In this document: piece by piece, positions 1-64,000 of the stretch
How positions within the stretch are numbered: the first letter of the stretch is position 1
Layout of the letters: every line of letters begins with the position of its first letter
Assembly (NCBI GenBank): GCA_026397315.1
Contig: JAPLVC010000004.1
Coordinates: forward strand, 64,001 to 128,000
DNA: 64,000 bases
Direction of reading: 5' to 3'
Source of the DNA: Candidatus Aenigmatarchaeota archaeon
GTDB taxonomy: Archaea; Aenigmatarchaeota; Aenigmatarchaeia; QMZP01; QMZT01
The notes under the pieces: model-generated
Database searches by the model: none
What the model was told of the DNA's origin: nothing
The model's input: only the letters and a program-made list of their open reading frames with translations
Program-made: the position numbers and the translations under genes

Positions 1-63
1 TTGTTCTGCGATAACATCAATGAGAGATACATGGCCGTTTCTGCTATCATCATTAAGAAGTAG
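1..63 (+). CDS. possible 3' end of a gene cut by the window edge
   Basis: The first 63 bases are open in frame 1 and end with TAG at 61-63, giving about 20 residues ending in VSAIIIKK. The codons look ordinary, but a stretch this short may be open by chance. No family can be recognised. The downstream DUF167 gene is on the other strand, so this would be a convergent gene end. Confidence 0.25.
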   Translation: MFCDNINERYMAVSAIIIKK

Positions 64-81
64 CAAAAGGATTTAAATTGC

Positions 82-369
82 TTAGGAGACGATGATTCTT
101 TCCACGTCCGCGGCTTTCGCGCCTCTTATCAGCAGCACCTTGTCTTTCGACTTGAAGCCGCTCACGATTTCGACGTCCTTCTTCGTCGCGCGCTTCAGCT
201 CTTTGACTATCTCCGCGTTCGCCTCTCCTTCGCGCGGAGGCGACGTGACCTCGAGAACGAGCCGGCCTTCCTTGAGCACGAGCGCGAAGCGGCTGGCGTT
301 CGTCTTGGCCCGGACTTCGATCAGCACGCCTTCAGGCGTTTCTCTTAACGTTACCTTTCCTCCGGACAT
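82..369 (-). CDS. DUF167 (YggU-type) family protein
   Basis: This 95-residue protein matches the small DUF167/YggU family in length and in layout: an N-terminal strand with KTNASRFAL, a central SPPREGEANAEIVKELK segment, and VEIVSGFKSKDKVLLIRG near the C-terminus. Known members are small alpha/beta proteins of unsettled function. It is divergent from the ThiF-like gene, with 52 bp between the two start codons, so the two may share a promoter region. The start ATG is the first in the frame and fits the family length. Confidence 0.8.
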   Translation of the reverse strand: MSGGKVTLRETPEGVLIEVRAKTNASRFALVLKEGRLVLEVTSPPREGEANAEIVKELKRATKKDVEIVSGFKSKDKVLLIRGAKAADVERIIVS

Positions 370-421
370 AATAACAATATATGTGAATTATATTTTAATC
401 CCGGACGGTCAAATACGATAT

Positions 422-1174
422 ATGGAAATCGAGACTTTCGACCTTTTTTCAAGGCAGACGCCTTTCATCGGCATGGACAGGCAGGCTGCGCTCACCCAAG
501 CAAAAGTGGCAGTCGTCGGAGCAGGCGGACTCGGTTCGCATGTCGGCAGCCTGCTCGTGCGGGCGGGCGTAGGTGTCGTCCGCATAATCGACCGCGACAT
601 GGTTGAATACTCGAATCTCCCGCGCACCGCGATGTACGACCGCTCGAACATAGGAAAAGCGAAGGCGTTCGTGGCGTCGCAGAAACTTGGTAATATTGTT
701 TCCGGCAATCGCGTCGACGGCATGATAGAGAACGTCGCGGCGTCGAATGTCAAGGACGTGCTGGCGGGCTTCGACGTCATCGTCGACTGCACGGACAACA
801 TGGACTCGCGCTATGTCATAAACAAGTTCTGCGTCAGGAACAAGGTGCCGTGGGTGTATGGCGCCGTCCTTAGGGACGAGGGATTCTCTTCGACTTTCAG
901 GGCAGGCGGCAGGCCGTGCCTGAACTGCATCTACAGGATGAAGACAAAAGAGACGGAGAAGACGGAAAACGCTGGTGTGCTTGGCCCAGCTGTCGCGATG
1001 GTCGCCTCGTGGCAGGCCATGGAAGTCATCAAGCTCATAACCGGCCTTTCCGAGCCGAACTTCGGCAAAATGCTGAGAATAAAGCTGGACAAGCCCGTAT
1101 TCGAGTTTCTCGAGATAAACAAGCAGGAGGAATGCGAGATATGCGGAAAAAACCTGCCAAAAAACATGGTCTGA
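422..1174 (+). CDS. ThiF/MoeB/HesA-family adenylyltransferase (E1-like)
   Basis: E1-like enzymes adenylate the C-terminal glycine of a ubiquitin-like sulfur carrier with ATP. This 250-residue protein has the nucleotide-binding loop VVGAGGLGSHVG at about residues 37-48, the IDRDMVEYSNLPR segment, and the CTDNMDSR motif. Two zinc-type CxxC pairs are visible: CLNC near residue 166 and CEIC near residue 239. The reading frame stays open far upstream, but family homology starts at the ATG at 422, so I use that start. Its last 34 bases overlap the start of thiI, which suggests co-expression and a shared role in sulfur transfer for tRNA thiolation, thiamine or molybdopterin. The partner sulfur carrier is not in this window. 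Confidence 0.88.
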   Translation: MEIETFDLFSRQTPFIGMDRQAALTQAKVAVVGAGGLGSHVGSLLVRAGVGVVRIIDRDMVEYSNLPRTAMYDRSNIGKAKAFVASQKLGNIVSGNRVDGMIENVAASNVKDVLAGFDVIVDCTDNMDSRYVINKFCVRNKVPWVYGAVLRDEGFSSTFRAGGRPCLNCIYRMKTKETEKTENAGVLGPAVAMVASWQAMEVIKLITGLSEPNFGKMLRIKLDKPVFEFLEINKQEECEICGKNLPKNMV

Positions 1175-2334
1175 AAAAACCAGGCGGCTCTAGGGCTAGC
1201 GCAGGCGCAAGGAAATTCATTCTGAAATACGGGGAGCTGTGGCTCAAGTCGGAGTTCGTGCGCAACCGCTTTATTAAAACGCTCGCCGAGAACGTGAGTC
1301 GTCAGTTACGCATGGCGGGAATAAAAGAATTCAGGCTCGAGAGGACGCGCGACATGCTGATTCTCGACTGCGCTAATCCGAAGGCGCCTCAGACGCTTTC
1401 GAAAATTTTCGGTATCACGTGGTTCGCTTTAGCTTTCGAAACGAAGCCGGAGATGAAGGCGATGGAGAAGGCCGTGCTAGCTCTCGCGAAGAAGATCGGG
1501 AGGGAGCAGACGTTCGCGATACGCGCGAGCAGGAGCGACAAGTCGCTGGCGTTCACGAGCAAGGACGTCGAGAACGAGATGGGCAAAAACGTTGACAGGA
1601 AAGTCGACCTTTCGAATCCGGATGTCACGATATTCGTCGAGCTGCGCAAGGGGATGGCTTACGTTTACTCGGAAAAGCTCAAAGGCGCGGGCGGCCTGCC
1701 TTACGGCGTGACCGGGCGCGTGCTCTCGCTGTTGTCCGGCGGCATCGATTCGCCCGTGGCGAGCTGGCTCATGATGAAGCGGGGATGCTCTGTCGATTTT
1801 GTTCATTATTACGTCAACGAGAGCGGAGTGGCGAAAATCCAAGGGCTCGTGAAGAAGCTGGGCGAATACGCACCCGCGAAGCTCATGTTATATTCCGTCC
1901 CGTTCGCGTCCATCCAGGAAGCGATTGTAAAAAATTGCGACACGCATTTCACCTGCGTGCTCTGCAAGCGGCTCATGTATATCACGGCATGCTCGCTGGC
2001 GAAAGAGACGAAAGCGAAGGCGCTCGTGACAGGCGAGAATCTTGCCCAGGTTGCGTCGCAGACTCTGGACAATCTCGTCGCTAACGACGACGCTGTTTCA
2101 ATGCCGAAGTTCAGGCCGCTGCTGACGATGGACAAGACGGAGACCATCGCGCTCGCAAATAAGATAGGGACTTATGATTTATCGATAAGGGAAGCGCACG
2201 CGTGCAGGTTCGTGCCTCGCAAGCCGGCGACCAACGCAAAGAAGGAAATCATAGACCGCGAGGCGAATAAAATAAAGAATCTGGACAAAATCATCGCTAA
2301 AGCGATTGCGTCTTCCATAAAAAGCACGGTGTGA
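1141..2334 (+). CDS. thiI: tRNA 4-thiouridine synthase ThiI, archaeal type
   Basis: ThiI makes 4-thiouridine in tRNA and can serve thiamine thiazole synthesis. The 397-residue protein has an N-terminal ferredoxin-like/THUMP region (to about residue 170), then a PP-loop ATP pyrophosphatase motif LLSGGIDSPVASW near residue 198 and the GENLAQVASQTLDNL segment. There is no C-terminal rhodanese domain. In its place a CxxC (C272 and C275) sits inside the catalytic domain, the arrangement known to be essential in methanogen ThiI, where it binds an Fe-S cluster. The start at 1141 is chosen because AGGAGG lies ten bases upstream; another in-frame ATG lies at 1132. It overlaps the ThiF-like gene. Confidence 0.92.
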   Translation: MRKKPAKKHGLKKPGGSRASAGARKFILKYGELWLKSEFVRNRFIKTLAENVSRQLRMAGIKEFRLERTRDMLILDCANPKAPQTLSKIFGITWFALAFETKPEMKAMEKAVLALAKKIGREQTFAIRASRSDKSLAFTSKDVENEMGKNVDRKVDLSNPDVTIFVELRKGMAYVYSEKLKGAGGLPYGVTGRVLSLLSGGIDSPVASWLMMKRGCSVDFVHYYVNESGVAKIQGLVKKLGEYAPAKLMLYSVPFASIQEAIVKNCDTHFTCVLCKRLMYITACSLAKETKAKALVTGENLAQVASQTLDNLVANDDAVSMPKFRPLLTMDKTETIALANKIGTYDLSIREAHACRFVPRKPATNAKKEIIDREANKIKNLDKIIAKAIASSIKSTV

Positions 2335-2343
2335 AAATGACAC

Positions 2344-2368
2344 ACTCCCACGTCCTAAAGGACGGGGT
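2344..2368. repeat. hairpin resembling an IS200/IS605 element end
   Basis: The arms CCC-A-CGTCC (2347-2355) and GGACGGGG (2360-2367) pair around a TAAA loop with one bulged A. This stem with a TAAAG-type loop directly after thiI resembles the subterminal hairpins of IS200/IS605/IS1341 transposons. No tnpA or tnpB is present nearby, so it could equally be a thiI terminator. A strong GGAGG follows at once and serves the next ORF. Confidence 0.4.
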
Positions 2369-2394
2369 ATCCCGGAAGGAGGAAGGTGAAAAAC

Positions 2395-2601
2395 ATGGAT
2401 AAAAAAAGCATTTTGGTAAGGGCGAGAGAACGATTAGATACGACGCTCATAGTATTTGAGTTAGTTCTGAGTGTGTTGTTCAGTTTAGTGGGGCATCTCA
2501 CAGGAAGCATGTATCTTCGTGGAATTGGAGTCGGATTGATAATTGCTTGGGTGACAAGCACATTAGCCTATCTTAGAGTAGGGAAAAAGGAGGGCGTTTG
2601 A
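2395..2601 (+). CDS. small two-helix membrane protein, unknown
   Basis: This encodes a protein of 68 residues with two hydrophobic stretches: LIVFELVLSVLFSLVGHL (about residues 18-35) and GIGVGLIIAWVTSTLAYL (about 44-61). The ATG at 2395 lies about 12 bases after AAGGAGG; a GTG at 2386 is also possible. Its codons are clearly more AT-rich than those of thiI and nadM on either side, which suggests recent acquisition. The next ORF begins one base after its stop, so the pair is translationally linked. No family recognised. Confidence 0.6.
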   Translation: MDKKSILVRARERLDTTLIVFELVLSVLFSLVGHLTGSMYLRGIGVGLIIAWVTSTLAYLRVGKKEGV

Positions 2602-2602
2602 A

Positions 2603-2788
2603 ATGGAATATAGAACAAAGAGGCATATAACAAACACATTGCTTTATGCAGCAATCATAACAGCAATAATGGGAATCATACTCCAATACACGAAAATTGG
2701 AACTATTATTTTTGCTTTTATAAGTGTTGGGTTATTGGCTGCTGACAGATATACAGAGAATAAGCATTTGAAAGAAGAGGGGCGATAA
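2603..2788 (+). CDS. small two-helix membrane protein, unknown
   Basis: The 61-residue product has a basic N-terminus, two hydrophobic segments (LLYAAIITAIMGIILQY and IGTIIFAFISVGLLAA) and a charged tail. Its layout is like that of the preceding small membrane protein, from which it is separated by one base; the upstream gene's AGGAGGGCG serves as ribosome site. AT-rich codon use matches the upstream ORF and differs from neighbouring housekeeping genes. The two could form a small membrane complex. Function unknown. Confidence 0.6.
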   Translation: MEYRTKRHITNTLLYAAIITAIMGIILQYTKIGTIIFAFISVGLLAADRYTENKHLKEEGR

Positions 2789-2789
2789 A

Positions 2790-2855
2790 ATGCAAACTAA
2801 ACAAGCCTCACTTCCTACCAAGCCTAAAGATTTGAGTATCCATGAGGCGATTTAA
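2790..2855 (+). CDS. 21-residue ORF overlapping the nadM start (TAATG)
   Basis: An ATG at 2790 opens a 21-codon frame ending in TAA at 2853-2855; the last A of that stop is the first base of the nadM ATG. It is preceded by AGAGGGGCGATAAA, a credible ribosome site from the end of the preceding gene. It may be a leader ORF that couples nadM translation to the upstream small genes, or the tail of the AT-rich insertion. The peptide has no recognisable motif. Confidence 0.35.
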   Translation: MQTKQASLPTKPKDLSIHEAI

Positions 2856-3373
2856 TGGCCAGAAAGAAATTCGTTAACGCCCTGTTCATCGGCCGTTTCC
2901 AGCCTTTACACGACGGTCATATGGAAGTCATAAGAGACGCCGCTGGTTCGAGCGACAAGCTTACGATAATTATTGCCGGGCCCGGGAAGCCCGACGCCAG
3001 AAACCCTTTCTCTTTCTCCGAGCGTAAGCGCATGATAAAGCTCGCGCTTTCATCCGCTAAAATCAAAAATTATGTTGTCCGCGAGCTGCGCGACGTGAAC
3101 GCAGACAAGCGATGGAGCGCCGCGATAGCGCGCCTTGGACGCTTCGATATCGCATACTCGCGCAATCCATGGACGTCCCGCTGTCTGAAAGCGGCGGGCA
3201 TCCCGGTCGCGAAGCACAAATTCTACGCGCGCTACAAGAACTGCGGCAGGGCGATACGCGAGCGCATCATGCATCGCAAGAGCTGGAGCACTCTGGTGCC
3301 GCCTGCTGTCTACAAATACGTCCAGAAGATAAACGGCGAGAAAAGGATACGTGGCAGTTTACCTGAGAAGTAG
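2855..3373 (+). CDS. nadM: nicotinamide-nucleotide adenylyltransferase, archaeal NadM type
   Basis: NadM joins NMN (or NaMN) to ATP in the last step of NAD synthesis. The 172-residue length fits the archaeal family. The nucleotidyltransferase signature GRFQPLHDGHMEVI is at residues 13-26, followed by the NPFSFSERKRMI segment. The C-terminal part has YKNCGRAIRERI and a W-x-x-LVPPAVYKYVQKINGEKR segment typical of archaeal NMNAT. The canonical C-terminal ISSTxxR motif is replaced by this archaeal version. Its 3' end overlaps the convergent coaD gene by 15 bases. Confidence 0.93.
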   Translation: MARKKFVNALFIGRFQPLHDGHMEVIRDAAGSSDKLTIIIAGPGKPDARNPFSFSERKRMIKLALSSAKIKNYVVRELRDVNADKRWSAAIARLGRFDIAYSRNPWTSRCLKAAGIPVAKHKFYARYKNCGRAIRERIMHRKSWSTLVPPAVYKYVQKINGEKRIRGSLPEK

Positions 3374-3883
3374 CTTCCCGTTCCTGTCCATCTCTTCGGC
3401 GCGGATTCTTGTTGACGAGATGGCGGTCTTGTCGCTGGCCAGGACCATCGGAACCTCTACGACGTCAAGCGGCCTGAGTCCCACGTCCTCGCGGATGAGG
3501 TTTATGCCGCGCGCTCCTGGCAGAGTTTCCGTGCTCACTATGATGGCTTCCACGCTGCATCCCTTTTTAGCCAGCTCCTGGTCGAAGAAGTTGTCCAGTC
3601 TGCTTATATCATAGCGCTTCCTTTCTATTCTGAGCGACGAGAGGAACTTCGCTAGCGACCTCTTCCGCTCGTCGTACTGGCGGATGCCGCGCTTGCCCTT
3701 GCGCCACGCGTATTCGTCGGTGACGAGGCCTATCTGGCAGAAATGCGCTCTCTCGAAAGCTTTCCTTAGCAGCGCTTCGTGGCCTTTGTGAATAGGAATA
3801 TCGAAAGTTCCTCCTATGCAGGCGACATTGTATTTTCTTCCTGTTTTAATGCGTATCGCTTTTTTCTTATTCTTCAGAGGCAT
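3359..3883 (-). CDS. coaD: phosphopantetheine adenylyltransferase, archaeal
   Basis: This enzyme makes dephospho-CoA from 4'-phosphopantetheine and ATP. The 174-residue protein has the nucleotidyltransferase loop GGTFDIPIHKGHEALL at about residues 24-39 and the second motif ISSTRIRAEE near the C-terminus, both placed as in archaeal and eukaryotic-type PPAT. The 22 basic residues before the Rossmann core (KNKKKAIRIKTGRK) are longer than usual. The gene converges on nadM with a 15-base overlap. A type II pantothenate kinase gene about 12 kb away gives another step of CoA synthesis. Confidence 0.9.
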   Translation of the reverse strand: MPLKNKKKAIRIKTGRKYNVACIGGTFDIPIHKGHEALLRKAFERAHFCQIGLVTDEYAWRKGKRGIRQYDERKRSLAKFLSSLRIERKRYDISRLDNFFDQELAKKGCSVEAIIVSTETLPGARGINLIREDVGLRPLDVVEVPMVLASDKTAISSTRIRAEEMDRNGKLLLR

Positions 3884-3961
3884 GTTAACGAGAAATTTTG
3901 GTTTTGCTGATTTAAAAACAATGCGACGCGGAACGTCGTGAAACTTATTAGATGGCGCCGT

Positions 3962-5212
3962 TCATCCGAGGATGTTGGGCCAGAACGTCGTCACGACGAG
4001 CAGGCCTGACAGCAGGATGAGGATTACAGTCGACGCCGTGACAACCACGTTATAGAATCTGCTGTTTGTGTATTCCCCCATTATATGCTCGTTGTTTATC
4101 AATTTCACCACGGCAACGAGGATGATGGGAAGCACTACCCCGTTCACGACCTGGGAAAGCAGCATGATCCACACGAGCGGCAGGTCGGGAAGCAGTATCA
4201 CGCCGACTGAAAAGGCGATTATCGCGCCTATTATCGTGTAGAAATGCTTTGCCTCGCCGAATTTCCTGTTGAGGCCGGATTCCCAGCCGAACGCCTCGCA
4301 GACGTAGAACGCCGTCGCCAGCGGGAGTATGAAAGCCCCGAAAAGCCCGGCGCCGAAAAGCCCGACCGCGAACAGCGCTTTAGCGAGCGTGCCCGCCAGC
4401 GGCTCAAGCGCGATGGCGGCATCCGCGGCGTTGTTTATCACTATGCCGTTCGTGAAAAGCAGGGCCGCGCAGCAGACTATGATGAAGAACGATACCACGT
4501 CGGTCATTACGCATCCCAGCATGACTTCGACCTTCGAATAAGCGTAGTCTTTCGCGTTTATCCCTTTCTCAACTATCGACGACTGCAGATAGAACTGCAT
4601 CCAGGGGGCGATTGTCGTGCCTATCAATCCGACCAGGATTATGATGTATGCGGATGAGAGCTGGAACGTGGGCGTGATTAACTGTCTCCCCACTTCCCCC
4701 CAGTCCGGGTTGGCCATGACGCCTGATATGATATATGACACGTAGAAGAGTATCATCAGCAGGAATATCTTCTCCAGGGACTTGTAATTGAATTTCAGCA
4801 GCAGCAAGGCAACAGTGATCGCGCAGAGCGGGACCAGTATGAACCTGCTGAGGCCGAATATCTCGCCGGCGGCCGCGATGCCCGCGAACTCCGAGACCGT
4901 AGTGGCGAAGTTCGCTACCAGCAGGCCGACCATGATGAAGAAAGTCACCTTGACGCCGAAATTCTCGCGAATCAGGTCCGAAAGCCCCTTGCCGGTGACG
5001 GCTCCCATCCTCGCGCACATCTCCTGGACTATTATCAGGAGAATGGTTATCGGAATAAGCGTCCAGAGAATCGGATAGCCGAACTGCGCGCCGGCGACGG
5101 AATACGTCGTTATGCCTCCTGCATCGTTATCCACGTTCGCGGTTATCAGTCCCGGGCCGATTATGCCAAGAAAAATGATGAGTTTCTTCTTGTCAAGTTT
5201 CGGGAATTTCAT
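3962..5212 (-). CDS. NRAMP-related divalent metal transporter, NRMT-like
   Basis: A 416-residue integral membrane protein with about 11 helices and the NRAMP fold. The key metal-site motifs differ from classical Mn/Fe transporters. In helix 1, DPGN is replaced by DNDAGGITT: the Asp is kept but the Asn position is Gly. In helix 6, the A/C-M-P-H segment is replaced by TIAPWMQFYLQSSIVEKG, so the metal-coordinating Met is Ala. Loss of the soft Met ligand together with Asn to Gly is the pattern described for NRAMP-related magnesium transporters, so Mg2+ or Mn2+ is more likely than Fe2+. It follows a PRC/MgtE-N/CBS gene by 32 bases in one operon. Confidence 0.85.
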   Translation of the reverse strand: MKFPKLDKKKLIIFLGIIGPGLITANVDNDAGGITTYSVAGAQFGYPILWTLIPITILLIIVQEMCARMGAVTGKGLSDLIRENFGVKVTFFIMVGLLVANFATTVSEFAGIAAAGEIFGLSRFILVPLCAITVALLLLKFNYKSLEKIFLLMILFYVSYIISGVMANPDWGEVGRQLITPTFQLSSAYIIILVGLIGTTIAPWMQFYLQSSIVEKGINAKDYAYSKVEVMLGCVMTDVVSFFIIVCCAALLFTNGIVINNAADAAIALEPLAGTLAKALFAVGLFGAGLFGAFILPLATAFYVCEAFGWESGLNRKFGEAKHFYTIIGAIIAFSVGVILLPDLPLVWIMLLSQVVNGVVLPIILVAVVKLINNEHIMGEYTNSRFYNVVVTASTVILILLSGLLVVTTFWPNILG

Positions 5213-5244
5213 TCTTTCGACCTGTCATATTTAACAAAGTAGCC

Positions 5245-6567
5245 TTAATTGGATTGCACGGGTTTGCTTGCATTCCCGTTGTTCCTGAAGCCGTGCTTTC
5301 TCCTTTCCGGCGCGAAATATCTTTTTCTCTTCCATGCTCTGGGCAAGACCTCTGAAATGACGTCGTTGGCCTTAACCACGCCTTTGAGAACGCCGTTCTC
5401 GTCCACGACCGGCACGGTGAAAAGGTTGTACTTGACCAGCGCTTTTGCAGCGTCCTCTTTTGACGTGGTGGTCTGCATGCTTATTATCTTGTTCTTCATG
5501 AGCTTTTCTATCTTTTCGTCGGCCGGGGCGGTCACGAGGTTGCCGACCGGAAGGTAGCCCAGAAGCTTCTGTTTTTCGTCCACCACGTACATCCTGTAAA
5601 CTTTATCGGACGAAGGCTTCAGTTTCCTCATGAGCTCTATGGTGTTCTCCGCGGTGTAGCTGCTCGGTATCGCTATGAACTCGGTGTGCATTATTGAGCC
5701 GACCGAAGTGTCAGTGTATCCCAGTATTTCTTTGACTCTTCTTGCGGACTCCGGCTTCATGCTGTGGAGAATCTCGTTTTTCATGTCATCCGTCATGAGG
5801 CTGATCAGGTCGGCCGCATGGTTCGGCGGGATGTTTTCAAGTATCTCCAGTATGCTGTTCATCTTCATGGACTTGAGGAACGATTTCTGGATTTCGGGTT
5901 CCGACTCGATTATTGTCTTGGCGGCCTTATCCCTGTCGAGCGAATTGAAAACGAGTTCTCTCTCCTTGTAAGTGAGGTCTTCCATGAGGTCGGCGATGTC
6001 GGCGGGATGGAGGTCGGCTATCTTGCTCTTCTTGAGCTTTATGTGAAGCTTCTGGATTTCCGGGTCGAGCGACTCCACGAATTCCCACGGTATGATATGG
6101 TCTTTCATCTTGCCGACAAACGTTTCGCTGAGCTTCTCGCCGGCAAGCGAGCGCAGGAGGCTTTTCGCGCCCACGCACACGGCAACTATGCAGAACATGC
6201 ATCCGACTTTGCCGAGGAAAACATCATTGACTCTCACCACCTTGAGCCCGTCCACGTCTATGATTTGCTTGTCTATCAGCTTGCTCACTGTAAATTCTTT
6301 TTCCTTTTCAAACGTCGGCTCAATCTCGCTTTCAAGCGAATTCAGATGAATGTCGGCTTCAAGGCCCCGCGTCTTCGTGCTGTCCTTTATTTCCTTCACA
6401 AGGCTCCACGGGATCTTCTTCCTGTAATTATTTTTTGATATGTAGATGACGTGGCTTATCTCCGCATATTTTTCCCCGTCATTGAATCCCATGTCTACAA
6501 GTATGCCTATTTTTTTGTCTGCTGAATCCAATACCGGTTTTCCCTTCAACTGGCTGAAATAGACCAT
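5245..6567 (-). CDS. soluble PRC-barrel / MgtE-N / CBS-pair protein, likely Mg2+ sensor
   Basis: This 440-residue protein has no membrane segment. It opens with a PRC-barrel (about residues 1-75), then a second barrel-like region (about 95-165) containing a hydrophobic GCMFCIVAVCVG segment, then an MgtE N domain with the HPADIADLMEDL repeat (about 187-290), then two CBS domains (about 290-405) and a basic tail. In MgtE channels the N domain and CBS pair bind Mg2+ and gate the pore; here the channel part is absent. It precedes the NRAMP-like transporter gene by 32 bases, so it probably senses cytoplasmic Mg2+ and acts on that transporter. This last point is inference. Confidence 0.85.
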   Translation of the reverse strand: MVYFSQLKGKPVLDSADKKIGILVDMGFNDGEKYAEISHVIYISKNNYRKKIPWSLVKEIKDSTKTRGLEADIHLNSLESEIEPTFEKEKEFTVSKLIDKQIIDVDGLKVVRVNDVFLGKVGCMFCIVAVCVGAKSLLRSLAGEKLSETFVGKMKDHIIPWEFVESLDPEIQKLHIKLKKSKIADLHPADIADLMEDLTYKERELVFNSLDRDKAAKTIIESEPEIQKSFLKSMKMNSILEILENIPPNHAADLISLMTDDMKNEILHSMKPESARRVKEILGYTDTSVGSIMHTEFIAIPSSYTAENTIELMRKLKPSSDKVYRMYVVDEKQKLLGYLPVGNLVTAPADEKIEKLMKNKIISMQTTTSKEDAAKALVKYNLFTVPVVDENGVLKGVVKANDVISEVLPRAWKRKRYFAPERRKHGFRNNGNASKPVQSN

Positions 6568-6713
6568 AAGTTCAACTCGTAAACCTTATTTATAATCTTT
6601 CCCCAACCTGCCTTATTAAGGCAATTTCATCCGTCCTAATTGTCGGCTGCACGTGGCCGGCGGTTAAGCGATATTTAAAAAAAATTAATTAGCAGCCACG
6701 ACGAATTATTAAT

Positions 6714-7322
6714 ATGCTGCAGGAAATCCTTATCGTCACTATTTCGCTCTTCGCGATCGTTGACCCGATCGCTGCCGTGCCGGTCTTCATCTCGACTTTC
6801 GGCGGGGCGGACAGGAAGAAGCGACGAAAGGCTGCGATAGATGCGGTGCTCGCTGCTTTCGCGCTGCTTGTCGTATTTGCGCTAATAGGCATGCCGCTGC
6901 TGAACTACCTGAACATCTCCATATCAGCGTTCATGATAGCGGGCGGGCTCCTGTTGCTGTTCCTGGCCTTCGAATTTCTTCTGGGCCAGCTTCCGAAGTC
7001 TAGAACCGTGGAGAGCGAGCCCGGCGACGCCGTCGTTCCCATAGGCACGCCGCTTCTGGCAGGGCCTGGAGCGATAACGTCAGTCATATTTTTCACGCAC
7101 CTTTACGGTTTCACGATAACGTTCGTGGCGACCATTATAGTGATGGTCATATGCCTGGCGGCTTTCCTGATGAGCCACAAGCTCGAGCGCGTCATAGGCA
7201 AGAACGGGTTGAAGATAATCACGAGGATAATGGGCCTTATTACGGCCGCCATTGCGATAAGCTTCATAGAGAAGGCATTCATAGGGTACGGAATTTTACA
7301 TGCCGTAGCGCCCATGATTTAG
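6714..7322 (+). CDS. MarC family (UPF0056) integral membrane protein
   Basis: A 202-residue protein with six hydrophobic helices. The opening SLFAIVDPIAAVPVF and the later GTPLLAGPGAI segment are the two family signatures of MarC/UPF0056. Despite the name, members are not established drug transporters and their substrate is unknown. It stands alone on the plus strand between the divergent Mg-sensor operon and ftsZ. An AT-rich AAAAAAAATTAATT tract at about 6676-6690 could supply the promoter. Confidence 0.88.
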   Translation: MLQEILIVTISLFAIVDPIAAVPVFISTFGGADRKKRRKAAIDAVLAAFALLVVFALIGMPLLNYLNISISAFMIAGGLLLLFLAFEFLLGQLPKSRTVESEPGDAVVPIGTPLLAGPGAITSVIFFTHLYGFTITFVATIIVMVICLAAFLMSHKLERVIGKNGLKIITRIMGLITAAIAISFIEKAFIGYGILHAVAPMI

Positions 7323-7380
7323 CTATAACGGCGAATCCCTTCTTGTGCATAGCTTCTGCGTAGTTTTTGCCGCTACCCCA

Positions 7381-7510
7381 TATTATAATTACATATTAAT
7401 ATATTAATTAATATATATACTTAAAAATTAAGTTTTTAAAATATCTAAATATTGTTTTTAAAAACTAATAACAATAGAAAAGTATTTAAGTATGTTCAAA
7501 TAAAATATTA
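7381..7510. promoter_or_regulatory. very AT-rich, palindrome-rich region upstream of ftsZ
   Basis: About 130 bases are almost entirely A and T. They contain CTTAAAAATTAAG (7420-7432, palindromic) and an exact 11-bp inverted repeat, AGTTTTTAAAA at 7431-7441 and TTTTAAAAACT at 7456-7466. GTATTTAAGTAT near 7485-7495 could be the ftsZ TATA box, leaving a leader of about 30 bases. The region may hold operators that control ftsZ or an easily melted site. I see no gene in it. Confidence 0.5.
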
Positions 7511-7543
7511 TTTGCCGCTCAGTATAAAATGGGGTGATGGGGA

Positions 7544-8587
7544 ATGGAGAATTGTGCTCAGAATGAATTTGAATCTCACCAGGCCAAGATTATGGTTTTT
7601 GGCTGTGGTGGCGGTGGTAGCAACACCATAAACAGGCTGACGAACATGGATATACAAGGCGCGGTGACAATAGCTGCCAACACGGATGCCAGGCATCTTG
7701 CCGTCACAAACGCCCACAAAAAACTTCTCATAGGAAAAGACATCACGAGAGGGCTAGGAGCAGGTGGTTACCCTGAAGTCGGAAGGAGAGCGGCCGAAGA
7801 ATCCAGGGAAGACATAAAGAAACTATTAACCGGCTGCGATTTGCTGTTCGTGACGTGTGGGCTTGGCGGCGGGACCGGAACAGGTGCGGCACCAGTGGTG
7901 GCCAAGGTCGCCAAGGAGCTAGGCTCGATAGTGATAGGCACTGTCACGCTGCCTTTCAAAATGGAAGGCGCGAGAGTAGGCAAGGCGGAAGACGGTCTGC
8001 AGCGACTCAGGGACGCATGTGACACTGTCATTGTTATAGAGAACCAGAAGCTCGTCCAGCTTGCAGGCACCAGGCCGCTTGGAGAGGCGTTCGCAGTCGC
8101 GGACGGCCTCATAGCGACGATGATAAAGGGCATAACGGAGACGATATCTCAGCCTTCGCTCGTGAACCTCGACTACGCAGACGTCAAGACCATAATGAAC
8201 TCAGGCGGCGTCGCGACAATAGGAGTCGGCATATCAGACACGAAGAACCGCGCTTACGAGGTCGTGGAGCAGGCGCTGAAGAACCCGCTGCTTGACGTCG
8301 ACTACGAAGGTGCGACAGGTGCGCTGATACAGGTAATCGGCGGAGACGACATGACACTCGACGAGATAAACATCGTCGGCGAATCGATATCCAAGAAGAT
8401 GAATCCCGACGCGACGGTCATGTGGGGCGCCAGGATCCTGCCTGAATTCAAGGGCAAGCTTCAGGTCATAACGATAATAACCGGAGTGAAGTCGCCTTAC
8501 ATAATGGGCAAGACCCAGGAAGCGAAGCAGGTGAAATCTGCTGCCGAGAACTTCTCGAAGGAGTTCGGCATCAGGGTTTACGCTTGA
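7544..8587 (+). CDS. ftsZ: cell division protein FtsZ
   Basis: FtsZ is the tubulin-like GTPase that forms the division ring. The 347-residue protein has the GTP-binding GCGGGGSNTINR segment near residue 20, the tubulin signature GGGTGTGAAP near residue 108, and the T7 synergy loop NLDYADV near residue 208, so GTP hydrolysis should be intact. It ends soon after the globular C-terminal domain and lacks the bacterial C-terminal binding peptide, as usual in archaea. A GGTGATGGGG ribosome site lies just before the ATG. Whether it is the FtsZ1 or FtsZ2 type cannot be settled by eye. Confidence 0.95.
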   Translation: MENCAQNEFESHQAKIMVFGCGGGGSNTINRLTNMDIQGAVTIAANTDARHLAVTNAHKKLLIGKDITRGLGAGGYPEVGRRAAEESREDIKKLLTGCDLLFVTCGLGGGTGTGAAPVVAKVAKELGSIVIGTVTLPFKMEGARVGKAEDGLQRLRDACDTVIVIENQKLVQLAGTRPLGEAFAVADGLIATMIKGITETISQPSLVNLDYADVKTIMNSGGVATIGVGISDTKNRAYEVVEQALKNPLLDVDYEGATGALIQVIGGDDMTLDEINIVGESISKKMNPDATVMWGARILPEFKGKLQVITIITGVKSPYIMGKTQEAKQVKSAAENFSKEFGIRVYA

Positions 8588-8684
8588 ATGTAAACACACC
8601 CAAACGTGTCATAGCTTTACCCAGGGAAAGGGCGGGCCGCTGGCGAATCCGGGCGGCCTTTAACTTTCCTCTCATTCTTTTTTA

Positions 8685-9098
8685 TTATTTTATTTTGCCG
8701 AAGTCGCCGTTTATTACGACTGGCCTTACCGCCTCTATCTCGGACTTGTAAAATTCTATTTCCGGGATGGGGTTCATCAGGAAAATCTTCTTGTTCAGGA
8801 CGTGCGCGAAGCCGATCTCCATCAGCGTATTGCCGCCTATGTAATTTTTGACGCCTCTCCTGTCGTAATTGAGCACGAGAATCGCGTCGCTCTTCTTTAT
8901 CTTATTCCAGAACCTGCGTATTGCATCCTTTTCGTTCTTGTCTAAGAGCGTTAGCCTTTCCTTCTCCTTTTCGTTTTTGCCGGCGTATGAGCCGATGAAA
9001 TCGGATATGAGAACCTCGTGGCCCAGCTTCTCGAGCTTCTCTTTCGTCTCCAGCATCTTCTCGGCGAAAACCATGCTTGAGCAGACCGCGATTTTCAT
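8685..9098 (-). CDS. nucleoside 2-deoxyribosyltransferase-like fold protein
   Basis: A 137-residue Rossmann-like protein. It begins with the strand MKIAVCSSM, has DAILVLNYDRRG in the middle, and YIGGNTLMEIGFAHVLNKK followed by a FLMNPIPEIEFYKSEI segment. The G-x-N-x-x-M-E-I-G-x-A motif is the conserved part of nucleoside 2-deoxyribosyltransferase-like proteins found widely in archaea and Patescibacteria. The catalytic Glu could be the E of MEIG. The true substrate of this subgroup is unknown; it may act on damaged or modified nucleosides. Monocistronic. Confidence 0.65.
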   Translation of the reverse strand: MKIAVCSSMVFAEKMLETKEKLEKLGHEVLISDFIGSYAGKNEKEKERLTLLDKNEKDAIRRFWNKIKKSDAILVLNYDRRGVKNYIGGNTLMEIGFAHVLNKKIFLMNPIPEIEFYKSEIEAVRPVVINGDFGKIK

Positions 9099-9184
9099 GG
9101 TTATTGGATGATTCGTTGAAATAAAAATTCATCAAAGATGCTTTCCTGCCGCAACGTTTATTATCTTTATGGACAATTATCGTG

Positions 9185-10201
9185 ATGAGGATTTCTGTGC
9201 TTTCCGGGACAAGTTTGTTTGAAAAGGTGCGCTCCCTTTACGAAAACGACGAGGCTGAGCTGCCTAAATTCACCGGTAAAAAGGACGGAAAAAACGCTGG
9301 CGCTTTGAGCCGCGGGAAAAAATACGCGGGCAGGAAGCGCAAGAAAGAGCTTTATGTTGATTCTAAGGACAGTGACGAAGCGGAAGAGAAGGATTACGAT
9401 ACCGAATTCTCTTCCGAGAGCAGCGAGTACGTGAAAGCCGGCCATAAGAAACGCGAGGACCGGGTGAGGGTCGAAGTCGAGCCCAGCGCCGCCGCGCAAG
9501 GCGTGCAGTTCGTCGAAGTCGCGGGGAAAGCCGTCGCTAAAAAAGCCGCGCTTTCCGAAGCCAGGAGCGCGGTCAACGAGATGCTGTCCAGCGCGAACGT
9601 GAGAGACGCTAAGTACGCCGACGAGCTCAACAGCACGACCGTCCCCGACGCGGGCTTTCGTTACGGCAGGCGGGCGGGCCTTGTCAAGATAGAATACAAC
9701 GACCCCGTGTTCATCAACAACCAGTGGACCTACCAGCGCATATTCATGAAAAACAACGTGGGCGAATCGAACGTTTATGATTTCACCGTCAAGAAGGCGG
9801 GCACCAGCGGCCTCGAGACGCAAATCAGGTATGACGACAAGTTCCAGACTTTTTATTTCGAGTCGCTCAACGGCGTGCGCGACGGCAGGAACCAGACATA
9901 CTGGGAGGTCTGGGTCAACGGCAACATAGTCGAGGACGCGCTGGACAAGAAAGAAGTCAAAAAGGGCGACGTCGTCGAGTGGAGACTGGCGAACGAGCGC
10001 GAGTCGTTCTGCGGCGGCGGTGGTTACGAAGAGCGATACACTAGGCCGGAGATGCGCTCCAAAATAAGCGTCGAGGCCGAAGCCATGAACCAGATGTACG
10101 GCGCTGGTTTCGGTTACGGCTCAGGCTTTATCACGCCGACCATGCCAACATTTTCCATCAGCAATTACGGCTTCTCGGGAAGGCCGCTGCAGAACATCTG
10201 A
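9185..10201 (+). CDS. unknown protein with C-terminal DUF4430-like domain
   Basis: The 338-residue product has a highly charged N-terminal half (about residues 15-105, runs of KKEL, KDSDEAEEKD and similar) that looks disordered. A beta-rich domain follows at about 155-290. Its segment QTYWEVWVNGNIVEDALDKK and then KKGDVVEWRL resembles the DUF4430/transcobalamin-like fold, where a strand ending in VNG is followed by a GD-V-EW strand. The tail is Gly/Tyr/Phe-rich. No signal peptide or membrane segment is seen, which is unusual because DUF4430 proteins are normally exported. The ATG at 9185 is preferred over a GTG at 9182; a TATA-like TTTATTA lies about 25 bases upstream. Confidence 0.55.
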   Translation: MRISVLSGTSLFEKVRSLYENDEAELPKFTGKKDGKNAGALSRGKKYAGRKRKKELYVDSKDSDEAEEKDYDTEFSSESSEYVKAGHKKREDRVRVEVEPSAAAQGVQFVEVAGKAVAKKAALSEARSAVNEMLSSANVRDAKYADELNSTTVPDAGFRYGRRAGLVKIEYNDPVFINNQWTYQRIFMKNNVGESNVYDFTVKKAGTSGLETQIRYDDKFQTFYFESLNGVRDGRNQTYWEVWVNGNIVEDALDKKEVKKGDVVEWRLANERESFCGGGGYEERYTRPEMRSKISVEAEAMNQMYGAGFGYGSGFITPTMPTFSISNYGFSGRPLQNI

Positions 10202-10207
10202 AGCGGC

Positions 10208-10579
10208 TCACATGAACCTGGCTTTTTTTGCCTGGGAGGCATCGATTTCCTTCAGTTCAGCGTCCTTGGCGGTGGGCTCGAAATATTTTACTTTCTTGTT
10301 CATGCGTCTCGCTAGGTCCACGTCCTCTAGCATCTCCCTGTTCATCTCGCCGATTACCCACACTTCCGACGCCTTCTTTATCTGGCCTAACCTCTCTTTG
10401 TCCCTCGCTTCCTTGTCGTTCGTTATCCTCGTCACCTGCGCGAAGTCGGCGGCCACGTTCGGATAAACCGGAATAAGTTTCATGACCGTCGCCATGCGCA
10501 TCGCCTTGAAGCGCTGGCCGAAATCATTCTTTGAAATTGAAATGTAAACTATATTGCTCACTTTTTCATCCAATGCCAT
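10208..10579 (-). CDS. small Rossmann-like protein, possibly deoxyribosyltransferase-related (DUF4406/DUF7768-like)
   Basis: A 123-residue protein. It starts with a strand NIVYISIS and later has KKASEVWVIGEMNREMLEDV, a DLARRMNKKVKYF segment and a charged end. This pattern (strand, helix, a strand with W-V-x-G, then 'E-x-x-A-x-x-x-N-K-K-V-x-x-F') is like small nucleoside 2-deoxyribosyltransferase-fold proteins, but the match is weak and I do not assign a reaction. The start at 10579 follows GGGGTGG by a few bases; the frame also extends to 10606. It converges with the preceding plus-strand gene, with a 6-base gap. Confidence 0.5.
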   Translation of the reverse strand: MALDEKVSNIVYISISKNDFGQRFKAMRMATVMKLIPVYPNVAADFAQVTRITNDKEARDKERLGQIKKASEVWVIGEMNREMLEDVDLARRMNKKVKYFEPTAKDAELKEIDASQAKKARFM

Positions 10580-10683
10580 AAGACCACCCCTCTGAAACCC
10601 GTTCAAAACAAACGCTTCCCAGAAAAATAATTGGTCACGAAATTATTTAAAACTCACACACGTAGAAGTAAGAGGATTCAGGG

Positions 10684-10827
10684 ATGCGCAATATTTCATC
10701 CGAACTTTTTATCGGGGAACTGCGCGCGAAAGCCGGAAGAGTGCCCGGCATTTGCGGACCAAGCCGCGCGCTGAAATACAACCCGCGCGAAGAGCATTTT
10801 GGAAATAATATCGACTCTACATGCTGA
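10684..10827 (+). CDS. candidate 47-residue ORF in a 340-bp gap
   Basis: The interval 10607-10949 has no long gene. Within it, an ATG at 10684 opens 47 codons ending at TGA 10825-10827. Codon third positions are G/C-rich in the first half, as in neighbouring genes. The peptide is basic with two cysteines and no recognisable motif. TAAGAGGATTCAGGG just upstream could be a ribosome site. The rest of the interval shows nothing clear. Confidence 0.3.
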   Translation: MRNISSELFIGELRAKAGRVPGICGPSRALKYNPREEHFGNNIDSTC

Positions 10828-10949
10828 TTTGAAGCTGAATTTCACGAAAATACGCACGAAAAAGCAGAATGAAAATTTGTGCCGAAAACTAAGGGAATCT
10901 CCTCGTCTTCAGCACCTAGTTGACGTTCGCTTCAGTCATCGTTTGACAG

Positions 10950-11744
10950 TCAGGCAACATTTTTCTCGTCACAAACGTTCCCGTATTTCCCGTGTCCGTT
11001 GCCGTTGTGATTTCCATGGTTGCCATTCCTCGTTTCTATATATCTCTTCAGACAGGTTTCCATTATCTTATCGAGCTCCGCGTTTACTTCGCTGGCCTTG
11101 TATTCGTTTTTCCTGGACATCTTATTTTGGATTTTGTCCATTCCATTCTCGTACCTGAAGTTTATCTTCTCGTCGATGTCCATGCCGCTGGTCATCACAT
11201 CTTTCATCAGGCCGTAGTATTTTTCCTTCACCTTTTCGAAAGCTTTCTCATTTTCGTACAGTTCCTTCTCTAACGCCTTCTCCTTTTTGTGCTCCTTGTA
11301 TTTTTTGTCCATCCGGTCTATCATTTTACCCAGCGATATCACGCCCAGCACTCCGAACAGGTCGTGCAGCCATTCTATCCCGTCCTTGCCGGACGTTAGC
11401 ATGTATGCGCTGCCGAAGCCTGCCGCGTGCAAGCTCCATGAGCTGGTCCAGTCGTATACCTCTTTTATAGCTTTTTTTGTCGCCTTAGAAGCCGTCACTG
11501 CATAGTCGCAGAGTTTCTGGATGTCAAGACCGTTTTCATACGCCGCGTTGTCGTCGACCGCTGGATACCACGTGTCGTTTCTGACGCCGCTGAGTCCTTT
11601 TGTCTTGTACTCCCTGTCTGTCGTCAACCAGGCGCCTCTCTGGGCACCTGTTGAGTCATTCACTTTAAAGCTATGGTTGCAAGCTTTAAAACTCTTTCTG
11701 TTGGCCGACATATATCGGTTTTTAGCGAAAAAACTCCAACTCAT
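10950..11744 (-). CDS. orphan protein with central hydrophobic segment, coiled coil and His/Asn/Gly tail
   Basis: A product of up to 264 residues (start 11744; an alternative ATG at 11711 gives 253). The central part has WSLHAAGFGSAYMLTSG and a hydrophobic WLHDLFGVLGVISLG stretch. A long charged helix (DKKYKEHKKEKALEKELYE and on, about residues 145-215) looks like a coiled coil. The tail NGNHGNHNGNGHGKYG is low-complexity and His-rich and might bind metal. Base composition is lower in GC than in the neighbours. No family recognised. A 14-bp palindrome overlaps its start region and that of corA. Confidence 0.55.
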   Translation of the reverse strand: MSWSFFAKNRYMSANRKSFKACNHSFKVNDSTGAQRGAWLTTDREYKTKGLSGVRNDTWYPAVDDNAAYENGLDIQKLCDYAVTASKATKKAIKEVYDWTSSWSLHAAGFGSAYMLTSGKDGIEWLHDLFGVLGVISLGKMIDRMDKKYKEHKKEKALEKELYENEKAFEKVKEKYYGLMKDVMTSGMDIDEKINFRYENGMDKIQNKMSRKNEYKASEVNAELDKIMETCLKRYIETRNGNHGNHNGNGHGKYGNVCDEKNVA

Positions 11745-11752
11745 TCGTGAGT
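11739..11752. promoter_or_regulatory. palindrome ACTCATTCGTGAGT, copy 1
   Basis: A near-perfect palindrome of form ACTCAYNNRTGAGT lying between a minus-strand orphan gene and the plus-strand corA gene. Two more copies are at 15284 and 16459, each just upstream of a start region. It could be the binding site of a dimeric regulator. Confidence 0.4.
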
Positions 11753-11800
11753 AGCCCGCTTGCGATTGGTTTTTTTATTGGCTCCGCCAAATATAATAAT

Positions 11801-12769
11801 ATGATAAAAATTCTCGCCCTCGAGAATGGCAAAAAACTAATAAAAGACCTGCCCGTATCGAGACTGAAATCATTCCTCAGGGAAAACAAGAACAAGGTCT
11901 GGATAAACATGGAGAACCCCACGGACCAGGAATACAAAATACTCACCGAGATTTTCAACTTCCACCCGCTCGAGATAGATGACTGTAAAAAGAGACTGGA
12001 CCTGCCCAAGATAGACGAATTCGAGGATCACATATTCATCGTGTTCCACAGGTTCTCCTATGATTTTCAGAGGCATATAATGAAGCTGAAGGAGTTCGAC
12101 ATATTTCTCAACAACCATTACATAATCACTTTCCCCAACGAGCCCTCGGAAACCATAAGGGACATGATGCAAAGGACAACGAAAGACCCGTCTTTGTTTG
12201 CGAGGGGCACAGAATTCATACTGCACAGCATAATGGACAGGGTGGTCGATGATTATTTTCCGATACTCGACCACTGGGACGAGGAAATGGAGAAGCTCGA
12301 GAACGACGTGGTCACGGGCAATATCAAAAGGACGATGAAGGACATGCTCAAGATAAAAAGGGACATAAGAAAATTCAAGAAGAGCATGGGGCCGCAGAGG
12401 GACGTGATGAACAAGCTCTCGCACCGCGACCTGCCTTTCGTTTCTGAAAAGGCGAACATATATTTCCGTGACGTCTACGACCACGTGCTGCGCTCGTATT
12501 CGATAGTCGAGGACCAGCGCGACATGATAACCACGATATTCGAGGCATATCTTTCGAGCGTGTCGAACAAGCTGAACGAGATAATGAAGACGCTCACTAT
12601 CATAGCAACGATTTTCATACCGCTCACTTTCATCGTGGGCATCTACGGCATGAACTTCCGCTACATGCCTGAACTGGACTGGCAGTTCGGTTATTACATG
12701 GTCTGGGCCGTGATGATAATCGCAATCACCGTCATGCTCATCTATTTCAAGAGAAAGGGCTGGGTATAA
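11801..12769 (+). CDS. corA: CorA-family Mg2+/Co2+ channel
   Basis: CorA is a pentameric divalent-cation channel. The 322-residue protein has the long cytoplasmic alpha/beta and stalk region, then helix 1 ending in the signature GMN (VGIYGMNF, near residue 285) and a second helix, ending in a short basic tail FKRKGW as the family does. The frame opens at 11747 but homology begins at the ATG at 11801, which also follows the TATA-like CAAATATAATAAT. This is a second potential Mg2+ route besides the NRAMP-like transporter. Confidence 0.93.
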   Translation: MIKILALENGKKLIKDLPVSRLKSFLRENKNKVWINMENPTDQEYKILTEIFNFHPLEIDDCKKRLDLPKIDEFEDHIFIVFHRFSYDFQRHIMKLKEFDIFLNNHYIITFPNEPSETIRDMMQRTTKDPSLFARGTEFILHSIMDRVVDDYFPILDHWDEEMEKLENDVVTGNIKRTMKDMLKIKRDIRKFKKSMGPQRDVMNKLSHRDLPFVSEKANIYFRDVYDHVLRSYSIVEDQRDMITTIFEAYLSSVSNKLNEIMKTLTIIATIFIPLTFIVGIYGMNFRYMPELDWQFGYYMVWAVMIIAITVMLIYFKRKGWV

Positions 12770-12810
12770 ACACTCGCATATAATTTTAATCCCGCTTACA
12801 TATTTTTACC

Positions 12811-14070
12811 ATGGACTTCGACAAGGACTTCGACATTGAGCTCTCGGATTTCAATATCAAGAAGCGCGACCTCTCGTTCCGTTACTGGATTTTCGAATAC
12901 GGAGGCAGCGTCGAGGGCTGCGGCATAAGCGATGGAGTGGCTTACTTCGGCTCCTGCGATTATTTCATATACGCCGTGGACGCGGAAACAGGGAAGCTGA
13001 TATGGAAATTCAGGACAGGCGATTGCGTCCCCAATTACGCGCCGGCGTTTTATGGCGACAACTTGTATCTGAGTTCTTATGATAGTTATCTCTACTGCCT
13101 TAACAAGAAAACGGGCAGCGAAGTGTGGAGATTCAAAGCAGGCGACAAATGCTGGTCGCCGCCAACCTGCTATGATGGCATAATTTACTTCGGCTCCAAG
13201 GATAGTTACGTTTACGCAGTTGACGCAAAGAGCGGCCGCGAGGTATGGCGCTTCAAGACGGGCGACATGGCAATCACCACGCCGACAGCTTACAGAGACA
13301 AGCTCGTCATCGGCAGTTACGACGGCTTTCTTTACGTGCTTGACAGGAAAACCGGGAAGGAAACCGGCAGGTTCAAGACGGCCGGGAACATAGTAAACAT
13401 GATCGAATTCGCCATCGACAAGAACATGATTTACTTCGGCTCGTTCGACAACAACATGTACGCCCTGAATCTCGACACGCTAAAAGAAGTGTGGAGGTTC
13501 AAAGCCGGATATGGCATCACGTGCGTCCCGCTCGTTGAGAACAAAAAATTATATTTCGGCAGCCAGGATCACAACTTGTATTGCCTCGATGCGGAAACCG
13601 GCAAGGAAATATGGAGATTCAGGGCGGGCGACAGGATAGGCTCCTCAACATCCGCGATTATAGAAGGAAAAATATATTTTGGCTCCAAAGACCACAATTT
13701 CTACTGCCTGGATTCTGAAACAGGCGAGGAGATCTGGCGTTTCAGGGCCATGAACGAGATCTGGTCGCCTGTGACAGTTTACAAGAAGAGCGTGGTCTTC
13801 GGTTCCATCGATTGCCATCTTTATAGGCTTGACGCAAAAACAGGAAAGAAAATATGGGCTTTCCTGACGAGCACAAAAACAGTTGCCACTTACAAAGTCT
13901 CCGAAGAGGTCTCCGCCGAGATAACGGTCAGGCAGGAAGATGCCGGCGAAAAGGACGACGAGAAATACGACCTCACGACCAGCGTTCCCATCGACCTGAA
14001 AAGCGAATACTCGTTCAAGAGCGAATATGCCTTCAAGTCCGAATACCACACCAAAAGCGAGTACGTGTAG
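12811..14070 (+). CDS. cytoplasmic PQQ-type beta-propeller with C-terminal KSEY repeats
   Basis: The 419-residue protein contains eight repeats of about 40 residues with the pattern YFGS-D-x-x-x-Y-x-x-D-x-x-T-G-x-x-x-W-x-F-x-x-G, as in PQQ-binding-like beta-propellers (BamB, quinoprotein dehydrogenases). They run from about residue 30 to 350. No signal peptide or membrane anchor is seen, so it is probably cytoplasmic, unlike most relatives. The dehydrogenase catalytic residues are not evident, so a scaffold role is more likely. After an acidic linker the protein ends in four tandem copies of KSEY spaced six residues apart. TATA-like TATAATTTTAA lies about 25-32 bases before the ATG. Confidence 0.75.
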   Translation: MDFDKDFDIELSDFNIKKRDLSFRYWIFEYGGSVEGCGISDGVAYFGSCDYFIYAVDAETGKLIWKFRTGDCVPNYAPAFYGDNLYLSSYDSYLYCLNKKTGSEVWRFKAGDKCWSPPTCYDGIIYFGSKDSYVYAVDAKSGREVWRFKTGDMAITTPTAYRDKLVIGSYDGFLYVLDRKTGKETGRFKTAGNIVNMIEFAIDKNMIYFGSFDNNMYALNLDTLKEVWRFKAGYGITCVPLVENKKLYFGSQDHNLYCLDAETGKEIWRFRAGDRIGSSTSAIIEGKIYFGSKDHNFYCLDSETGEEIWRFRAMNEIWSPVTVYKKSVVFGSIDCHLYRLDAKTGKKIWAFLTSTKTVATYKVSEEVSAEITVRQEDAGEKDDEKYDLTTSVPIDLKSEYSFKSEYAFKSEYHTKSEYV

Positions 14071-14086
14071 CTTGTTTTTCAGTTTC

Positions 14087-15220
14087 TCAGATGTGTTTCG
14101 TTGCCTTGGCGGCGATGTAGGTTACGGCCATCACCAGCGGGAAAACGTAGAGCGCGGTGAACGTGCCCAAGCCGAGAGTTATGAAAATTAGCGGTACCTG
14201 CGCTCCCACGATTGTCGCGAGGTCGTTGCTCCAGCCCATCGTGCCGATGACCTTGCCCTTCTCCTCGACTGCGAACGTTTCGCTTATTCTGGAATACATC
14301 CATACATCGATGAAACCGCCTGCAATGCCGATGAGCATCGCTGCAAGATAATACATCGGAAGCGAATTCGCCATGACCATCGTCGTCGCGGCGAGCAGGT
14401 GGAAGGCGATGCATGCGGGCACCCAGTATCGTCTCAGCTTCCTGTTGGATATCCTGCCAATCACCAGGTTGCTCAGGGCGAACAGCACGACTTCCGCCAC
14501 GACGATCAATGACACCGTGCTTCTAGAAAGGCCGAGCGTCTGCAGCGCGTAGCGCGCGAAAAAGAAGACGAACGCCGAGAACATGGCGATGTCCATGGTC
14601 TTGAAAATTATGTATGCGGGAATCTTTTTCATGTACGAGAATGATGGTTTTGCGGAGGCGTGACCATCGTACTTCTTCGCGAACCTGAACATCAGCAGCA
14701 CCCATATCACGCCGACCGCGAATATCAGGTAGAACGCCGGCTGTATGCCGAACGTGTCGATGAAGAAGCCCGGTATTAAAAGGCCCGCGATCCAGCCGAG
14801 ATTGCTCAGCCCGCCATATGTGCCGACCTTTTTATCCGGATTGTCCTTGACCTTTCTCAGCGAGTAAATTATTATCGTCACGAACATGAGCGCGCTCGCC
14901 ACGCCGCCGATTATCTTCAACGACGTGATCGCCAGCAAATCCGACGTCTGTCCTATGAGGAACAGGCACACGAACGAGATGACGCCTGCTATCATCATGT
15001 ATTTCCTTTCGCCGTGCTTGTCCGTCAGATGCCCTAGCACGGGCTTGAGAATGAAAGAAAACACGTCGCCTATCGACAGCAGGAAGGCGAACATCGCTAT
15101 CGAGATGTTCAGCGAAGAAAAATACATGGTCGGTATGAGCATGGCGAATGCCATGAACAGCGTCTGGAAAAAGCCGAACATTGCCCCCGAAAAAAGTCTC
15201 GCCCTGGAATCATCAGCCAT
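14087..15220 (-). CDS. major facilitator superfamily transporter
   Basis: A 377-residue protein with about 12 hydrophobic helices in two halves. The loop between helices 2 and 3 reads GHLTDKHGERKY, a form of the MFS signature G-x-x-x-D-R-x-G-R-R/K. A related motif, GRISNRKLRRYW, is at the matching place in the second half. Substrate cannot be told from sequence. It converges on the beta-propeller gene. A TATA-like TTATATG lies about 45 bases before its start, and a palindrome (15284-15297) lies just upstream of that. Confidence 0.85.
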   Translation of the reverse strand: MADDSRARLFSGAMFGFFQTLFMAFAMLIPTMYFSSLNISIAMFAFLLSIGDVFSFILKPVLGHLTDKHGERKYMMIAGVISFVCLFLIGQTSDLLAITSLKIIGGVASALMFVTIIIYSLRKVKDNPDKKVGTYGGLSNLGWIAGLLIPGFFIDTFGIQPAFYLIFAVGVIWVLLMFRFAKKYDGHASAKPSFSYMKKIPAYIIFKTMDIAMFSAFVFFFARYALQTLGLSRSTVSLIVVAEVVLFALSNLVIGRISNRKLRRYWVPACIAFHLLAATTMVMANSLPMYYLAAMLIGIAGGFIDVWMYSRISETFAVEEKGKVIGTMGWSNDLATIVGAQVPLIFITLGLGTFTALYVFPLVMAVTYIAAKATKHI

Positions 15221-15283
15221 TTACGACACCAAAACCCTTTTCAACATCTTTGTGGAAATTACATATAAGCTTTTTTTGCGGCG

Positions 15284-15297
15284 ACTCACGAATGAGT
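15284..15297. promoter_or_regulatory. palindrome ACTCACGAATGAGT, copy 2
   Basis: This is the exact reverse complement of copy 1 at 11739. It sits directly upstream of the TATA-like box (GCTTATATG on the minus strand, about 15261-15270) of the MFS gene, a position suited to transcriptional control. Confidence 0.45.
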
Positions 15298-15301
15298 AAC
15301 T

Positions 15302-16201
15302 TCATCTCGGTTTTTTCCTCTTGCCGTTGCCGTTATTTTTCATTTTCTTGCGCAGCTTTTCCATAAAAGACGCGTTTTCCCCGCTCGTCAAAGCTCTCGC
15401 CGCGCCTATCGCGGTCGCGAATTCCGCGTGCTCCGGGACGACCGCCCGTCCTCCGAACGTCCGCACGGCTTCCTGCAGCTTTTTCATGAGAGTCTTGTTC
15501 CTCGTGACCTTGCCTATGAAAACTATATCCTTTTCAAGGCCGTGGTTCTTCGCGGCGAATACGGAAAGCGTCCCGACTATCTCCCCGACCATGTGTATCA
15601 GGCCGAGCGCTATGTCGTTTTCGCTGGTCTCGTCGCAGAGCTTGCCGAAATTTGCGGCAGTCGCGTCCGCAGAAAGCTCGCCTATGCCCCTGCCGACGAT
15701 GTCCTTCACGGTCAGGTTTATTTTCTTAAGGCTGCCCTTGCTCGCGAGGATCTCGAGGTTGTTTATGTCCTCCTTGTTGAGAAGCAGTTTGAAAAGGCCT
15801 TTCAGCGTTCCGCCGCCAACGCCTGTTCCGCCGGCGTGCTTTATGACCTTGCCGCCTTCGGTGACCGCGACCATCGCCGTACCTGTTCCGATGCTCACGA
15901 CGAAGCATCTTTTCTTGCCCGTCAGCACCATGCCGCCCAGCCCGATTGCCTTAATCTCCTCGACCTTCCTGACAGGGATGCCCAGCAGCGAACTGTTGAG
16001 CTTGACGGCCCCGCCGCCAGTCGCGGCGACGGCCGTGATCCGGTCTATCTTCATCCTGTTCTCGGTGATTATCTTGCCCAGGCAGCCAGACGCGGAAGCG
16101 ACCGCGTCGCTCGCGTGTATGGCGGTGAAATTGCTGGTTTTGCCGTTTCTCAGAAGCACGCCCTGCGTCGTCGAGCCGCCTATGTCTATGCCTATAATCA
16201 T
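15302..16201 (-). CDS. coaW: type II pantothenate kinase
   Basis: Type II pantothenate kinases phosphorylate pantothenate at the start of CoA synthesis. The 299-residue protein has the ASKHA phosphate-1 loop GIDIGGSTTQGVLL at residues 3-16, SIGTGTAMV near residue 108, the GGTGVGGGTLKGL segment and a C-terminal GKVTRNKTLMKKL segment, all in the order seen in CoaW/Fumble proteins. BadF-type activators are the main alternative, but the GGTGVGGGT loop favours PanK. Most archaea instead use pantoate kinase and phosphopantothenate synthetase, so this points to a bacterial or eukaryotic-like CoA route. It ends in a basic KMKNNGNGKRKKPR tail. Confidence 0.78.
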   Translation of the reverse strand: MIIGIDIGGSTTQGVLLRNGKTSNFTAIHASDAVASASGCLGKIITENRMKIDRITAVAATGGGAVKLNSSLLGIPVRKVEEIKAIGLGGMVLTGKKRCFVVSIGTGTAMVAVTEGGKVIKHAGGTGVGGGTLKGLFKLLLNKEDINNLEILASKGSLKKINLTVKDIVGRGIGELSADATAANFGKLCDETSENDIALGLIHMVGEIVGTLSVFAAKNHGLEKDIVFIGKVTRNKTLMKKLQEAVRTFGGRAVVPEHAEFATAIGAARALTSGENASFMEKLRKKMKNNGNGKRKKPR

Positions 16202-16276
16202 ATAGATAATTCAATGACTGGGATATAAAAACAGTTTTGAAAGCGCGGGCTCGCGCTTGATAATTTTATCAATATT

Positions 16277-16411
16277 CTACTTGCAGAAAGGGCATTGCCC
16301 CATGTTCCCAGAGCAGCTAACTGGTTTCTTCAGCTTGCCGCAGAAACTCTTCTTGCCCAGGAACCACTGGCAGGAGCTTTCTGCTCCCGGAAAGTCGTCA
16401 GCATCTACCAT
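16277..16411 (-). CDS. 44-residue cysteine-rich miniprotein
   Basis: This short minus-strand ORF encodes five cysteines (positions 14, 24, 33, 40 and 43) and ends in CPFCK. The final CxxC plus earlier single cysteines could form one small zinc site. Codons are of host type. On the minus strand a TATA-like TTTAAATA lies about 25 bases before the ATG, and palindrome copy 3 (16459-16472) lies just upstream of it. Function unknown. Confidence 0.5.
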   Translation of the reverse strand: MVDADDFPGAESSCQWFLGKKSFCGKLKKPVSCSGNMGQCPFCK

Positions 16412-16458
16412 GTTTAAACATTGGTATTCAATATTTAAAAGTTCACTACTCACAAGTT

Positions 16459-16472
16459 ACTCATTTATGAGT
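16459..16472. promoter_or_regulatory. palindrome ACTCATTTATGAGT, copy 3
   Basis: Six-base arms ACTCAT and ATGAGT flank TT. It lies about 20 bases upstream of the TATA-like box of the cysteine miniprotein and about 60 bases upstream of the TATA box of the plus-strand orphan gene. It matches copies 1 and 2 in pattern ACTCAYNNRTGAGT. Confidence 0.4.
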
Positions 16473-16521
16473 TGGTAAATGACGCCTGCCTGAGGGGGAT
16501 GACCGCGTTGCTCGCGTGCAT

Positions 16522-16541
16522 CGAAAGCTTTATATATTTAA
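16522..16541 (+). promoter_or_regulatory. archaeal BRE/TATA promoter
   Basis: CGAAAGCTTTATA (16522-16534) followed by TATTTA forms a strong purine BRE plus TATA box. The same 13 bases recur at 51273-51285. Initiation would fall near 16555-16560, about 25 bases before the likely start codon at 16584. Confidence 0.7.
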
Positions 16542-16583
16542 TCACTAATTAATAGTAACATAATGTGTTTTGGAGGTATGCTT

Positions 16584-17279
16584 ATGAATGGCGAAATTCG
16601 CGAAATAGGCGGAATGAACGTTGTCATTGACCCGAGCGTAATTGATGCTGATGGAAAAATAGGCATGTATACGACAGGCACGGCAGCAACCGGTCGTCTG
16701 ATAAAAAACGTGAGAATAAGGCCGAAAAAAGTTTTCATCTCATCTCACGGCGATCTGGAAATACAAGACCAAAATCTCGGCACTAGGAAATTCAGAAAGC
16801 TTTTGAATTATTTGGGCCAAAACACGAATGGCTTTTCTGCATACGGAACGCATGATGGGGGAGAAATGGTTTGTGAACTGCCCATGGAAGACAATAATAC
16901 CGCTAAAATCAGGATATCCCTCGAGAACCTCGGAAAAAGGAGAAAGGGTCTTCCGGGCCTTTTTGGAATAAAGAGGACGTACGGCGATGTTCAGGTCTCT
17001 TCTGAGAAACCTTATTCGGCGCATATTAACAATAATCTCACAGGCAAACCGTTAGGAGAAGGCGGCGATTGGCCAGGCACGGGCAGAAGTACCACGGAAA
17101 TTGATCCCGTCCTTTACATTTCCGAACATCCGGAGATAAGAAGGAGAAGGGAAACAGCACATGGCATTGCAGATAATGGCTACAATGCTGTTGGCCAATA
17201 TCTTCCCAAACCAAAGAGAAATGTGATGGGAGCCGTAACAAATTACGACATACTCTCAAATGGTTTCAGGGGCATTTAG
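16584..17279 (+). CDS. orphan protein, unknown
   Basis: A 231-residue protein with no recognised domain. The N-terminal half has short beta-like segments (MNVVIDPSVID, NVRIRPKKVFIS). The C-terminal half is rich in Gly, Asn and Arg and has no signal peptide or membrane segment. The ATG at 16584 follows GGAGG by seven bases; earlier in-frame ATGs are at 16563 and 16578. A strong TATA promoter precedes it, so it is probably well expressed. Confidence 0.55.
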   Translation: MNGEIREIGGMNVVIDPSVIDADGKIGMYTTGTAATGRLIKNVRIRPKKVFISSHGDLEIQDQNLGTRKFRKLLNYLGQNTNGFSAYGTHDGGEMVCELPMEDNNTAKIRISLENLGKRRKGLPGLFGIKRTYGDVQVSSEKPYSAHINNNLTGKPLGEGGDWPGTGRSTTEIDPVLYISEHPEIRRRRETAHGIADNGYNAVGQYLPKPKRNVMGAVTNYDILSNGFRGI

Positions 17280-17358
17280 GATTTTGCAGCCCCTCGTTTT
17301 CATTTTTCATTTCATCATTTTTATGACTCAGAAATGGCTTACGGAAATGCTAGTTAAA

Positions 17359-18954
17359 TCAGATTATCGCGAATAAACCCAGCAGCGCCAGCACGACGCC
17401 GAGGAATCCCTCGCCTCCGATGAGTCCGGCTGCGATTAACTGGCCTTTCTCCGTCCATCCTTTCCTGTCGGCAACGTATCGCAGCACGCCGCCTGTGAAT
17501 AATGGGAATGATAGTTCTATGGGCACATAAAGGCCGATGCCAAACGCTATGGGTGCGATGCCTTGTTTGAAGTAAAGCGAGGCCAGCGTAAGCAGTCCGC
17601 CCGCGATTATGCCGTATACCATGAACTCCGATATGCCGCCCGCAGCGACGATGGACGAAAGCGCGACGGCCTGCGGCGCCGGGAGATTGACGCTACCCAG
17701 CTTATACATGTGGTCCAGCGCGACCAGCACTATGCCTATGACAATCCCTGATGAGAACACGCTTATGATCTGCGCTTTTATCTGGTCCTTCGGATTCGTG
17801 CCTACCAGGTGGCCCGCCTTGAGATCCTGCATGAAGTCGCCCGCCATGCCTGCGGATATGCACAGTATCGCGGCCAGCACGACCGCGACTACCGGGTCGA
17901 GCTGCACGAACAAAAGGACGATTATGAGTATGGCCATCGCGAAGACTTCCATGGGGTCGATGTTTATCTCGCCCGTTATCCTTGCGGCAATGTAGCTCAC
18001 GAGGAACGCGCCGAAAATCGACACTATCGCTATCGCGACGTTAAGCCGCAGGGCGATGCTCAGCAGCACTGCAAAAGCGATGATGGCGACGAACCACCAG
18101 CGACTGCGCTTTTCCTTCTTCCACGCGCCCTTCAGCATGGGCACGAATGCAGGCAGGCCCTTGAGCAGGAAGTAGACGACGCTAGCGCCAATTATCACGC
18201 CGATGCCGAAAGGCTTCGTCACCGTCATCATCGCGGCTATTTTGTCGGCGAACATGCCTGACGCCACGAGCGCGGGCACGAGCGCGAAATACGATACGAG
18301 CGCGCCGGCGAACCATATGGCCGTGAATTTGAGCCCGATCAAAAAGCCGCCTGAGAAAATCGCCAGGCTTATGCTCGCGCCGAAGGAGAAATATTTGGCA
18401 GCGGAAAGTTTCAGCGTGTCGAGGTTGAAGAACGAAGGAATCGCCTGGAAATAGTCGCGGACAATCGTGAACAGCCCGGCTAGGCCGAAGAACGCGAACA
18501 TTATTTTTGCCTGTTTGCCGCCTTTGTCCCCGGCTTCAAGGACTTTCGCCGTCGCCGCGCCGTCGGGATAGGGCAGTTTCAGCTTTACAATCATCTCCTC
18601 GCGCAGCGGTATGGTGAACAGCACGCCCAGAAGGCCGCCGACTATCGCGATGAACGTGACCTCTAAAATTGAGATGTCCAGGCCGAGCATCCATATGGCG
18701 GGCACGGTGAAAATTATGCCGGCCGCGAGCAGGCCGCCCGTCGATGCGGCGGTAGCAGCGACGTTGACCTCGTTCTTGTTTGTCTTGCCAAAAAGCTTTA
18801 ACAAAGCGAACGACATTATGGTCGCGGTTATGATGGGCCAGTATACGCCTCCGACCTTCAGGCCAGCGTACGCCGAATACATGCACACGACAGCCGAGAG
18901 AACCACGCCGATAAGGACGGCTTTCCACGTGAATGCCGAATTCTCTTTTGCCAT
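17359..18954 (-). CDS. OPT-family oligopeptide or metal-chelate transporter
   Basis: A 531-residue membrane protein with about 14-16 helices. The first helix region, AYAGLKVGGVYWPI, and KLPYPDGAATAKVLEAGDKGG after the early helices are signatures of the prokaryotic OPT family. Characterised members take up peptides, siderophores or metal chelates. The TATA-like box CATTATATAAGCG (minus strand, about 18975-18987) lies about 25 bases before the start, which suggests a near-leaderless transcript. Confidence 0.9.
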   Translation of the reverse strand: MAKENSAFTWKAVLIGVVLSAVVCMYSAYAGLKVGGVYWPIITATIMSFALLKLFGKTNKNEVNVAATAASTGGLLAAGIIFTVPAIWMLGLDISILEVTFIAIVGGLLGVLFTIPLREEMIVKLKLPYPDGAATAKVLEAGDKGGKQAKIMFAFFGLAGLFTIVRDYFQAIPSFFNLDTLKLSAAKYFSFGASISLAIFSGGFLIGLKFTAIWFAGALVSYFALVPALVASGMFADKIAAMMTVTKPFGIGVIIGASVVYFLLKGLPAFVPMLKGAWKKEKRSRWWFVAIIAFAVLLSIALRLNVAIAIVSIFGAFLVSYIAARITGEINIDPMEVFAMAILIIVLLFVQLDPVVAVVLAAILCISAGMAGDFMQDLKAGHLVGTNPKDQIKAQIISVFSSGIVIGIVLVALDHMYKLGSVNLPAPQAVALSSIVAAGGISEFMVYGIIAGGLLTLASLYFKQGIAPIAFGIGLYVPIELSFPLFTGGVLRYVADRKGWTEKGQLIAAGLIGGEGFLGVVLALLGLFAII

Positions 18955-19075
18955 TAATTTTCAAATTGCACAAGGTCGCTTATATAATGCGCTGTGACAT
19001 TTACGCGATTTGTCGAATTTTCCGGGCGCAATGACAATATTTAAAACTTATTTTCAAGCTTTAACTCGTGCAATC

Positions 19076-19435
19076 ATGTCAAAAAATTACATCGCCAAGA
19101 CAGCCTTTTGCGCATGGCTTGGCCTGACAGCCCTCGCCAACACATCATGTAACAGCATGGAAAATTTATACGATTCCCTTCTGGGAAGAACATCACAGAC
19201 ATTTTACAGGGATGTGAATGGCGATGGTGTGCCAGATAAGACTACGATTACAAGACAAAAAATTCTGGGAATTTTTTGGAAAAGTTATCCCGACAATCCC
19301 ATTCCAAAAATCGGCGAAGAGATAAAAATCGAAACCCTGTACGGTACCAAAAACGGCAAAGGGCCTTATCTTCCGTGGGAGCAGTTCGACGAATACAAGA
19401 AAACCGGAAAGCTTCCGACCGGAACTCACGAATGA
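19076..19435 (+). CDS. small putative lipoprotein with DxNGDGxPD loop
   Basis: A 119-residue protein. The first 21 residues form a short basic start and hydrophobic stretch ending in ALANTSC, a weak lipobox, so the mature protein may be lipid-anchored outside the membrane. A Ca-binding-type loop DVNGDGVPDKTTI follows at about residues 46-58, typical of FG-GAP or dockerin-like repeats. The frame extends to 19010 but the ATG at 19076 fits the signal peptide. No family recognised. Confidence 0.5.
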   Translation: MSKNYIAKTAFCAWLGLTALANTSCNSMENLYDSLLGRTSQTFYRDVNGDGVPDKTTITRQKILGIFWKSYPDNPIPKIGEEIKIETLYGTKNGKGPYLPWEQFDEYKKTGKLPTGTHE

Positions 19436-19444
19436 AGATTGTGG

Positions 19445-19978
19445 CTATTTCTTTTCATGTTGCTTCTTCATGAAGAACTCGCACGCCGGGCATCCCAGCT
19501 CGCCCTGCTTGCAGTGCGGGCAGGCGATTTTTCCGTACACGATGGGATTTCCAGCGAACATTATTATCAGCGGCCATATTGCAAGCCCTATGACAAACAG
19601 GCTGAAGTCAGGCCAGCTCGCGTATGTCAGATACGCGCCAGCCGCCAAAGCAATTATCGTGGGCAGCATGGTCGGGATGAAGTTTTTCGCAGTCAGCTTG
19701 TTCTCGTTGAACTTCCTCTTCTCGTCCTTCTTGAAAAAAACCTTCGCTAGTTTCCCCTTGCCGCAGACGCAGCGTTTGTCGTAGTAGTAGCAGCGCACGC
19801 ATCCTCCTCTGAGCACCTGTATCTCGAGGAACGCCACGTATATGAAAAGCAGCAGCGAGAACAGCGGCAATATCATGTATGTCAGGTATAATCCGGCGGC
19901 GTATACGGAAAATGATGCGAAATAGTAAACGAGCATCATCCACACAGGATAGCTTTCAAACTTCTTGTCATTAGCCAT
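19445..19978 (-). CDS. membrane protein with two Cys-rich metal-binding clusters
   Basis: A 177-residue protein with two hydrophobic helix pairs. After the first pair comes GGCVRCYYYDKRCVCGKGK, and the C-terminus has CPHCKQGELGCPACEFF. Each is a probable zinc ribbon or metal site facing the cytoplasm. The 'CxxCYYYxKxCxxGKGK' pattern recurs in uncharacterised archaeal membrane proteins. The start at 19978 follows GAGGTGG; the longer frame overlaps the neighbour. It is the last gene of the run thyX-like, glyA, 89-residue protein, this gene, with gaps of 31, 15 and 11 bases. Confidence 0.6.
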   Translation of the reverse strand: MANDKKFESYPVWMMLVYYFASFSVYAAGLYLTYMILPLFSLLLFIYVAFLEIQVLRGGCVRCYYYDKRCVCGKGKLAKVFFKKDEKRKFNENKLTAKNFIPTMLPTIIALAAGAYLTYASWPDFSLFVIGLAIWPLIIMFAGNPIVYGKIACPHCKQGELGCPACEFFMKKQHEKK

Positions 19979-19989
19979 AGCAAACCACC

Positions 19990-20259
19990 TCATTTTCTGA
20001 AGACTTTCTTCAACCACAATTTTTTGAAGAATGGAAGCGTCAGTGTCGACAGCATGAAAGCGACCGCTGGAACGATTGCGTTGAGCCAAGGATAAGGGAT
20101 GGCGATGGCCTGCATGTAAAAGCCGATTGCCATGTAAGTGAATAAGACAAGAAGACCGCGTCGCGTATAACTAGTCTCCCATGCCTTGTCTGCCTCGACG
20201 CGCACATTTCTTTCCTCTATACTTATTATCCGTTCTTCGAGTTTGTCTGAATCTGCCAT
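19990..20259 (-). CDS. small two-helix membrane protein of a widespread unnamed family
   Basis: An 89-residue protein. The N-terminal helix has EERIISIEERNVRVEADKAW and then ETSYTRRGLL. Two hydrophobic helices follow, the second preceded by IPYPWLNAIVPAVAFMLSTL, and the C-terminus is basic. The E-E-R-N-x-R-V-E-x-D-K-A-W-E-T-S-x-T-R-R pattern is one I associate with small proteins common in DPANN archaea and Patescibacteria; function unknown. It lies 15 bases after glyA in the same operon. Confidence 0.65.
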   Translation of the reverse strand: MADSDKLEERIISIEERNVRVEADKAWETSYTRRGLLVLFTYMAIGFYMQAIAIPYPWLNAIVPAVAFMLSTLTLPFFKKLWLKKVFRK

Positions 20260-20274
20260 TTACATATACCTCGT

Positions 20275-21513
20275 TCAGTAAACCGGGAAATGCCTGCAGA
20301 GTTCCTTTACCTCTTCCCTGACCTTCGCTAGCGCCATGTCGTCCTTGTGGTTGTTTATTGCCTTGTTGATGAGGTCTGCGACGTGCTTCATCTCGCCTTC
20401 CTTCATGCCGCGCGTCGTTATTGTCGGGGTTCCAAGACGGATGCCGCTCGGGTCGAATGGGGAGCGCGTGTCGTAAGGGACCGTGTTCTTGTTCACGGTT
20501 ATGCCCGCCTTGTCGAGCGAGGTTTCCGCTTCTCCACCACTCAGGCCCTTTTGCGTCAGGTCAATCAGTATTAGATGGTTGTCCGTGCCTCCAGATACGA
20601 GAGCGAAGCCGTGCGCCATTAGCGCGTCTGCTAGCGCCTTCGCGTTTTTGACAATTTGGTGGGCGTATTCCCTGAACTCGGGTTTCGCAGCCTCTCTGAA
20701 CGCGACCGCTTTTGCCGCAATCGCGTGCTCGTGAGGACCGCCCTGCATGCCGGGGAAGACGGCCTTGTCAATATCTTTTGCGAAGCGCTCTTTGCACATA
20801 ATTATAGCGCCTCGCGGGCCGCGCAGCGTCTTGTGCGTCGTCGTCGTGACGACGTCGGTGAACGGGAAAGGCGACGGGTGAACGCCTCCGACGATGAGCC
20901 CTGCGATGTGCGCGATGTCCGCCATCGATATCGCTCCGCATTCCTGCGCAATCTCGGCGAATGCTTTGAAATCGATTTTCCGAGGATAAGCCGTAGCTCC
21001 GGACAAAAGGATTTTCGGTTTTTCCTGAAGAGCAATTTTTCTCACTTCATCATAATCTATGAGATGCGTCTTGGGGTCGACGCCGTACTGCGCGATCTTG
21101 TAGGCGCGGCCTGAAAAATTGACCTTGTGGCCGTGCGTGAGGTGGCCGCCCTGCGACAGGTTCATGCCCATCAGCGTGTCGCCGAAATTCATCAGGGCGA
21201 AGTAGACTTCGATGTTCGCCGGCGAACCGGAATACGGCTGGACATTCACGTGCTCGCAGCCGAACAGCTTCTTCGCGCGTTCTATCGCTATATTTTCGAC
21301 AATATCGATAAACTCGTTGCCGCCGTAATAACGTCTCCCGGGATAGCCTTCGGCATACTTGTTGTTGAAGACCGAGCCCAGCGCCTGGAGGACGGCCCTG
21401 CTGGGAAAGTTCTCGGAAGGAATCAGTTCGAGACCCTCGTTTATCCTTTTCGTCTCCTGTTCGCCGAGGCCGAAAATCTCCGGGTCAGCATCCTTCAGAT
21501 TGTCCTTCCACAT
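20275..21513 (-). CDS. glyA: serine hydroxymethyltransferase
   Basis: GlyA interconverts serine and glycine and loads a one-carbon unit on a folate or pterin. The 412-residue length is typical. IPSENFPS is near residue 33, [15 protein letters not shown] near 51, and the PLP lysine lies in [14 protein letters not shown] (K near 225). GlyA follows the ThyX-like gene by 31 bases, linking methylene-folate supply to thymidylate synthesis. PLP for GlyA would come from pdxST at the end of the window. Confidence 0.96.
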
Positions 21514-21544
21514 AAAATCACCATTCCCATTGCATGCGCTAGCT

Positions 21545-23068
21545 CTATCTCGACGGCCCTTCGTCCATGTCGACCTTTATGTATTTCGCCAGCATCGGAT
21601 GCACGCGCTTCACTTCCTTGTAAAGCTCCCACGCCACGCGCCTGTATGAGATATGCCCTTCCTTGGACGAGCGCAACTTGATGAAATGGTAAAGCTCGCG
21701 CAGGTTCCACGTGAACAGAGTTCTCTTTCGGAATGCGAGCGGCACGACGTATTGCGCCTCGTGGGGGAAGCGCTCCGCAATCTTCTCGTAGGCCTGCTTC
21801 GCGTGCTCCATGGCAGCGCGGAACTGCTTTTCGAAGCCCGCGTCGATTATTTCCTGGGGAATGTCATAGCCGTTCGCCGTCGTCAGCGACTGATTGGTTT
21901 GCGTGCATATCCTGTGTCGCTGGATGTCGCGGAACGCGCCGTAATCGACGAGTATGTCGAAAGTGTAGTAAGCATGCTCCAGTTCGCGCAGAGGCGAGTC
22001 ATGCCTTCCCATGCGTTTCATGGACTCGTCGAATACCCGTTCCTTTTCAGCGGCGTCCATTTTCTTGACCCGCTTCAGCACGTACGCGTAAGGCTCGTGC
22101 GAATATTTGTAAATCATGGAGGCGATGATTTTGTTCTCCGCGTCCTGGTCGTATTCGACCAGCGTCACGCTTTTCTGGTCGTGCGTTTCGTCGCTTTTGC
22201 CGTGCCCGCTCACAAGCTCTTCCATGGACCTGTCGGTCTCGCGGATGTAATGGTTCGCGTCCGCGTATTTGATAAGCGTGGGAATTATTTTAAGCACTTC
22301 GGATTTCATGTCCGTGCCGATTTTGTTCATCTCGGACAGCGGATGGGACATGAGTTTAGTCAGCATGCGCTCCAGCGTGCGCGCGTTGACAGTGATGGAC
22401 ATGTTGGTGAGAGTCGATGCAGGAAGGACGTAGCGCACTGCGTCGCACGCCCTTGCTTTCGTGATGCCCTCATACTGTTTCTCGTTCATTCCCATCGGTC
22501 GCGGGAAGCGCTGTTCCATATGTTTCAGCATGTGCGGCATTATTTCCAGGTAAGTATCAAACAGCGAGCTGCACGTTTTCGAGTATAGCTCGGCGAATTC
22601 CGATTCCATGAGATTCGCCGGCTTGTAGAACTTGTCGCGGTCGAATATCTGGTAGCGGGTCGATTTCTCCGTGTAGGAAGCGAGTCTTGAATCTTCGATT
22701 GCTTTCGTCGCGAGTATCGAAACGTTCTCGGCAGCGATGCTCGCTATCGCGTGCTCAGCTACGGACGAATGGCCGTAGCCCACGACCCACTGCTCGTGGA
22801 ACTTGCGCGCCTTCTCCTTAGCCTGCGCATAGTCTATGCCTTTTTCGGAATAGACATTCACGACCTCGCCCATGTCGATGTCCTTGCTCTTTATCAGTTT
22901 CAGCAGGTTGTCGCGGAAGCTCGCCGGGCTGCGCGACACGTAAGCGAAAAGCACGGCGACGACCTCGGGCGGGAGGTTATATATTACATAGATATCCTTG
23001 TCTATGCTTGTCACATGGTTGTTCAGAATCGCCTCGTCTTCCTTTGAAAAATTTGATTTGCCTTCCAT
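21545..23068 (-). CDS. double-length ThyX-like (FAD-dependent thymidylate synthase) protein
   Basis: ThyX makes dTMP from dUMP using FAD. This 507-residue protein is about twice the normal length and consists of two ThyX-like halves. In the first half GHSSVAEHA and [12 protein letters not shown] match the ThyX substrate motif, but RHR has become DSR. In the second half [19 protein letters not shown] keeps RHR but lacks the following S-x-[19 protein letters not shown] near the C-terminus is also typical of ThyX. Each half thus keeps a different part of the active site. It is first in an operon with glyA. Whether it is a true thymidylate synthase is not settled by sequence. Confidence 0.8.
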
Positions 23069-23196
23069 TCTGCAAAACCCCTGCCAAACCCCGATGAAAA
23101 GATTATCCGTTCAAATTTTATAAGCGTTTTCGCTAGCTGTGCCGTTACCAGTGACAAGTAAGTAATTTAAAATTAACAAATAAGATATGACTGATT

Positions 23197-23559
23197 ATGT
23201 ACGAGGCAGCCAGCAGTAGTTCGCTAGACGATATCACATTAAAGAAAGGTTTCATGCAATTTCTGAAGGACAAAATAGGCAACATTGAAGATATGGGAAA
23301 CGGAAGAACATACCCTGCACCTATTTTGCAGACTGAACATTTTAAAGTCCATTACAAATGCAACGTCGAAAAAGGAGAAGTCGAAGAATGCGTCAGGCAA
23401 ATACTGGACATGACGGGCGGCTGGCGGCCGGCGGATGCGGAGGAAAATGCGAGATTAGATGCGATGACATTCTTCAGCCCGGACGGCAAAAAAAGAAAAA
23501 CAGTCGAGATAGAACATTACGATGACGAAACTTACATTGCCGTCTTTGATATGCAGTAA
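23197..23559 (+). CDS. orphan 120-residue protein
   Basis: No family recognised. The protein is soluble, with a helical N-terminal part, a central KVHYKCNVEKGEVEECVRQI segment and a C-terminal beta hairpin (KTVEIEHYDDETYIAVF). It has two cysteines and no membrane segment. A TATA-like AGTAATTTAAAATT lies about 30 bases before the ATG. It stands alone between the divergent ThyX-like operon and trxB. Confidence 0.5.
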   Translation: MYEAASSSSLDDITLKKGFMQFLKDKIGNIEDMGNGRTYPAPILQTEHFKVHYKCNVEKGEVEECVRQILDMTGGWRPADAEENARLDAMTFFSPDGKKRKTVEIEHYDDETYIAVFDMQ

Positions 23560-23607
23560 GACCTGAAAATAATTTAAGCATGGATGCTTATTCTTTATCG
23601 TGGTTGC

Positions 23608-24531
23608 ATGGATTCTTACGAAGTCATAATCATCGGCCTCGGCCCAGCAGGCTGCACCGCGGGCATTTACGCCACGCGTTTCGGACTGAAAACTCTTGTC
23701 ATCGGAAAAGAGCCGGGCGGACAGGCGAACGAAGCTCACAAGATCGACAACTACCCGGGCATGCTGGGGGTGAAGGGCGCGGATATAATGAGCAAGTTCC
23801 GCGAGCATGCCAAGGCACTGGGCGTGGAGATTATTTATACCGAGGTCGTGGACATAAAGAAGAAAAGCGACGGCTTCATTGTAAAGACGGAGAGCGGAGA
23901 ATACGAGGCGAAATCGGTCATAATAGCGACCGGCAAGAAGCGCAGGCAGGACATTCCCGGCGAGAACGAGCTGCGCGGACGAGGGGTTTCTAACTGCGCC
24001 ACGTGCGACGCGCCTTTCTTCAAGAACAAGGTCGTGTGTGTAATCGGCGGCAGCAACTCGGCAGTCATGTCTGCGCTCATGCTGGCCGAGCACGCCAAGA
24101 AAACATACCTTACTTACAGGAAAGGCAAGGATGACATGCGCGCCATGCCGACATGGGTGACGTCGGCGGAGACGAACCCCAAGATAGAGATGATATTCAA
24201 CGCGATTCCGAAAAGGATAGAAGGCAAAGAATTTGTCCAGGCTATACTCTTCGACAAGGAAGGCAAGGAATTCAGCCTGAAAGTCGACGGAGTTTTCGTC
24301 GAGAATGGTGCTATACCGCAGACTGAGCTTGCGCTCAAGCTTGGCGTCGCAGTCGAAGAAAAGAGCGGCAAGATAAAAGTCGGGCCCGACATGGTGACGA
24401 ACGTCAAAGGCGTGTTCGCAGCGGGAGACGTGACCAACGGATCGGCGGACTTCGAGCAGATAATAATCGCCGCCGCCGAGGGAGCGAATGCAGCGAGATC
24501 GGCTTACAAATACGTCAGGAAGCGCGACTGA
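23608..24531 (+). CDS. trxB: thioredoxin reductase-like flavoprotein
   Basis: The 307-residue protein has the FAD loop IIIGLGPAGCTAGIYA at the N-terminus, the active disulfide NCATCDAPFF (C-A-T-C near residue 130-137), and the C-terminal FAD motif GVFAAGDVTNG. In the second nucleotide domain the loop VIGGSNSAV is present, but the NADPH-selecting HRRxxxR is replaced by YRKGKDDMR. The electron donor may therefore not be NADPH (NADH or another donor is possible). The start ATG at 23608 is preferred over 23584 by homology. The thioredoxin gene lies 1.4 kb downstream, beyond gdhA. Confidence 0.9.
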   Translation: MDSYEVIIIGLGPAGCTAGIYATRFGLKTLVIGKEPGGQANEAHKIDNYPGMLGVKGADIMSKFREHAKALGVEIIYTEVVDIKKKSDGFIVKTESGEYEAKSVIIATGKKRRQDIPGENELRGRGVSNCATCDAPFFKNKVVCVIGGSNSAVMSALMLAEHAKKTYLTYRKGKDDMRAMPTWVTSAETNPKIEMIFNAIPKRIEGKEFVQAILFDKEGKEFSLKVDGVFVENGAIPQTELALKLGVAVEEKSGKIKVGPDMVTNVKGVFAAGDVTNGSADFEQIIIAAAEGANAARSAYKYVRKRD

Positions 24532-24583
24532 TTCCGGAGGCCAGGAGTGAGCAAAGCGAACGACGATGGCTCCCTTTTCGCTT

Positions 24584-24604
24584 AAGCCTTTGTGAAAAAG
24601 GCTT
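24584..24604. terminator. hairpin between trxB and gdhA
   Basis: AAGCCTTT (24584-24591) and AAAGGCTT (24597-24604) form a perfect 8-bp stem with a GTGAA loop, about 50 bases after the trxB stop. No T-run follows, so it may be a processing or attenuation signal and not a simple terminator. Confidence 0.4.
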
Positions 24605-24681
24605 ACAAAACTCTAATAAATCTTAATTGTAAATAAAATACTACATTTATTTTCAAACTGAAAAATCGGGTGGGTGGTTGT

Positions 24682-25929
24682 ATGGTGGAAAAGGTTGATC
24701 CTTTCGAGTCTGCGCAGAAGCAGCTCAAGAAGGCGATAAACGTCCTGAAGATGGGCGACGATGTTTATGAAGTTCTTAAAAATGTCGCTGAATATCTTGA
24801 GGTTTCAATTCCTGTTAGGATGGACAACGGGAAGATTCGCGTTTTCAAAGGCTACCGTGCGCATCACAACAACATGCGCGGTCCCTACAAGGGCGGCATA
24901 CGCTTTCACCCCGATGTCAACATAAGCGAGGTCAAGGCTCTCGCGTCCTGGATGACTTGGAAATGTTCCGTCGTCGGGATTCCGTACGGCGGAGCGAAGG
25001 GCGGCGTCGTGTGCAACCCGAAGGAAATGAGTGAAGGCGAACTCGAACGGCTTTCTCGCGGATACATACGCGCGGTCGGCGATTTCATCGGCCCGAAGAA
25101 AGACATACCAGCGCCAGACGTCTACACGACGCCCAAGATAATGGCGTGGATGATGGACGAGTTCTCGAAAAGGAAGGGTTATAACGCGCCCGGCGTGATA
25201 ACGGGCAAGCCAGTGGATGCGTTCGGTTCCGAGGGACGCGACGAAGCGACGGGCTTAGGCCTCTACGTCATCACCAGGGAGCTGCTCAAACACCTCAAGC
25301 TTGACCCGAAGAAAATGACGGCCGTGATACAGGGTTACGGAAATCTCGGCCATGTGGTCGCGGACAGGTATGACAAGATGGGAATAAGGGTCATCGCCGC
25401 TTCGGATTCGAAAGGCGGCATATACAATCCCGATGGCCTCAGGCCGGCTGACATAATGACCCAGAAGGACAAGACCGGTAGCGTCGTGGGCCTTAGGGGC
25501 ACGAAGCAGATAACCAACGATGAGTTGTTCAGCCTGAAGTGCGACATCCTCACGCCATGCGCTCTCGAGAATGTTATAACGAAAGAGAACGCGCCCAAGA
25601 TACAGGCGAAGTTAATCATCGAAGGCGCGAATGGCCCGACGACGCCGGAAGCGGACGAGATTCTTTTCAAGAGGGGCGTGACGCTCGTGCCGGACATACT
25701 CGCGAATGCGGGCGGCGTGACCGTGTCGTATTTCGAATGGGTCCAGAACAACATGAACTATTACTGGCCGAAGGAAGAGGTCAACGAAAAGCTCGACAGG
25801 ATAATGACCAAAGCCTTCCGCGGCGTCGCTGAGATCATGGGCAAATACAAGGTCGACATGAGAACCGCTGCATACATGCAGTCCGTAAAGCGCGTTGCAG
25901 AGGCTATGAAACTCAGGGGCTTCGGGTAG
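24682..25929 (+). CDS. gdhA: glutamate dehydrogenase
   Basis: GdhA interconverts glutamate and 2-oxoglutarate plus ammonia. The 415-residue protein has the substrate region GGIRFHPDV followed by the catalytic-lysine segment PYGGAKGGVVCNP (lysine near residue 113) and the dinucleotide loop VIQGYGNLGHVVADRY near residue 215-230. PVDAFGSEGRDEATG matches archaeal and thermophile GDHs. The ATG at 24682 follows GGTGGGTGGT; an in-frame start at 24670 is less likely. The thioredoxin gene starts 8 bases after its stop, so both are co-transcribed. Confidence 0.95.
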   Translation: MVEKVDPFESAQKQLKKAINVLKMGDDVYEVLKNVAEYLEVSIPVRMDNGKIRVFKGYRAHHNNMRGPYKGGIRFHPDVNISEVKALASWMTWKCSVVGIPYGGAKGGVVCNPKEMSEGELERLSRGYIRAVGDFIGPKKDIPAPDVYTTPKIMAWMMDEFSKRKGYNAPGVITGKPVDAFGSEGRDEATGLGLYVITRELLKHLKLDPKKMTAVIQGYGNLGHVVADRYDKMGIRVIAASDSKGGIYNPDGLRPADIMTQKDKTGSVVGLRGTKQITNDELFSLKCDILTPCALENVITKENAPKIQAKLIIEGANGPTTPEADEILFKRGVTLVPDILANAGGVTVSYFEWVQNNMNYYWPKEEVNEKLDRIMTKAFRGVAEIMGKYKVDMRTAAYMQSVKRVAEAMKLRGFG

Positions 25930-25937
25930 GTGCTGAG

Positions 25938-26264
25938 ATGACAGCAGTAGTGGCAGAACTTAGCGATTCGAATTTCAACGATTTCGTTGCGAAGCACAAG
26001 GTCGCGCTGGTGGATTTTTACGCCGACTGGTGCGGCCCGTGCCAGGCCATGAAACCGGTCATCGACGAGCTAGCCGGCGAGATGAAAGGCAAAGTCTCTT
26101 TTGCGAAAGCGAACATGGACAAGGCCGGCGCTACTGCGAACAAATACGGCATCATGTCCATACCCACGCTGCTCATATTCAAAAACGGCAAGATGATGGA
26201 CAGGCTCGTCGGAGCGTTCCCGAAGGACATGATAAAGCAGAGACTCGCCAAAATGGTCGAGTGA
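25938..26264 (+). CDS. trxA: thioredoxin
   Basis: A 108-residue thioredoxin with active site DWCGPC near residues 30-35, the cis-proline loop SIPTLLIFKNGK and the family's normal length. It lies 8 bases after gdhA. Together with the TrxB-like protein it can supply reducing power; it also lies just before a cluster of exported proteins that are extremely rich in cysteine. No signal peptide, so it acts in the cytoplasm. Confidence 0.95.
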   Translation: MTAVVAELSDSNFNDFVAKHKVALVDFYADWCGPCQAMKPVIDELAGEMKGKVSFAKANMDKAGATANKYGIMSIPTLLIFKNGKMMDRLVGAFPKDMIKQRLAKMVE

Positions 26265-26374
26265 AAGAGTGATAACCGGCGACATCAGGAAACGGATAGC
26301 AGAAAACGTTTAAACATTACGCGGGTTACGCAACTTCTGAAAGCATAAATAGTTAAATAATAATTAAATATAAC

Positions 26375-29300
26375 ATGGGTAGGGCTACTTTCAGGGGTGG
26401 GTTGATCGTTTTTTCTGCACTTTTGTTGTCTTTCTTTTTTGTGTCCGTTTTGCCTTCGCTGGCATATTTCGCATTTGACGTTCCGGTCGTTGATAACCGC
26501 GACTTGGGCCTTTTCGCGAAAGGCGAACCTATGGACTTCAACATCAACATGACTTTCGACTACCCGTTCCCGCCCGCGGAGAACGCAACGCAGCTAACGG
26601 CCGAGGTCTGGAGAAACGGCGAGATGCTGCAGTCGAAGACGCTCACCTTGAGCAAGTTCCTTGAGAAATATAAAATCGCCAGCAACGGCAAATACGCGTT
26701 CCGCCCCATATATTTCAACTTCTCGGTTTTCGTCGAGGCCAAGAACGTTTCCTACTCGCCGACGACGTTCACATACGGCGTGCGCCAGTCGAGGAGAACG
26801 CCCTACGAGAACGAGGATGACAAGAAATGGAAGGTTTCCGGCAGGATTGTGCAGGGCACACAATATGGTTTCGACATATACAACAACTATTGTTCCGGCC
26901 CGTGGGATTTCAACGAACAAGCTTGGCCCGTATCACGCGGATATATGTGCTACAGGCAGGCGGGCGACGAGGAGTGCAGGAAAGGTGGCGTGTCGGCCAT
27001 AGAGTGTAAGGCCACTTACGGCAGCACCGGCACCGCCCCCTGCGCCTTATGTTGCAGCCCCAGATGTCAACTGTCCAACACCGATTGTGTGTGCATGAAA
27101 TCCGGCTTAAACGAAGATTGTGATACGGAGAATATGCCATGCACCAAGTTCCAACAAAATCCGCAGCAACATTGGGTCACGGTACAAAGCACATGCTGCG
27201 TGGAGCAGGAAATTTTAGGTTACACATGTTCCGCGTCAATCAACGGAATTTGTTTAAAGAACAATGAAGCGGGAAGTCACGAAGAAACTATTGAAATATC
27301 GAGGGGCACTTGGGACGAGGTTTCCGGCGAGACTTCATGGACAGCGCCGGTGCAAAAAGGAGCTGTCCTTTATTTCGAAGTCGGTGACAGCAGGAACGTG
27401 CCCAACGACCCAATCGCGTCGCCGGCAGTGCCTAACATGAAATGGTCTTCCGCGCATTCGTGGAAATTCGAGACCTATGTGATACCCACGCAAAGCGTGA
27501 ACGGCAAGGTGCTCAGGGTTTACCCGGACGACGGCATGAGATATTTCTTTTACAAGCTTGATGCAAACAACAACTGGGTGCCTGCAAGCACTCAGAACTG
27601 GTCCTGCGTTACGGGCCAGTTCGACAATACCGTCCTTGCGGACGGCAAGACTCCTACAAAAATAAACGGCTGCCCGATTTCTCTTTATATGAATAAAAAT
27701 TCGTGGTATAAGCTCGAGTTCTATCTTTACAACGACCCATGGGGCAGGAGCGAAGGCGGCGGAGAAAGCAGCGACAGCGAAAACCCGCTAGGCCTGAGAA
27801 TCGAGGACTACCAGACCAAGTCAGCGTCCCTGCTTGACATCCTCGGGACCGGGAGCATCATGAGCAGCGAGCCGCCGGGAGACGACGGCGCGGTCATAGG
27901 CGGCTCCGCGACAGTATTTGCGAACGAGGGCCTCAAAGAAATAAGGGACTTCAAGATGTTCGCCACCACGCACTCGGTCGACAGCTGCTCCAGCGGCGTC
28001 GACTGCTCGATGAGGGCAGCCTGCGGCAACTCTGATTACAACGGGGTGAAGACGAACAAGTATGGTTGGATACTCAACCACGCCATTTACCCGTTCGAGT
28101 GGAGCGACGTGGGCGGCGTTTCGACGACGAAAGCCGGCTACATAACCAGCACCGGCAAGAACGGCGGGGAAAAAATGGCCATCGACGCGCCGAGCATAAC
28201 ACCCGTGAACGGATACGGGAGATACAAATACACCAACATGTGGTTTGACGACAACACGAGGCATTACATCGGTGGCATTTACAAATGCGCGAAGGAATGG
28301 CCTTCATGGGCGGCTGACTGTCCGGAAGAGAATAACAGATACAGCTACGCGAGAGGCTCTGACCAGATAAAATGCTGCTACGTCAGTTCGACCGTCACTG
28401 GCACCGACCAGAAAGTGACCATCGAATATGACACTAGATACCAATACATTATAAACTTCCTTCCCGGCGCGGGCGACAAGCTCTGCGTCGCTTCGGAATA
28501 CAACGCAGGCAGCGGGGCTGCCATGCAGACGGTCTATCAGTCCAATTACACGAACGCGCTGTGCGACACGAAGACGGGAAGCCGCTGCTGCTACTGCAGG
28601 CCCGGATGGGGCTGCAAGATGGACTGCTCCAACGAACTTAACATGACGGCTTCCAGCAAGTTCGCGCTACCGTTCCCGGCAATAGGACCTTTCTGGGAGA
28701 TTAAGAACGCGCGCATAAGATTCGAAGCTACAGAGCCGCCGGTCGTCATCAACCTTACGTCGGAAGGCAACGCCCAGGACGGGTGGGACATAAAGGCGAA
28801 TCTCGGCGACAGGGCGACGCTGATGCTGGACAAGAACTATACCATACCTCTCAACCTTTACAATGATTTCGGCCTCAAGGCGCCTGATGAAATGCTGACT
28901 GGCGCGAGGGATACACTGAGGCTTTCGCTCAACACTTCCACGACGCTCAGCGGATTTTACATACCATTCTGCAGGATGGAAAACGGCAACACCAGAATAT
29001 CCTGCGACTACACGTTCCACACGGTAGACTGCACTAAGGAAGGCGTCAGGAGCAGCTATTACGATGAAGAAACGTATCCCGCTACCAAGGGCAAGGGCGC
29101 GTGCAAAGCGGGCGTCAGGACATGCGTCAAGTTAGGCGAGAACAACCTTAGGTGGGTCTACGACACCACGAACGACATGCCCGTCTACCCTGCGCCGGAA
29201 ACGTGCAACGGCAAGGACGACGACTGCAACGGGCTGGTCGACGATGTGAAGACTTTCGACATGATAATAAATGAAATAATAAGCGCTGGCGGCAAGAAAA

Positions 29301-32300
29301 ACCCATACCAGGTCACGAAGTGCGCCTGTTTCATGGGAGCTGCGTCGTCTGACGAACGTTGCAACAACATAGACGACGACTGCAACGGCGTCGTGGACGA
29401 CAGCTCTGTTACAATGTGGTCTAACACCTGCGACAGCGCCGTCAAGCAATGTGTGAAAGAAGGCAGCCCGTACGAGTGGTGCAAGAGCCTTTACAACTCA
29501 ACGCAATGCTCGCTTACACAAACGCAGATAACAGTGACGGGCAACGTTACTGTGAACACGTGCACGGAAAAGATGCGCGCCTGCATGGACAACGCTCACG
29601 TTCTGCCGTCCGGTACACAGGTCAAATTCACATACGAAGAATGCAAACAGTTCTACAACAACTATTCCTGTTTCTTTAATGAGAAGAAAATCGTCGCGCT
29701 GGGCGACACGTGCAGGTGCACGCTTTCTAATCCGCAGCCTGAAACGTGCAACGGCGTTGACGACGATTGTAACAACATAATAGACGACGTGGAAAACGCC
29801 ACAACATGTGGCTGCGCTTTCCTTATGAACACGTCACTTGTCGCTAACCTGAAGGCATCCGGCGACGTTTCCTGCGACGGCATAGATTCCGACTGCAACG
29901 GCGCGATAGACGACGGGGCGAAAAATTGCGCGTGCACAGGGAGACCGGCGATAGACGTGGTTGAAATAAAAGGCAAGGTCAAGGAGATGTGCGACGGCAT
30001 AGACAACGACTGCAACGGCCTCACCGACGAGGCGTTCCCGCAGGTGGGCAAGCCGTGCGGCTACGGCCTGTGCTCGGGCGGCATATACGTCTGCGGAGTG
30101 CACGGCGACAAGGCCGTGTGCAACACCACTGTCAATCCGGACGAGACTTTCAACGGCAAGGCCATAAAGCTCAACTACGCCGAGACGTGCGATCTCAGGG
30201 ATAACGACTGCGACTATTCGATTGACGAGGACTGCTCCTGCACGCCGGAAAGCGCTGTCAAGCTGTGCGGCTACCAGAGCGGCATTTACTACAAAGATAA
30301 AACGCAGCTCACGCAGACGTGCAATCAGGCCATGACCGAGCTGAAGAAGCTCATCACGTGGGCCGAAGCGCCTGAGAACGTGAAATACAGGCGCATGCTC
30401 ACGGTCAGGAACAACGAAAACGTGGCGCTGGAAAACTACCCGATAAACTTCAGCCTGAACACTTTCATGTTGAACCAGACCAAGAAGATGCGTCCGGACG
30501 GCGGCGACCTGAGAATATTGCCAGCCGACGGAGAGAAAAATCTCGACTGGAACAACTCCAATCCATTCGTCAGGGCGCAGACGACCATATGGTTCAAGGC
30601 TAGCCTCCCGGCAAACCAGGAGAAGAAATTCTACGTTTATTACGGCAATCCCACAGCGACGTACAAACCGGTCACGCTTAGCGAAGTCACGGGACTCACT
30701 TACGGCATAGGAGTCTTCCTTTTATGCCATTTCGAAGGCACGACCGCTTGCGAGGGAAACATGGTGCCCAGATATGACAACGGCGTGACATTCCAGAGCG
30801 CACAGAGGGAGCTTCTGGGCGAAGTGGTCGATACGCAGGGAGCCTTCATAAACGGCTTCGACAAGCTCACTTACCCGACTTCCGAGAACTTCAACAAGAA
30901 CCGCGGCACGGTAATGATGTGGTTCTATCCTGAAGACGTGACGGAAGATCATTACCTGTTCTATTCTACCGACCTTTCGGGCAATCCGCAGTTCGGCCTG
31001 CATTTCAACGAGAACGGCACGTTCTTCGAGGCGTACGACAAGCTCGGCAACGCCCGCAGGATAAACGGCGGAATAGTCAATATCGGCTGGCATCACATAG
31101 CCGTCACATGGGACAACCTCAAGGGCACGAAAATATACATGGACGGAGCCCTGAGAAACAGCACATCCGCTTCATGGGAAGCGAATGACATAGGCGTTGA
31201 TGTGTACGTCGGCGGCGACGGGACGTCAAAGACGGCTTATTCGCTAATCGACGAGCTGGCGGTCTACTCGCAGGAGCTCGACCAGGCATCCATACGCGAG
31301 AAGATGCGCTATTACAAGCCTTATGTGACGATGGGTCCTGAGGAGACTCTGAACGAAACCGTGGCTACGACCGAAACTGATGTGTATGAAAAATGCACGG
31401 TAATGCTGCAGAACATAAGCGCGGACGAGGCGAAGAAGGCGACGATACTCAGCCTCTGCGATACTGTAAGGATATGCAGCAAGACCGACTTCCCGATAAA
31501 TTCCATAAGCGAATGCACGTTCGGCGTGCAGACGTGCGCTAGCGGTCAATGGGCCGCATGCACGGCAGTCCAGCCGAAGACCGAAGTGTGCAACCTTAAA
31601 GACGACGACTGCAACGGGCTGATAGACGATGTCGCGGTGCCGGAAACATGTGCATGCTCAAACGGCGGCGAGCCCGGCATCGAGTTGTGCAACGGCATTG
31701 ACGACGACTGCAACGGCAAGATAGACGATGTGAGAGGCATGGACACGGCGTTCTCGACGCACTGCGGATGCTACGACCAGATCGTCAACATCACGCAGAA
31801 GAACTCGGAGAAAGAAACGCTGTGCAATGCCATAGACGACAACTGCGACGGCACTATAGACGAGGGCATAGAGAAGTGCGCGTGCGCGGGAACGTCTTTC
31901 AATTCAGCTCTCAACTCAGTGGGGCCCGCTGTCGGAGAAGAGAAGTGCGACGACGTGGACAACGATTGCAACATGGTAATAGACGACCCGTGGATACAGG
32001 GCGGAACCTCGGCGACAAAGTTCGATTACCTTGGAGCGCCGTGCAGCCCGCTCAGCAGCAGGTGCGTGGGCGGCGTATTCGTATGCTCCAAGACTGCGAC
32101 GGACATGGTGTGCAGCACGTCCTCCGGCGACGGCATAAAAGGCCAGGACCTGAGGACGAACGAGACGTGCAACCTACTCGACGACGACTGTAACGGCAAG
32201 ATTGACGACATATGGGGCGACATCTCGGGCAAGTTCTGCAGATGCTACAATGGCGTGCCGAGAGCGAACGAGACGTGCAACGGCATAGACGACGATTGTA

Positions 32301-33745
32301 ACGGCCTGATAGACGACGGCCTCGGCAATTGCGGATGCGCATTTGACATCGAAGACAACGTCAACAACATCAATCAGCTTTCCATCCTGATAAGCGCCAA
32401 GAAAGCGGGCGGCGAGACGTGCAACAACATAGACGACGACTGCAACGGAGCGGTGGACGACGGGCTCGGGAGCGAATGTTTCTGCTCGGGCGGCTTTGCA
32501 GGCAACGCGGCGACAAAGCCCGAATTCTGCAATGGTTTCGACGACGATTGCAACGGCGTCATTGACGACGTAACTTATCCTGAAACATGCGCCTGCTACA
32601 ACGGAACCGTCAAAGCAGGCAAGCAGGCGGAAATATGCGACGGCATCGATAACGATTGTAACGGGCTCGTCGACGAGGACTGGCCCATGCTCGGCAGCAT
32701 GTGCGGCGTCGGCGCCTGCTCGAACGGCGTTTACGAATGCCTGCCAAGCGGAACCGGAACCGCATGCTCGACCATGGAAGGCGGCTCGGATGACAAATCG
32801 AAAGACGAGGAATGCGGCAATAATATTGACGATAACTGCAACGCGGTCACGGACGAGAACTGCATCTGCGACGTGGCCGGCGAGACCAGGAAGTGCAGCT
32901 CCAACGTGGGCGAATGCAGGGAAGGCGTACAGACGTGCAGCGCTGACAAGGAATGGAGCGGTTGCATAGGCGGCGTGCTGCCTGCGATTGAAACGTGCAA
33001 CGGCAAGGACGACGACTGCAGCGGAGCGATAGACGATTTATCGGGCGGCAAATGCGGCTGCTACGGAGGGGCGTCGCCCAAGACTGAGTCGTGCAACGGC
33101 ATCGATGACGACTGTAACGGGGCGATAGACGATGTAAGCGGCAAGAGCTCAGTCGAAGCGACGCAGTGCGGCTGCTACGACAACGCTTACGCGAAGGGCG
33201 CTAAACCGGAGGCGTGCAACAGGATTGACGACGACTGCGACGAGATCATAGACAATGTTAAGGACGGCACTTCAGTCGAATCCGCGAGATGCGCCTGCTA
33301 CAACAACGGTTATGCAGGCGTTGAAAGCTGCAACGGCATAGACGACGACTGCGACGAGGCGACGGATGAGGACTGGCCGAACGTTGGTCAGGACTGCGGC
33401 CAGGGCATATGCACTTCGACTTTCGTATGCTCGCCCGACGGCAAGACGCTTTCATGCAATGGCGCAATGCCACAGACGGAAGTATGCGACGGCAAGGACA
33501 ACAACTGCAACGGGCTGGTCGATGAAGGATGCTTCGGCTCAGAGGTCGGCAGTTGCGAGAACATGGTGCAGGACAGCAACGAGGAAGGGATTGACTGCGG
33601 CGGCGTATGCCCGGTGGCATGCTCGGCCCAGCAGATCATAAATCCCGCATCCGGCTCGTGGATGATAGTCTTCGCCGCGCTTGTGGTAGTCATAGTCGCG
33701 GTAGGCATAGTCCTGGTGTTCATGAAACCGGGAGCGTCGGTTTAA
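26375..33745 (+). CDS. giant secreted, membrane-anchored protein with 21 MopE-type metal-binding repeats, DUF2341 and LamG domains
   Basis: The 2456-residue protein begins with a signal peptide (hydrophobic to about residue 33) and ends with one transmembrane helix (about residues 2427-2450) and a very short tail, so nearly all of it lies outside the cell. Residues 35-300 are beta-rich with a dense cysteine patch (about 170-290). A DUF2341-like domain (about 1333-1432) is followed by a LamG/concanavalin-like domain (about 1442-1650). I count 21 copies of the MopE-type motif C-[ND]-x-x-D-[DNS]-[DN]-C-[NDS]-x-x-x-D-[DEN], six before the DUF2341/LamG part and fifteen after it. The Asp-rich loops suggest Ca2+ or Cu binding plus disulfides. 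Predicted role: surface adhesion or metal capture. Confidence 0.85.
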   Translation: MGRATFRGGLIVFSALLLSFFFVSVLPSLAYFAFDVPVVDNRDLGLFAKGEPMDFNINMTFDYPFPPAENATQLTAEVWRNGEMLQSKTLTLSKFLEKYKIASNGKYAFRPIYFNFSVFVEAKNVSYSPTTFTYGVRQSRRTPYENEDDKKWKVSGRIVQGTQYGFDIYNNYCSGPWDFNEQAWPVSRGYMCYRQAGDEECRKGGVSAIECKATYGSTGTAPCALCCSPRCQLSNTDCVCMKSGLNEDCDTENMPCTKFQQNPQQHWVTVQSTCCVEQEILGYTCSASINGICLKNNEAGSHEETIEISRGTWDEVSGETSWTAPVQKGAVLYFEVGDSRNVPNDPIASPAVPNMKWSSAHSWKFETYVIPTQSVNGKVLRVYPDDGMRYFFYKLDANNNWVPASTQNWSCVTGQFDNTVLADGKTPTKINGCPISLYMNKNSWYKLEFYLYNDPWGRSEGGGESSDSENPLGLRIEDYQTKSASLLDILGTGSIMSSEPPGDDGAVIGGSATVFANEGLKEIRDFKMFATTHSVDSCSSGVDCSMRAACGNSDYNGVKTNKYGWILNHAIYPFEWSDVGGVSTTKAGYITSTGKNGGEKMAIDAPSITPVNGYGRYKYTNMWFDDNTRHYIGGIYKCAKEWPSWAADCPEENNRYSYARGSDQIKCCYVSSTVTGTDQKVTIEYDTRYQYIINFLPGAGDKLCVASEYNAGSGAAMQTVYQSNYTNALCDTKTGSRCCYCRPGWGCKMDCSNELNMTASSKFALPFPAIGPFWEIKNARIRFEATEPPVVINLTSEGNAQDGWDIKANLGDRATLMLDKNYTIPLNLYNDFGLKAPDEMLTGARDTLRLSLNTSTTLSGFYIPFCRMENGNTRISCDYTFHTVDCTKEGVRSSYYDEETYPATKGKGACKAGVRTCVKLGENNLRWVYDTTNDMPVYPAPETCNGKDDDCNGLVDDVKTFDMIINEIISAGGKKNPYQVTKCACFMGAASSDERCNNIDDDCNGVVDDSSVTMWSNTCDSAVKQCVKEGSPYEWCKSLYNSTQCSLTQTQITVTGNVTVNTCTEKMRACMDNAHVLPSGTQVKFTYEECKQFYNNYSCFFNEKKIVALGDTCRCTLSNPQPETCNGVDDDCNNIIDDVENATTCGCAFLMNTSLVANLKASGDVSCDGIDSDCNGAIDDGAKNCACTGRPAIDVVEIKGKVKEMCDGIDNDCNGLTDEAFPQVGKPCGYGLCSGGIYVCGVHGDKAVCNTTVNPDETFNGKAIKLNYAETCDLRDNDCDYSIDEDCSCTPESAVKLCGYQSGIYYKDKTQLTQTCNQAMTELKKLITWAEAPENVKYRRMLTVRNNENVALENYPINFSLNTFMLNQTKKMRPDGGDLRILPADGEKNLDWNNSNPFVRAQTTIWFKASLPANQEKKFYVYYGNPTATYKPVTLSEVTGLTYGIGVFLLCHFEGTTACEGNMVPRYDNGVTFQSAQRELLGEVVDTQGAFINGFDKLTYPTSENFNKNRGTVMMWFYPEDVTEDHYLFYSTDLSGNPQFGLHFNENGTFFEAYDKLGNARRINGGIVNIGWHHIAVTWDNLKGTKIYMDGALRNSTSASWEANDIGVDVYVGGDGTSKTAYSLIDELAVYSQELDQASIREKMRYYKPYVTMGPEETLNETVATTETDVYEKCTVMLQNISADEAKKATILSLCDTVRICSKTDFPINSISECTFGVQTCASGQWAACTAVQPKTEVCNLKDDDCNGLIDDVAVPETCACSNGGEPGIELCNGIDDDCNGKIDDVRGMDTAFSTHCGCYDQIVNITQKNSEKETLCNAIDDNCDGTIDEGIEKCACAGTSFNSALNSVGPAVGEEKCDDVDNDCNMVIDDPWIQGGTSATKFDYLGAPCSPLSSRCVGGVFVCSKTATDMVCSTSSGDGIKGQDLRTNETCNLLDDDCNGKIDDIWGDISGKFCRCYNGVPRANETCNGIDDDCNGLIDDGLGNCGCAFDIEDNVNNINQLSILISAKKAGGETCNNIDDDCNGAVDDGLGSECFCSGGFAGNAATKPEFCNGFDDDCNGVIDDVTYPETCACYNGTVKAGKQAEICDGIDNDCNGLVDEDWPMLGSMCGVGACSNGVYECLPSGTGTACSTMEGGSDDKSKDEECGNNIDDNCNAVTDENCICDVAGETRKCSSNVGECREGVQTCSADKEWSGCIGGVLPAIETCNGKDDDCSGAIDDLSGGKCGCYGGASPKTESCNGIDDDCNGAIDDVSGKSSVEATQCGCYDNAYAKGAKPEACNRIDDDCDEIIDNVKDGTSVESARCACYNNGYAGVESCNGIDDDCDEATDEDWPNVGQDCGQGICTSTFVCSPDGKTLSCNGAMPQTEVCDGKDNNCNGLVDEGCFGSEVGSCENMVQDSNEEGIDCGGVCPVACSAQQIINPASGSWMIVFAALVVVIVAVGIVLVFMKPGASV

Positions 33746-33788
33746 TCGGAATTCAATACGGCAACGAGAACAGAATGGGTGTGTTGGA

Positions 33789-34205
33789 ATGAAGGGTATC
33801 TCACCTTTGGTAGCCACTATAATGCTGATAGCCTTCGCTCTTGCGGTTTCCGGCATGCTTTTCTCGTGGGTTTACCAGTTCACCTATGCACAGAGAGAGG
33901 AATTGCAGTTATGCTCCTCGGCACAGATATCCCTGAACAATGCATACTACAACCCGCAGACGGGCAACATCAACATGGTCGTTTATAATACAGGCGGCGT
34001 GCCGCTGACAGGCTTTGCCGTGCTCATATCGACTGACAAGAGTGCTGAAACGTCGAAAGACTTCGCGACAAAGGAAGTCGCAGTGAACGACATAGGCCTT
34101 TTCCCGGTGAAATACAGCGAAGGCGTCCGCTCGATAGTCGTGCAGTCCACGCAGTGCAGGAACGCGCAGGACATGATAAGCATCTATGACGTAGAGGGAT
34201 TGTGA
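33789..34205 (+). CDS. archaellin/type IV pilin-like protein with class III signal peptide
   Basis: The 138-residue protein starts MKGISPLVATIMLIAFALAV, the pattern of archaeal class III signal peptides: a short basic start, then G followed by a long hydrophobic helix beginning ISPLVAT. A prepilin peptidase (PibD/FlaK) would cut after the KG. The rest is a beta-rich domain with NPQTGNINMVVYNTGGVPL, common in archaeal pilins, and two cysteines. It lies 43 bases after the giant MopE protein and may polymerise or serve as a membrane-anchored partner. No pilus assembly ATPase is present in the window. Confidence 0.8.
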   Translation: MKGISPLVATIMLIAFALAVSGMLFSWVYQFTYAQREELQLCSSAQISLNNAYYNPQTGNINMVVYNTGGVPLTGFAVLISTDKSAETSKDFATKEVAVNDIGLFPVKYSEGVRSIVVQSTQCRNAQDMISIYDVEGL

Positions 34206-34271
34206 CTGTAAATCAATAGACTGCAATATATTATACTAAATAAAAAAATATAATATTGGAGAGTGAGGGCA

Positions 34272-35486
34272 ATGGATAAAGATAAAAACAGGGCAATGGC
34301 AGCGGTTTTTCTCGTTTTCATATCATGCGTTTTAATCACCATAAGCTTTTCATCGATCACCCAGGTATCGGCCGCGGTAAATATTGAAAAAACATGGGAC
34401 TGCTCCAGCGGCTTCTCATGTGGAAGCAATACAATGGGCCTGTGCACGTCTACACTAAAGCCGTATCTTTCCATGTTCAACAACCAGTATTCTTTCAGCC
34501 TTGCTGTCGAGAAGCCCGGCGCCTATACATGCACTGTAAAAGTGACTGCGAACCACTTCGACTTCCCAGATGGCAAGACGGACGAGCCGAACGAGGTGAC
34601 GGACGTCTCGCTTAACGGCATCACGATAGGCTCGACCGTGGACAGCTGGTGCCAGCCGGGCAGCGTGCCATGCGTCAACCCGGATGTGTGCACGACTTGC
34701 CTGTCATACGGATGCACGCAAAAATACAATGGCGACTGCCCTGACGGTTGCAGATGCCCGTGCAAGACGCCGTCCGAATCCGGCAATAGCATGAATGCCC
34801 TGCAAAGCAGCAGCGGCTCCTTCGGCGGCTCCATATGTTTCAATATAAAGAATCTCAACGCTCTGATAAATTCGGCGCACAGGGATGGCGAGGGAGCTGT
34901 TATAGCGTTCAGCAGCCCGAACAACAGGCAATATTTCGCCATAATACACGGTATTGGCGGGAGCATACTTTTCCACAGGTTCGGATTCTGCTTTGCATGC
35001 TCATGCACGAACTGGTGCGGCGTAGGCGGCGCTGGAACAATTACCGCCAGGGAAGGAGTCACGTATAAAATACAGAAGACAGGTCCGTACACACTGGCTT
35101 TTTCCGACGGCACAACAACCCTAACATATAATGCAGCCAATGACAATGACAACGGAGCGACCATACAACAAAAGTTCCGGAACGGCATAGAGTTATCGCA
35201 GTATTGCGTTGGTTCGGGATGCGCGTGGAATGGCCATCCTTTCTTCCCTTTCGTGGACGGCAATGCGGCAATTGAAATAGTCGATTGCAGCATCGGTGTA
35301 ATATGCGACAATGACGGCACATGCGATGTCGGCGAGAATCCCGTCAACTGCCCGAATGATTGCGGCGGAAACGACGGAGAATGCAAAAACATGGATGAAA
35401 GATGCAGCATATCGGCCGGCGATTGCTGCACCGGCTTAATCTGTATAAAGGTGGGGCCGGTCAATCGCTGCGTGCCGGCAGATTAA
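34272..35486 (+). CDS. secreted Cys-rich surface protein, paralogue A
   Basis: A 404-residue protein with a signal peptide (to about residue 36). Its N-terminal domain shares with the gene at 39067 the sequence EVTDVSLNGI-x-IGSTVDSWC and the preceding NHFDFP segment. A Cys-rich patch (about 135-165) and a GSICFNIKNL domain follow, then C-x-N-x-G-x-C-x-x-x-E-N-x-x-N-C-x-N-D-C and a last DERCSISAGDCCTGLICI knot-like module. About 28 cysteines suggest many disulfides. It has no anchor helix. After its TAA, the same frame continues past TAG into a further Cys motif (see the relic at 35487). The ATG at 34272 is preferred because GTGAGGG precedes it. Confidence 0.7.
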   Translation: MDKDKNRAMAAVFLVFISCVLITISFSSITQVSAAVNIEKTWDCSSGFSCGSNTMGLCTSTLKPYLSMFNNQYSFSLAVEKPGAYTCTVKVTANHFDFPDGKTDEPNEVTDVSLNGITIGSTVDSWCQPGSVPCVNPDVCTTCLSYGCTQKYNGDCPDGCRCPCKTPSESGNSMNALQSSSGSFGGSICFNIKNLNALINSAHRDGEGAVIAFSSPNNRQYFAIIHGIGGSILFHRFGFCFACSCTNWCGVGGAGTITAREGVTYKIQKTGPYTLAFSDGTTTLTYNAANDNDNGATIQQKFRNGIELSQYCVGSGCAWNGHPFFPFVDGNAAIEIVDCSIGVICDNDGTCDVGENPVNCPNDCGGNDGECKNMDERCSISAGDCCTGLICIKVGPVNRCVPAD

Positions 35487-35567
35487 GGATAGTGCGGCGA
35501 CGGCCCCTGCGACACGGACGAAACCAGATTTAACTGCCAGTCAGACTGCGGGCAGGAACCGGCGTGA
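35487..35567 (+). pseudogene. in-frame relic of a lost C-terminal Cys module
   Basis: Directly after the TAA of the preceding gene the frame reads one codon, TAG, and then 24 codons giving CGDGPCDTDETRFNCQSDCG and four more residues before TGA (35565-35567). This is a clear copy of the C-x-D-G-x-C-x-x-x-E-x-x-x-N-C-x-x-D-C-G module that occurs inside that gene. Two stops within three codons favour recent decay over programmed readthrough. Confidence 0.65.
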
Positions 35568-35623
35568 CATCATTATAATTGAAATGCGTGTGAGCGCGTG
35601 ATATTGATCGGAGGTGTTGGTTG

Positions 35624-38600
35624 ATGAACAAGAAAATGGTGGCTGTTTTCAGCGTGTTTTTGTTAGCGGGGGTTTTGGCGTTTTTTGTAACGAGCGTTAA
35701 TTCGGAGGTATGCGAGGTATGCTCGGACGTGGAAAATACGTTCACCCTCGACGAGGTTGCGCTCGGCGCCACCAATACCATAACCCTGAAGGGCTACGAG
35801 AGCCACGGGCTCAAGTCGCTTTCAATAAGCTGCGAGCTCATTTGCGGCAGGCTGGGCGACTACTGCTGTTTCGACGTCTCCAAGAACAAGTGGAAATGCG
35901 CTTATGATTACCTCTATTGCAACCAGCCCAACGAGAACGGCAAATGTGTCGAGGACAAGATTCCGCCGTCCGTGGGCATAGTCGGTGTCCCATCGAGCGC
36001 AGTTTCGCCTCCGGGCGGCTCGTGCAGCGTTTATTCAGCAAGCGACGTGATTGCAAAGGTCGCTTGCACGGACGCTGAAACAGGCTGCGACAATTCGAAC
36101 CTCCTGCTCGAGATAGATGAAGTCAAAAAAGCCTCGTGCCCGCAAAACGAGAACAGTTATTTTTCCGTATCAACGAGCGGCTACCTTGCCAACAGGCCGT
36201 ATTACATCTGCGCCGCAGCGAAGGATCTTGCCGGAAACATAAACTACACCAAGACCCCAGTCCAGTTCTGCACCAGCACCGGCGAACCCATAAGGCCGTG
36301 GCTTTATGCTGAATCAGTAGGCGGCTCGATAATCAATCTCGTCTGGAGCCAGGCGGGCCTCAACTCGCCGAACTTCGACAGGTATGAACTGTATTATGAA
36401 AAGAACCCGCAGAAAGATAATTTCGACGTGAGCCCGCTTAACCTGAAAGCGACTATAAGGGAAGAAAAACTCGATAATTTTTACCAGGTGACCGGTCTCG
36501 AGAAAAACACCAAATACTGTTTCAGGGTCGTGGTCTTCGACAAGACCTCACCAAAAGCCCGCAACACCACATCTGACAGCCTTTGCCTGACGACCGTGGA
36601 ATGCAACCCCGGCGAAAAGACGCAGTGCTTCACCAGGGACTGGACGACTTATTACGGCGACGAGGTCTACCTGCCATCAGGCAGTCCCTGCATTGCAGGC
36701 GAGGCCACGTGCGACGGCGGCTACTGGAGCGCCTGCATGAACCAGGTCGGACCGTTCGAAGAAAAGTGCAATAACATCGACGACGACTGTGACGGCATGA
36801 CTGACATGGAGATTGATTATGTGGAATGGGGTTATGATTACGTGCCGCTGAAAAAACTATGCATAGGATTAGGCGAATGCGGCTACGGCTATGTGGAATG
36901 CCTGAACGGCCAGTGGCAGGGCGATGCCAAATGCAGCAGCTACTCGCTGGCTAAAACGGAGACATGCAACGGCCTTGACGACGACTGTGACGGCGTTGTT
37001 GATGACGTGGGCGGCGGCAATTCCATCATTTCGACCCGCTGCGGCTGCTACAACATAAACAACGACCCCACCGTGATGCCCAGCTCAGAAGTCTGCAACG
37101 GCATCGATGACGATTGTGACGGGACGATAGACAATGTCTTTGTCGGTTATTCCGCAACATCTTCCAGGTGCGCCTGCTACAACGGAGCAAAAACGCCAGG
37201 CCAGCAGCAGGAAACGTGCAATGAAATCGACGACGACTGTAACGGCGTCGTGGACGACGGCATGACTGGCAGCGAGGGATGGCTTGTGAAGCTCGGCAGT
37301 GGATGGCCTGACTGGTCTGAATACTGCGGCACAGGGACGCCTTGCGACGGCGGCCACTGGGAATGCAACGCCGGCGGAACGGGCGTAGTGTGCTCCACCA
37401 TAGGCGGCGGAGAGAATAAGGCAACGAACGAGACGTGCAACGGCATAGACGACGACTGCGACGGCAGCGTGGACGAGGGATGTGCCTGCTCGCCTCCCGG
37501 AAACTGGAGCACATGCGGCATCGACAAGGGAGAGTGCGCCCTTGGCCAGCGGCAATGCAGCAGCGAAGGCGTATGGGGCACGTGCATAGGGGACAAGAAA
37601 CCAAAGACGGAAATATGCAACGGCAAGGATGACAACTGTAACGGCGTGACCGACGATGTTTATGGCGGCAATTCAGTAAATTCGACTCAATGCCGCTGCT
37701 ACAACGGAGGGACGCCTTCTCAGGAATCCTGCAACGGCATAGACGACGACTGCGACGGCATCGTGGATGATGTAGTAACTGGCGGAAAGACAATCGCCGT
37801 GAATCGCTGCGGCTGCTACTTCAACGGCAGTTCTACGAGAGTCCTTCCAGGGCAAAATAAAGAAATATGCGACGACGTGGACAACGACTGCAACGGCGTC
37901 GTGGACGACCCGTGGAGCGGGAACCTCGGCAAAGACTGCGGCTACGGCGCTTGTGCGGGCGGCAAAATCGTCTGCAAGACGACCGGTAATGACACTGTTT
38001 GTTCGACCAACAGTCCTTACGGCATAGGCAATTCCACTGATAAAAGGAGCGTGGAGACATGCAACAGTCTCGACGACGACTGTGACGGCGTTGTTGATGA
38101 CGTGGGCGGGAAACAGTCAGCCGCCGAAGCCCAGTGCGGCTGCTACGGCGGAGCGGCCAAAAAAGACGAGTTCTGCAACAAGATAGACGACGACTGCGAC
38201 GGAGGGATTGACGAAAACCTGCTGTGCGCATGCTTCGCCGGCCAGAAAAAGGCCTGCGGCTCGGCCATAGGAGAATGCGAACTGGGCGAGGCCGAATGCA
38301 GCGGCGGCGTATGGGGCACGTGCACGGGCGGCAAAAAGCCTGCGAAAGAAACGTGCAACATGAAAGACGACGACTGCGACGGCATTATAGACAATGTTAA
38401 CAGCGGATATTCAGTCGAAGAGACTCAGTGCGGCTGCTACAACGGACGGAAACCAGCGGTTGAGAAGTGCGACGGCATAGACAACGACTGCAACGTCAAG
38501 ACAGACGACAACATCGACTGTAGCTGTGATGAGGGCGACGAGATGCAATGCGGCTCGAACGTCGGCGAGTGCACGCCCGGCCTTAAGAAATGCATAAACG

Positions 38601-39037
38601 GCAGATGGGGCGAATGCAGCGGAGGCGTGCTGCCCAAGAAGGAAGCGTGCAACGGCATCGACGACGACTGCAACGGCGTCATAGACGACGTGAACGGCGG
38701 CAACTCGGTCGGCTCTTCAAAATGCGCATGTTATAACAAGTTCTCCGTGCCAAACACGCAGGAAGAAGTGGCCAACGGCATAGACGACGACTGTGATGGA
38801 GCGATAGACGAGGGATATTCAAATGAACCCAGCCACTGCCAGAACGGCTTCAAGGACGGGGATGAGCAAGGCGTCGACTGCGGCGGCTCGTGCAGGAAGA
38901 TGTGCGCCCAGCCGATTCCCATGAATACTTGGATACTCATATTCGCCGTCATTGCGGGCGTGATAGCGGTCTTCGGTATATTCATAAGTTCTTTCTGGAA
39001 GAAAGAGACGAAGTCGCTGTTCGAAAGAGTTAAATGA
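35624..39037 (+). CDS. secreted, membrane-anchored protein with fibronectin III domain and 14 MopE-type repeats
   Basis: The 1137-residue protein has a signal peptide (to about residue 26), a beta-rich N-terminal region, a fibronectin type III domain (about 223-325, NLVWSQAG to CFRVVVFD), then 14 MopE-type repeats (about 381-1065) and a C-terminal helix WILIFAVIAGVIAVFGIFI (about 1101-1120) with a short basic tail. In the last repeat the first Cys is Ala (EVANGIDDDCDG). Between repeats are modules such as C-G-x-x-x-G-E-C-x-x-G. It resembles the C-terminal half of the giant protein at 26375. The ATG at 35624 follows GGAGGTG. Confidence 0.85.
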   Translation: MNKKMVAVFSVFLLAGVLAFFVTSVNSEVCEVCSDVENTFTLDEVALGATNTITLKGYESHGLKSLSISCELICGRLGDYCCFDVSKNKWKCAYDYLYCNQPNENGKCVEDKIPPSVGIVGVPSSAVSPPGGSCSVYSASDVIAKVACTDAETGCDNSNLLLEIDEVKKASCPQNENSYFSVSTSGYLANRPYYICAAAKDLAGNINYTKTPVQFCTSTGEPIRPWLYAESVGGSIINLVWSQAGLNSPNFDRYELYYEKNPQKDNFDVSPLNLKATIREEKLDNFYQVTGLEKNTKYCFRVVVFDKTSPKARNTTSDSLCLTTVECNPGEKTQCFTRDWTTYYGDEVYLPSGSPCIAGEATCDGGYWSACMNQVGPFEEKCNNIDDDCDGMTDMEIDYVEWGYDYVPLKKLCIGLGECGYGYVECLNGQWQGDAKCSSYSLAKTETCNGLDDDCDGVVDDVGGGNSIISTRCGCYNINNDPTVMPSSEVCNGIDDDCDGTIDNVFVGYSATSSRCACYNGAKTPGQQQETCNEIDDDCNGVVDDGMTGSEGWLVKLGSGWPDWSEYCGTGTPCDGGHWECNAGGTGVVCSTIGGGENKATNETCNGIDDDCDGSVDEGCACSPPGNWSTCGIDKGECALGQRQCSSEGVWGTCIGDKKPKTEICNGKDDNCNGVTDDVYGGNSVNSTQCRCYNGGTPSQESCNGIDDDCDGIVDDVVTGGKTIAVNRCGCYFNGSSTRVLPGQNKEICDDVDNDCNGVVDDPWSGNLGKDCGYGACAGGKIVCKTTGNDTVCSTNSPYGIGNSTDKRSVETCNSLDDDCDGVVDDVGGKQSAAEAQCGCYGGAAKKDEFCNKIDDDCDGGIDENLLCACFAGQKKACGSAIGECELGEAECSGGVWGTCTGGKKPAKETCNMKDDDCDGIIDNVNSGYSVEETQCGCYNGRKPAVEKCDGIDNDCNVKTDDNIDCSCDEGDEMQCGSNVGECTPGLKKCINGRWGECSGGVLPKKEACNGIDDDCNGVIDDVNGGNSVGSSKCACYNKFSVPNTQEEVANGIDDDCDGAIDEGYSNEPSHCQNGFKDGDEQGVDCGGSCRKMCAQPIPMNTWILIFAVIAGVIAVFGIFISSFWKKETKSLFERVK

Positions 39038-39066
39038 TCGCACAGGCGCGCGAGGGTTTGAAAAGC

Positions 39067-40236
39067 ATGAAAAGGGATAGAGTCTTAGCTTGGTCTTTCA
39101 TTTTAATCACAGCTGCGGCTGCAGCTTTGCTCACAACCGCTTTAATGCCCGCGAATTCCAGGGCAAGCGCAACGACGACCATAGACAAGACCTTCACATG
39201 TTCTGACGGCTTCACTTCAGGCTGTTTCAAGACAGGATGCATGGCCGAGAGACAGCTCAAGATGAGCAATAACCAATACACTCTTGCTTTCACCGCGCCG
39301 AAGGCTGGTGATTACATGTGCACGATAACAGCGGTGACCAATCACTTTGATTTCCCTGAAGGGGGGTCTGAGACCAGCGAGGTGACGGACGTCTCGCTTA
39401 ACGGCATCAAGATAGGCTCGACCGTGGACAGCTGGTGCCCGCCTGGCGGGACTACCAATCCTCCGATGCCCAAATGCGACCTGAATATCGAATGCTGTGG
39501 TCCAAGGGCATCGACACTCGATTGTAACAGATATCCTGAGAGCAGTGTGAGCTGCACGGAGCCGAAGCTCCTTTGCGACGATGACCCGATGAGCTTAGCC
39601 GCTATTACTAGCAGCGGCAAGGAAATAACCATGAGCCTCGAGAACTGCAAGCCCGGTGCCGTGGCTTTCGTAAGGCAAGGCAATTTCAAACCCCGCTGCC
39701 AGAACTGGCAGTTCACCACGGGCAGTGGCATCCGCTGCCCGGTAAGCGATTCCATAACCGGCGGCAAGCTGATAGCGACTTATGACTGCAGCAAAACGCG
39801 CAATTACAACATCAATCTGGATTTCCTTGTAGTCGGTAAAAGTTATACCTTGGGTGTTTGGGCTCCGTTCACGGCAACTGGCTGGAGCAGCATCAACGTC
39901 TGCGCGACAGGCATTTCTCCTTATTATTCTGAAACAAAGACCGACACGGGCGACGGCATATGCATGGGCGTCACGCCGCCAGTTAACTGCGGCAACGGGG
40001 TGATAGACGCAGGCGAGGAGTGCGACGGCAGCAACCTTAACGGCAAAACGTGCGCCAGCTTCGGATATGATGCAGGCACGCTCGCCTGCAGTAGCAGTTG
40101 CAAGTTTGACAAATCAGACTGCCTCGAATGCAAGCGTCAAGACGAAATATGCAGCATAGGGGAACACGACTGCTGCCCTGGTCTTGTGTGCACAAAATCA
40201 GGCTCACGTAATTATTGCATGGCTGAAGTCGAATGA
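39067..40236 (+). CDS. secreted Cys-rich surface protein, paralogue B
   Basis: A 389-residue protein with a signal peptide (MKRDRVLAWSFILITAAAAA onward) and the same N-terminal domain as the gene at 34272 (NHFDFP and EVTDVSLNGIKIGSTVDSWC). The C-terminal part has CGNGVIDAGEECDGSNLNG and SCKFDKSDC, the DUF4215-like repeat, then DEICSIGEHDCCPGLVC, which parallels the end of paralogue A. About 25 cysteines. An in-frame ATG at 39034 overlaps the previous stop (ATGA); I prefer 39067 because of the signal-peptide shape and the GAGG upstream. Confidence 0.7.
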   Translation: MKRDRVLAWSFILITAAAAALLTTALMPANSRASATTTIDKTFTCSDGFTSGCFKTGCMAERQLKMSNNQYTLAFTAPKAGDYMCTITAVTNHFDFPEGGSETSEVTDVSLNGIKIGSTVDSWCPPGGTTNPPMPKCDLNIECCGPRASTLDCNRYPESSVSCTEPKLLCDDDPMSLAAITSSGKEITMSLENCKPGAVAFVRQGNFKPRCQNWQFTTGSGIRCPVSDSITGGKLIATYDCSKTRNYNINLDFLVVGKSYTLGVWAPFTATGWSSINVCATGISPYYSETKTDTGDGICMGVTPPVNCGNGVIDAGEECDGSNLNGKTCASFGYDAGTLACSSSCKFDKSDCLECKRQDEICSIGEHDCCPGLVCTKSGSRNYCMAEVE

Positions 40237-40269
40237 TACTGTGGCAACGACGTATTACGGTTAAATAAA

Positions 40270-40764
40270 TCAAGGCAGCCTGATATCGGAAAGCAGCGTC
40301 ATATATCTGTCCAAGCGCTTTATTTCCTTTTCTAGCATTTCTATCGCCCTGAGGACGTCTTTCTTGTCCTCGCCGTGCATATCCCTTAGCTGCGATTTAG
40401 CGTTCTCGAAGTCCGCCAGCGAGCCCGATATGCCTTTCTTCACGCGCATTAGAAATATCTTCTTGAGCGACTCGAGCAGGTTGCCGTTCAGCTCGATGTA
40501 AAGCCTGCGATCCTGCGACTTCTTCACTTTCCTGACTATGCCCAGTACTTCAAGGAAGTCCATGCTCAGGGAAATCATGGATATCGAATAGCCCGTCTTA
40601 CTGGCAATGTCCTGGAGCGACATGGAGCCGCCGCCTATGATGAGTGCCCCTATTATATTGCCATGTATTGGGGAGAAACCGATAGACTTCGCCAGCTCGG
40701 AGAACGTTTCCAGGATCTTCTTTTCCACGTCCTGGACGCCTTTGCCTGCATCGTGCTCTTCCAT
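40270..40764 (-). CDS. GbsR/MarR-family winged-helix regulator
   Basis: A 164-residue protein with the GbsR layout: an N-terminal helix ending in GFSPIHGNIIGALIIGG, the recognition helices SLQDIASKTGYSISMISLSMDFLEVLGIV, the wing with RRLYIEL, then a long C-terminal helical dimerisation part. Family members control compatible-solute or lipid genes. It is divergent from tes, with 117 bp between, and is the obvious candidate to control tes. Confidence 0.8.
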   Translation of the reverse strand: MEEHDAGKGVQDVEKKILETFSELAKSIGFSPIHGNIIGALIIGGGSMSLQDIASKTGYSISMISLSMDFLEVLGIVRKVKKSQDRRLYIELNGNLLESLKKIFLMRVKKGISGSLADFENAKSQLRDMHGEDKKDVLRAIEMLEKEIKRLDRYMTLLSDIRLP

Positions 40765-40820
40765 GCGCTATCAACCTGACAGGGTAAAATTTATAAACCC
40801 TTTGATTTAATTAATACTTG

Positions 40821-40853
40821 AACATTTAAAAGTTTTTAAAAGTTTAAAATGTT
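40821..40853. promoter_or_regulatory. inverted repeat between GbsR-type regulator and tes
   Basis: AACATTT (40821-40827) and AAATGTT (40847-40853) flank an A/T-only stretch with two AGTTTTTAAA/AGTTTAAA segments. It lies 29-61 bases before the tes ATG, over the likely tes promoter. TTTATAAATTTT (minus strand, near 40787-40797) could be the regulator's own TATA box. Confidence 0.3.
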
Positions 40854-40881
40854 AACAGAAGCTGCTATCTGATGTGATGGA

Positions 40882-42534
40882 ATGAAGAGAAAAGCCGGGA
40901 AAACCGTGACGCAGAAAAATAAAACAGAATCGCTAGCGAACGCCTCCAGCGGTTACGCAGGCGAGCTTCCACACAAAACGTCGTCAATATGCCCGGATTG
41001 CCTTAAAATTCTGCCGGCTCTCGTTTTCGAGGAGGGCGGCAAGGTCTGGATAGAGAAGACGTGTCCGAAGCACGGCAAGTTCCGCGAGATATACTGGAGC
41101 TCCGCCGAGATGTACAGGAAATCGAGGAAGTTCGCTTACGACGGGCATTCCATGGAAAACCCTAACGTAACCAAGGAAAACCCGACCTGCCCCAAAGACT
41201 GCGGCATCTGCTCGCTCCACAAGTCGCAGACGGCGCTGGCGAATCTCGTTGTCACGAACCGCTGCGATCTCAATTGCTGGTACTGTTTCTTCTTCGCGCA
41301 GAAGGCCGGCTATGTCTATGAGCCTTCCTTAGATGACCTGAGAAAGGCCGTGAAGCTCATGACCCGGCAGAAACCCGTTCCAGGCAACGCGGTGCAGCTT
41401 ACCGGAGGCAATCCCGAGCTCAGGGAGGACATACTGGACATAATAAAGATGATAAGAGACGAGGGAGTGGATCACATCCAGCTCAACATGAACGGCACGC
41501 ACAAGTTCTGGAACGACCCGGAATGGACCATGAAAGTCAGGGAAGCGGGCGTGAATACAGTTTACCTGTCGTTCGACGGCGTCACGCCCAAGAGCAACCC
41601 GAAGAACCATTACGAAATCCCGAACATGCTTCAGAACTCGAGGAAAGCCGGCATGGGCATAATACTCGTTCCCACCATAATCAAGTCCGTCAACGACAAC
41701 GAAGTCGGCGACATACTGCGCTTCGGCTTCAGGAACATGGACGTCGTGCGCGGAGTCAATTACCAGCCAGTTTCGCTGGTCGGCCGCATGCCCCGCAAGG
41801 AGCGCGATAAGTTCAGGGTAACCATTCCAGACGTCATACAAAGGATGGAAGAGCAGACGGATGGCCAGATAGTCAAGGAGGACTTCTACCCGGTCCCGAC
41901 CGTGAAGGCGATAACAGATTTCGTCGAGGCGCTTACTAAAAAGCCGCAATACTCGCTTTCGACCCACTTCGCCTGCGGCATGGCCACATACGTGTTCGAG
42001 AACGAAGGCAGAATGCTGCCCATCACACGATTCGTCGACGTCGAAGGATTACTGGAATACATCGAGGAGCAGGCCGGCGAACTGAACAAGGGACGGAGCA
42101 GATACATAATCGGCACCAAGATGCTGTTCAAGATGAATTCGTTCATCGACGGCAAACGCGCGCCGAAAGGCTTCTCGCTCGGCAACATGTTATACAACGC
42201 GCTGATGAAGCACGACTACCGTGCGCTTGGAGCGTTCCACCACAAATCGCTTTTCATCGGCATGATGCACTTCATGGATTTGATGAACTACGACATAGAA
42301 AGGGTAAAGAGATGTTGTATTCATTATTTGACACCCGAAGCGGTGATACCTTTCTGTGCGTTTAATGTTATACCGGAGATGTACAGAGACAAAGTTCAGA
42401 ATAAATATGCTATTTCTTTTAAAGAATGGGAAAAAATGACAGGCAAAACTCTTAAAAATGATTTATACAAAAGAGATATTGAAAAAATTAAAAATACGGA
42501 CTTGTACAGGAAAACCTACGAAGGCTTCTTGTAA
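40882..42534 (+). CDS. tes: radical SAM tetraether lipid synthase (Tes)-like; 3' end replaced
   Basis: Tes couples the tails of archaeal diether lipids to make tetraethers. The 550-residue protein has the radical SAM cluster motif C-D-L-N-C-W-Y-C (C128, C132, C135), the GG segment QLTGGNPELRED, and extra cysteine pairs at the N-terminus (CPDCLK, TCPKHG, CPKDCGIC) as in the Tes/MJ0619 group. The C-terminal CCIHYLTPEAVIPFCAFN segment is also typical. From about 42300 the codon use changes abruptly from GC-rich to AT-rich although the frame stays intact, and a second copy of the terminal 20 codons lies 1 kb downstream. The 3' end is therefore borrowed (see the mobile unit). The stop region overlaps the convergent endonuclease gene by 19 bases. 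Confidence 0.85.
   Translation: MKRKAGKTVTQKNKTESLANASSGYAGELPHKTSSICPDCLKILPALVFEEGGKVWIEKTCPKHGKFREIYWSSAEMYRKSRKFAYDGHSMENPNVTKENPTCPKDCGICSLHKSQTALANLVVTNRCDLNCWYCFFFAQKAGYVYEPSLDDLRKAVKLMTRQKPVPGNAVQLTGGNPELREDILDIIKMIRDEGVDHIQLNMNGTHKFWNDPEWTMKVREAGVNTVYLSFDGVTPKSNPKNHYEIPNMLQNSRKAGMGIILVPTIIKSVNDNEVGDILRFGFRNMDVVRGVNYQPVSLVGRMPRKERDKFRVTIPDVIQRMEEQTDGQIVKEDFYPVPTVKAITDFVEALTKKPQYSLSTHFACGMATYVFENEGRMLPITRFVDVEGLLEYIEEQAGELNKGRSRYIIGTKMLFKMNSFIDGKRAPKGFSLGNMLYNALMKHDYRALGAFHHKSLFIGMMHFMDLMNYDIERVKRCCIHYLTPEAVIPFCAFNVIPEMYRDKVQNKYAISFKEWEKMTGKTLKNDLYKRDIEKIKNTDLYRKTYEGFL
42292..42302. repeat. left 11-bp direct repeat of the mobile unit
   Basis: GACATAGAAAG, encoding D-I-E in tes, occurs exactly where the base composition turns AT-rich. 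The same 11 bases, in the same reading frame, recur at 43462. Confidence 0.6.
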
Positions 42535-43461
42535 GAATTTAGAATTTCTTCTAATTTTTCTGATCTCTTGGGATGTTTGAAACCGACAAGTCTTTGAAAT
42601 TTTTCTATTTCATCTCTTCCTGTAATATTTATGTAATACATATCATTCTTATTTTTTATGACAGAGTTTCTTATTTCTAACTCTTTGAGAATCTCTGAAA
42701 TACCTTCTGCCATTTTTCTGCTGGACGTGGCATAGTTTACAATTCTGAGGCCTTGTCTTTTAGTGTAAGCAACAGAACCATCTCCATCGAAACAACCACG
42801 CAAAAAGCATTTCTTGATTTCTATTGACGATTTTTTTATTTTTTCAGGCACTTTCACTATATCAAATTTTTTACCCTTTGGAATTCCTAATTCATGAAAA
42901 ATAGTTGATATGGTTTTGTTTTTTACATAAACCTGCATTTCATTTTTTTGATATATGTAAAAATTCTTATGGTTAAAAATTTTCTCTATGTTTTCCATGA
43001 AAATTGATCTTAGATGTTTTTGATTGTTTACAAATTCTACCCAAGCCAAGTTTTTGTCTATATGACCATCTGTTATTATCAATCCCATTAAATATGCCAG
43101 GTTCCCATCGATAGCAATGGGCAAACTTCTTTTAACAGGCAAACTTCCCTGCGCCGAGCCTATTCTAATGACTTTTACTTCTATCAATCGCGTGTCCATT
43201 TTAACACTCTCGTTTATTTTCAAAAGTGTTTTTACAGGTATCAAAAACTTACCGTTAAACCACCTGCTTACTGTGAATTGCCCTACTCCCAGATAACCAG
43301 CGAGCTTGTATTGGCTGCCAAAACTTACCAGTGCTTTGTTGAAAAACTCTTTTCTGAAGTTTTCTTCAAGCTCGACAGAAAGTTCGCTAATTTCATATAA
43401 ATTTAAGCAGTTTTCCATGATATTATATGCACTTTTAGGACATATAAACAATTTTCAACAT
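42303..43461. mobile_element. homing-endonuclease unit carrying a replacement tes 3' end
   Basis: The AT-rich segment between the two 11-bp repeats contains, on the plus strand, the last 77 sense codons of the intact tes frame and, on the minus strand, a LAGLIDADG endonuclease gene that overlaps it tail to tail. On the right side the displaced old tes end survives. The repeat-to-repeat period is 1170 bp, a multiple of three. This fits an endonuclease that cuts the 3' end of tes and brings a recoded, cut-resistant end with it. Confidence 0.7.
42516..43418 (-). CDS. LAGLIDADG homing endonuclease with N-terminal HTH
   Basis: A 300-residue protein. Residues about 30-70 form a helix-turn-helix (QYKLAGYLGVGQFTVSRWF). 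Two LAGLIDADG-type motifs follow: LAYLMGLIITDGH (about 107-119) and CFLRGCFDGDGSV (about 204-216). Each ends in the acidic residue needed for metal-dependent cleavage, so a monomeric, active enzyme is likely. The start at 43418 is chosen because TTTATATG on the minus strand lies about 25-30 bases upstream; the frame extends to 43451. Very AT-rich. It is antisense to tes and not fused to any host protein, so it is neither an intein nor obviously intron-borne. Confidence 0.88.
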   Translation of the reverse strand: MENCLNLYEISELSVELEENFRKEFFNKALVSFGSQYKLAGYLGVGQFTVSRWFNGKFLIPVKTLLKINESVKMDTRLIEVKVIRIGSAQGSLPVKRSLPIAIDGNLAYLMGLIITDGHIDKNLAWVEFVNNQKHLRSIFMENIEKIFNHKNFYIYQKNEMQVYVKNKTISTIFHELGIPKGKKFDIVKVPEKIKKSSIEIKKCFLRGCFDGDGSVAYTKRQGLRIVNYATSSRKMAEGISEILKELEIRNSVIKNKNDMYYINITGRDEIEKFQRLVGFKHPKRSEKLEEILNSYKKPS

Positions 43462-43521
43462 GACATAGAAAGCATCAAGAAAAGCGAAGTCTACAAAAAG
43501 ACTTACGAAGGGTTCGTTTGA
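43459..43521 (+). pseudogene. displaced original C-terminal end of tes
   Basis: Twenty codons plus TGA encode HDIESIKKSEVYKKTYEGFV, which aligns end to end with the present tes terminus RDIEKIKNTDLYRKTYEGFL. The protein similarity is strong, but most codons differ at the third base. The remnant uses host-like codons (AAG, AGC, GTC, TTC), while the active end is AT-rich. It has no start and is cut off from tes. Confidence 0.8.
43462..43472. repeat. right 11-bp direct repeat of the mobile unit
   Basis: GACATAGAAAG, identical to 42292-42302 and in the same codon phase (D-I-E). It lies at the start of the displaced tes end. Confidence 0.6.
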
Positions 43522-43579
43522 CCTGATTAGGCATACTGAATAAATATTATAAACCACCTCAACCAAAATTCTATTTACC

Positions 43580-44152
43580 ATGAAAATAATCACTCTCAAA
43601 GCCGCGCTCAAGGACATGAACCGCGTCAATCTCGCTAAGGCGATACGCGAGGGAGCGATTCTCGTTTATCCCACGGACACGCTCTATGGCATCGGCTGCA
43701 ACGCGCTGATTAAGGCGAGCGTCGAGAAAATCGCCCGCGCGAAGGGCCGCGAGCCCGGCAAACCGTTTTCTGTCATAGCGCCGTCGAAAGAGTGGATAAC
43801 CGAGAACACGCGCATAGACGAGAACAACGCGAAATTCGTCGACAGCCTCCTGCCCGGGCCTTACACTGTCATATTGAAGGTGAAGAAAGACATACCGCTG
43901 GTAAGCGGCGACGGCAAGCTGGGCGTGCGCATACCCAAGAACGAGTTCTGCGACTTCATCCGCTCGCAGGGAGTGCCTTTCGTCACGACGTCCGTCAACC
44001 TCGCCACGACCGGTCCCATCGCTTCCATCAAGGAGATGCCGGAGTCGCTAGTAAGCGCCGTGGACTATGCGATAGACGCGGGCGAGCTGAAAGGCGACTC
44101 TTCCAGGATTTTCGACATCAGTGGCAAGGACATGCAGATAATCCGCTGGTAA
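43580..44152 (+). CDS. Sua5/YciO/YrdC threonylcarbamoyl-AMP synthase
   Basis: This enzyme makes threonylcarbamoyl-AMP for the t6A37 modification of ANN-decoding tRNAs. The 190-residue protein is a YrdC domain only, lacking the C-terminal Sua5 domain. Signatures are AILVYPTDTLYGIGCNA, the KPFSVIAPS segment, LLPGPYTVIL and GKLGVRIPKN, and a late TTSVNLATTG. It is followed 37 bases later by an AlkD-like gene. Confidence 0.92.
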   Translation: MKIITLKAALKDMNRVNLAKAIREGAILVYPTDTLYGIGCNALIKASVEKIARAKGREPGKPFSVIAPSKEWITENTRIDENNAKFVDSLLPGPYTVILKVKKDIPLVSGDGKLGVRIPKNEFCDFIRSQGVPFVTTSVNLATTGPIASIKEMPESLVSAVDYAIDAGELKGDSSRIFDISGKDMQIIRW

Positions 44153-44189
44153 CATGAACCCGGACTTTCCCTTGAGTGAGAGATAAACC

Positions 44190-44894
44190 ATGAAAAGCGA
44201 AGGAATAATCAAAAAGCTGAAGTCGATGCACAACCCTAAGAACATAGAGGGCATGGCGCGCTTTGGCATCAGTTCTGAGAACACGCTGGGCGTTTCCATG
44301 CCAGTCATCAGGAAGATGGGCAGGGAGATAGGCAAAAACCATGAACTGGCGAACGAGCTCTGGGCTTCCGGCATCCACGAGGCGCGCATACTCGCAGGTC
44401 TTATAGCGGATCCCATGTTCCTCACCAAGAAACAGATGGACGAGTGGGCGGAAGAATTCGACTCGTGGGACGTGTGCGACCAGGTGTGCATGAACCTCTT
44501 CGACCGCACGCCGTTCGCCTACGCAAAAGCGAAGGAATGGACCGGGAGAAACGAGGAGTTTGTGAAACGCGCCGGCTTCGCCCTGATGGCTTCTCTGGCA
44601 GTCCATGACAAAAACGCCAGCGACGACGCGTTCATAACACTGCTGCCGCTAATACAACGCGAGTCAAGGGACGAGCGCAACTTCGTGAAAAAAGCGGTGA
44701 ACTGGGCGCTCCGCCAGATAGGCAAACGAAATCTCGCGCTGAACAGGGAGGCCGTAAAAACCGCGAAAGAAATTGCCAAAATCGACTCCAGGGCCGCGCA
44801 GTGGATAGCGCAGGATGCGCTGCGCGAACTGACCGACAAAAAAACGCTAGCGAGGACAAAAGAAAGAGGCGCGAAAATGCGAGTAAAAAGATAA
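44190..44894 (+). CDS. AlkD-like DNA alkylation repair protein
   Basis: A 234-residue all-helical HEAT-like protein. The segments VSMPVIRKMGREIGKNHELANELW, HEARILAGLI, the acidic FDSWDVCDQVCMNLF (which holds the position of the AlkD catalytic Asp) and AVNWALRQIGKRN are the family's conserved helices. AlkD removes bulky or cationic alkylated bases such as N3- and N7-alkyl purines without base flipping. The C-terminal tail is basic. The gene lies downstream of the YrdC gene and may be co-transcribed. Confidence 0.88.
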   Translation: MKSEGIIKKLKSMHNPKNIEGMARFGISSENTLGVSMPVIRKMGREIGKNHELANELWASGIHEARILAGLIADPMFLTKKQMDEWAEEFDSWDVCDQVCMNLFDRTPFAYAKAKEWTGRNEEFVKRAGFALMASLAVHDKNASDDAFITLLPLIQRESRDERNFVKKAVNWALRQIGKRNLALNREAVKTAKEIAKIDSRAAQWIAQDALRELTDKKTLARTKERGAKMRVKR

Positions 44895-44952
44895 TATATA
44901 TTTAAATAGGTTAGACTTCTAATAATATCCAACAATTTTTGAGGGGTGTTTT

Positions 44953-45537
44953 ATGGCAAAAGGTGTCAAGGCAAGTCAATTTACCATAAAAATCGAGAAC
45001 GTCGTGGCGTTCACTTCGCTCAACATTAATATTTCACTGAACAAGCTGGTCAACACCGTGGAAAACACGGAATACGAGCCGGAGCAGTTCCCCGGCCTCG
45101 TCTACAGACCTACAAATCCGAGGTCGGCTGCTCTAATATTCTCTTCAGGCAAGATTGTCTGCACGGGCACGAAATCGATAGACATGGCCAAGGAAGCGAT
45201 GAAGAAGGTCGTCGGGAAAATAAAGGAATCCGGTTTCAAGGTCCCCGACAAATACCCGATACAGGTCGAGAACATCGTCGCATCCGCGAGGATAGAGGCC
45301 AAACTGAATCTCGAGGACATCGCCTTCTCGCTTGAAAACGCGGAATACGAGCCGGAGCAGTTCCCTGGCTTGGTTTACAGAATCAGCGATCCCAGAGTCG
45401 CGTTCCTGCTCTTCAGATCCGGCAAGATAATCTGCACGGGCGCACAGAGCGAGGCAGACATCCACGAAGCGCTGGGCAAGTTCAAGGCCAAGCTGGAAAG
45501 CATCGGCGTGAAAGTAAAGCCCATGGTGGCAGAATAA
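44953..45537 (+). CDS. tbp: TATA-box-binding protein
   Basis: TBP nucleates archaeal transcription initiation at the TATA box. The 194-residue protein has two direct repeats of about 90 residues, each with the sequence EYEPEQFPGLVYR followed by a strand and SGKI[VI]CTG. The first is at about residues 37-74 and the second at about 133-165. The Phe residues that kink DNA are present (FPGLVYR, ALIFSSG). GAGGGGTG lies just before the ATG, and a strong ATATATTTAAATA TATA box lies about 50 bases upstream. Confidence 0.97.
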   Translation: MAKGVKASQFTIKIENVVAFTSLNINISLNKLVNTVENTEYEPEQFPGLVYRPTNPRSAALIFSSGKIVCTGTKSIDMAKEAMKKVVGKIKESGFKVPDKYPIQVENIVASARIEAKLNLEDIAFSLENAEYEPEQFPGLVYRISDPRVAFLLFRSGKIICTGAQSEADIHEALGKFKAKLESIGVKVKPMVAE

Positions 45538-45605
45538 ATAAACGGTTTTATTTTTTTCTCAATCTTATTATTTTCAGTTTTCAGAAGTGTTTCTATAAAA
45601 AATAA

Positions 45606-45751
45606 CGGGCGTGGGGGGATTCGAACCCTCGACCTCAGGCTTTCTTCGATATCACCGGAATTTCTTCCTCAAATCTTCCAAGATTCCTGCGCATCAAGAT
45701 GCTCAAAATCGCATAGAAGGCCAGAGCTCTATCCAGCTGAGCTAAACGCCC
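45606..45751 (-). tRNA. tRNA-Arg (UCU) with a 72-nt intron
   Basis: Read on the minus strand, the 5' exon is 45751-45714 (38 nt) and the 3' exon 45641-45606 (36 nt). They form an acceptor stem GGGCGT/ACGCCC, a D arm GCTC/GAGC, an anticodon loop CTTCTA-A with anticodon TCT, and a T loop TTCGAAT. The intron (45642-45713) lies after position 37, the canonical archaeal place, and contains a GCAT-CTTG-ATGC hairpin. CCA is not encoded. Three pairs look mismatched: T7-C66, T28-T42 and A50-C64. It decodes AGA (and AGG by wobble). Confidence 0.88.
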
Positions 45752-45810
45752 GTAATTGTATATTAACACCGACTGGAATTAATAATATTTAAAGATGCGA
45801 AGGGTTGGTC

Positions 45811-48717
45811 ATGGCCGAAAATTATGATTTCCGGAAAATGGAGCACAAGTGGCAGGAGCGATGGAAGGAAGCGAAAGCTTTCGAGCCTAAAATCGATTCC
45901 GAAAAGCGCAAGTTCTTCTTCACCACGCCATACCCTTACATCTCAGGCAGCCTGCACATCGGGCACGGGCGCGCGGTCACGGAAAGCGACATATACGTCC
46001 GCTACATGCGCATGAAGGGATACAACGTTCTCTACCCGCTCGCTTTCCATATCACGGGCACGCCTATCCTTGGCATTTCGGCAGCGATAGAATCTGGCGA
46101 TCAGGCCAAGACGGAACTCTACAAGAGCTACGTGAGAAACTACGTGAAAAGCGAGCACGAGGCTGACAAAGTGGTGCAGTCGTTCCGCGACCCGTGGAAC
46201 ATAGTCAATTTTTTCATACCCAAGATGGTGGATGAATATTCGTCCCTCGGCCTGAGCATCGACTGGAGTCGCCGCTTCACTACAGGCGACCCGGATTACC
46301 AGAAGTTCATAACGTGGCAGTTCCTCAAATACAAGGAAAAGGATTTCCTGATAAAGGGCAGTTATCCGGTGCTTTTCTGCCCGAAATGCGACAATGCCGT
46401 CGGCGAGGACGACATACAAGATGCGGACACGAATCCCGTTTCCAAGATGGAATTCACGCTTCTCAAGTTCAGTCTGGAAGACGCGCATCATCCCGGTCTT
46501 ATTATGGTGGCCGCGACGCTGAGACCCGAGACGGTATTCGGCCAGACGAACCTGTGGGTCAACCCGGACGTAGAATATGATAAAATTAAAGTGGGCGAAG
46601 AGACGTGGGTGATAAGCAAGGAAGGCCGCGAAAAGCTGGAGTTCCAGAAAAAGAACATCGAGGCGATGGGATTCATCAAGGGCCGCGACCTCATAGGCAA
46701 ATTCGCTAGGGCACCCGGCATCCACAAGGACGTCATAATACTGCCATCGAAATTCGTCGACCCGAACGTGGGCAGCGGCATCGTGACCAGCGTTCCGTCG
46801 GACGCGCCATACGACTGGATGGCGCTGAAGGACCTGCAGCAGAACAGGGAAGAAACCGATAAATATGGTCTTAATCACGAAATAGTGGCCGCCATAAAGC
46901 CGATACCAATCATAAACATTCCCGGATGGGGAGACATGGCCGCGCTTAAAATCGCGGAGCAGCTGAATCTCGCTAGTCAACACGACCCGCGCCTTGACGG
47001 GGCGACGCAGGTCATTTACAAAGAAGGATTCCACACGGGCACGATGAACCACAACTGCGGCAAATACTCCGGCATGAAAGTCACGGAAGCGAAGGAGAAG
47101 GTCAAGAAAGAGCTCCTTGAGAGCGGACAAGCGGATCTGATTTACGAGACGTCGCGCGTGGCGCATTGCCGCGACGGGACGAAAGTCGTCGTCTCGGTTC
47201 TCGAAGACCAGTGGTTCCTGGATTTCAACGCGAAAGGATGGAAAGAAAAAGCTTACAAATGCCTCAAGGCGATGGAGCTGCTCCCGGACGCGAAGCGCAA
47301 GATGTTCGAGGACACGTTCGAGTGGCTGGACAAGAGGCCCGCCGCGCGCAGGCGGGGACTGGGGACTCAGCTGCCTTTCGACAGGAACTGGATAATAGAA
47401 TCGCTTTCCGATTCGACTGTTTACATGTCTTTCTACATAATCAAGAATCTCATCAGCAAGCATCACATAAAACCTGAGCAACTTACGCCGGAATTCTTCG
47501 ACTACGTTTACCTGGACCACGGCGAGCCGGCGCATGTGAGCAAGGCGACCGGCATTAAAATCGAGGACTTGAAAGAGATGCGCGGGCATTTCGACTACTG
47601 GTATCCCAACGACCATCGCCACACATACGTGGCTCACCTTTCCAACCACCTGTCGTTCTTCATCTTCGCCCACGCGGCGCTCTTCCCGGAGAAATACTGG
47701 CCGAAGAAGATATCTTTCCATGGTTTCGTGCAGAGCGAAGGCATGAAAATGTCTAAATCGAAAGGCAATGTCATCACGCTTCTTGAAATCAAGAACAAGT
47801 ATGGTGCGGACACATTCCGCGCATACATCACTACCGCGACGACGCTGGAAGGAACGTTTGACTGGAAGGCCAACGAAGCGGAGAACATGCAGAAGAACCT
47901 TTACAACATACACGAGCTGGTCTCGGAGATGATACACGAACATAAAAAAGACGCGACACATCACAGGAAGCAGCCGGGACCGGCGGGCTTCGCTTTTCTC
48001 TCGAAGTTCGAGTCCGCGCTTCTCGAAGCCGACAAGGCGCTTTCCGAAATGCGGCTGCGAGACTACGGCAACATTGTCATCCATTCGGTTCCATCCTGGA
48101 TAAAGAAACTGCAGAGGCGCGCCGACCCGCACGAAGTCAGGACGATTTTCGACATGATAACGGACAGATATATAAGAATGCTCAATCCTGTCGTGCCCCA
48201 CTTGAGCGAGGAGATGTGGGAGGCGCTAGGTAGGAAAGGCTTCGCTTCTCTGCATGAGTGGCCGGAAGCCGAGAAGAAGCTGATAAACCCCAAGCACGAA
48301 GCGTGCGAGGAGCTGGTCGACAGGGCCACTGAAGACGTGCGCAGCGTGCTGAAGCTGGTCAAGTTCCAGCCGAAGAGGGTGTTTGTCTATGTTTCAGAAA
48401 AATGGAAATACGAGCTTTTCAAAAAGCTGAAGGGAGAGATGGAGAAGACGCGCGACATCGGGGCAATAATGAAGAGCGTCGCCAGCAAAGAGCACGGGGC
48501 GGAAATCGCGAAAATCGTGCCGTTCGTCTTAAAGGATTCGTCCAGGCTGCCGTCGCACGTACTTGAGCAGGAAGACGAGCTGGTTACGCTGACCGAAGCG
48601 AGCGAATTCCTGAAAAAGGAGTTCGGCATTCCTGTCGAAGTCCTGAACGCGGACGAGCAGAAGACGGAACGCGCGGGCAAAGCGATGCCAGGCAAGCCCG
48701 GCATAGAAGTCGAATAA
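45811..48717 (+). CDS. leuS: leucyl-tRNA synthetase, archaeal type
   Basis: LeuRS charges tRNA-Leu. The 968-residue protein has the HIGH motif in YISGSLHIGHGRAVTESD (near residue 45-60), a CP1 editing domain with TLRPETVFGQTN and PSDAPYDWMA segments, and the second class I motif KMSKSKGNVI (near residue 648). The order of the insertion domains and the C-terminal extension follow the archaeal/eukaryotic type. The ATG at 45811 is preferred over a TTG at 45805. A TATA-like AATAATATTTAAA lies just 20-30 bases upstream. Confidence 0.96.
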   Translation: MAENYDFRKMEHKWQERWKEAKAFEPKIDSEKRKFFFTTPYPYISGSLHIGHGRAVTESDIYVRYMRMKGYNVLYPLAFHITGTPILGISAAIESGDQAKTELYKSYVRNYVKSEHEADKVVQSFRDPWNIVNFFIPKMVDEYSSLGLSIDWSRRFTTGDPDYQKFITWQFLKYKEKDFLIKGSYPVLFCPKCDNAVGEDDIQDADTNPVSKMEFTLLKFSLEDAHHPGLIMVAATLRPETVFGQTNLWVNPDVEYDKIKVGEETWVISKEGREKLEFQKKNIEAMGFIKGRDLIGKFARAPGIHKDVIILPSKFVDPNVGSGIVTSVPSDAPYDWMALKDLQQNREETDKYGLNHEIVAAIKPIPIINIPGWGDMAALKIAEQLNLASQHDPRLDGATQVIYKEGFHTGTMNHNCGKYSGMKVTEAKEKVKKELLESGQADLIYETSRVAHCRDGTKVVVSVLEDQWFLDFNAKGWKEKAYKCLKAMELLPDAKRKMFEDTFEWLDKRPAARRRGLGTQLPFDRNWIIESLSDSTVYMSFYIIKNLISKHHIKPEQLTPEFFDYVYLDHGEPAHVSKATGIKIEDLKEMRGHFDYWYPNDHRHTYVAHLSNHLSFFIFAHAALFPEKYWPKKISFHGFVQSEGMKMSKSKGNVITLLEIKNKYGADTFRAYITTATTLEGTFDWKANEAENMQKNLYNIHELVSEMIHEHKKDATHHRKQPGPAGFAFLSKFESALLEADKALSEMRLRDYGNIVIHSVPSWIKKLQRRADPHEVRTIFDMITDRYIRMLNPVVPHLSEEMWEALGRKGFASLHEWPEAEKKLINPKHEACEELVDRATEDVRSVLKLVKFQPKRVFVYVSEKWKYELFKKLKGEMEKTRDIGAIMKSVASKEHGAEIAKIVPFVLKDSSRLPSHVLEQEDELVTLTEASEFLKKEFGIPVEVLNADEQKTERAGKAMPGKPGIEVE

Positions 48718-48760
48718 ATGGTAAAGGATTTTCGGGTTTTCTAACAATATAATAGTTAAT

Positions 48761-49042
48761 TTATTTTTCCGAAAGCTCATGCGGGTCAACTTTCTTGCCT
48801 ACGGCACAGTTCTTCTTGACCTCTATTATTTTTACCATGACGCGGTCGCCTTCCTGCGCGCCGGGCACGAAAACCGCGAAATTGTCGTAAGAGCCGACGC
48901 CGTCGCCTTTCTTGCTGATGTCTTTTATGTATAACCTGATTATCTGGCCTCTTTTGACGGGCGGCTTTTTCTTGGTATAAAGCGTCCTCTTCGTGTGACA
49001 CCTGGATATCTGGAAACCCCTGTGGCGATAGAAAGTCGGCAT
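48761..49042 (-). CDS. TRAM-domain RNA-binding protein
   Basis: A 93-residue protein. After a basic N-terminal stretch of about 30 residues comes a TRAM domain: PPVKRGQIIRLYIKDISKKG, then DGVGSYDNFAVFVPGAQEGD and RVMVKIIEVKKNCAVG. Small TRAM proteins are abundant in archaea and act as RNA-binding or RNA-chaperone proteins, some in cold response. The N-terminal TFYRHRGFQISRCHTKR is unusual. It converges on leuS. Confidence 0.88.
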   Translation of the reverse strand: MPTFYRHRGFQISRCHTKRTLYTKKKPPVKRGQIIRLYIKDISKKGDGVGSYDNFAVFVPGAQEGDRVMVKIIEVKKNCAVGKKVDPHELSEK

Positions 49043-49097
49043 GGAAAGTATTTGCCGCGGCGCTTTTAAATATCACGCGCGCGTCGAGTCTGCCGGT

Positions 49098-49463
49098 TTA
49101 GGCGACTTGCTCGTTTCTAGGAAAAGCTTTTTCGGCTGTCTTTACCATGGCGTCGTTGGTCAACATCAAAAAAGCGCCTGCGCCAATATTTTTATAAAAT
49201 TTATTAACACGGGCATATGTGAGCTTATGAGCTATTTCACTCACAGTGGTAACCGGTATGGTATTGTGCGGTGATTCCGGATTGATTATTTCTGCGATGT
49301 AATAGCCTGCATGAAGAAGCCCAGTATCATATCCCTCGGGCATGCCTTTTTGCTCGACCCACATGGTATGGCCGCGATATTCCCTGGGGATGTCATTTTC
49401 GAATGGAAAAGTAACCTGAAGTTTCATGTTATATTTTTTAAAAAAAGTTTTAAATTCTGACAT
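49098..49463 (-). CDS. orphan protein, unknown
   Basis: A product of up to 121 residues (start 49463; the ATG at 49427, giving 109 residues beginning MKLQVTFPF, may be the real start because GGTATAAT lies about 40-45 bases before it). No recognised domain. It looks soluble and mixed alpha/beta, without membrane segments. It is upstream of the TRAM gene on the same strand, 55 bases away. Codon use is somewhat AT-richer than in the neighbours. Confidence 0.5.
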   Translation of the reverse strand: MSEFKTFFKKYNMKLQVTFPFENDIPREYRGHTMWVEQKGMPEGYDTGLLHAGYYIAEIINPESPHNTIPVTTVSEIAHKLTYARVNKFYKNIGAGAFLMLTNDAMVKTAEKAFPRNEQVA

Positions 49464-49632
49464 TATACCAAGCGGCGAAGACGTCTCTTAAAAACCGGCA
49501 TACTTGAAAGCATCGAAACCTAGAAATTTGCCGTTAAAACATGCGCGAAAAAAACGAGGCTAAATCCACGTAAAACGGCTTTAAAAAGGTATCGGCTCTC
49601 GGGCGAAGGAAAGGCTTTTTAAGCTGTTCGTA

Positions 49633-50319
49633 ATGATGGTTATATCTATGTTGGCGTTCGAGGACTTGGGGTCGAACAGTTGGCAGAAATACGGAGAGCT
49701 GATTCTTAAATCTGAGAACGTCTTCCCCGAAGCCGTGAGGACGCCCGGCGAGGAATATGCGGAAACGGTCAAAGAAAACGGCTCCATAGCCAAGGTAGCG
49801 CTGCTGGATTCGCAATACGTCGGCAACATATTCGGCTACGCGCTCCTGCCGGACGAGATCGCTAGCTATGGCCTGCACGACGTGCCGCAGGACGCGAAGG
49901 TCATCTATATTTTCAGCGTGGTGGTCAACCCCGAATACCAGGGCAAGGGCTTCGGCAAGCAGCTGCTGTGGGAATTCATAAAGACGGCGAAGGACAGGGG
50001 GTACGATTACGTCGCCGGCCACTTCAGGCAGAACGGCTCGCTGCAGCTGATAAAGAAGTTCGGAGCTAAGGAAGAGGAAGTGTACCACAACTGGGAAAAC
50101 ATGGGCGAAGACTGCGTGGCCTGCTGCCTCAACATACACAGCATCCAGGAACCCGGAACGCCACAACAAAAAGCGACTAAAAACGATACGCCGGCAACCG
50201 GCCTGATCCAGGTCCCGTCGCAGGAGCAGGCAATAATATCGACATCGCCTGCACCGCAACTTGCGCCGGAACTCTCGAACCAGACATTCGAGCCGCACGC
50301 GCCGGCCATGCATTTCTAG
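49633..50319 (+). CDS. GNAT-family N-acetyltransferase with a Pro/Gln/Thr-rich tail
   Basis: A 228-residue protein. The acetyl-CoA motif A is clear: IFSVVVNPEYQGKGFGKQLL (about residues 92-115), followed by DRGYDYVAGHFRQNGSLQLIKKFGAKEEE as motif B. The acetyltransferase part ends near residue 175 and is followed by about 50 residues rich in Pro, Gln, Thr and Ser that look disordered. Substrate unknown. The first ATGs are at 49633 and 49636; one at 49648 is also possible. Confidence 0.75.
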   Translation: MMVISMLAFEDLGSNSWQKYGELILKSENVFPEAVRTPGEEYAETVKENGSIAKVALLDSQYVGNIFGYALLPDEIASYGLHDVPQDAKVIYIFSVVVNPEYQGKGFGKQLLWEFIKTAKDRGYDYVAGHFRQNGSLQLIKKFGAKEEEVYHNWENMGEDCVACCLNIHSIQEPGTPQQKATKNDTPATGLIQVPSQEQAIISTSPAPQLAPELSNQTFEPHAPAMHF

Positions 50320-50517
50320 GGCGGCACGTTTTTTTCAGCCTTTTCAATTTACAAGTTCTTAAGCGGGCAGAGCGAAATTTATTACAGGGTAAATGCGGGT
50401 GGTGCTCTGGTCGGTCCTGGGTTTTTTATCAACGAAAAGTTCAGAAAAGGCAAGGTAAAGCTCGCCAAAGGCGGGAAGCCATACATCAAAAAATTCTGCA
50501 GTATTTCCGAAATAGAC

Positions 50518-51162
50518 GTGTGGCTTGTGAACGGAGCGTATGTCCGTGCCAACATCTGCGAGGATTTCGTCAATTTCGACCACCATTACCACCTGCGCCT
50601 TATACCGAAGAACGAATTCTGGATCGCCAAAGAGGCGAAGCACGACGAGACGCGCTTCTACATAGACCGGATGCTAGCGGAACGCAGGATGATAGCGGCT
50701 GGCGCCAGCTATCTGAAAGCGAATGCCAGGGCAGAGCTGATAGAAAGGGCCGAGAGAGGCAAGTCCAAAATGATGAAGAGAATGGGACGCAAGAAATTCC
50801 ACAGACACGATATAATAGCCAGAGTGCACAAGAAGATGCTTCACAGGCGCGCGGGCGGCCTGAAGATATGGCTGGTGAACGGCGAGCTCGTGAGGGATTT
50901 CTTCATGACGGATTTCGCCGGCGGCGGCCACGACAAGGTATACCATTTCATTCCGGACGAGGAGGTGTGGATAGACGACGACATCTCTCCGGCAGAGCGC
51001 AAGTTCATAATACTGCACGAACTGCACGAACGCGCGCTCATGGCGAAAGGCAAGGACTACCCGCACGGTCACTGGAAGGCGACTCAGGTTGAAGACTATT
51101 TCCGCCACCACCCCAAACACGCGGGAGCTGCGATAAAGAACGAGTTAGCAAGGCAGACGTAG
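50518..51162 (+). CDS. protein with a duplicated 'WLVNG' domain, uncertain start
   Basis: Two copies of one domain are visible: DVWLVNGAYVRANICEDF with HYHLRLIPKNEFWI, and KIWLVNGELVRDFFMTDF with KVYHFIPDEEVWI. Each is followed by E-x-x-F/K-I and a helix with the pattern L-x-E-R-x-x-M/A-x-x-G-x-x-Y. The segment between the repeats is very basic. Coding character continues upstream of the GTG at 50518 to at least 50413 in the same frame (VGPGFFINEKFRKGKVK), but no ATG, GTG or TTG is found before the GNAT stop, which is in the same frame. An ATG at 50393 is in a different frame. Either the start codon is unusual or there is a frameshift near the T-run at 50421-50427. Function unknown. Confidence 0.6.
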   Translation: MWLVNGAYVRANICEDFVNFDHHYHLRLIPKNEFWIAKEAKHDETRFYIDRMLAERRMIAAGASYLKANARAELIERAERGKSKMMKRMGRKKFHRHDIIARVHKKMLHRRAGGLKIWLVNGELVRDFFMTDFAGGGHDKVYHFIPDEEVWIDDDISPAERKFIILHELHERALMAKGKDYPHGHWKATQVEDYFRHHPKHAGAAIKNELARQT

Positions 51163-51272
51163 AGCGATTTTGTCTGCATTATTCCTGTCTTGTCATGTCT
51201 TATTATTTGAAATATAACAGCTATAATACCACATATAATATACGACCTGTTTTTCACTCAAAAGTAGTCTAC

Positions 51273-51285
51273 CGAAAGCTTTATA
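51273..51285 (+). promoter_or_regulatory. archaeal BRE/TATA promoter
   Basis: CGAAAGCTTTATA, identical over 13 bases to the promoter at 16522. Initiation near 51310 would give a leader of about 80 bases that includes the small inverted repeat TCACT (51308-51312) and AGTGA, before the small ORF at 51388. The region 51163-51272 shows nothing else. Confidence 0.6.
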
Positions 51286-51387
51286 AACCTCAGAACCAAG
51301 TAATTATCACTTACAAATAGTGAAAACAATTGAAACATAAGAATTTGAACGTGAAATTCAATCTTAAAGGGCTCTGAGGGTGAGTAA

Positions 51388-51468
51388 ATGAATCCATTAT
51401 ACATGTTCGGGAACGAAAACGAAATCCAGAAGAGGCTCATGATTTGGCTCATGGAGGCGACGAACTAA
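51388..51468 (+). CDS. candidate 26-residue ORF
   Basis: An ATG at 51388 follows GAGGGTGAG and opens 26 codons ending with TAA at 51466-51468, 17 bases before the next gene start. It is the first ORF after a strong promoter. The peptide is amphipathic (EIQKRLMIWLMEATN) and could be a real microprotein or a leader. No homology can be judged. Confidence 0.4.
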   Translation: MNPLYMFGNENEIQKRLMIWLMEATN

Positions 51469-51485
51469 ACCTCGGAGTGTGTCAT

Positions 51486-51668
51486 ATGGCTGAACATAAG
51501 ATAATCGACCGCAAGATGATAAACATCGCCGTTAAGGTCGAGAACATGAAATTTGATGGTCGCAGCGCAGAATTCTCGAAATTCTGCGAAGGTTACAACG
51601 AGGCGCTTGACAGCATCATCGCCTTGATAAGAAAGGAGCTTCAGGAAGGGATGCAAGTGGGAATGTAG
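51486..51668 (+). CDS. small orphan protein, 60 residues
   Basis: A helical, soluble protein with KIIDRKMINIAVKVENMKF and FCEGYNEALDSIIALIRKEL segments. It starts at the ATG at 51486 (CTCGGAGTG upstream) and ends 15 bases before the next gene. It lies in a run of small genes that leads into a surface-protein gene. No family recognised. Confidence 0.5.
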   Translation: MAEHKIIDRKMINIAVKVENMKFDGRSAEFSKFCEGYNEALDSIIALIRKELQEGMQVGM

Positions 51669-51683
51669 TTGAGGATGATATTT

Positions 51684-52076
51684 ATGTCAAAATACTGCAA
51701 TGTGTGCCGTAATTTCACGGTGGATTTAAACAGATACCTGACGGACCTAAGAGAAAATCCTGCGGAATATCACAACTTAACATTAGGAATGGATATTCTG
51801 ACGGAGGATGCTTTAAACATGGCCGGTGACAAAATAGTCGACTGCACGAATCAATGCAACCAGTTTAATGTTTATGCAAATAAAGATCTGCTCAAAGCTC
51901 TCAGAATTGTGTTTGCATCTATTGGAGAAGGCAGGATGCAAGATGCAATAAAAAACGCAATGAGTGATATTATGGATAAAGGCCAAGGATCAGGTAAATA
52001 CAAGGAAATTGTCATGGGACAAGGTATTCAGGAAGTCATTGCGAATACATTAAAAAAACGTCAAAAGGGGTGTTAA
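51684..52076 (+). CDS. orphan protein with CxxC near the N-terminus
   Basis: A 130-residue helical protein. It begins with KYCNVCRNF (a CxxC) and has two further cysteines in DCTNQCNQF near residue 55, so the four could form one metal site. It is AT-richer than the following gene, which begins only 3 bases after its stop, so they are co-transcribed. No family recognised. Confidence 0.5.
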   Translation: MSKYCNVCRNFTVDLNRYLTDLRENPAEYHNLTLGMDILTEDALNMAGDKIVDCTNQCNQFNVYANKDLLKALRIVFASIGEGRMQDAIKNAMSDIMDKGQGSGKYKEIVMGQGIQEVIANTLKKRQKGC

Positions 52077-52079
52077 AAC

Positions 52080-54464
52080 ATGAAAAACACGATTAAGAAT
52101 TTTGGGTTTAGCGTTTTGGCTTTGTTAGCTGTTGTTATGATAGTGATGCCGGGGGCTTTGGCCGTGCCAAACACGCCACCGGTTATAGATTCTATATCCA
52201 TCACACCGGAAATCCCCAGCAAGTATAACGACCTGGTATGTTCTGTGAGCGTTTCGGACGCCGAAGGGAATCTGGATTATGTTCATTTCAGCTGGTATGT
52301 GAACGGCGTTCTGACGAAGGAAAACAACAAGGTATTATACGGCTCTGCCAGCACTGCTTCGGACGTTTTCAGCGGCTCCAAGGAAGCGAACGATTACGTT
52401 GTTTGCGAGGCTAAGGCATACGACTTTGAAAGCGCGTATGACCGCGAAACTCATGCTGTCCGCGTAGGAACTGTGACTACTATTTCTGTACCACAAATAT
52501 CCTACGTGGATATAACCCCAAGACACCCCAACCCTCAACAAGATTTGACGTGCTCAGTCTTCGCGACTGACGCGGATGATAATCTTGATCATGTTACGTT
52601 CGAATGGATAGTAAACGGCCGCATGATCAGGTCCGCAGCCAAATACATGGAAGGCTCTTCAGACGTTGCTAGCGACACGCTCGAAGTGAGTCGCACGCAA
52701 CAGGGCGACCTGATAAGATGCAAGGCTAGCGTCGCGGACGCGAGCAGCATGGTCGCTACTGCGGAGTCAGTGACCGTCGTAATGGGAGCCAGCACGTATC
52801 CTTACACACCAACCACACCGACGACGCCCACGTATGGCAGGCCAACGGCCGTGCTTAAGATATATGACAACACCGTCGACGTAGAAGACGTGGCACATTT
52901 CTCAGGCCACGATTCTTACGCGCCGAGCGGCCACTACGTCGACCAGTACATGTTCGATTACGGTGACGGACAGGAGTCCGCATGGCAGCCTGATGCGAAC
53001 GGTTATCATTCTTACGAAGAAGACGACACGTATTACGTGAGGCTCAAAGTCAAGGACGAAAACGGCGTTGAATCCAACTGGAGTCCCGCGTCCATAGTGT
53101 ACGTGGGAACAGGCTCCGGAGGAAGCAGCAGCCACATCTCCATAGACGACATGAGCATAATCAAGGCCGCTGGAAGCGGCTACACGAGGTTCGAGTGCAA
53201 CGTCGAAGTGTTCGACAAGAGCGACGACCTCGATTACGTGAGATTCAAGTGGTATCTCAACGACGACCTCATGTCCAACGACAAGGCGACCGTGTCAGGC
53301 GGCAGCGACGAGGCGAGCGACGAGATAAGCCTGCTTACGGACGACGAGGATGTGATAAAGTGCGAAGCGATAGTATACGACCAGAAGCATAACTCGGCGA
53401 CGGCGACGAGAACGACAGGCGGCTCCGCTGTAGGCGAGGGATGCAACCTGGTTGTGACGAAATTCGACTATCTCACATACATGATTCAAGGTAAAACAGC
53501 GTACGTAGACGCGGAAGTCCAGAACACCGGCTCGTCCGGCAGCATCACGATGAAGCTTTACGTGGACGGCTCGCTTAAAGACACGTACTCCTCTCATGCC
53601 AATTACAACGCGAAAGTCTCGAAGAAATTCGAGTTCGCACTGGCGACCGGTTCGCACAAGATAAAGCTTGATGTATACATGCCGTGCGGGGCGAAGGACA
53701 CGAAAACCGCGGAAATAACGGTTTTCGCGGCAGACTCGACCGGCTTCATTCCAAAGGAGAAGCAGGAAAGCGGAACCGATGGCATAACGCAGACCAGCGT
53801 CAAGATAACGCCGGCAGCGCTCGATATAGCGATAAACAAGGGCGACGTCGTGACCGTCTATATAGAGAGCCCGGCGCAGACGAAGTTCACCATAACCGTC
53901 GATGGCATTCCAGAAAACTGGGCCAGCTACCCGGCAGAAGTCGACGTGAAAGGAGCCAAAACGGCTTTCGTATACATTGTTCCCAAAACAGTCGGCAATT
54001 ATAATTTCGTAGTGAAAGTAAGCGGCGCGGGCAGGAACTACGAGCAGAACATCGCCCTTTATGTCGCTCCCGAAAACGGAATGCAGAACGGTGCCAGCGG
54101 CCTTACGGGCCTGATAAGCGGCCTTGAAAGCAACTGGCTCATAGGGGCGGCGTTCATCGCTGTCCTGGCCGTGCTCGCTGTTTTGTATTTCCTGGCAGGC
54201 AAAATGGCAAAAGGCAAGAAGAAATACGAGGACCACGTTTACGGCGAGCGCAGGACTCCGTACTATGGGCAATATTCGGCCCAGACGCAGCCCAGGATGA
54301 TGAAAGGTTCGATGGGCATTCCTGTAAAAGCCGCGGTACCGCAGGTTCAGCGTGTCCAGAGAATGCCTCAGATGACGCGCGCGGATTGGCTTTCGAGAGT
54401 AATGAGCGGCAGGTACTCTGACGGTACTGGATACCCGAAGCGCGGCATAGACTTCATGAAGTAG
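52080..54464 (+). CDS. secreted surface protein with Ig-like and PKD-type domains and C-terminal anchor
   Basis: The 794-residue protein has a signal peptide (to about residue 29), two related Ig-like domains (about 33-135 and 138-235), each containing DLxCSVxxxDA-x-x-NLD-x-V-x-F-x-W, a PKD domain (about 256-340, HFSGHDSYAPSG and FDYGDGQES), a third copy of the Ig-like domain (about 350-445), a CARDB-like domain (about 450-550), a further beta domain, and one transmembrane helix (about 686-706). The last 85 residues form a cytoplasmic tail rich in Tyr, Met, Gln and Arg. Such proteins are S-layer-like or adhesive. Confidence 0.8.
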   Translation: MKNTIKNFGFSVLALLAVVMIVMPGALAVPNTPPVIDSISITPEIPSKYNDLVCSVSVSDAEGNLDYVHFSWYVNGVLTKENNKVLYGSASTASDVFSGSKEANDYVVCEAKAYDFESAYDRETHAVRVGTVTTISVPQISYVDITPRHPNPQQDLTCSVFATDADDNLDHVTFEWIVNGRMIRSAAKYMEGSSDVASDTLEVSRTQQGDLIRCKASVADASSMVATAESVTVVMGASTYPYTPTTPTTPTYGRPTAVLKIYDNTVDVEDVAHFSGHDSYAPSGHYVDQYMFDYGDGQESAWQPDANGYHSYEEDDTYYVRLKVKDENGVESNWSPASIVYVGTGSGGSSSHISIDDMSIIKAAGSGYTRFECNVEVFDKSDDLDYVRFKWYLNDDLMSNDKATVSGGSDEASDEISLLTDDEDVIKCEAIVYDQKHNSATATRTTGGSAVGEGCNLVVTKFDYLTYMIQGKTAYVDAEVQNTGSSGSITMKLYVDGSLKDTYSSHANYNAKVSKKFEFALATGSHKIKLDVYMPCGAKDTKTAEITVFAADSTGFIPKEKQESGTDGITQTSVKITPAALDIAINKGDVVTVYIESPAQTKFTITVDGIPENWASYPAEVDVKGAKTAFVYIVPKTVGNYNFVVKVSGAGRNYEQNIALYVAPENGMQNGASGLTGLISGLESNWLIGAAFIAVLAVLAVLYFLAGKMAKGKKKYEDHVYGERRTPYYGQYSAQTQPRMMKGSMGIPVKAAVPQVQRVQRMPQMTRADWLSRVMSGRYSDGTGYPKRGIDFMK

Positions 54465-54478
54465 CGGAGGCATGTTAC

Positions 54479-54793
54479 ATGTCTTACGGCTCAAAAGTCC
54501 TAGCCAAATATTCCACCGCAGGAGGCCAGGTTCTTGGCATATGCCAGAAGGACGTCGACGACAAATTCTACGTTTTCCTTGACGTTGAAAAATCCGGATT
54601 CCAGATGTCTGAAGTCTTCCCTCCGGAGAAGCAGATCAGCCATGCCATAAGATATCTCGAAAGCCTGAATCCATTATCCACTTTCGAGGAAGCGGAAGAC
54701 CGCCTGAAAAGCGGTTTCATAGGGCTTCATAAAATCCCAGTCGACGACGGCTGGAAAATAATCGTATACAACGGTACTAAAATGAAAGTATAA
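54479..54793 (+). CDS. small orphan protein, 104 residues
   Basis: A soluble mixed alpha/beta protein with FYVFLDVEKSG and SHAIRYLESLNPLSTFEEAE segments and no membrane part. It starts 14 bases after the surface-protein gene, with GGAGG upstream, so it is co-transcribed. It may be a cytoplasmic partner of that protein's tail, but this is only inference from position. The 163 bases that follow hold no gene. Confidence 0.5.
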   Translation: MSYGSKVLAKYSTAGGQVLGICQKDVDDKFYVFLDVEKSGFQMSEVFPPEKQISHAIRYLESLNPLSTFEEAEDRLKSGFIGLHKIPVDDGWKIIVYNGTKMKV

Positions 54794-54956
54794 GCCGCAA
54801 ATGCCGACAAAATTCTCGAGATGCTCTCAAAACCGCCATCCGATTAACCGATAGCGCTTTTTGGAATCTGTTAACAATATCTGTTTTTAAAATTTCACTG
54901 TCATAGAATTTCATAAAGTGTTACATTAATTAACCAATCTCTTTGGTGGTGGTTTT

Positions 54957-57008
54957 ATGAAAACAGATAAGATTTTAGCTATATTCGTTTTGTTAAGCGT
55001 TTTCGCCGCAATCGCGCCGTTCGCGAGCGCCTATTCAAACATAGGTTTAGCGCTGGCGAAGGACAAGGTATCCGGCTGTCCCGGGTATGCGATACCCGTG
55101 GAGCTGACAGTATCGAACAATGATGTTGCGACTCACACATACGCTTTATCGCTGGAGCTGCCCGCTGGATGGACGTCACCGGACAACGGCTTCATACAGC
55201 CGGACGTCACGCTCGTTTCAGGCGAGGCGAAGAAAATAACGTTCTGGGTCAATCCATCTTACACGCCGGGCATTTACAGCGTGAAAGTTAAGGCTAAAGC
55301 AGGCATCGACGAGGCCTACAAAATGCTTGAGGTCGAAGTCTTAAGATGCCACGAAATCGCGTTACAGACGCCTGAAACAGTGGACGTGTGTATGGATGTG
55401 GGTTTCCAGTATTCTTTCACCGTGGCCAACAACGGCAAGGAGACCGAGGAATTTGAGGTCACTGTTACTGGTTCATGGTCTATCAAAGAGCTTCACAAGG
55501 AAACGCTTTCGCTCGAAGCCGGCAAGAGCAAGAACATCGCTTTCGACGTGACCGCGCCAAAGGAAAGCGGCAAGCTCACGGTAAAGGCGGTTTCCAAGAC
55601 TTCTTACGCGAAAGACGAGCGAAACACCCAGGTCAATGTTAACAAGTGCTACGACTTCGACGCGTCAATGGAACCGAAAGAATCGAACGCTTGCGTCGGT
55701 TCTTCAGCGAAATACGTGGTCGCGATAACCAACAAGGGCACGGCCGCGGACGTTTACATGATAAGTTCGCCGCAGTGGGTCTCGCCATCTCAAACTAACG
55801 TCACGATTCTTCCGGGCGAACAGAAGACCATCGAACTGAACGCCTTCCCTGAGAACAAGGGCAAGACGAGTTTCGACGTTAAAATAACTTCAAAGGGACA
55901 GAATGCGCTTTCCAAAACGCTAAAAGCGTCGATAGAGGGTAAGATATGCAGGAGTGTTGCTGTCATTGTTTCTCCTGCCAAGCAGGAAGTGTGCAAAGGC
56001 CTTCCGGTGGAGTACAAGGTCACGGTAAAGAACACCGGCATGGCGAAAGACACCTACACGCTCAGTTCTAATATCGGGACGTTTGAGAGCGACACCGTCG
56101 CTGTAGAGCAGGGCGAGATAAAGGAGCTCACGCTCAAGATTGAAACCAAACAATTCGTCGAGAAGGACGGAGTGAAAGACGTCGTGGTGACAGCCAAGAG
56201 CGGGGAAATAAGCGACGAGAACACGGTCCAGCTGGCGCTCAAGAACTGCTACTCGGCGGAATTCGGCGTCAGCCCGCAGAGCTCTAGCGTATGCGCGGGC
56301 GAAGAGGTCGCATACGTCATCGCGCTCAAGAACACGGGCGCGTTCGCGGACAATTACACCATAGGCATAGAGGACGGCACGCTTGGCTCCGTAAATCTAG
56401 CGCCAGGCGAACTGAAGATGTTCTCGACAACTATTAAAATAGGCTTCCCTGAAGGCAGCAACGAGATAACGTTCACGCTCGCTTCCGAACACTCGGCAAT
56501 GAAAGCGACCGCTAACATAACGGTCAAGAAAGAAAGCGAATGTTACAGCCTGCAGTTCACGAGCGAGGGACCCTCATACACTGTCGACGCGGGCAAGGGC
56601 ATTGCCATCGCCGTGAAGCTGAAGAACACTGGCGAGAGAAAAGATTCGTACAAAACCGAAGTGATAGGCCCTGGATGGATGAGTCTCAACGAAGATTCTT
56701 TCGAGCTTGCTCCGGGCGAGGAAGCTTACGCTTACATCTACGCTTCACCCGGCCTGGACGTCAAGAAAGGCGTATACAACGCGCAACTGAAGGCCACGTC
56801 GCTGGTTTCGGGCGAACATGACTTCGACTTCAGGGTCGGTGTAGGCATGGTCCCGCCCGAAGAAGCGAAGCAGCCGAACGGCATAAGCATACCCACGGGA
56901 AACATAATCAACCTGTCCAGCAACACCGGCAAGGTGATGCTGCTGGCTCTGATAGTCTTCCTGATAATAATAATACTGGTGGTCAAGTTCGTGCTGTTCG
57001 TGAAATAG
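54957..57008 (+). CDS. secreted surface protein with repeated NEW3-like Ig domains and C-terminal anchor
   Basis: The 683-residue protein has a signal peptide (to about residue 25), six or so Ig-like domains of about 95-105 residues, and one C-terminal helix (VMLLALIVFLIIIILVVKFV, about 657-676). Each domain contains C-x-G-x-x-x-x-Y-x-[VI]-x-[VIL]-x-N-x-G followed by an L-x-[PA]-G-E-x-K strand, the pattern of NEW3/COG1470 domains found in archaeal cell-envelope proteins. One or two cysteines per domain probably form disulfides. GGTGGTGG lies just before the ATG. Confidence 0.8.
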   Translation: MKTDKILAIFVLLSVFAAIAPFASAYSNIGLALAKDKVSGCPGYAIPVELTVSNNDVATHTYALSLELPAGWTSPDNGFIQPDVTLVSGEAKKITFWVNPSYTPGIYSVKVKAKAGIDEAYKMLEVEVLRCHEIALQTPETVDVCMDVGFQYSFTVANNGKETEEFEVTVTGSWSIKELHKETLSLEAGKSKNIAFDVTAPKESGKLTVKAVSKTSYAKDERNTQVNVNKCYDFDASMEPKESNACVGSSAKYVVAITNKGTAADVYMISSPQWVSPSQTNVTILPGEQKTIELNAFPENKGKTSFDVKITSKGQNALSKTLKASIEGKICRSVAVIVSPAKQEVCKGLPVEYKVTVKNTGMAKDTYTLSSNIGTFESDTVAVEQGEIKELTLKIETKQFVEKDGVKDVVVTAKSGEISDENTVQLALKNCYSAEFGVSPQSSSVCAGEEVAYVIALKNTGAFADNYTIGIEDGTLGSVNLAPGELKMFSTTIKIGFPEGSNEITFTLASEHSAMKATANITVKKESECYSLQFTSEGPSYTVDAGKGIAIAVKLKNTGERKDSYKTEVIGPGWMSLNEDSFELAPGEEAYAYIYASPGLDVKKGVYNAQLKATSLVSGEHDFDFRVGVGMVPPEEAKQPNGISIPTGNIINLSSNTGKVMLLALIVFLIIIILVVKFVLFVK

Positions 57009-57027
57009 AGTGGAATGGAGTCCGACG

Positions 57028-57849
57028 CTAATACATCATGGCTTTTGCCATTCCATAGCACCTTACGGCCGAAAGGCTTATCTCGGCCAGCACGCGCCAC
57101 GGCGCGTTGCTCGTGGCCAAGAATTTCTTGAGCATCTTGCTGTATAACCACGCCTTGGGCTGGCGGTAGTTTTCTGCCGTGTATTTCATCACATATTCCT
57201 GCGACCTGGACAGCCGCTCCCTCGCCCAGTTCAAAACCTCTTCCATGGGCATGTAACGGCCGGTGAATTCAACGCGTCCGTCACGAATGCATTTGAGCAC
57301 GCCATCGACACTATCCGCGTTCATCGTGTTGACAGAGCAACCGAGCATGGAAAGCGTATGCGCATCCGAACCGGCGACCTTCGGAAGTGGGGAATGCCTG
57401 AACATGGAGTATGTGCACAGGTTGCCAATCTTGTCTATGTTGAGCGAGTTGAACATCTCTATTGCGTCTGCCTTGTCCGCCTGGCTTCGGATGCCCTGGC
57501 CGCGGACGTCGAAAGGATGCGCCGCTACCGCGACTCCTCCCTGCTCGCGTATCCTGTCGACCGTTTCTTCCACGCTAAGGAAATTGGCCACGGGTTCGCT
57601 TATGCCCAGGGCTATCACATGACCTGATTGTGTCTGCAGCTCGACGCCTGGAATGAAGATTATGCCCTGTTTTTTCGCTTCCCTGCGCGCCTCGGGCCAC
57701 GCCTTGGTCGTGTGGTGGTCCGTTATGGCGACGCCTGACAGCCCTATCCTCTTCGCGTGGGCGACTATTGCGGCCGGCGAAGGTATGCCCTCCCATGGTA
57801 TTTTCGCACCCTTGGAATGATGCGAATGACAATGCAGCTCGAATTTCAT
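57028..57849 (-). CDS. PHP-domain metal-dependent phosphoesterase
   Basis: A 273-residue protein. It begins FELHCHSHHSKG (first PHP motif), then VAITDHHTTK, GVELQTQSGHVIALG, VAAHPF and VAGSDAH. These are the His/Asp motifs that bind two or three metals in PHP phosphoesterases, and all are intact. Relatives hydrolyse nucleotide or phosphosugar esters. The C-terminal 70 residues are helical and basic with no clear homology. The ATG at 57849 is chosen over 57858 because the first motif begins at residue 3. Confidence 0.85.
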   Translation of the reverse strand: MKFELHCHSHHSKGAKIPWEGIPSPAAIVAHAKRIGLSGVAITDHHTTKAWPEARREAKKQGIIFIPGVELQTQSGHVIALGISEPVANFLSVEETVDRIREQGGVAVAAHPFDVRGQGIRSQADKADAIEMFNSLNIDKIGNLCTYSMFRHSPLPKVAGSDAHTLSMLGCSVNTMNADSVDGVLKCIRDGRVEFTGRYMPMEEVLNWARERLSRSQEYVMKYTAENYRQPKAWLYSKMLKKFLATSNAPWRVLAEISLSAVRCYGMAKAMMY

Positions 57850-57942
57850 GAAAAACACCTGAAATGCCCGTTTGTGAATATTTATTAATATCTGACAATA
57901 ATTCTTATAAATCCGGCAAAACAGCCATAAGTATCTTTAAAG

Positions 57943-58665
57943 GTGACCATTATAATCACAATTCCAAGGCACATAGGCATAATACCAGACGGCAACAGGA
58001 GATTGGCCAGGCGCCTGATGCAGACGCCGTGGAAAGGCCACGCAATGGGCCTAGGCAAGATCAGAAACGTGGCCAGCTGGTGCAATGAGCTGGGCGTCAA
58101 GAACGTGACCATATATCTTCTTTCGCTTGAAAACCTGCAGAAGAGACCCAAGCGCGAGCTGAGCTACCTGTTCGGCCTCGCGCGCGGCGAGTTAAAGGAA
58201 ATCCTTGAAAACGCGAAGCACTCCGTGCATCTTAACAGGACAAGGGTCAGATTTTTCGGCAGGCTCGAAGTGTTACCAGCGGACCTTCAGCAGGGCATAC
58301 GCCTGGTCGAAGAAAAGACGAGCCACTATGCTAACGGCTTCCTGAACCTCGCCATCGCTTACGGCGGCCGCCAGGAGATAACAGAGGCCGTACGAAAGCT
58401 CGCTAGGGACGCGCAGAAAGGCAGGATAAAAGTCGGCGACATAAAGGAGAGCACGCTCAGGAACTACATGTGGACGGGCGAACTGAGCGACCCGGACATG
58501 GTAATCAGGACGGGCGGGGAAAAGCGGCTCTCGAATTTTCTCCCGTTCCAGTCGACTTACTCCGAGCTGTTTTTCATGGACAAGTTCTGGCCCGAGCTGA
58601 GCAAAGACGATATTGCTGCCGCGATAAAGGAATACGGCGAAAGGCAGCGCAGGTTCGGCAAGTGA
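57943..58665 (+). CDS. uppS: cis-prenyltransferase (undecaprenyl/polyprenyl diphosphate synthase family)
   Basis: The enzyme lengthens farnesyl or geranylgeranyl diphosphate to the polyprenol carrier of glycans. The 240-residue protein has the substrate loop PRHIGIIPDGNRRLARR (the usual M of IMDGNRR is P), YLLSLENLQKRPKREL, NLAIAYGGRQEI and the C-terminal DMVIRTGGEKRLSNFLPFQ and STYSELFF motifs. The first ATG is late, so the GTG at 57943 is used as start. In archaea the product carries sugars for N-glycosylation of S-layer or surface proteins. Confidence 0.92.
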   Translation: MTIIITIPRHIGIIPDGNRRLARRLMQTPWKGHAMGLGKIRNVASWCNELGVKNVTIYLLSLENLQKRPKRELSYLFGLARGELKEILENAKHSVHLNRTRVRFFGRLEVLPADLQQGIRLVEEKTSHYANGFLNLAIAYGGRQEITEAVRKLARDAQKGRIKVGDIKESTLRNYMWTGELSDPDMVIRTGGEKRLSNFLPFQSTYSELFFMDKFWPELSKDDIAAAIKEYGERQRRFGK

Positions 58666-58722
58666 ACTTTTCTTTAAATTATTTTCTTCCCAATTGATTA
58701 ACAGTGTTGCTTTGGTGGAAGG

Positions 58723-59340
58723 ATGGCATACTCTTTCAACTTCGATCTCTCGAAATTCTCCCAGAACTTCTTCAGGGACCTTGCCAAATTCTCTGAAAGG
58801 AACAGGCTCCACAAGAAGCTCGGCAGCAGTTCGAGAAAGCTCATGGAAAAGTTCAAGGTCCACAAGCTGACGGGCCTGCCCGTGGCCGAGGCTTCAATGA
58901 TCGTCGAGGACCTGATGGACACATACATACGGAATCTGACACAGAAGGAAATCTTCTCGAAAACGAAAAAACGCGCCCTGCTCATGCCGCACTGCTCCAG
59001 AAAATACATGGACCAGAGATGCAAGGCCAGGTTCAACGCGGCATTGTCTTATTACCAGTGCCGTCACTGCTCGCCGGACTGCAGCGTAAACAGAGCGACA
59101 GCGCTGGCGCAGAAGAAGGGTTACGACATATTCATCCTGCCCGGAGGCTCGTGCGTGAGGAAGCTGCTGGCAACGCGCAAGTACGACGGAATCGTCGGAG
59201 TCGCCTGCTGCGAGGAGATAAAGCTCGCCGCGAAGCTGTTCGAGCTCAGCAAGATTCCCGCCCAGGCCGTGCCGCTCATAAAGAACGGCTGCTCTGGCAC
59301 GAAGTTCAGGATGGAAACGCTCGAAGCCGTGATGGCATGA
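58723..59340 (+). CDS. DUF116 family protein
   Basis: A 205-residue protein. After a helical N-terminal part, LLMPHCSRKYMDQRCKA, YYQCRHCSPDCSVNRA, LPGGSCVRK, VGVACCEEIKLA and LIKNGCSGT form the DUF116 pattern with about nine conserved cysteines, likely a metal or Fe-S site. Function unknown; the family is found in archaea and bacteria, often near lipid or cofactor genes. It lies 57 bases after uppS on the same strand. Confidence 0.85.
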   Translation: MAYSFNFDLSKFSQNFFRDLAKFSERNRLHKKLGSSSRKLMEKFKVHKLTGLPVAEASMIVEDLMDTYIRNLTQKEIFSKTKKRALLMPHCSRKYMDQRCKARFNAALSYYQCRHCSPDCSVNRATALAQKKGYDIFILPGGSCVRKLLATRKYDGIVGVACCEEIKLAAKLFELSKIPAQAVPLIKNGCSGTKFRMETLEAVMA

Positions 59341-59416
59341 GCGACGAAATTTGATTTTTATATCTTAGCTACAAAAATAAAACATCGTAATGGATTGAGG
59401 GTTGAGAGGTTTTCGC

Positions 59417-60136
59417 ATGATAGCAAGACAGACTGCCAAGAAAGTGCGCGTGTGGGACATTGTAAACGGCACTTTCGTAAAGAAGGGCGGCTTCGAACCC
59501 AGTTTCGTAAAGACGCCGTCCGGCGAAGAGGTCGCTAGGGCCAGGATACTGGCGACTATCGTAGCGAAGTTCGTGGCTGAGGACGGCAACTATGCAGCTG
59601 TCACTCTAGACGACGGCAGCGACACCATACGCGCCAAGACCTTCAAGACGATAAAGCCGCTCGACACGGTAGAGATCGGCGACATAGTCGACATTATAGG
59701 CAAGCTGAGGGAATACAACGGGGAAAAGTATATGATGCCAGAAGTCGTCAGCAAGGTGACGGACCCGAACGTCGAGGTGATGCGCAGGCTCGAAATGGTT
59801 TACAAGCAGACGGCCGCGCGCAGGGCGAAGGAATTCGTAGAGAAAAACAAGAGCCGGAATCCCGAAGAGCTCAGAAAAGAGCTTTCTGAAAAATTCGGCA
59901 TAGAGAATCCCATAATTGATGCCCTTTTAGGCGACAAAAAAGCCGAAGGCGGCGACAAAGGCTCGCTGAAGAAGCAGCTGCTCGACGTCATCAACGCTTC
60001 AAAAGACGGCATAGTCTATTCCCAGCTCATGAAAAGCGTCAAGGCCAAGGGAGCTGACATCGAGAGCGCGGTCGACGAGCTCCTTAATGACGGCATGTGC
60101 TATGAACCAAGCCCCGGCAGGATAAGAAAAATATAA
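59417..60136 (+). CDS. RPA-like single-strand DNA-binding protein (OB fold plus winged helix)
   Basis: The 239-residue protein has one OB fold (about residues 10-130: RQTAKKVRVWDIVNGTFV, ARILATIVAKFV, YAAVTLDDGSDTIRAKTF and IGDIVDIIGKLREYNGEKY), a helical linker, and a C-terminal winged helix (about 180-239) as in RPA32. This is the archaeal small RPA subunit layout. It should bind ssDNA and recruit repair or replication factors. The ATG at 59417 follows GAGAGG; TTG at 59402 is an alternative. No rpa41-like partner is in the window. Confidence 0.82.
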   Translation: MIARQTAKKVRVWDIVNGTFVKKGGFEPSFVKTPSGEEVARARILATIVAKFVAEDGNYAAVTLDDGSDTIRAKTFKTIKPLDTVEIGDIVDIIGKLREYNGEKYMMPEVVSKVTDPNVEVMRRLEMVYKQTAARRAKEFVEKNKSRNPEELRKELSEKFGIENPIIDALLGDKKAEGGDKGSLKKQLLDVINASKDGIVYSQLMKSVKAKGADIESAVDELLNDGMCYEPSPGRIRKI

Positions 60137-60160
60137 TACATTTGTTATTCAAAAACGATT

Positions 60161-60382
60161 TCACATCTGCAATTTCTGTATCGCGGTATCAGGTATGTCG
60201 ATAACTACAGTGGAGCCAATAGCCACTTTACTTATAGCATCATGAAAAACACGATAATTATCGTCTCCTGGCCGGCTTGTAAACTCTAATGTTCTGTTGC
60301 TTGCCGGATCATAGAAATGGGCTATCAGTTCACCATATAGTCTTCCCACAGAAACCCCCGAAAGGGTAAGTTTTCTTTCCAT
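60161..60382 (-). CDS. small orphan protein, 73 residues
   Basis: The start ATG at 60382 follows a short TTTTAAAAC-type AT-rich stretch on the minus strand (about 60395-60410). The protein is beta-rich (KLTLSGVSVGRLYGELIAHF, GSTVVIDIPD) with no cysteine or membrane segment. The frame extends to 60505 but the upstream part overlaps the end of the next gene and looks non-coding. No family recognised. Confidence 0.45.
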   Translation of the reverse strand: MERKLTLSGVSVGRLYGELIAHFYDPASNRTLEFTSRPGDDNYRVFHDAISKVAIGSTVVIDIPDTAIQKLQM

Positions 60383-60428
60383 GAGAATAACAATGGGAAA
60401 AGTTTTAAAAATAATGCCTGAGCCAGAG

Positions 60429-60680
60429 TCACAAAAGGCCGATGTCCAGGGGCGCGAGCCCCATCTCCTGCAGGTCCTTTTCGTTGATGGAAACCGAAAT
60501 TTCATTCCCTTCCCACATCATTTTCCCGATGCTCGGCATTTCAGCAAGGTCGTATATTTTCAAAAAAGTTTCGCCATATTTGGCGATTTTGTCTTTGTAT
60601 AGCGGCGCTAGCACGGTTATGAGGCGGTTCCTGTGGAAAGCAACTTTCTCAACGCGGACTTCGACCATATCCACAATCAT
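60429..60680 (-). CDS. small orphan protein, 83 residues
   Basis: A soluble protein beginning with the strand VEVRVEKVAFHR and continuing with LAPLYKDKIAKYGETFLKIYD and SIGKMMWEGNEISVSINEKD. A second ATG at 60668 is possible. It may be co-transcribed with the smaller gene at 60161. No family recognised. Confidence 0.45.
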   Translation of the reverse strand: MIVDMVEVRVEKVAFHRNRLITVLAPLYKDKIAKYGETFLKIYDLAEMPSIGKMMWEGNEISVSINEKDLQEMGLAPLDIGLL

Positions 60681-60729
60681 GGAGTCCCTAGAATAAGACG
60701 GGAAGCAGTTTTAAAAAACCGGGTTGTGC

Positions 60730-61353
60730 TTATTTGGCTTTGAGCCTTGACGCGTTCCTAGCAGAATCCACGGCTATCTTTATTCTCTGCAGCGCGGTCA
60801 CGTTAGTAAGAATCGCCAGCGCGACGATTATGTAAGTCAGGTAGGAAAGCCTGAAATGGGCGAGCAGTATGCCTGCGAAAAGGATTATGAGGCGCTCGCC
60901 GCGCTCCAGCAGGCCGCCTGTGATTTCCTTGTCCGTAAGCTCCTTCTCCTTGGCCGCGGCTTTCGCGTATGTCGTCATCATCGAACCGAGCAGGAACAGG
61001 AATATCCACACGGTGATGGGAAGATAGAAGTCCGGCAGCCCCACGAATAGCAGGCCCACCAGTATTATTGCTTCGACGTATCTGTCCATTATGGTGTCCA
61101 GATATGCGCCCAGTTTGGTGGTCTTGCCCATCACTCTCGCGACGGATCCGTCGATCAGGTCTATGAACGCGGCGACGACCAGGAAGCCGGCTGCAACAAG
61201 AAACTGCTTGTCGAGGATGAAATAAAGTGAAGCCAATGTTGGCAACACAACAAGAAGTGTCCAATGGTTGGGAGAAAGGCCGAATTTGGAGAAAACCATG
61301 CCTATCTTTATTGACAAATCCGAAAACATCTCGCGCTTCCTGTAAAGGACCAT
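60730..61353 (-). CDS. CDP-alcohol phosphatidyltransferase, likely archaetidylinositol-phosphate synthase
   Basis: A 207-residue membrane protein with about six helices. It has the full catalytic signature D-L-I-D-G-S-V-A-R, then G-A-Y-L-D-T-I-M-D (residues about 65-94), matching D-x-x-D-G-x-x-A-R-x8-G-x-x-x-D-x-x-x-D of the family. It lies 48 bases after ino1 in the same operon. Inositol-1-phosphate made by Ino1 is the substrate of archaetidylinositol-phosphate synthase, so that is the best assignment; serine or glycerol-phosphate as acceptors are alternatives. Confidence 0.82.
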   Translation of the reverse strand: MVLYRKREMFSDLSIKIGMVFSKFGLSPNHWTLLVVLPTLASLYFILDKQFLVAAGFLVVAAFIDLIDGSVARVMGKTTKLGAYLDTIMDRYVEAIILVGLLFVGLPDFYLPITVWIFLFLLGSMMTTYAKAAAKEKELTDKEITGGLLERGERLIILFAGILLAHFRLSYLTYIIVALAILTNVTALQRIKIAVDSARNASRLKAK

Positions 61354-61401
61354 TTTACCAACCTGTTATAATCTTATATGAGGTTATTTTTATGCTTCCG
61401 C

Positions 61402-62505
61402 TCATCTTTCCCTTTCGCCCTTGATGAATTCCTCGACCATCTGTTTCGCGACGGAATCCGGGTATTGCTGCGGCGGATGCTTCATGAAATACGATGATGG
61501 TGATATCAGCGCGCCGCCCACTCCGTGGTCTTTCGCCAGCTTTATGCACCTTATCGCATCGATGACGATTCCGGCCGAATTGGGCGAATCCTCGACTGAA
61601 AGGCGAAGCTCCAGTTCGATGGGAACATCGCCGAACTTCCTGCCTTCCATGCGGATGAAGCAGACCTTGTTGTCGTTTTGCCAGGGCACGTAGTCGCTCG
61701 GGCCGATGTGTATGTTCTCGTCCTTCATCCTAACGGGCAGCTGTGACTGGACGGCTTCCGTCTTCGAAATCTTCTTCGACTTGAGCCTTGAGCGCTCGAG
61801 CATGTTGAGAAAATCCGTATTGCCTCCGGTGTTGAGCTGGTACGTGCGCTCAAGTTTTACGCCGCGGTCTGAGAAAAGTTTTGCCAGTACCCTATGAGTG
61901 ATGGTGGCGCCGACCTGCGATTTTATGTCGTCGCCTATTATCGGCAGGCGGGCGTTTTCGAACTTCCTGGCCCATTCGTTGTTGGAAGCGATGAATACGG
62001 GCATGCAGTTGACTAAGCCGCAGCCGGCTTTGATAGCCGCTTCCGCGTAGTATTTCGTCGCCTCTTCAGAACCGACGGGCATGTAATTGACCAGAACGTC
62101 CGCTTTCGTTTCTTTCAGGACCTTGGCCACGTCGACGGGCGGTTCGTCGGAGACCAAGAAAGTCCTGTCCTCCGGGTAGTCTTTCATGTGATTCGCCACG
62201 CCGTCGAGCGTCGGGCCGCGCATGACTGTCACGCCGATTTTGGGGACGTCCTTGCAGAAAGTCTTGGTGCAGTTGGGCTTCGCGAATATCGCTTCTCCAA
62301 GGTCCTTCCCGACCTTGCGCTTGTCGATGTCGAACGCCGCGACTGGCCTTATGCTGGATATGTTGTAGCCGCCGAGAATGTTGTGCATGAGCCCCGGCAC
62401 GAGCTCGTCGTTGGTGCTGACGTTCTTGTAATAGAACAGTCCCTGAACCAGCGACGACGCGCAGTTGCCCACGCCCGCGATTGCAAGCCTTAATTCCTTC
62501 ACCAT
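61402..62505 (-). CDS. ino1: myo-inositol-1-phosphate synthase
   Basis: Ino1 converts glucose-6-phosphate to inositol-1-phosphate with NAD. The 367-residue protein has the NAD loop [16 protein letters not shown] at residues 9-24, [51 protein letters not shown] and [12 protein letters not shown], all conserved in archaeal and actinobacterial Ino1. It is the first gene of a two-gene operon with the CDP-alcohol transferase. GGTGGTGGTTTT lies just before the start. A PadR-like regulator gene is divergent from it. Confidence 0.95.
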
Positions 62506-62545
62506 AAAACCACCACCTGCATGTTATTTTCAAAGAACATCATTA

Positions 62546-62601
62546 TTTTACAGTTATAAAATAATTGCAACCGCATATATAAATGTTTTATACCAGTAAA
62601 A
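62546..62601. promoter_or_regulatory. inverted repeat covering both divergent promoters of ino1 and the PadR-like gene
   Basis: TTTTACAGTTATAAAA (62546-62561) and TTTTATACCAGTAAAA (62586-62601) are inverted copies that match at 14 of 16 positions, 24 bases apart. Each arm contains a TATA-like box: TTTTATAAC facing ino1, and TTTTATACC about 20-28 bases before the regulator's ATG. A dimeric regulator on these arms would block TBP at both promoters. Confidence 0.6.
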
Positions 62602-62613
62602 CAACGTGTTAAC

Positions 62614-62913
62614 ATGCCGTTCGTCAAGCTGGAAAGGAACAACACTTACGACTGCCTGTGGCCATACATACTGAGAATCCTTAGGGAAAAGCCCATGCAC
62701 GCTTACGTTCTGCGCGCAGAAGTGGAAGCCAAATTCGGCTTCAGGCCGGGCAACGTGACCGCTTACCGCGTGCTCTACTCGCTTAAAAAAAGAGGATACG
62801 TGGAAAAGACGAAAGACGGCATGAAGCAGGTCTACAACATAACGCCGAAGGGCAAGAAGCTGCTGAAAGATGCCGCGAGATTCTACCGCGACCGGGCCAG
62901 GATGCTGCGATAA
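62614..62913 (+). CDS. PadR-like winged-helix regulator
   Basis: A 99-residue protein with the PadR core: YILRILREKPMHAYVLRAEVE, GNVTAYRVLYSLKKRGYVEK as recognition helix and wing, and YNITPKGKKLLKDA. PadR proteins are usually repressors that respond to phenolics or other ligands; no extra ligand domain is present. It is divergent from ino1, with a shared inverted repeat between, so it likely represses itself and the inositol-lipid operon. Its ATG is about 25 bases after the TATA box, which suggests leaderless translation. Confidence 0.8.
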   Translation: MPFVKLERNNTYDCLWPYILRILREKPMHAYVLRAEVEAKFGFRPGNVTAYRVLYSLKKRGYVEKTKDGMKQVYNITPKGKKLLKDAARFYRDRARMLR

Positions 62914-62940
62914 TATTTAAATTACTCACAACAACTAAAA

Positions 62941-62960
62941 TGTTATAGGGTGTTATAGGG
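62941..62960 (+). repeat. tandem 10-bp repeat at the pdxS ribosome site
   Basis: TGTTATAGGG occurs twice in tandem, eight bases before the pdxS ATG. It duplicates the AGGGTGT region that may pair with 16S rRNA and may alter initiation. Confidence 0.6.
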
Positions 62961-62967
62961 TGTCTTC

Positions 62968-63849
62968 ATGGAAAAGGGAACTTTGCGTTTGAAAGTGGGT
63001 TTGGCTGAAATGCTCAAGGGCGGCGTCATCATGGACGTCGTGAGCGTCGAACAGGCGAGAATCGCCGAGAAGGCGGGCGCAGTCGCCGTCATGGTTCTGG
63101 AGCGCGTGCCCGCGGACATACGCAAGGCAGGCGGCGTTGCGCGCATGGCAGACCCTAAGCTCATAAAGGACGTAACGAAAGCAGTGTCGATACCCGTCAT
63201 GGCGAAGTGCCGCATAGGCCATTTCGCGGAGGCGCAAGTTCTGGAGACGCTGGGAGTCGACTACATTGACGAAAGCGAAGTGCTCACCCCAGCCGATGCT
63301 GAAGCTCATATCGACAAGTTCAAGTTCAAGACGCCGTTCGTCTGCGGCGCGCGCAACCTCGGCGAGGCGCTGCGCAGGATAGCAGAAGGAGCCGCTCTTA
63401 TCCGCACGAAAGGCGAACCGGGAACAGGCAATATCATCGAAGCGGTTCGCCACATGAAACTCATAAATGCCGAGATAAAGAGACTTGCCAGTCTGAACCA
63501 TGCCCACCTGCGTGACGAGGCGGCCGCAATGCGCGTGCCTTTCGACCTTGTCAGGATGGTCGCGGAAAAGAAGAAGCTGGTCGTGCCCAATTTCGCCGCC
63601 GGCGGAATCGCTACGCCATCCGATGCGTCGTTAATGATGCAGCTTGGGGCGGAATCGGTGTTTGTCGGCTCCGGCATATTCAAGTCTTCCGACCCCATGA
63701 GGCGGGCGAAGGCGATAGTGGATGCAGTGACTTATTTCGACAAGCCCCACGTCGTAGCGAAGGTTTCGATGGGCCTTGGCGAAGCGATGGAAGGCATCGA
63801 GATGTCCACGATGAAGAAAAGCGACTTCATGCAGGACAGAAGCCAGTAG
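62968..63849 (+). CDS. pdxS: pyridoxal 5'-phosphate synthase lyase subunit PdxS
   Basis: PdxS condenses ribose-5-phosphate and glyceraldehyde-3-phosphate with ammonia from PdxT to make PLP. The 293-residue TIM barrel has [20 protein letters not shown] (with the first active Asp), [25 protein letters not shown] (catalytic Lys), [12 protein letters not shown] and [10 protein letters not shown] (phosphate loop). All catalytic residues are intact. The pdxT gene begins 17 bases after it. Confidence 0.97.
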
Positions 63850-63866
63850 TCGCTAGAGGACGATTT

Positions 63867-64000
63867 ATGATTATAGGAATACTTGGACTCCAGGGTGATT
63901 TCGATGCCCATAAGAAGATGGTGGAGCATCTCGGAGCCAAAACTCTTCTCGTCAAAACCAGCGAGGATCTCGACGCGGCGGACGGGCTTATCATTCCCGG
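63867..64000 (+). CDS. pdxT: pyridoxal 5'-phosphate synthase glutaminase subunit PdxT (partial, cut by window end)
   Basis: The first 44 codons are present. They begin IIGILGLQGDFDAHKKM and continue to VKTSEDLDAADGLIIPG, the typical PdxT N-terminus before the GGEST loop. The catalytic Cys lies beyond the window. PdxT releases ammonia from glutamine for PdxS. Confidence 0.93.
   Translation, partial: MIIGILGLQGDFDAHKKMVEHLGAKTLLVKTSEDLDAADGLIIP

What the first reader, a model, noticed from the sequence alone, without database searches (positions are those of the whole stretch)
26375..39037. Two exported proteins with 21 and 14 MopE-type metal-binding repeats
The 2456- and 1137-residue proteins carry dozens of C-N-G-x-D-D-D-C-[ND]-G-x-x-D-D loops and have a signal peptide plus one C-terminal helix. 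The repeat resembles the copper-binding MopE motif and Ca-binding loops. Such density predicts a long, rigid, heavily disulfide-bonded stalk that may bind tens of metal ions. In one protein the repeats are interrupted by DUF2341 and LamG domains, in the other they follow a fibronectin III domain, as expected for adhesion or host contact.
Basis: partly seen in the sequence, partly recalled or inferred. Interest (0 to 1): 0.7.

Follow-up and report, generated by a model that had tools for sequence, protein, structure and literature searches.

The report
Cysteine-rich, calcium-type archaeal surface stalks
A small archaeon encodes two large exported proteins built from dozens of copies of a cysteine-stapled, acidic loop that most likely holds calcium rather than copper, making membrane-anchored stalks; the repeat family was already known, but these are well-conserved giant examples in a conserved gene cluster with a pilin-like gene.

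Summary
The 2456- and 1137-residue proteins carry 21 and 14 MopE-type loops (Pfam PF11617, 194 and 162 bits), an N-terminal export signal and one C-terminal helix. DUF2341 and LamG interrupt the first array; a weak fn3 precedes the second. Shuffled sequences give almost no loops.

The copper reading is not supported. MopE's copper site is two histidines plus a kynurenine; the 35 loops contain no histidine. Their ligand spacing (D-x-[DN]-x-[DNS]-G-x-[IV]-D) is that of calcium loops. The only PDB look-alikes, sub-significant, are subtilase stretches probably at a known calcium loop. Against a relative at 60% identity, 97 of 97 cysteines and 18 of 18 loops are conserved. I favour calcium-bound, disulfide-stapled, membrane-anchored stalks that display heads, probably for adhesion.

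The locus is a conserved but variable cassette between GDH-thioredoxin and MarR, holding stalk proteins, a type IV pilin-like protein and cysteine-rich secreted proteins. The repeat occurs in 37 of 41 genomes of the order. The six-cysteine unit also occurs in Myxococcota and large phage contigs; no solved structural relative was found.

A real, well-conserved new member of a known but poorly characterised repeat family.

The parts
26375..33745 (+). Stalk protein 1 (2456 aa), 21 MopE-type loops
26462..29089 (+). Head of stalk protein 1 (residues ~30-905): no Pfam or PDB match; conserved at 37% and 26% identity in two related genomes
29204..30241 (+). First repeat array (residues 944-1289), 6 loops
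30497..30661 (+). DUF2341 match (residues 1375-1429)
   Evidence: 27.3 bits
30860..31294 (+). LamG/ConA-like lectin domain, Laminin_G_3 (residues 1496-1640)
   Evidence: 60.1 bits
31589..33538 (+). Second repeat array (residues 1739-2388), 15 loops
33635..33742 (+). C-terminal transmembrane helix and tail of stalk protein 1, preceded by a Cys motif (D-x-x-E-x-G-[IV]-D-C-G-G-x-C) also seen in relatives
33789..34205 (+). 138-aa archaeal type IV pilin-like protein, paralogue (44.5%) of a pilin at G000:C2
34263..35486 (+). 407-aa exported Cys-rich protein with C-terminal knottin-like cysteine spacing
35624..39037 (+). Stalk protein 2 (1137 aa), 14 MopE-type loops
36311..36544 (+). Fibronectin type III-like domain (residues 231-308)
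   Evidence: 22.9 bits; 26.2 bits
36767..38824 (+). Repeat array of stalk protein 2, 14 loops
38912..39001 (+). C-terminal transmembrane helix of stalk protein 2
39034..40236 (+). 400-aa exported Cys-rich paralogue of the 407-aa protein; overlaps the end of stalk protein 2 by 4 bases
25938..26264 (+). Thioredoxin (no export signal), syntenic neighbour
40270..40764 (-). MarR-like regulator, conserved right border of the cassette

Best explanation
The two genes encode membrane-anchored cell-surface stalk proteins. Each is exported by an N-terminal signal, held by one C-terminal helix, and built largely of small modules. Each module starts with an acidic loop (C-[ND]-G-x-D-[DN]-[DN]-C-[DN]-G-x-[IV]-D-[DE]) that most likely holds one Ca2+ through Asp/Asn oxygens, and is closed by disulfides formed within the module. 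Chained modules make an extended stalk that displays an N-terminal head and, in protein 1, a looped-out DUF2341-LamG pair, most likely for attachment to other cells or surfaces. Shown: the anatomy, the conservation of the cysteines and loop ligands, and the conserved gene cassette. Inferred: the metal, the disulfides, the extended shape and the adhesive role.
For: All 35 loops satisfy EF-loop-like positions 1, 3, 5, 8 and 9 with D, D/N, D/N/S, hydrophobic (or Thr) and D; 28/35 have Gly at 6; none contains His. Against the G007 relative (60.1% identity over 1292 aligned residues), Cys is kept 97/97, Trp 14/14, the acidic ligand positions 18/18, and identity is 76% in loops vs 56% outside. Cys per unit is 4, 6, 8, 12 or 14 apart from two neighbouring units with 7 each, where one Cys is shifted by a residue. 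The closest PDB sequences, though sub-significant (E 2.3-4.3), are subtilase stretches such as GVDDDSNGVVDDVYG; their place in the chain fits SUB1 loop 1, which binds two Ca2+ (PMC4024747). Calcium protects MopE from proteolysis (PMC3423442) and CorA holds a structural Ca2+ (PMC3912023). AlphaFold orders a single unit well (pLDDT 82.4). LamG proteins are abundant in DPANN archaea, some at pilus loci, and are proposed for host contact (PMC5498576). TraA of myxobacteria offers a head-plus-Cys-rich-stalk precedent (PMC6372800).
Against: EF-loop position 12 (the bidentate Glu) is absent (1/35), so Ca affinity is uncertain. The array model has pTM 0.39 and no structure is similar, so rigidity is untested. 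VKOR and DsbB were not found; only two membrane-anchored DsbA-like proteins were seen, one with a degenerate CPYT site, so the oxidant for disulfides is unknown. No binding partner is known.
Confidence: 0.55

Rival explanations
1. Structural coat or S-layer-associated protein: same calcium/disulfide stalk, but its job is to shape or protect the envelope, not to adhere.
For: The repeat occurs in nearly every genome of the order (37/41), on stalk-plus-anchor proteins with differing heads, as expected for a general surface component. The genome has other large exported Ig/PKD proteins.
Against: LamG/DUF2341 and fn3 insertions and variable heads suit ligand display better. Cassette content differs among close genera, unlike an essential coat.
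Confidence: 0.2
2. Pilus-associated adhesin: stalk protein 1 works with the pilin-like protein encoded directly downstream, as part of a dedicated type IV pilus-like structure.
For: The stalk 1 tail and a pilin are adjacent also in G004, 4 bases apart, followed by MarR. The pilin is a paralogue of another pilin of the genome (44.5%) that lies near a T2SSE/PilB3-like ATPase.
Against: G007 has stalk 1 directly followed by MarR with no pilin. The stalk proteins have their own signal and membrane anchor, and no assembly genes lie in the cassette.
Confidence: 0.14
3. Copper (or other soft-metal) binding or storage protein, as the Pfam name suggests.
For: Family name; very many cysteines, which could bind Cu(I) if reduced.
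Against: MopE*'s copper ligands are two His and a kynurenine; no His in 35 loops and 5 in about 1840 array residues. The profile finds no MopE chain in the PDB. Even, conserved exported cysteines suggest disulfides. No copper-handling gene was recognised among the neighbours examined.
Confidence: 0.05

Closest known systems
Pfam PF11617 Cu-binding_MopE (putative metal-binding motif) repeat proteins of Myxococcota
   Same: Same loop and the same six-cysteine unit: alignment A4 lines up archaeal units with Polyangium, other Myxococcota and phage-contig units, with six Cys, loop Asp and a Glu invariant
   Different: The archaeal arrays mix four-, six- and eight-cysteine units, carry a C-terminal helix anchor and, here, a DUF2341-LamG insertion
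Methylococcus MopE* / Methylomicrobium CorA copper proteins
   Same: MopE gave the Pfam family its name; both carry a structural Ca2+ (PMC3912023)
   Different: Copper site made of His with kynurenine; the repeat profile matches no MopE chain in the PDB
Calcium loop of subtilases (SUB1 loop 1, deseasin MCP-01)
   Same: Near-identical D-x-[DN]-x-N-G-x-[IV]-D-D spacing
   Different: Single loop in an enzyme, no Cys in the loop; similarity sub-significant and probably convergent
Thrombospondin type 3, dockerin, EF-hand and LDL-receptor A calcium modules (from general knowledge)
   Same: Acidic loops holding calcium, often chained, some disulfide-stapled
   Different: None of these Pfam families matches at E <= 0.1
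Myxobacterial TraA receptor
   Same: Recognition head on a cysteine-rich repeat region proposed as a stalk (PMC6372800)
   Different: No homology tested or claimed; different repeats and sorting signal
LamG surface proteins of DPANN archaea (e.g. Mia14)
   Same: LamG domain, exported, some at type IV pilus loci (PMC5498576)
   Different: No MopE repeats mentioned in that paper

Membership tests
PF11617 Cu-binding_MopE repeat family | Score above curated cut-off (27 bits) | tested here: met
   194.4 and 162 bits
PF11617 Cu-binding_MopE repeat family | Whole Cys-rich unit shared with bacterial members, not just the loop | tested here: met
   A4: 38 units, C, D and E columns invariant; units were chosen for having 6 or 8 Cys
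MopE/CorA copper proteins | Two His plus kynurenine copper site | tested here: not met
   No His in 35 loops; no MopE chain found by the repeat profile in the PDB at E<=10. Presence of the MopE chain in the PDB copy was not checked separately
MopE/CorA copper proteins | Measured copper binding | not testable with these tools
   Needs purified protein
EF-hand family | Pfam EF-hand match and bidentate Glu at loop position 12 | tested here: not met
   No match at E<=0.1; position 12 is D/E in 1/35
EF-hand-like (D-x-D-x-D-G) calcium loops, as a way of working | Oxygen ligands at positions 1, 3, 5, 9 with hydrophobic or Thr at 8 | tested here: met
   35/35
Thrombospondin type 3 / LDL-receptor A | Pfam match | tested here: not met
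   Absent from the list at E<=0.1
LamG (Laminin_G_3) | Score above cut-off | tested here: met
   60.1 vs 27.6 bits
Archaeal type IV pilin (33789-34205) | Class III signal / pilin N-terminal domain model | tested here: inconclusive
   TIGR02537 19.7 vs cut-off 20; UpsA 8.8e-8 but below its cut-off; 44.5% identical to a protein that passes PF07790

The most novel reading that the evidence does not exclude
Stalk proteins, the duplicated pilin and the knottin-like secreted proteins form one dedicated surface apparatus of this archaeal lineage: a calcium- and disulfide-built attachment organelle encoded by a variable cassette between thioredoxin and MarR.
Probability: 0.12. Interest if true: 0.65.

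Novelty: new member of a known kind. Interest (0 to 1): 0.4.

Why it matters
The repeat is annotated as copper-binding from its name; correcting this to a likely calcium/disulfide stalk module affects how many archaeal and myxobacterial surface proteins are read. The unit occurs in archaea, Myxococcota and phage contigs, yet no structural relative was found, so one crystal structure of a short array would settle metal, disulfides and geometry for the whole family. If adhesive, these proteins are candidates for how small archaea hold on to partners.

Tried and rejected
Copper binding by analogy with MopE: rejected. A PA14-like head in protein 1 (suggested to me by the YPDDG stretch): no Pfam support at E<=10. 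PDB profile search of the head gave only weak intein hits, owing to the Hint insert of the G007 relative. Structural match of the unit or array: none. Naming the organism by its relatives: the one scan of named genomes returned mostly Myxococcota and Deltaproteobacteria through the repeats, so the archaeon is unnamed; an archaeal SSU rRNA is present (1352 bits), DPANN is an inference from the 1.05 Mb genome and its genes. RNA elements inside the locus: none credible. An exported oxidoreductase in the cassette: the neighbouring thioredoxin has no signal peptide. Literature on the repeat as such, beyond MopE and CorA: nothing found.

Full report
Observation. Both reading frames are intact and the loop counts, 21 and 14, are right. 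LamG and DUF2341 sit between the two arrays of protein 1; the fn3 of protein 2 is weak (22.9 bits in the whole protein, 26.2 alone). Hydropathy shows one strongly hydrophobic segment at each end and none between.

What the loop is. Aligned over 35 copies, residues 5 (D), 8 (C) and 13 (D) never vary; residue 7 is D/N, 9 is D/N/S, 12 is I, V or T, and 10 is G in 28. That is the oxygen-ligand spacing of EF-hand-like calcium loops without the last Glu. No loop contains a histidine. The copper in the family name comes from MopE, whose copper is held by His132, His203 and a kynurenine made from Trp130, and which calcium protects from proteolysis (PMC3423442); its relative CorA holds a structural calcium by acidic side chains (PMC3912023). 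Searching the PDB with the repeat profile found no chain named MopE, only sub-significant hits to subtilases at GVDDDSNGVVDDVYG or GIDNDGNGYIDDV. In SUB1 a surface loop at about that place binds two calcium ions (PMC4024747); that the matched stretch is this loop is my inference from chain position.

What the unit is. Cysteines come in even numbers in nearly every unit (two neighbouring units with seven each reflect a shifted cysteine). An alignment of 38 six- or eight-cysteine units lines up archaeal, Myxococcota and phage-contig copies with six cysteines, the loop aspartates and a glutamate before the next loop invariant, so the whole unit, not just the loop, is one family. AlphaFold orders a single unit (pLDDT 82.4, pTM 0.56, short strands, no helix), but a 224-residue array only poorly (66.9, 0.39). 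Neither resembles any solved structure.

Conservation. The G007 relative aligns over residues 1154-2456 at 60.1% identity with 97 of 97 cysteines, 14 of 14 tryptophans and the acidic ligand positions of all 18 loops kept; loops are 75.8% identical, the rest 55.8%. The array is thus orthologous unit by unit between genera, not a recent expansion. A G001 relative of protein 2 shows the same over its last 317 residues (63.7%, 97% of 32 Cys). PF11617 occurs in 37 of 41 genomes of the order but in only 36 of 115 drawn from the class, 24 of them in this order. Many order members have 750-860 aa proteins with the same stalk, a D-x-[ND]-E-x-G-[IV]-D-C-G-G-x-C type motif and a terminal helix, but different N-terminal parts.

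Locus. In the window: GDH, thioredoxin, stalk 1, pilin-like protein, 407-aa Cys-rich protein, stalk 2, 400-aa paralogue, then MarR (opposite strand) and a radical SAM gene. G007: GDH, thioredoxin, start of stalk 1 on one contig; end of stalk 1, MarR, radical SAM on another. G004: stalk 1 tail, pilin, MarR, radical SAM. G001: stalk 2 tail, Cys-rich paralogue, MarR. The borders are fixed and the content varies. The pilin is a paralogue of one beside a PilB3-like ATPase on contig 2.

How it likely works. Shown: export and anchor segments, repeat composition, conservation of cysteines and acidic ligands, cassette. Inferred: calcium occupancy, intra-unit disulfides, an extended stalk, and display of heads for attachment. 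LamG proteins in DPANN have been proposed for host contact and some are linked to pilus loci (PMC5498576); TraA gives a precedent for a cysteine-rich stalk under a recognition head (PMC6372800). Weak points: no VKOR or DsbB was found, only two membrane-anchored DsbA-like proteins; affinity without the position-12 ligand is unknown; the head of protein 1 has no recognisable fold.

Organism. The genome is 1.05 Mb, 91% complete, with an archaeal SSU rRNA and a tRNA with an apparent intron. DPANN membership is an inference; the taxon was not named.

Verdict. A correct and careful observation of a known repeat family. The copper label should be dropped in favour of a likely calcium/disulfide stalk. 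The most worthwhile follow-ups are a structure of a short array and a test of the stalk-pilin link.

Noticed in passing
L042-L053 (e.g. L043:4674-7001, L048:2890-5097): Twelve viral contigs (up to 201 kb; DnaK- and deformylase-like genes near one) encode about 650-776 aa lipoprotein-like proteins with mostly 7-8 MopE loops and, in those read, a C-terminal D-x-S-G-S-M domain resembling vWA.
   Followed up: partly
L030 (G007 contig 36), residues ~235-366 of the protein at 1184-4635: The G007 relative of stalk protein 1 has a Hint/intein-like domain inserted in its head (PT-HINT 32.6 bits, cut-off 27.7), where the window protein has a Cys-rich stretch.
   Followed up: partly
window 34263-35486 and 39034-40236: Paralogous secreted Cys-rich proteins end in a C-x6-C-...-CC-x4-C-...-C spacing typical of knottins; no Pfam match.
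   Followed up: partly
G000:C6:162006-165533 (L035:12007-15534): 1175-aa subtilase (PF00082) carrying one MopE loop.
   Followed up: no
L032 (G006 contig 7): Open frame of 9724 codons with a few MopE loops, a giant surface-type protein in a 1.2 Mb genome.
   Followed up: no
window 45606-45751 (-): tRNA gene of 146 bases, apparently with an intron, found by Rfam but missed by ARAGORN as run here.
   Followed up: no
window 52080-57008: Two more exported proteins with PKD and CARDB/Ig-like domains, likely surface proteins.
   Followed up: partly

What the first reader, a model, noticed from the sequence alone, without database searches (positions are those of the whole stretch)
42303..43521. A LAGLIDADG endonuclease unit that overwrites the 3' end of tes and supplies a recoded replacement
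The tes frame is continuous, but its last 77 or so codons are abruptly AT-rich. They run tail to tail into an antisense LAGLIDADG gene of the same composition. Just beyond that gene lies the host's own former C-terminus, 20 codons reading HDIESIKKSEVYKKTYEGFV, homologous to the present terminus RDIEKIKNTDLYRKTYEGFL but with different codons. The unit is neither an intein nor an intron: it appears to persist by cutting the 3' end of an essential-type lipid gene and replacing it with a functional, divergent copy that the enzyme would not recognise. This 'repair-by-replacement' lifestyle in a free-standing homing gene is seldom described.
Basis: partly seen in the sequence, partly recalled or inferred. 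Interest (0 to 1): 0.85.

Follow-up and report, generated by a model that had tools for sequence, protein, structure and literature searches.

The report
Homing gene replacing host gene's tail
In this archaeal genome a selfish DNA-cutting gene sits at the end of a membrane-lipid gene, has swapped that gene's last 79 or so codons for a foreign working version and left the original ending behind as a fossil; the same arrangement recurs in related archaea, a mode of selfish-gene life that I found described only in fungi.

Summary
The host is an aenigmatarchaeon (DPANN). Its tes (tetraether synthase) gene changes composition sharply at codon ~472: third-position GC falls from 0.75 to 0.33. The AT-rich tail overlaps, tail to tail, an intact antisense LAGLIDADG homing endonuclease gene (HEG) with its own TATA-like promoter. 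Right behind that promoter lies the old 20-codon tes ending.

Two related genomes show the same anatomy. G004 has an orthologous endonuclease (52% identity). G024 has a different endonuclease lineage (~26%). Both keep a former tes ending beyond the HEG. Of 42 tes genes compared, only these three show the composition drop. In G004 the gene body belongs with its own family, whereas the tail is closer to another family, so the gene is a chimaera. A fourth unit sits behind hisS, and mirror-image cases appear at the 5' ends of other genes.

This works like the yeast WHO elements, which home into FBA1 and replace its 3' end, and like fungal mitochondrial mobile ORFs. It is not a member of those protein families. 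I found no earlier description in archaea, in a limited library. Cleavage of the native allele and resistance of the replaced one are inferred and remain to be tested.

The parts
40882..42294 (+). tes (tetraether synthase / GDGT-MAS), resident body, codons 1-471, host-like GC3 ~0.75
   Evidence: Pfam Radical_SAM and HMPTM zinc ribbon; body groups with family f1 at 99/99
42289..42312 (+). left junction interval (codons 470-477, best 472), in the strongly conserved NYDIERVKRCC stretch
   Evidence: GC3 change-point with 2-lnL interval, 0 of 500 permutations as strong
42295..42534 (+). replacement 3' end of tes: 79 codons plus stop, GC3 ~0.33, imported with the unit
   Evidence: ends RDIEKIKNTDLYRKTYEGFL*
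42516..43418 (-). LAGLIDADG homing endonuclease gene, 300 aa: N-terminal helix-turn-helix-like part plus two LAGLIDADG motifs (GLIITDGHI, GCFDGDGSV); last 19 nt overlap the end of tes
   Evidence: PF14528 E 4e-20; model pLDDT 91.7, Foldseek hits I-DmoI, I-Tsp061I and archaeal intein endonucleases; 52% identical orthologue in G004
43441..43448 (-). TATA-like box of the endonuclease gene (TTTATATG, about 23 nt before the ATG); the stretch TTTATAT[GA]TCCTA[AG]AAGTGCATA is shared with G004 and marks the right end of the unit
   Evidence: sequence comparison of G000 and G004
43449..43458 (.). right junction between the endonuclease promoter and the host remnant
43459..43521 (+). former native 3' end of tes, HDIESIKKSEVYKKTYEGFV*, left as untranslated remnant
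   Evidence: flank-duplication score 77, random maximum 53 apart from one truly homologous pair
43580..44152 (+). Sua5/YrdC gene; in HEG-free relatives an open frame of about the same size follows tes directly (e.g. G007, G005), so it marks the outer right flank

Best explanation
It is a terminus-replacing homing unit made of a foreign, divergent tes 3' end fused to an antisense, self-promoted LAGLIDADG endonuclease gene. Proposed cycle: the enzyme cuts an uninvaded tes allele somewhere in the 3' coding region (inferred). The break is repaired from an allele carrying the unit, with the left crossover in the highly conserved NYDIERVKRCC codons and the right crossover in the short duplicated tes ending behind the endonuclease gene (junction positions shown, recombination steps inferred). 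The host keeps a continuous tes whose tail is now the unit's version; its own last codons end up beyond the endonuclease as a remnant. The new tail lacks the native target, so the enzyme is tolerated (inferred). The unit needs no splicing, and because its gene overlaps the tes stop codon a simple deletion would damage tes.
For: Same anatomy in three genomes of two families: G000 (window), G004 and G024, each with tes, convergent overlapping LAGLIDADG gene and native tes ending beyond it. The endonucleases of G000/G004 and G024 are different lineages, ~26% identical. GC3 steps at codons 472, 468 and 464, and in no HEG-free tes of comparable size. In G004 the body is f1-like (+0.079, 95% CI 0.050 to 0.108) and the tail f4-like (-0.128, CI -0.201 to -0.056). 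G004 and G024 tails share 79.6% of bases, their bodies 66.7% over the 64 comparable codons. The G004 remnant has the same SSELYRKTYEGFV as the native end of G007 in its own family. Endonuclease intact, both motif aspartates kept, third codon positions diverge most (0.36/0.24/0.62). Similar unit at hisS in G031: flank score 66 against a random maximum of 53. The same mechanism is experimentally supported for WHO elements.
Against: No cleavage data, target site or population polymorphism. The 78-column tail tree is weak: G004 falls in the f4/f5 group (81/90), but the AU test does not reject an f1 placement (p 0.12). For G000 itself the tail remains f1-like, so its foreign origin rests on composition plus the remnant, not on family discordance. 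Remnants begin at different codons (20, 13-14 and 26 from the end), so no exact common insertion point is visible. G024's tes is cut by its contig end, so only 64 codons of its body could be compared.
Confidence: 0.85

Rival explanations
1. Passive horizontal transfer: a stretch holding an AT-rich tes tail and a neighbouring HEG was swapped in by ordinary homologous recombination, with the endonuclease playing no part.
For: Cleavage is not shown; chimaeric tes genes could arise by recombination alone. The conserved crossover region would serve ordinary recombination too.
Against: The tail step occurs only where a HEG is attached: 3 of 3 with, 0 of 39 without. Two unrelated endonuclease lineages give the same anatomy, and a duplicated host ending beyond the HEG is not expected from a simple swap.
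Confidence: 0.1
2. In-place duplication: the tes 3' end was duplicated by the insertion, and the copy now in frame drifted to AT-rich codons.
For: A duplicated ending is present.
Against: The tail of G004 is closer to another family than to its own, and the composition breaks sharply some 60 codons upstream of the duplicated part.
Confidence: 0.03
3. Assembly or binning artefact joining tes to unrelated DNA.
For: The genomes are fragmented, incomplete assemblies; the G004 record is titled MAG.
Against: Three separate genomes show the same structure; the tes frame is open across the junction; the convergent genes overlap by 19, 19 and 8 nt.
Confidence: 0.02

Closest known systems
WHO elements of Torulaspora and Lachancea yeasts (Coughlan et al. 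2020, PMC7282813)
   Same: LAGLIDADG endonuclease gene outside but beside the host gene; homing replaces the host gene's 3' end with a resistant version; a duplicated 3' fragment beyond the endonuclease gene serves as second homology; some WHO genes also lie opposite to FBA1; the host gene becomes a chimaera.
   Different: Eukaryotic nuclear, host gene FBA1, endonuclease derived from the VDE intein with a zinc finger, tandem clusters. Here: archaeon, tes, LAGLIDADG_3-type enzyme with a helix-turn-helix-like N-terminus, gene overlap with the host, a single unit. Cleavage was shown for WHO, not here.
Fungal mitochondrial mobile ORFs replacing C-termini (Allomyces macrogynus atp6; Glomus atp6, atp9, cox2, nad3: Beaudet et al. 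2013, PMC3630166)
   Same: Foreign C-terminal coding segment plus endonuclease ORF inserted, native C-terminus left downstream, hybrid gene used.
   Different: Organelle genomes; ORF described as in phase with the host gene in atp6 and nad3; here the endonuclease is antisense with its own promoter-like site, in a cellular genome.
I-DmoI, I-Tsp061I and archaeal intein endonucleases
   Same: Endonuclease fold and paired LAGLIDADG motifs.
   Different: Those lie in introns or inteins and are removed by splicing; no intron or intein is present here.

Membership tests
Terminus-replacing (WHO-type) homing element, as a mechanism | Endonuclease gene beside an uninterrupted host gene, no splicing | tested here: met
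   tes frame open, HEG antisense with its own promoter-like site; no Rfam intron
Terminus-replacing (WHO-type) homing element, as a mechanism | Host 3' end of foreign origin, different history from the body | tested here: met
   GC3 step in G000, G004 and G024; family discordance in G004. In G000 the evidence is composition only
Terminus-replacing (WHO-type) homing element, as a mechanism | Duplicated native 3' fragment beyond the endonuclease gene | tested here: met
   scores 77, 56 and 55, random maximum 53; codon listing
Terminus-replacing (WHO-type) homing element, as a mechanism | Enzyme cuts the native but not the replaced allele | not testable with these tools
   needs biochemistry
WHO/HO protein family | VDE-intein-derived endonuclease with zinc finger | tested here: not met
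   Pfam finds LAGLIDADG_3, Hom_end and helix-turn-helix matches, no zinc finger or Hint domain
Intein | In-frame insertion with splicing domains | tested here: not met
   tes aligns end to end with relatives without insert; HEG on the opposite strand, no Hint hit
Group I intron with HEG | Intron RNA around the HEG | tested here: not met
   no Rfam match up to E 1 in 42200-43700
LAGLIDADG homing endonuclease | Fold and two acidic motifs | tested here: met
LAGLIDADG homing endonuclease | Site-specific cleavage activity | not testable with these tools
   intact and constrained gene only

The most novel reading that the evidence does not exclude
Aenigmatarchaeota carry a whole class of terminus-replacing homing units that act at either end of important genes: 3' ends of tes (three times, two endonuclease lineages) and hisS, and 5' ends of alaS, topA, a MinD-like gene and a helicase, where the endonuclease gene abuts or overlaps the start codon and a new N-terminus is supplied. 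If so, splicing-free homing arose independently in archaea and makes essential genes mosaic.
Probability: 0.5. Interest if true: 0.8.

Novelty: new variant of a known kind. Interest (0 to 1): 0.66.

Why it matters
Homing endonucleases that invade cellular genes are usually thought to need an intron or intein. [quoted passage not shown] Finding the same anatomy in archaea, with unrelated endonucleases and at several genes, suggests the class arose more than once. It would also explain why single genes such as tes can have ends with different histories, which can mislead lipid-gene and species trees, and it gives a ready test system: allele pairs with predicted sensitive and resistant ends.

Tried and rejected
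Searching for the endonuclease in viral contigs gave only weak partial matches, so no viral source is claimed. The AU test on the 78-column tail did not reach significance and is reported as such. A flank match in G065 (score 113) looks like paralogy between two neighbouring RFC-like genes, judged from the sequences by eye, not duplication. The convergent HEG behind an aspartate/ornithine carbamoyltransferase gene in G036 shows no remnant and no composition step, so it is not counted. G007, without a HEG, has a mild GC3 dip in codons 475-504, but its change-point test is not significant (p 0.13). The recoding-for-resistance idea could not be tested computationally because the target site is unknown.

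Full report
Setting. The window lies in a fragmented genome of 1.05 Mb (G000, seven contigs).

The observation. tes is one frame, but its third-position GC drops from 0.75 to 0.33 at codon 472 (interval 470-477; no permutation of 500 as strong). The AT-rich tail runs into an antisense gene at 42516-43418, overlapping the last 19 nt of tes. That gene encodes a 300-residue protein with a helix-turn-helix-like N-terminus and two LAGLIDADG motifs. A confident model (pLDDT 91.7) matches I-DmoI, I-Tsp061I and archaeal intein endonucleases. A TATA-like box lies about 23 nt before its ATG, and the stretch from box to start is closely similar in G004. Ten bases beyond that box begins HDIESIKKSEVYKKTYEGFV*, the old tes ending. 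Comparing the two sides of the endonuclease gene gives a score of 77; among 1499 random pairs of flanks the best was 53, apart from one pair with real homology.

Other cases. I compared the tes 3' regions of about 70 tes-bearing genomes of the class. Two more have the arrangement. In G004 (another genus of the same family) the endonuclease is 52% identical, also overlaps tes by 19 nt, and is followed by SSELYRKTYEGFVD*, while the present end reads SSELYKKTYAGFL* in other codons. In G024 (another family of the order) the endonuclease belongs to a different lineage (~26% identity) and the remnant is YKRNVRKLRMDPLYRETYRGFVKGLR*. The G004 remnant matches the native end of G007 in its own family residue for residue over SSELYRKTYEGFV, as a former host ending should.

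Foreign origin of the tails. Of 42 tes genes, only the three with a HEG lose more than 0.2 in GC3 after codon 473. Bodies of G000 and G004 fall in one family clade (99/99). For G004 the body is closer to its own family (difference +0.079, CI 0.050 to 0.108) but the tail is closer to family f4 (-0.128, CI -0.201 to -0.056), and its tail DNA is closest to that of G024 (79.6% against 66.7% in the comparable body). The tail tree agrees (81/90), but an AU test on 78 columns is not significant (p 0.12). For G000 the tail stays within its own family's type, so there the foreign origin rests on composition and the remnant.

Mechanism. Cutting in the native 3' region, left crossover at the conserved NYDIERVKRCC codons and right crossover in the duplicated ending would reproduce the junctions seen. 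The cut, the crossovers and the resistance of the new tail are inferences. The closest precedent is the WHO element family of yeasts, which home into FBA1 and replace its 3' end, with cleavage of one allele but not the other shown by experiment (PMC7282813). Fungal mitochondrial mobile ORFs (Allomyces, Glomus) have similar anatomy (PMC3630166). The archaeal proteins lack the VDE/zinc-finger make-up of WHO and HO, so this works like WHO without being a member. Searches of the paper library found no archaeal description, but most subscription papers are not in it.

Wider picture. Among about 60 free-standing HEGs of this group tested, a unit in G031 stands behind hisS with a duplicated hisS ending (score 66). 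Thirteen HEGs abut or overlap the start of a downstream gene on the same strand. In G027 a native-looking alaS start, MFTKESLKKKFSDDF, is left upstream of the HEG (score 50, inside the random range on its own), and the first 30 residues of the present alaS lose their family affinity. In G097 a similar relic precedes a gene that I take for a radical SAM enzyme. In three GC-rich hosts (topA in G117, a MinD-like gene in G037, a helicase in G018; gene names read from the sequences by eye) the first codons are abruptly AT-rich. These 5' cases are suggestive, not proved.

Noticed in passing
L074 4380-5600 and 5889-7187 (G031:C16): LAGLIDADG gene behind hisS with a duplicated hisS C-terminus beyond it: a fourth end-replacing unit, at another gene and with the HEG on the same strand as its host gene.
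   Followed up: partly
L072 4766-6300 (G027:C70): HEG directly upstream of alaS, with a relic of the native alaS start (MFTKESLKKKFSDDF) on the far side: a possible 5'-end replacement.
   Followed up: partly
L137, L080, L159 (G117, G037, G018): HEG abutting the start of topA, a MinD-like gene and a helicase gene; the first 17, 13 and 188 codons of these genes are significantly AT-richer than the rest.
   Followed up: partly
L143 (G097:C40): Relic MGICRICGKESKFISSYLNL upstream of a HEG whose 3' end overlaps a gene that now starts MENKKICRVCKTVKPISQFLGVC: another possible 5' replacement.
   Followed up: partly
L036 4020-4976 (G004): A further AT-rich open stretch on the minus strand lies between the tes remnant and the Sua5 gene in G004, absent from the window.
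   Followed up: no
tes of G031 and G051: tes matches split inside single long frames (1002 and 1065 aa) at about codons 136 and 174, the pattern expected of in-frame inteins elsewhere in the same gene.
   Followed up: no
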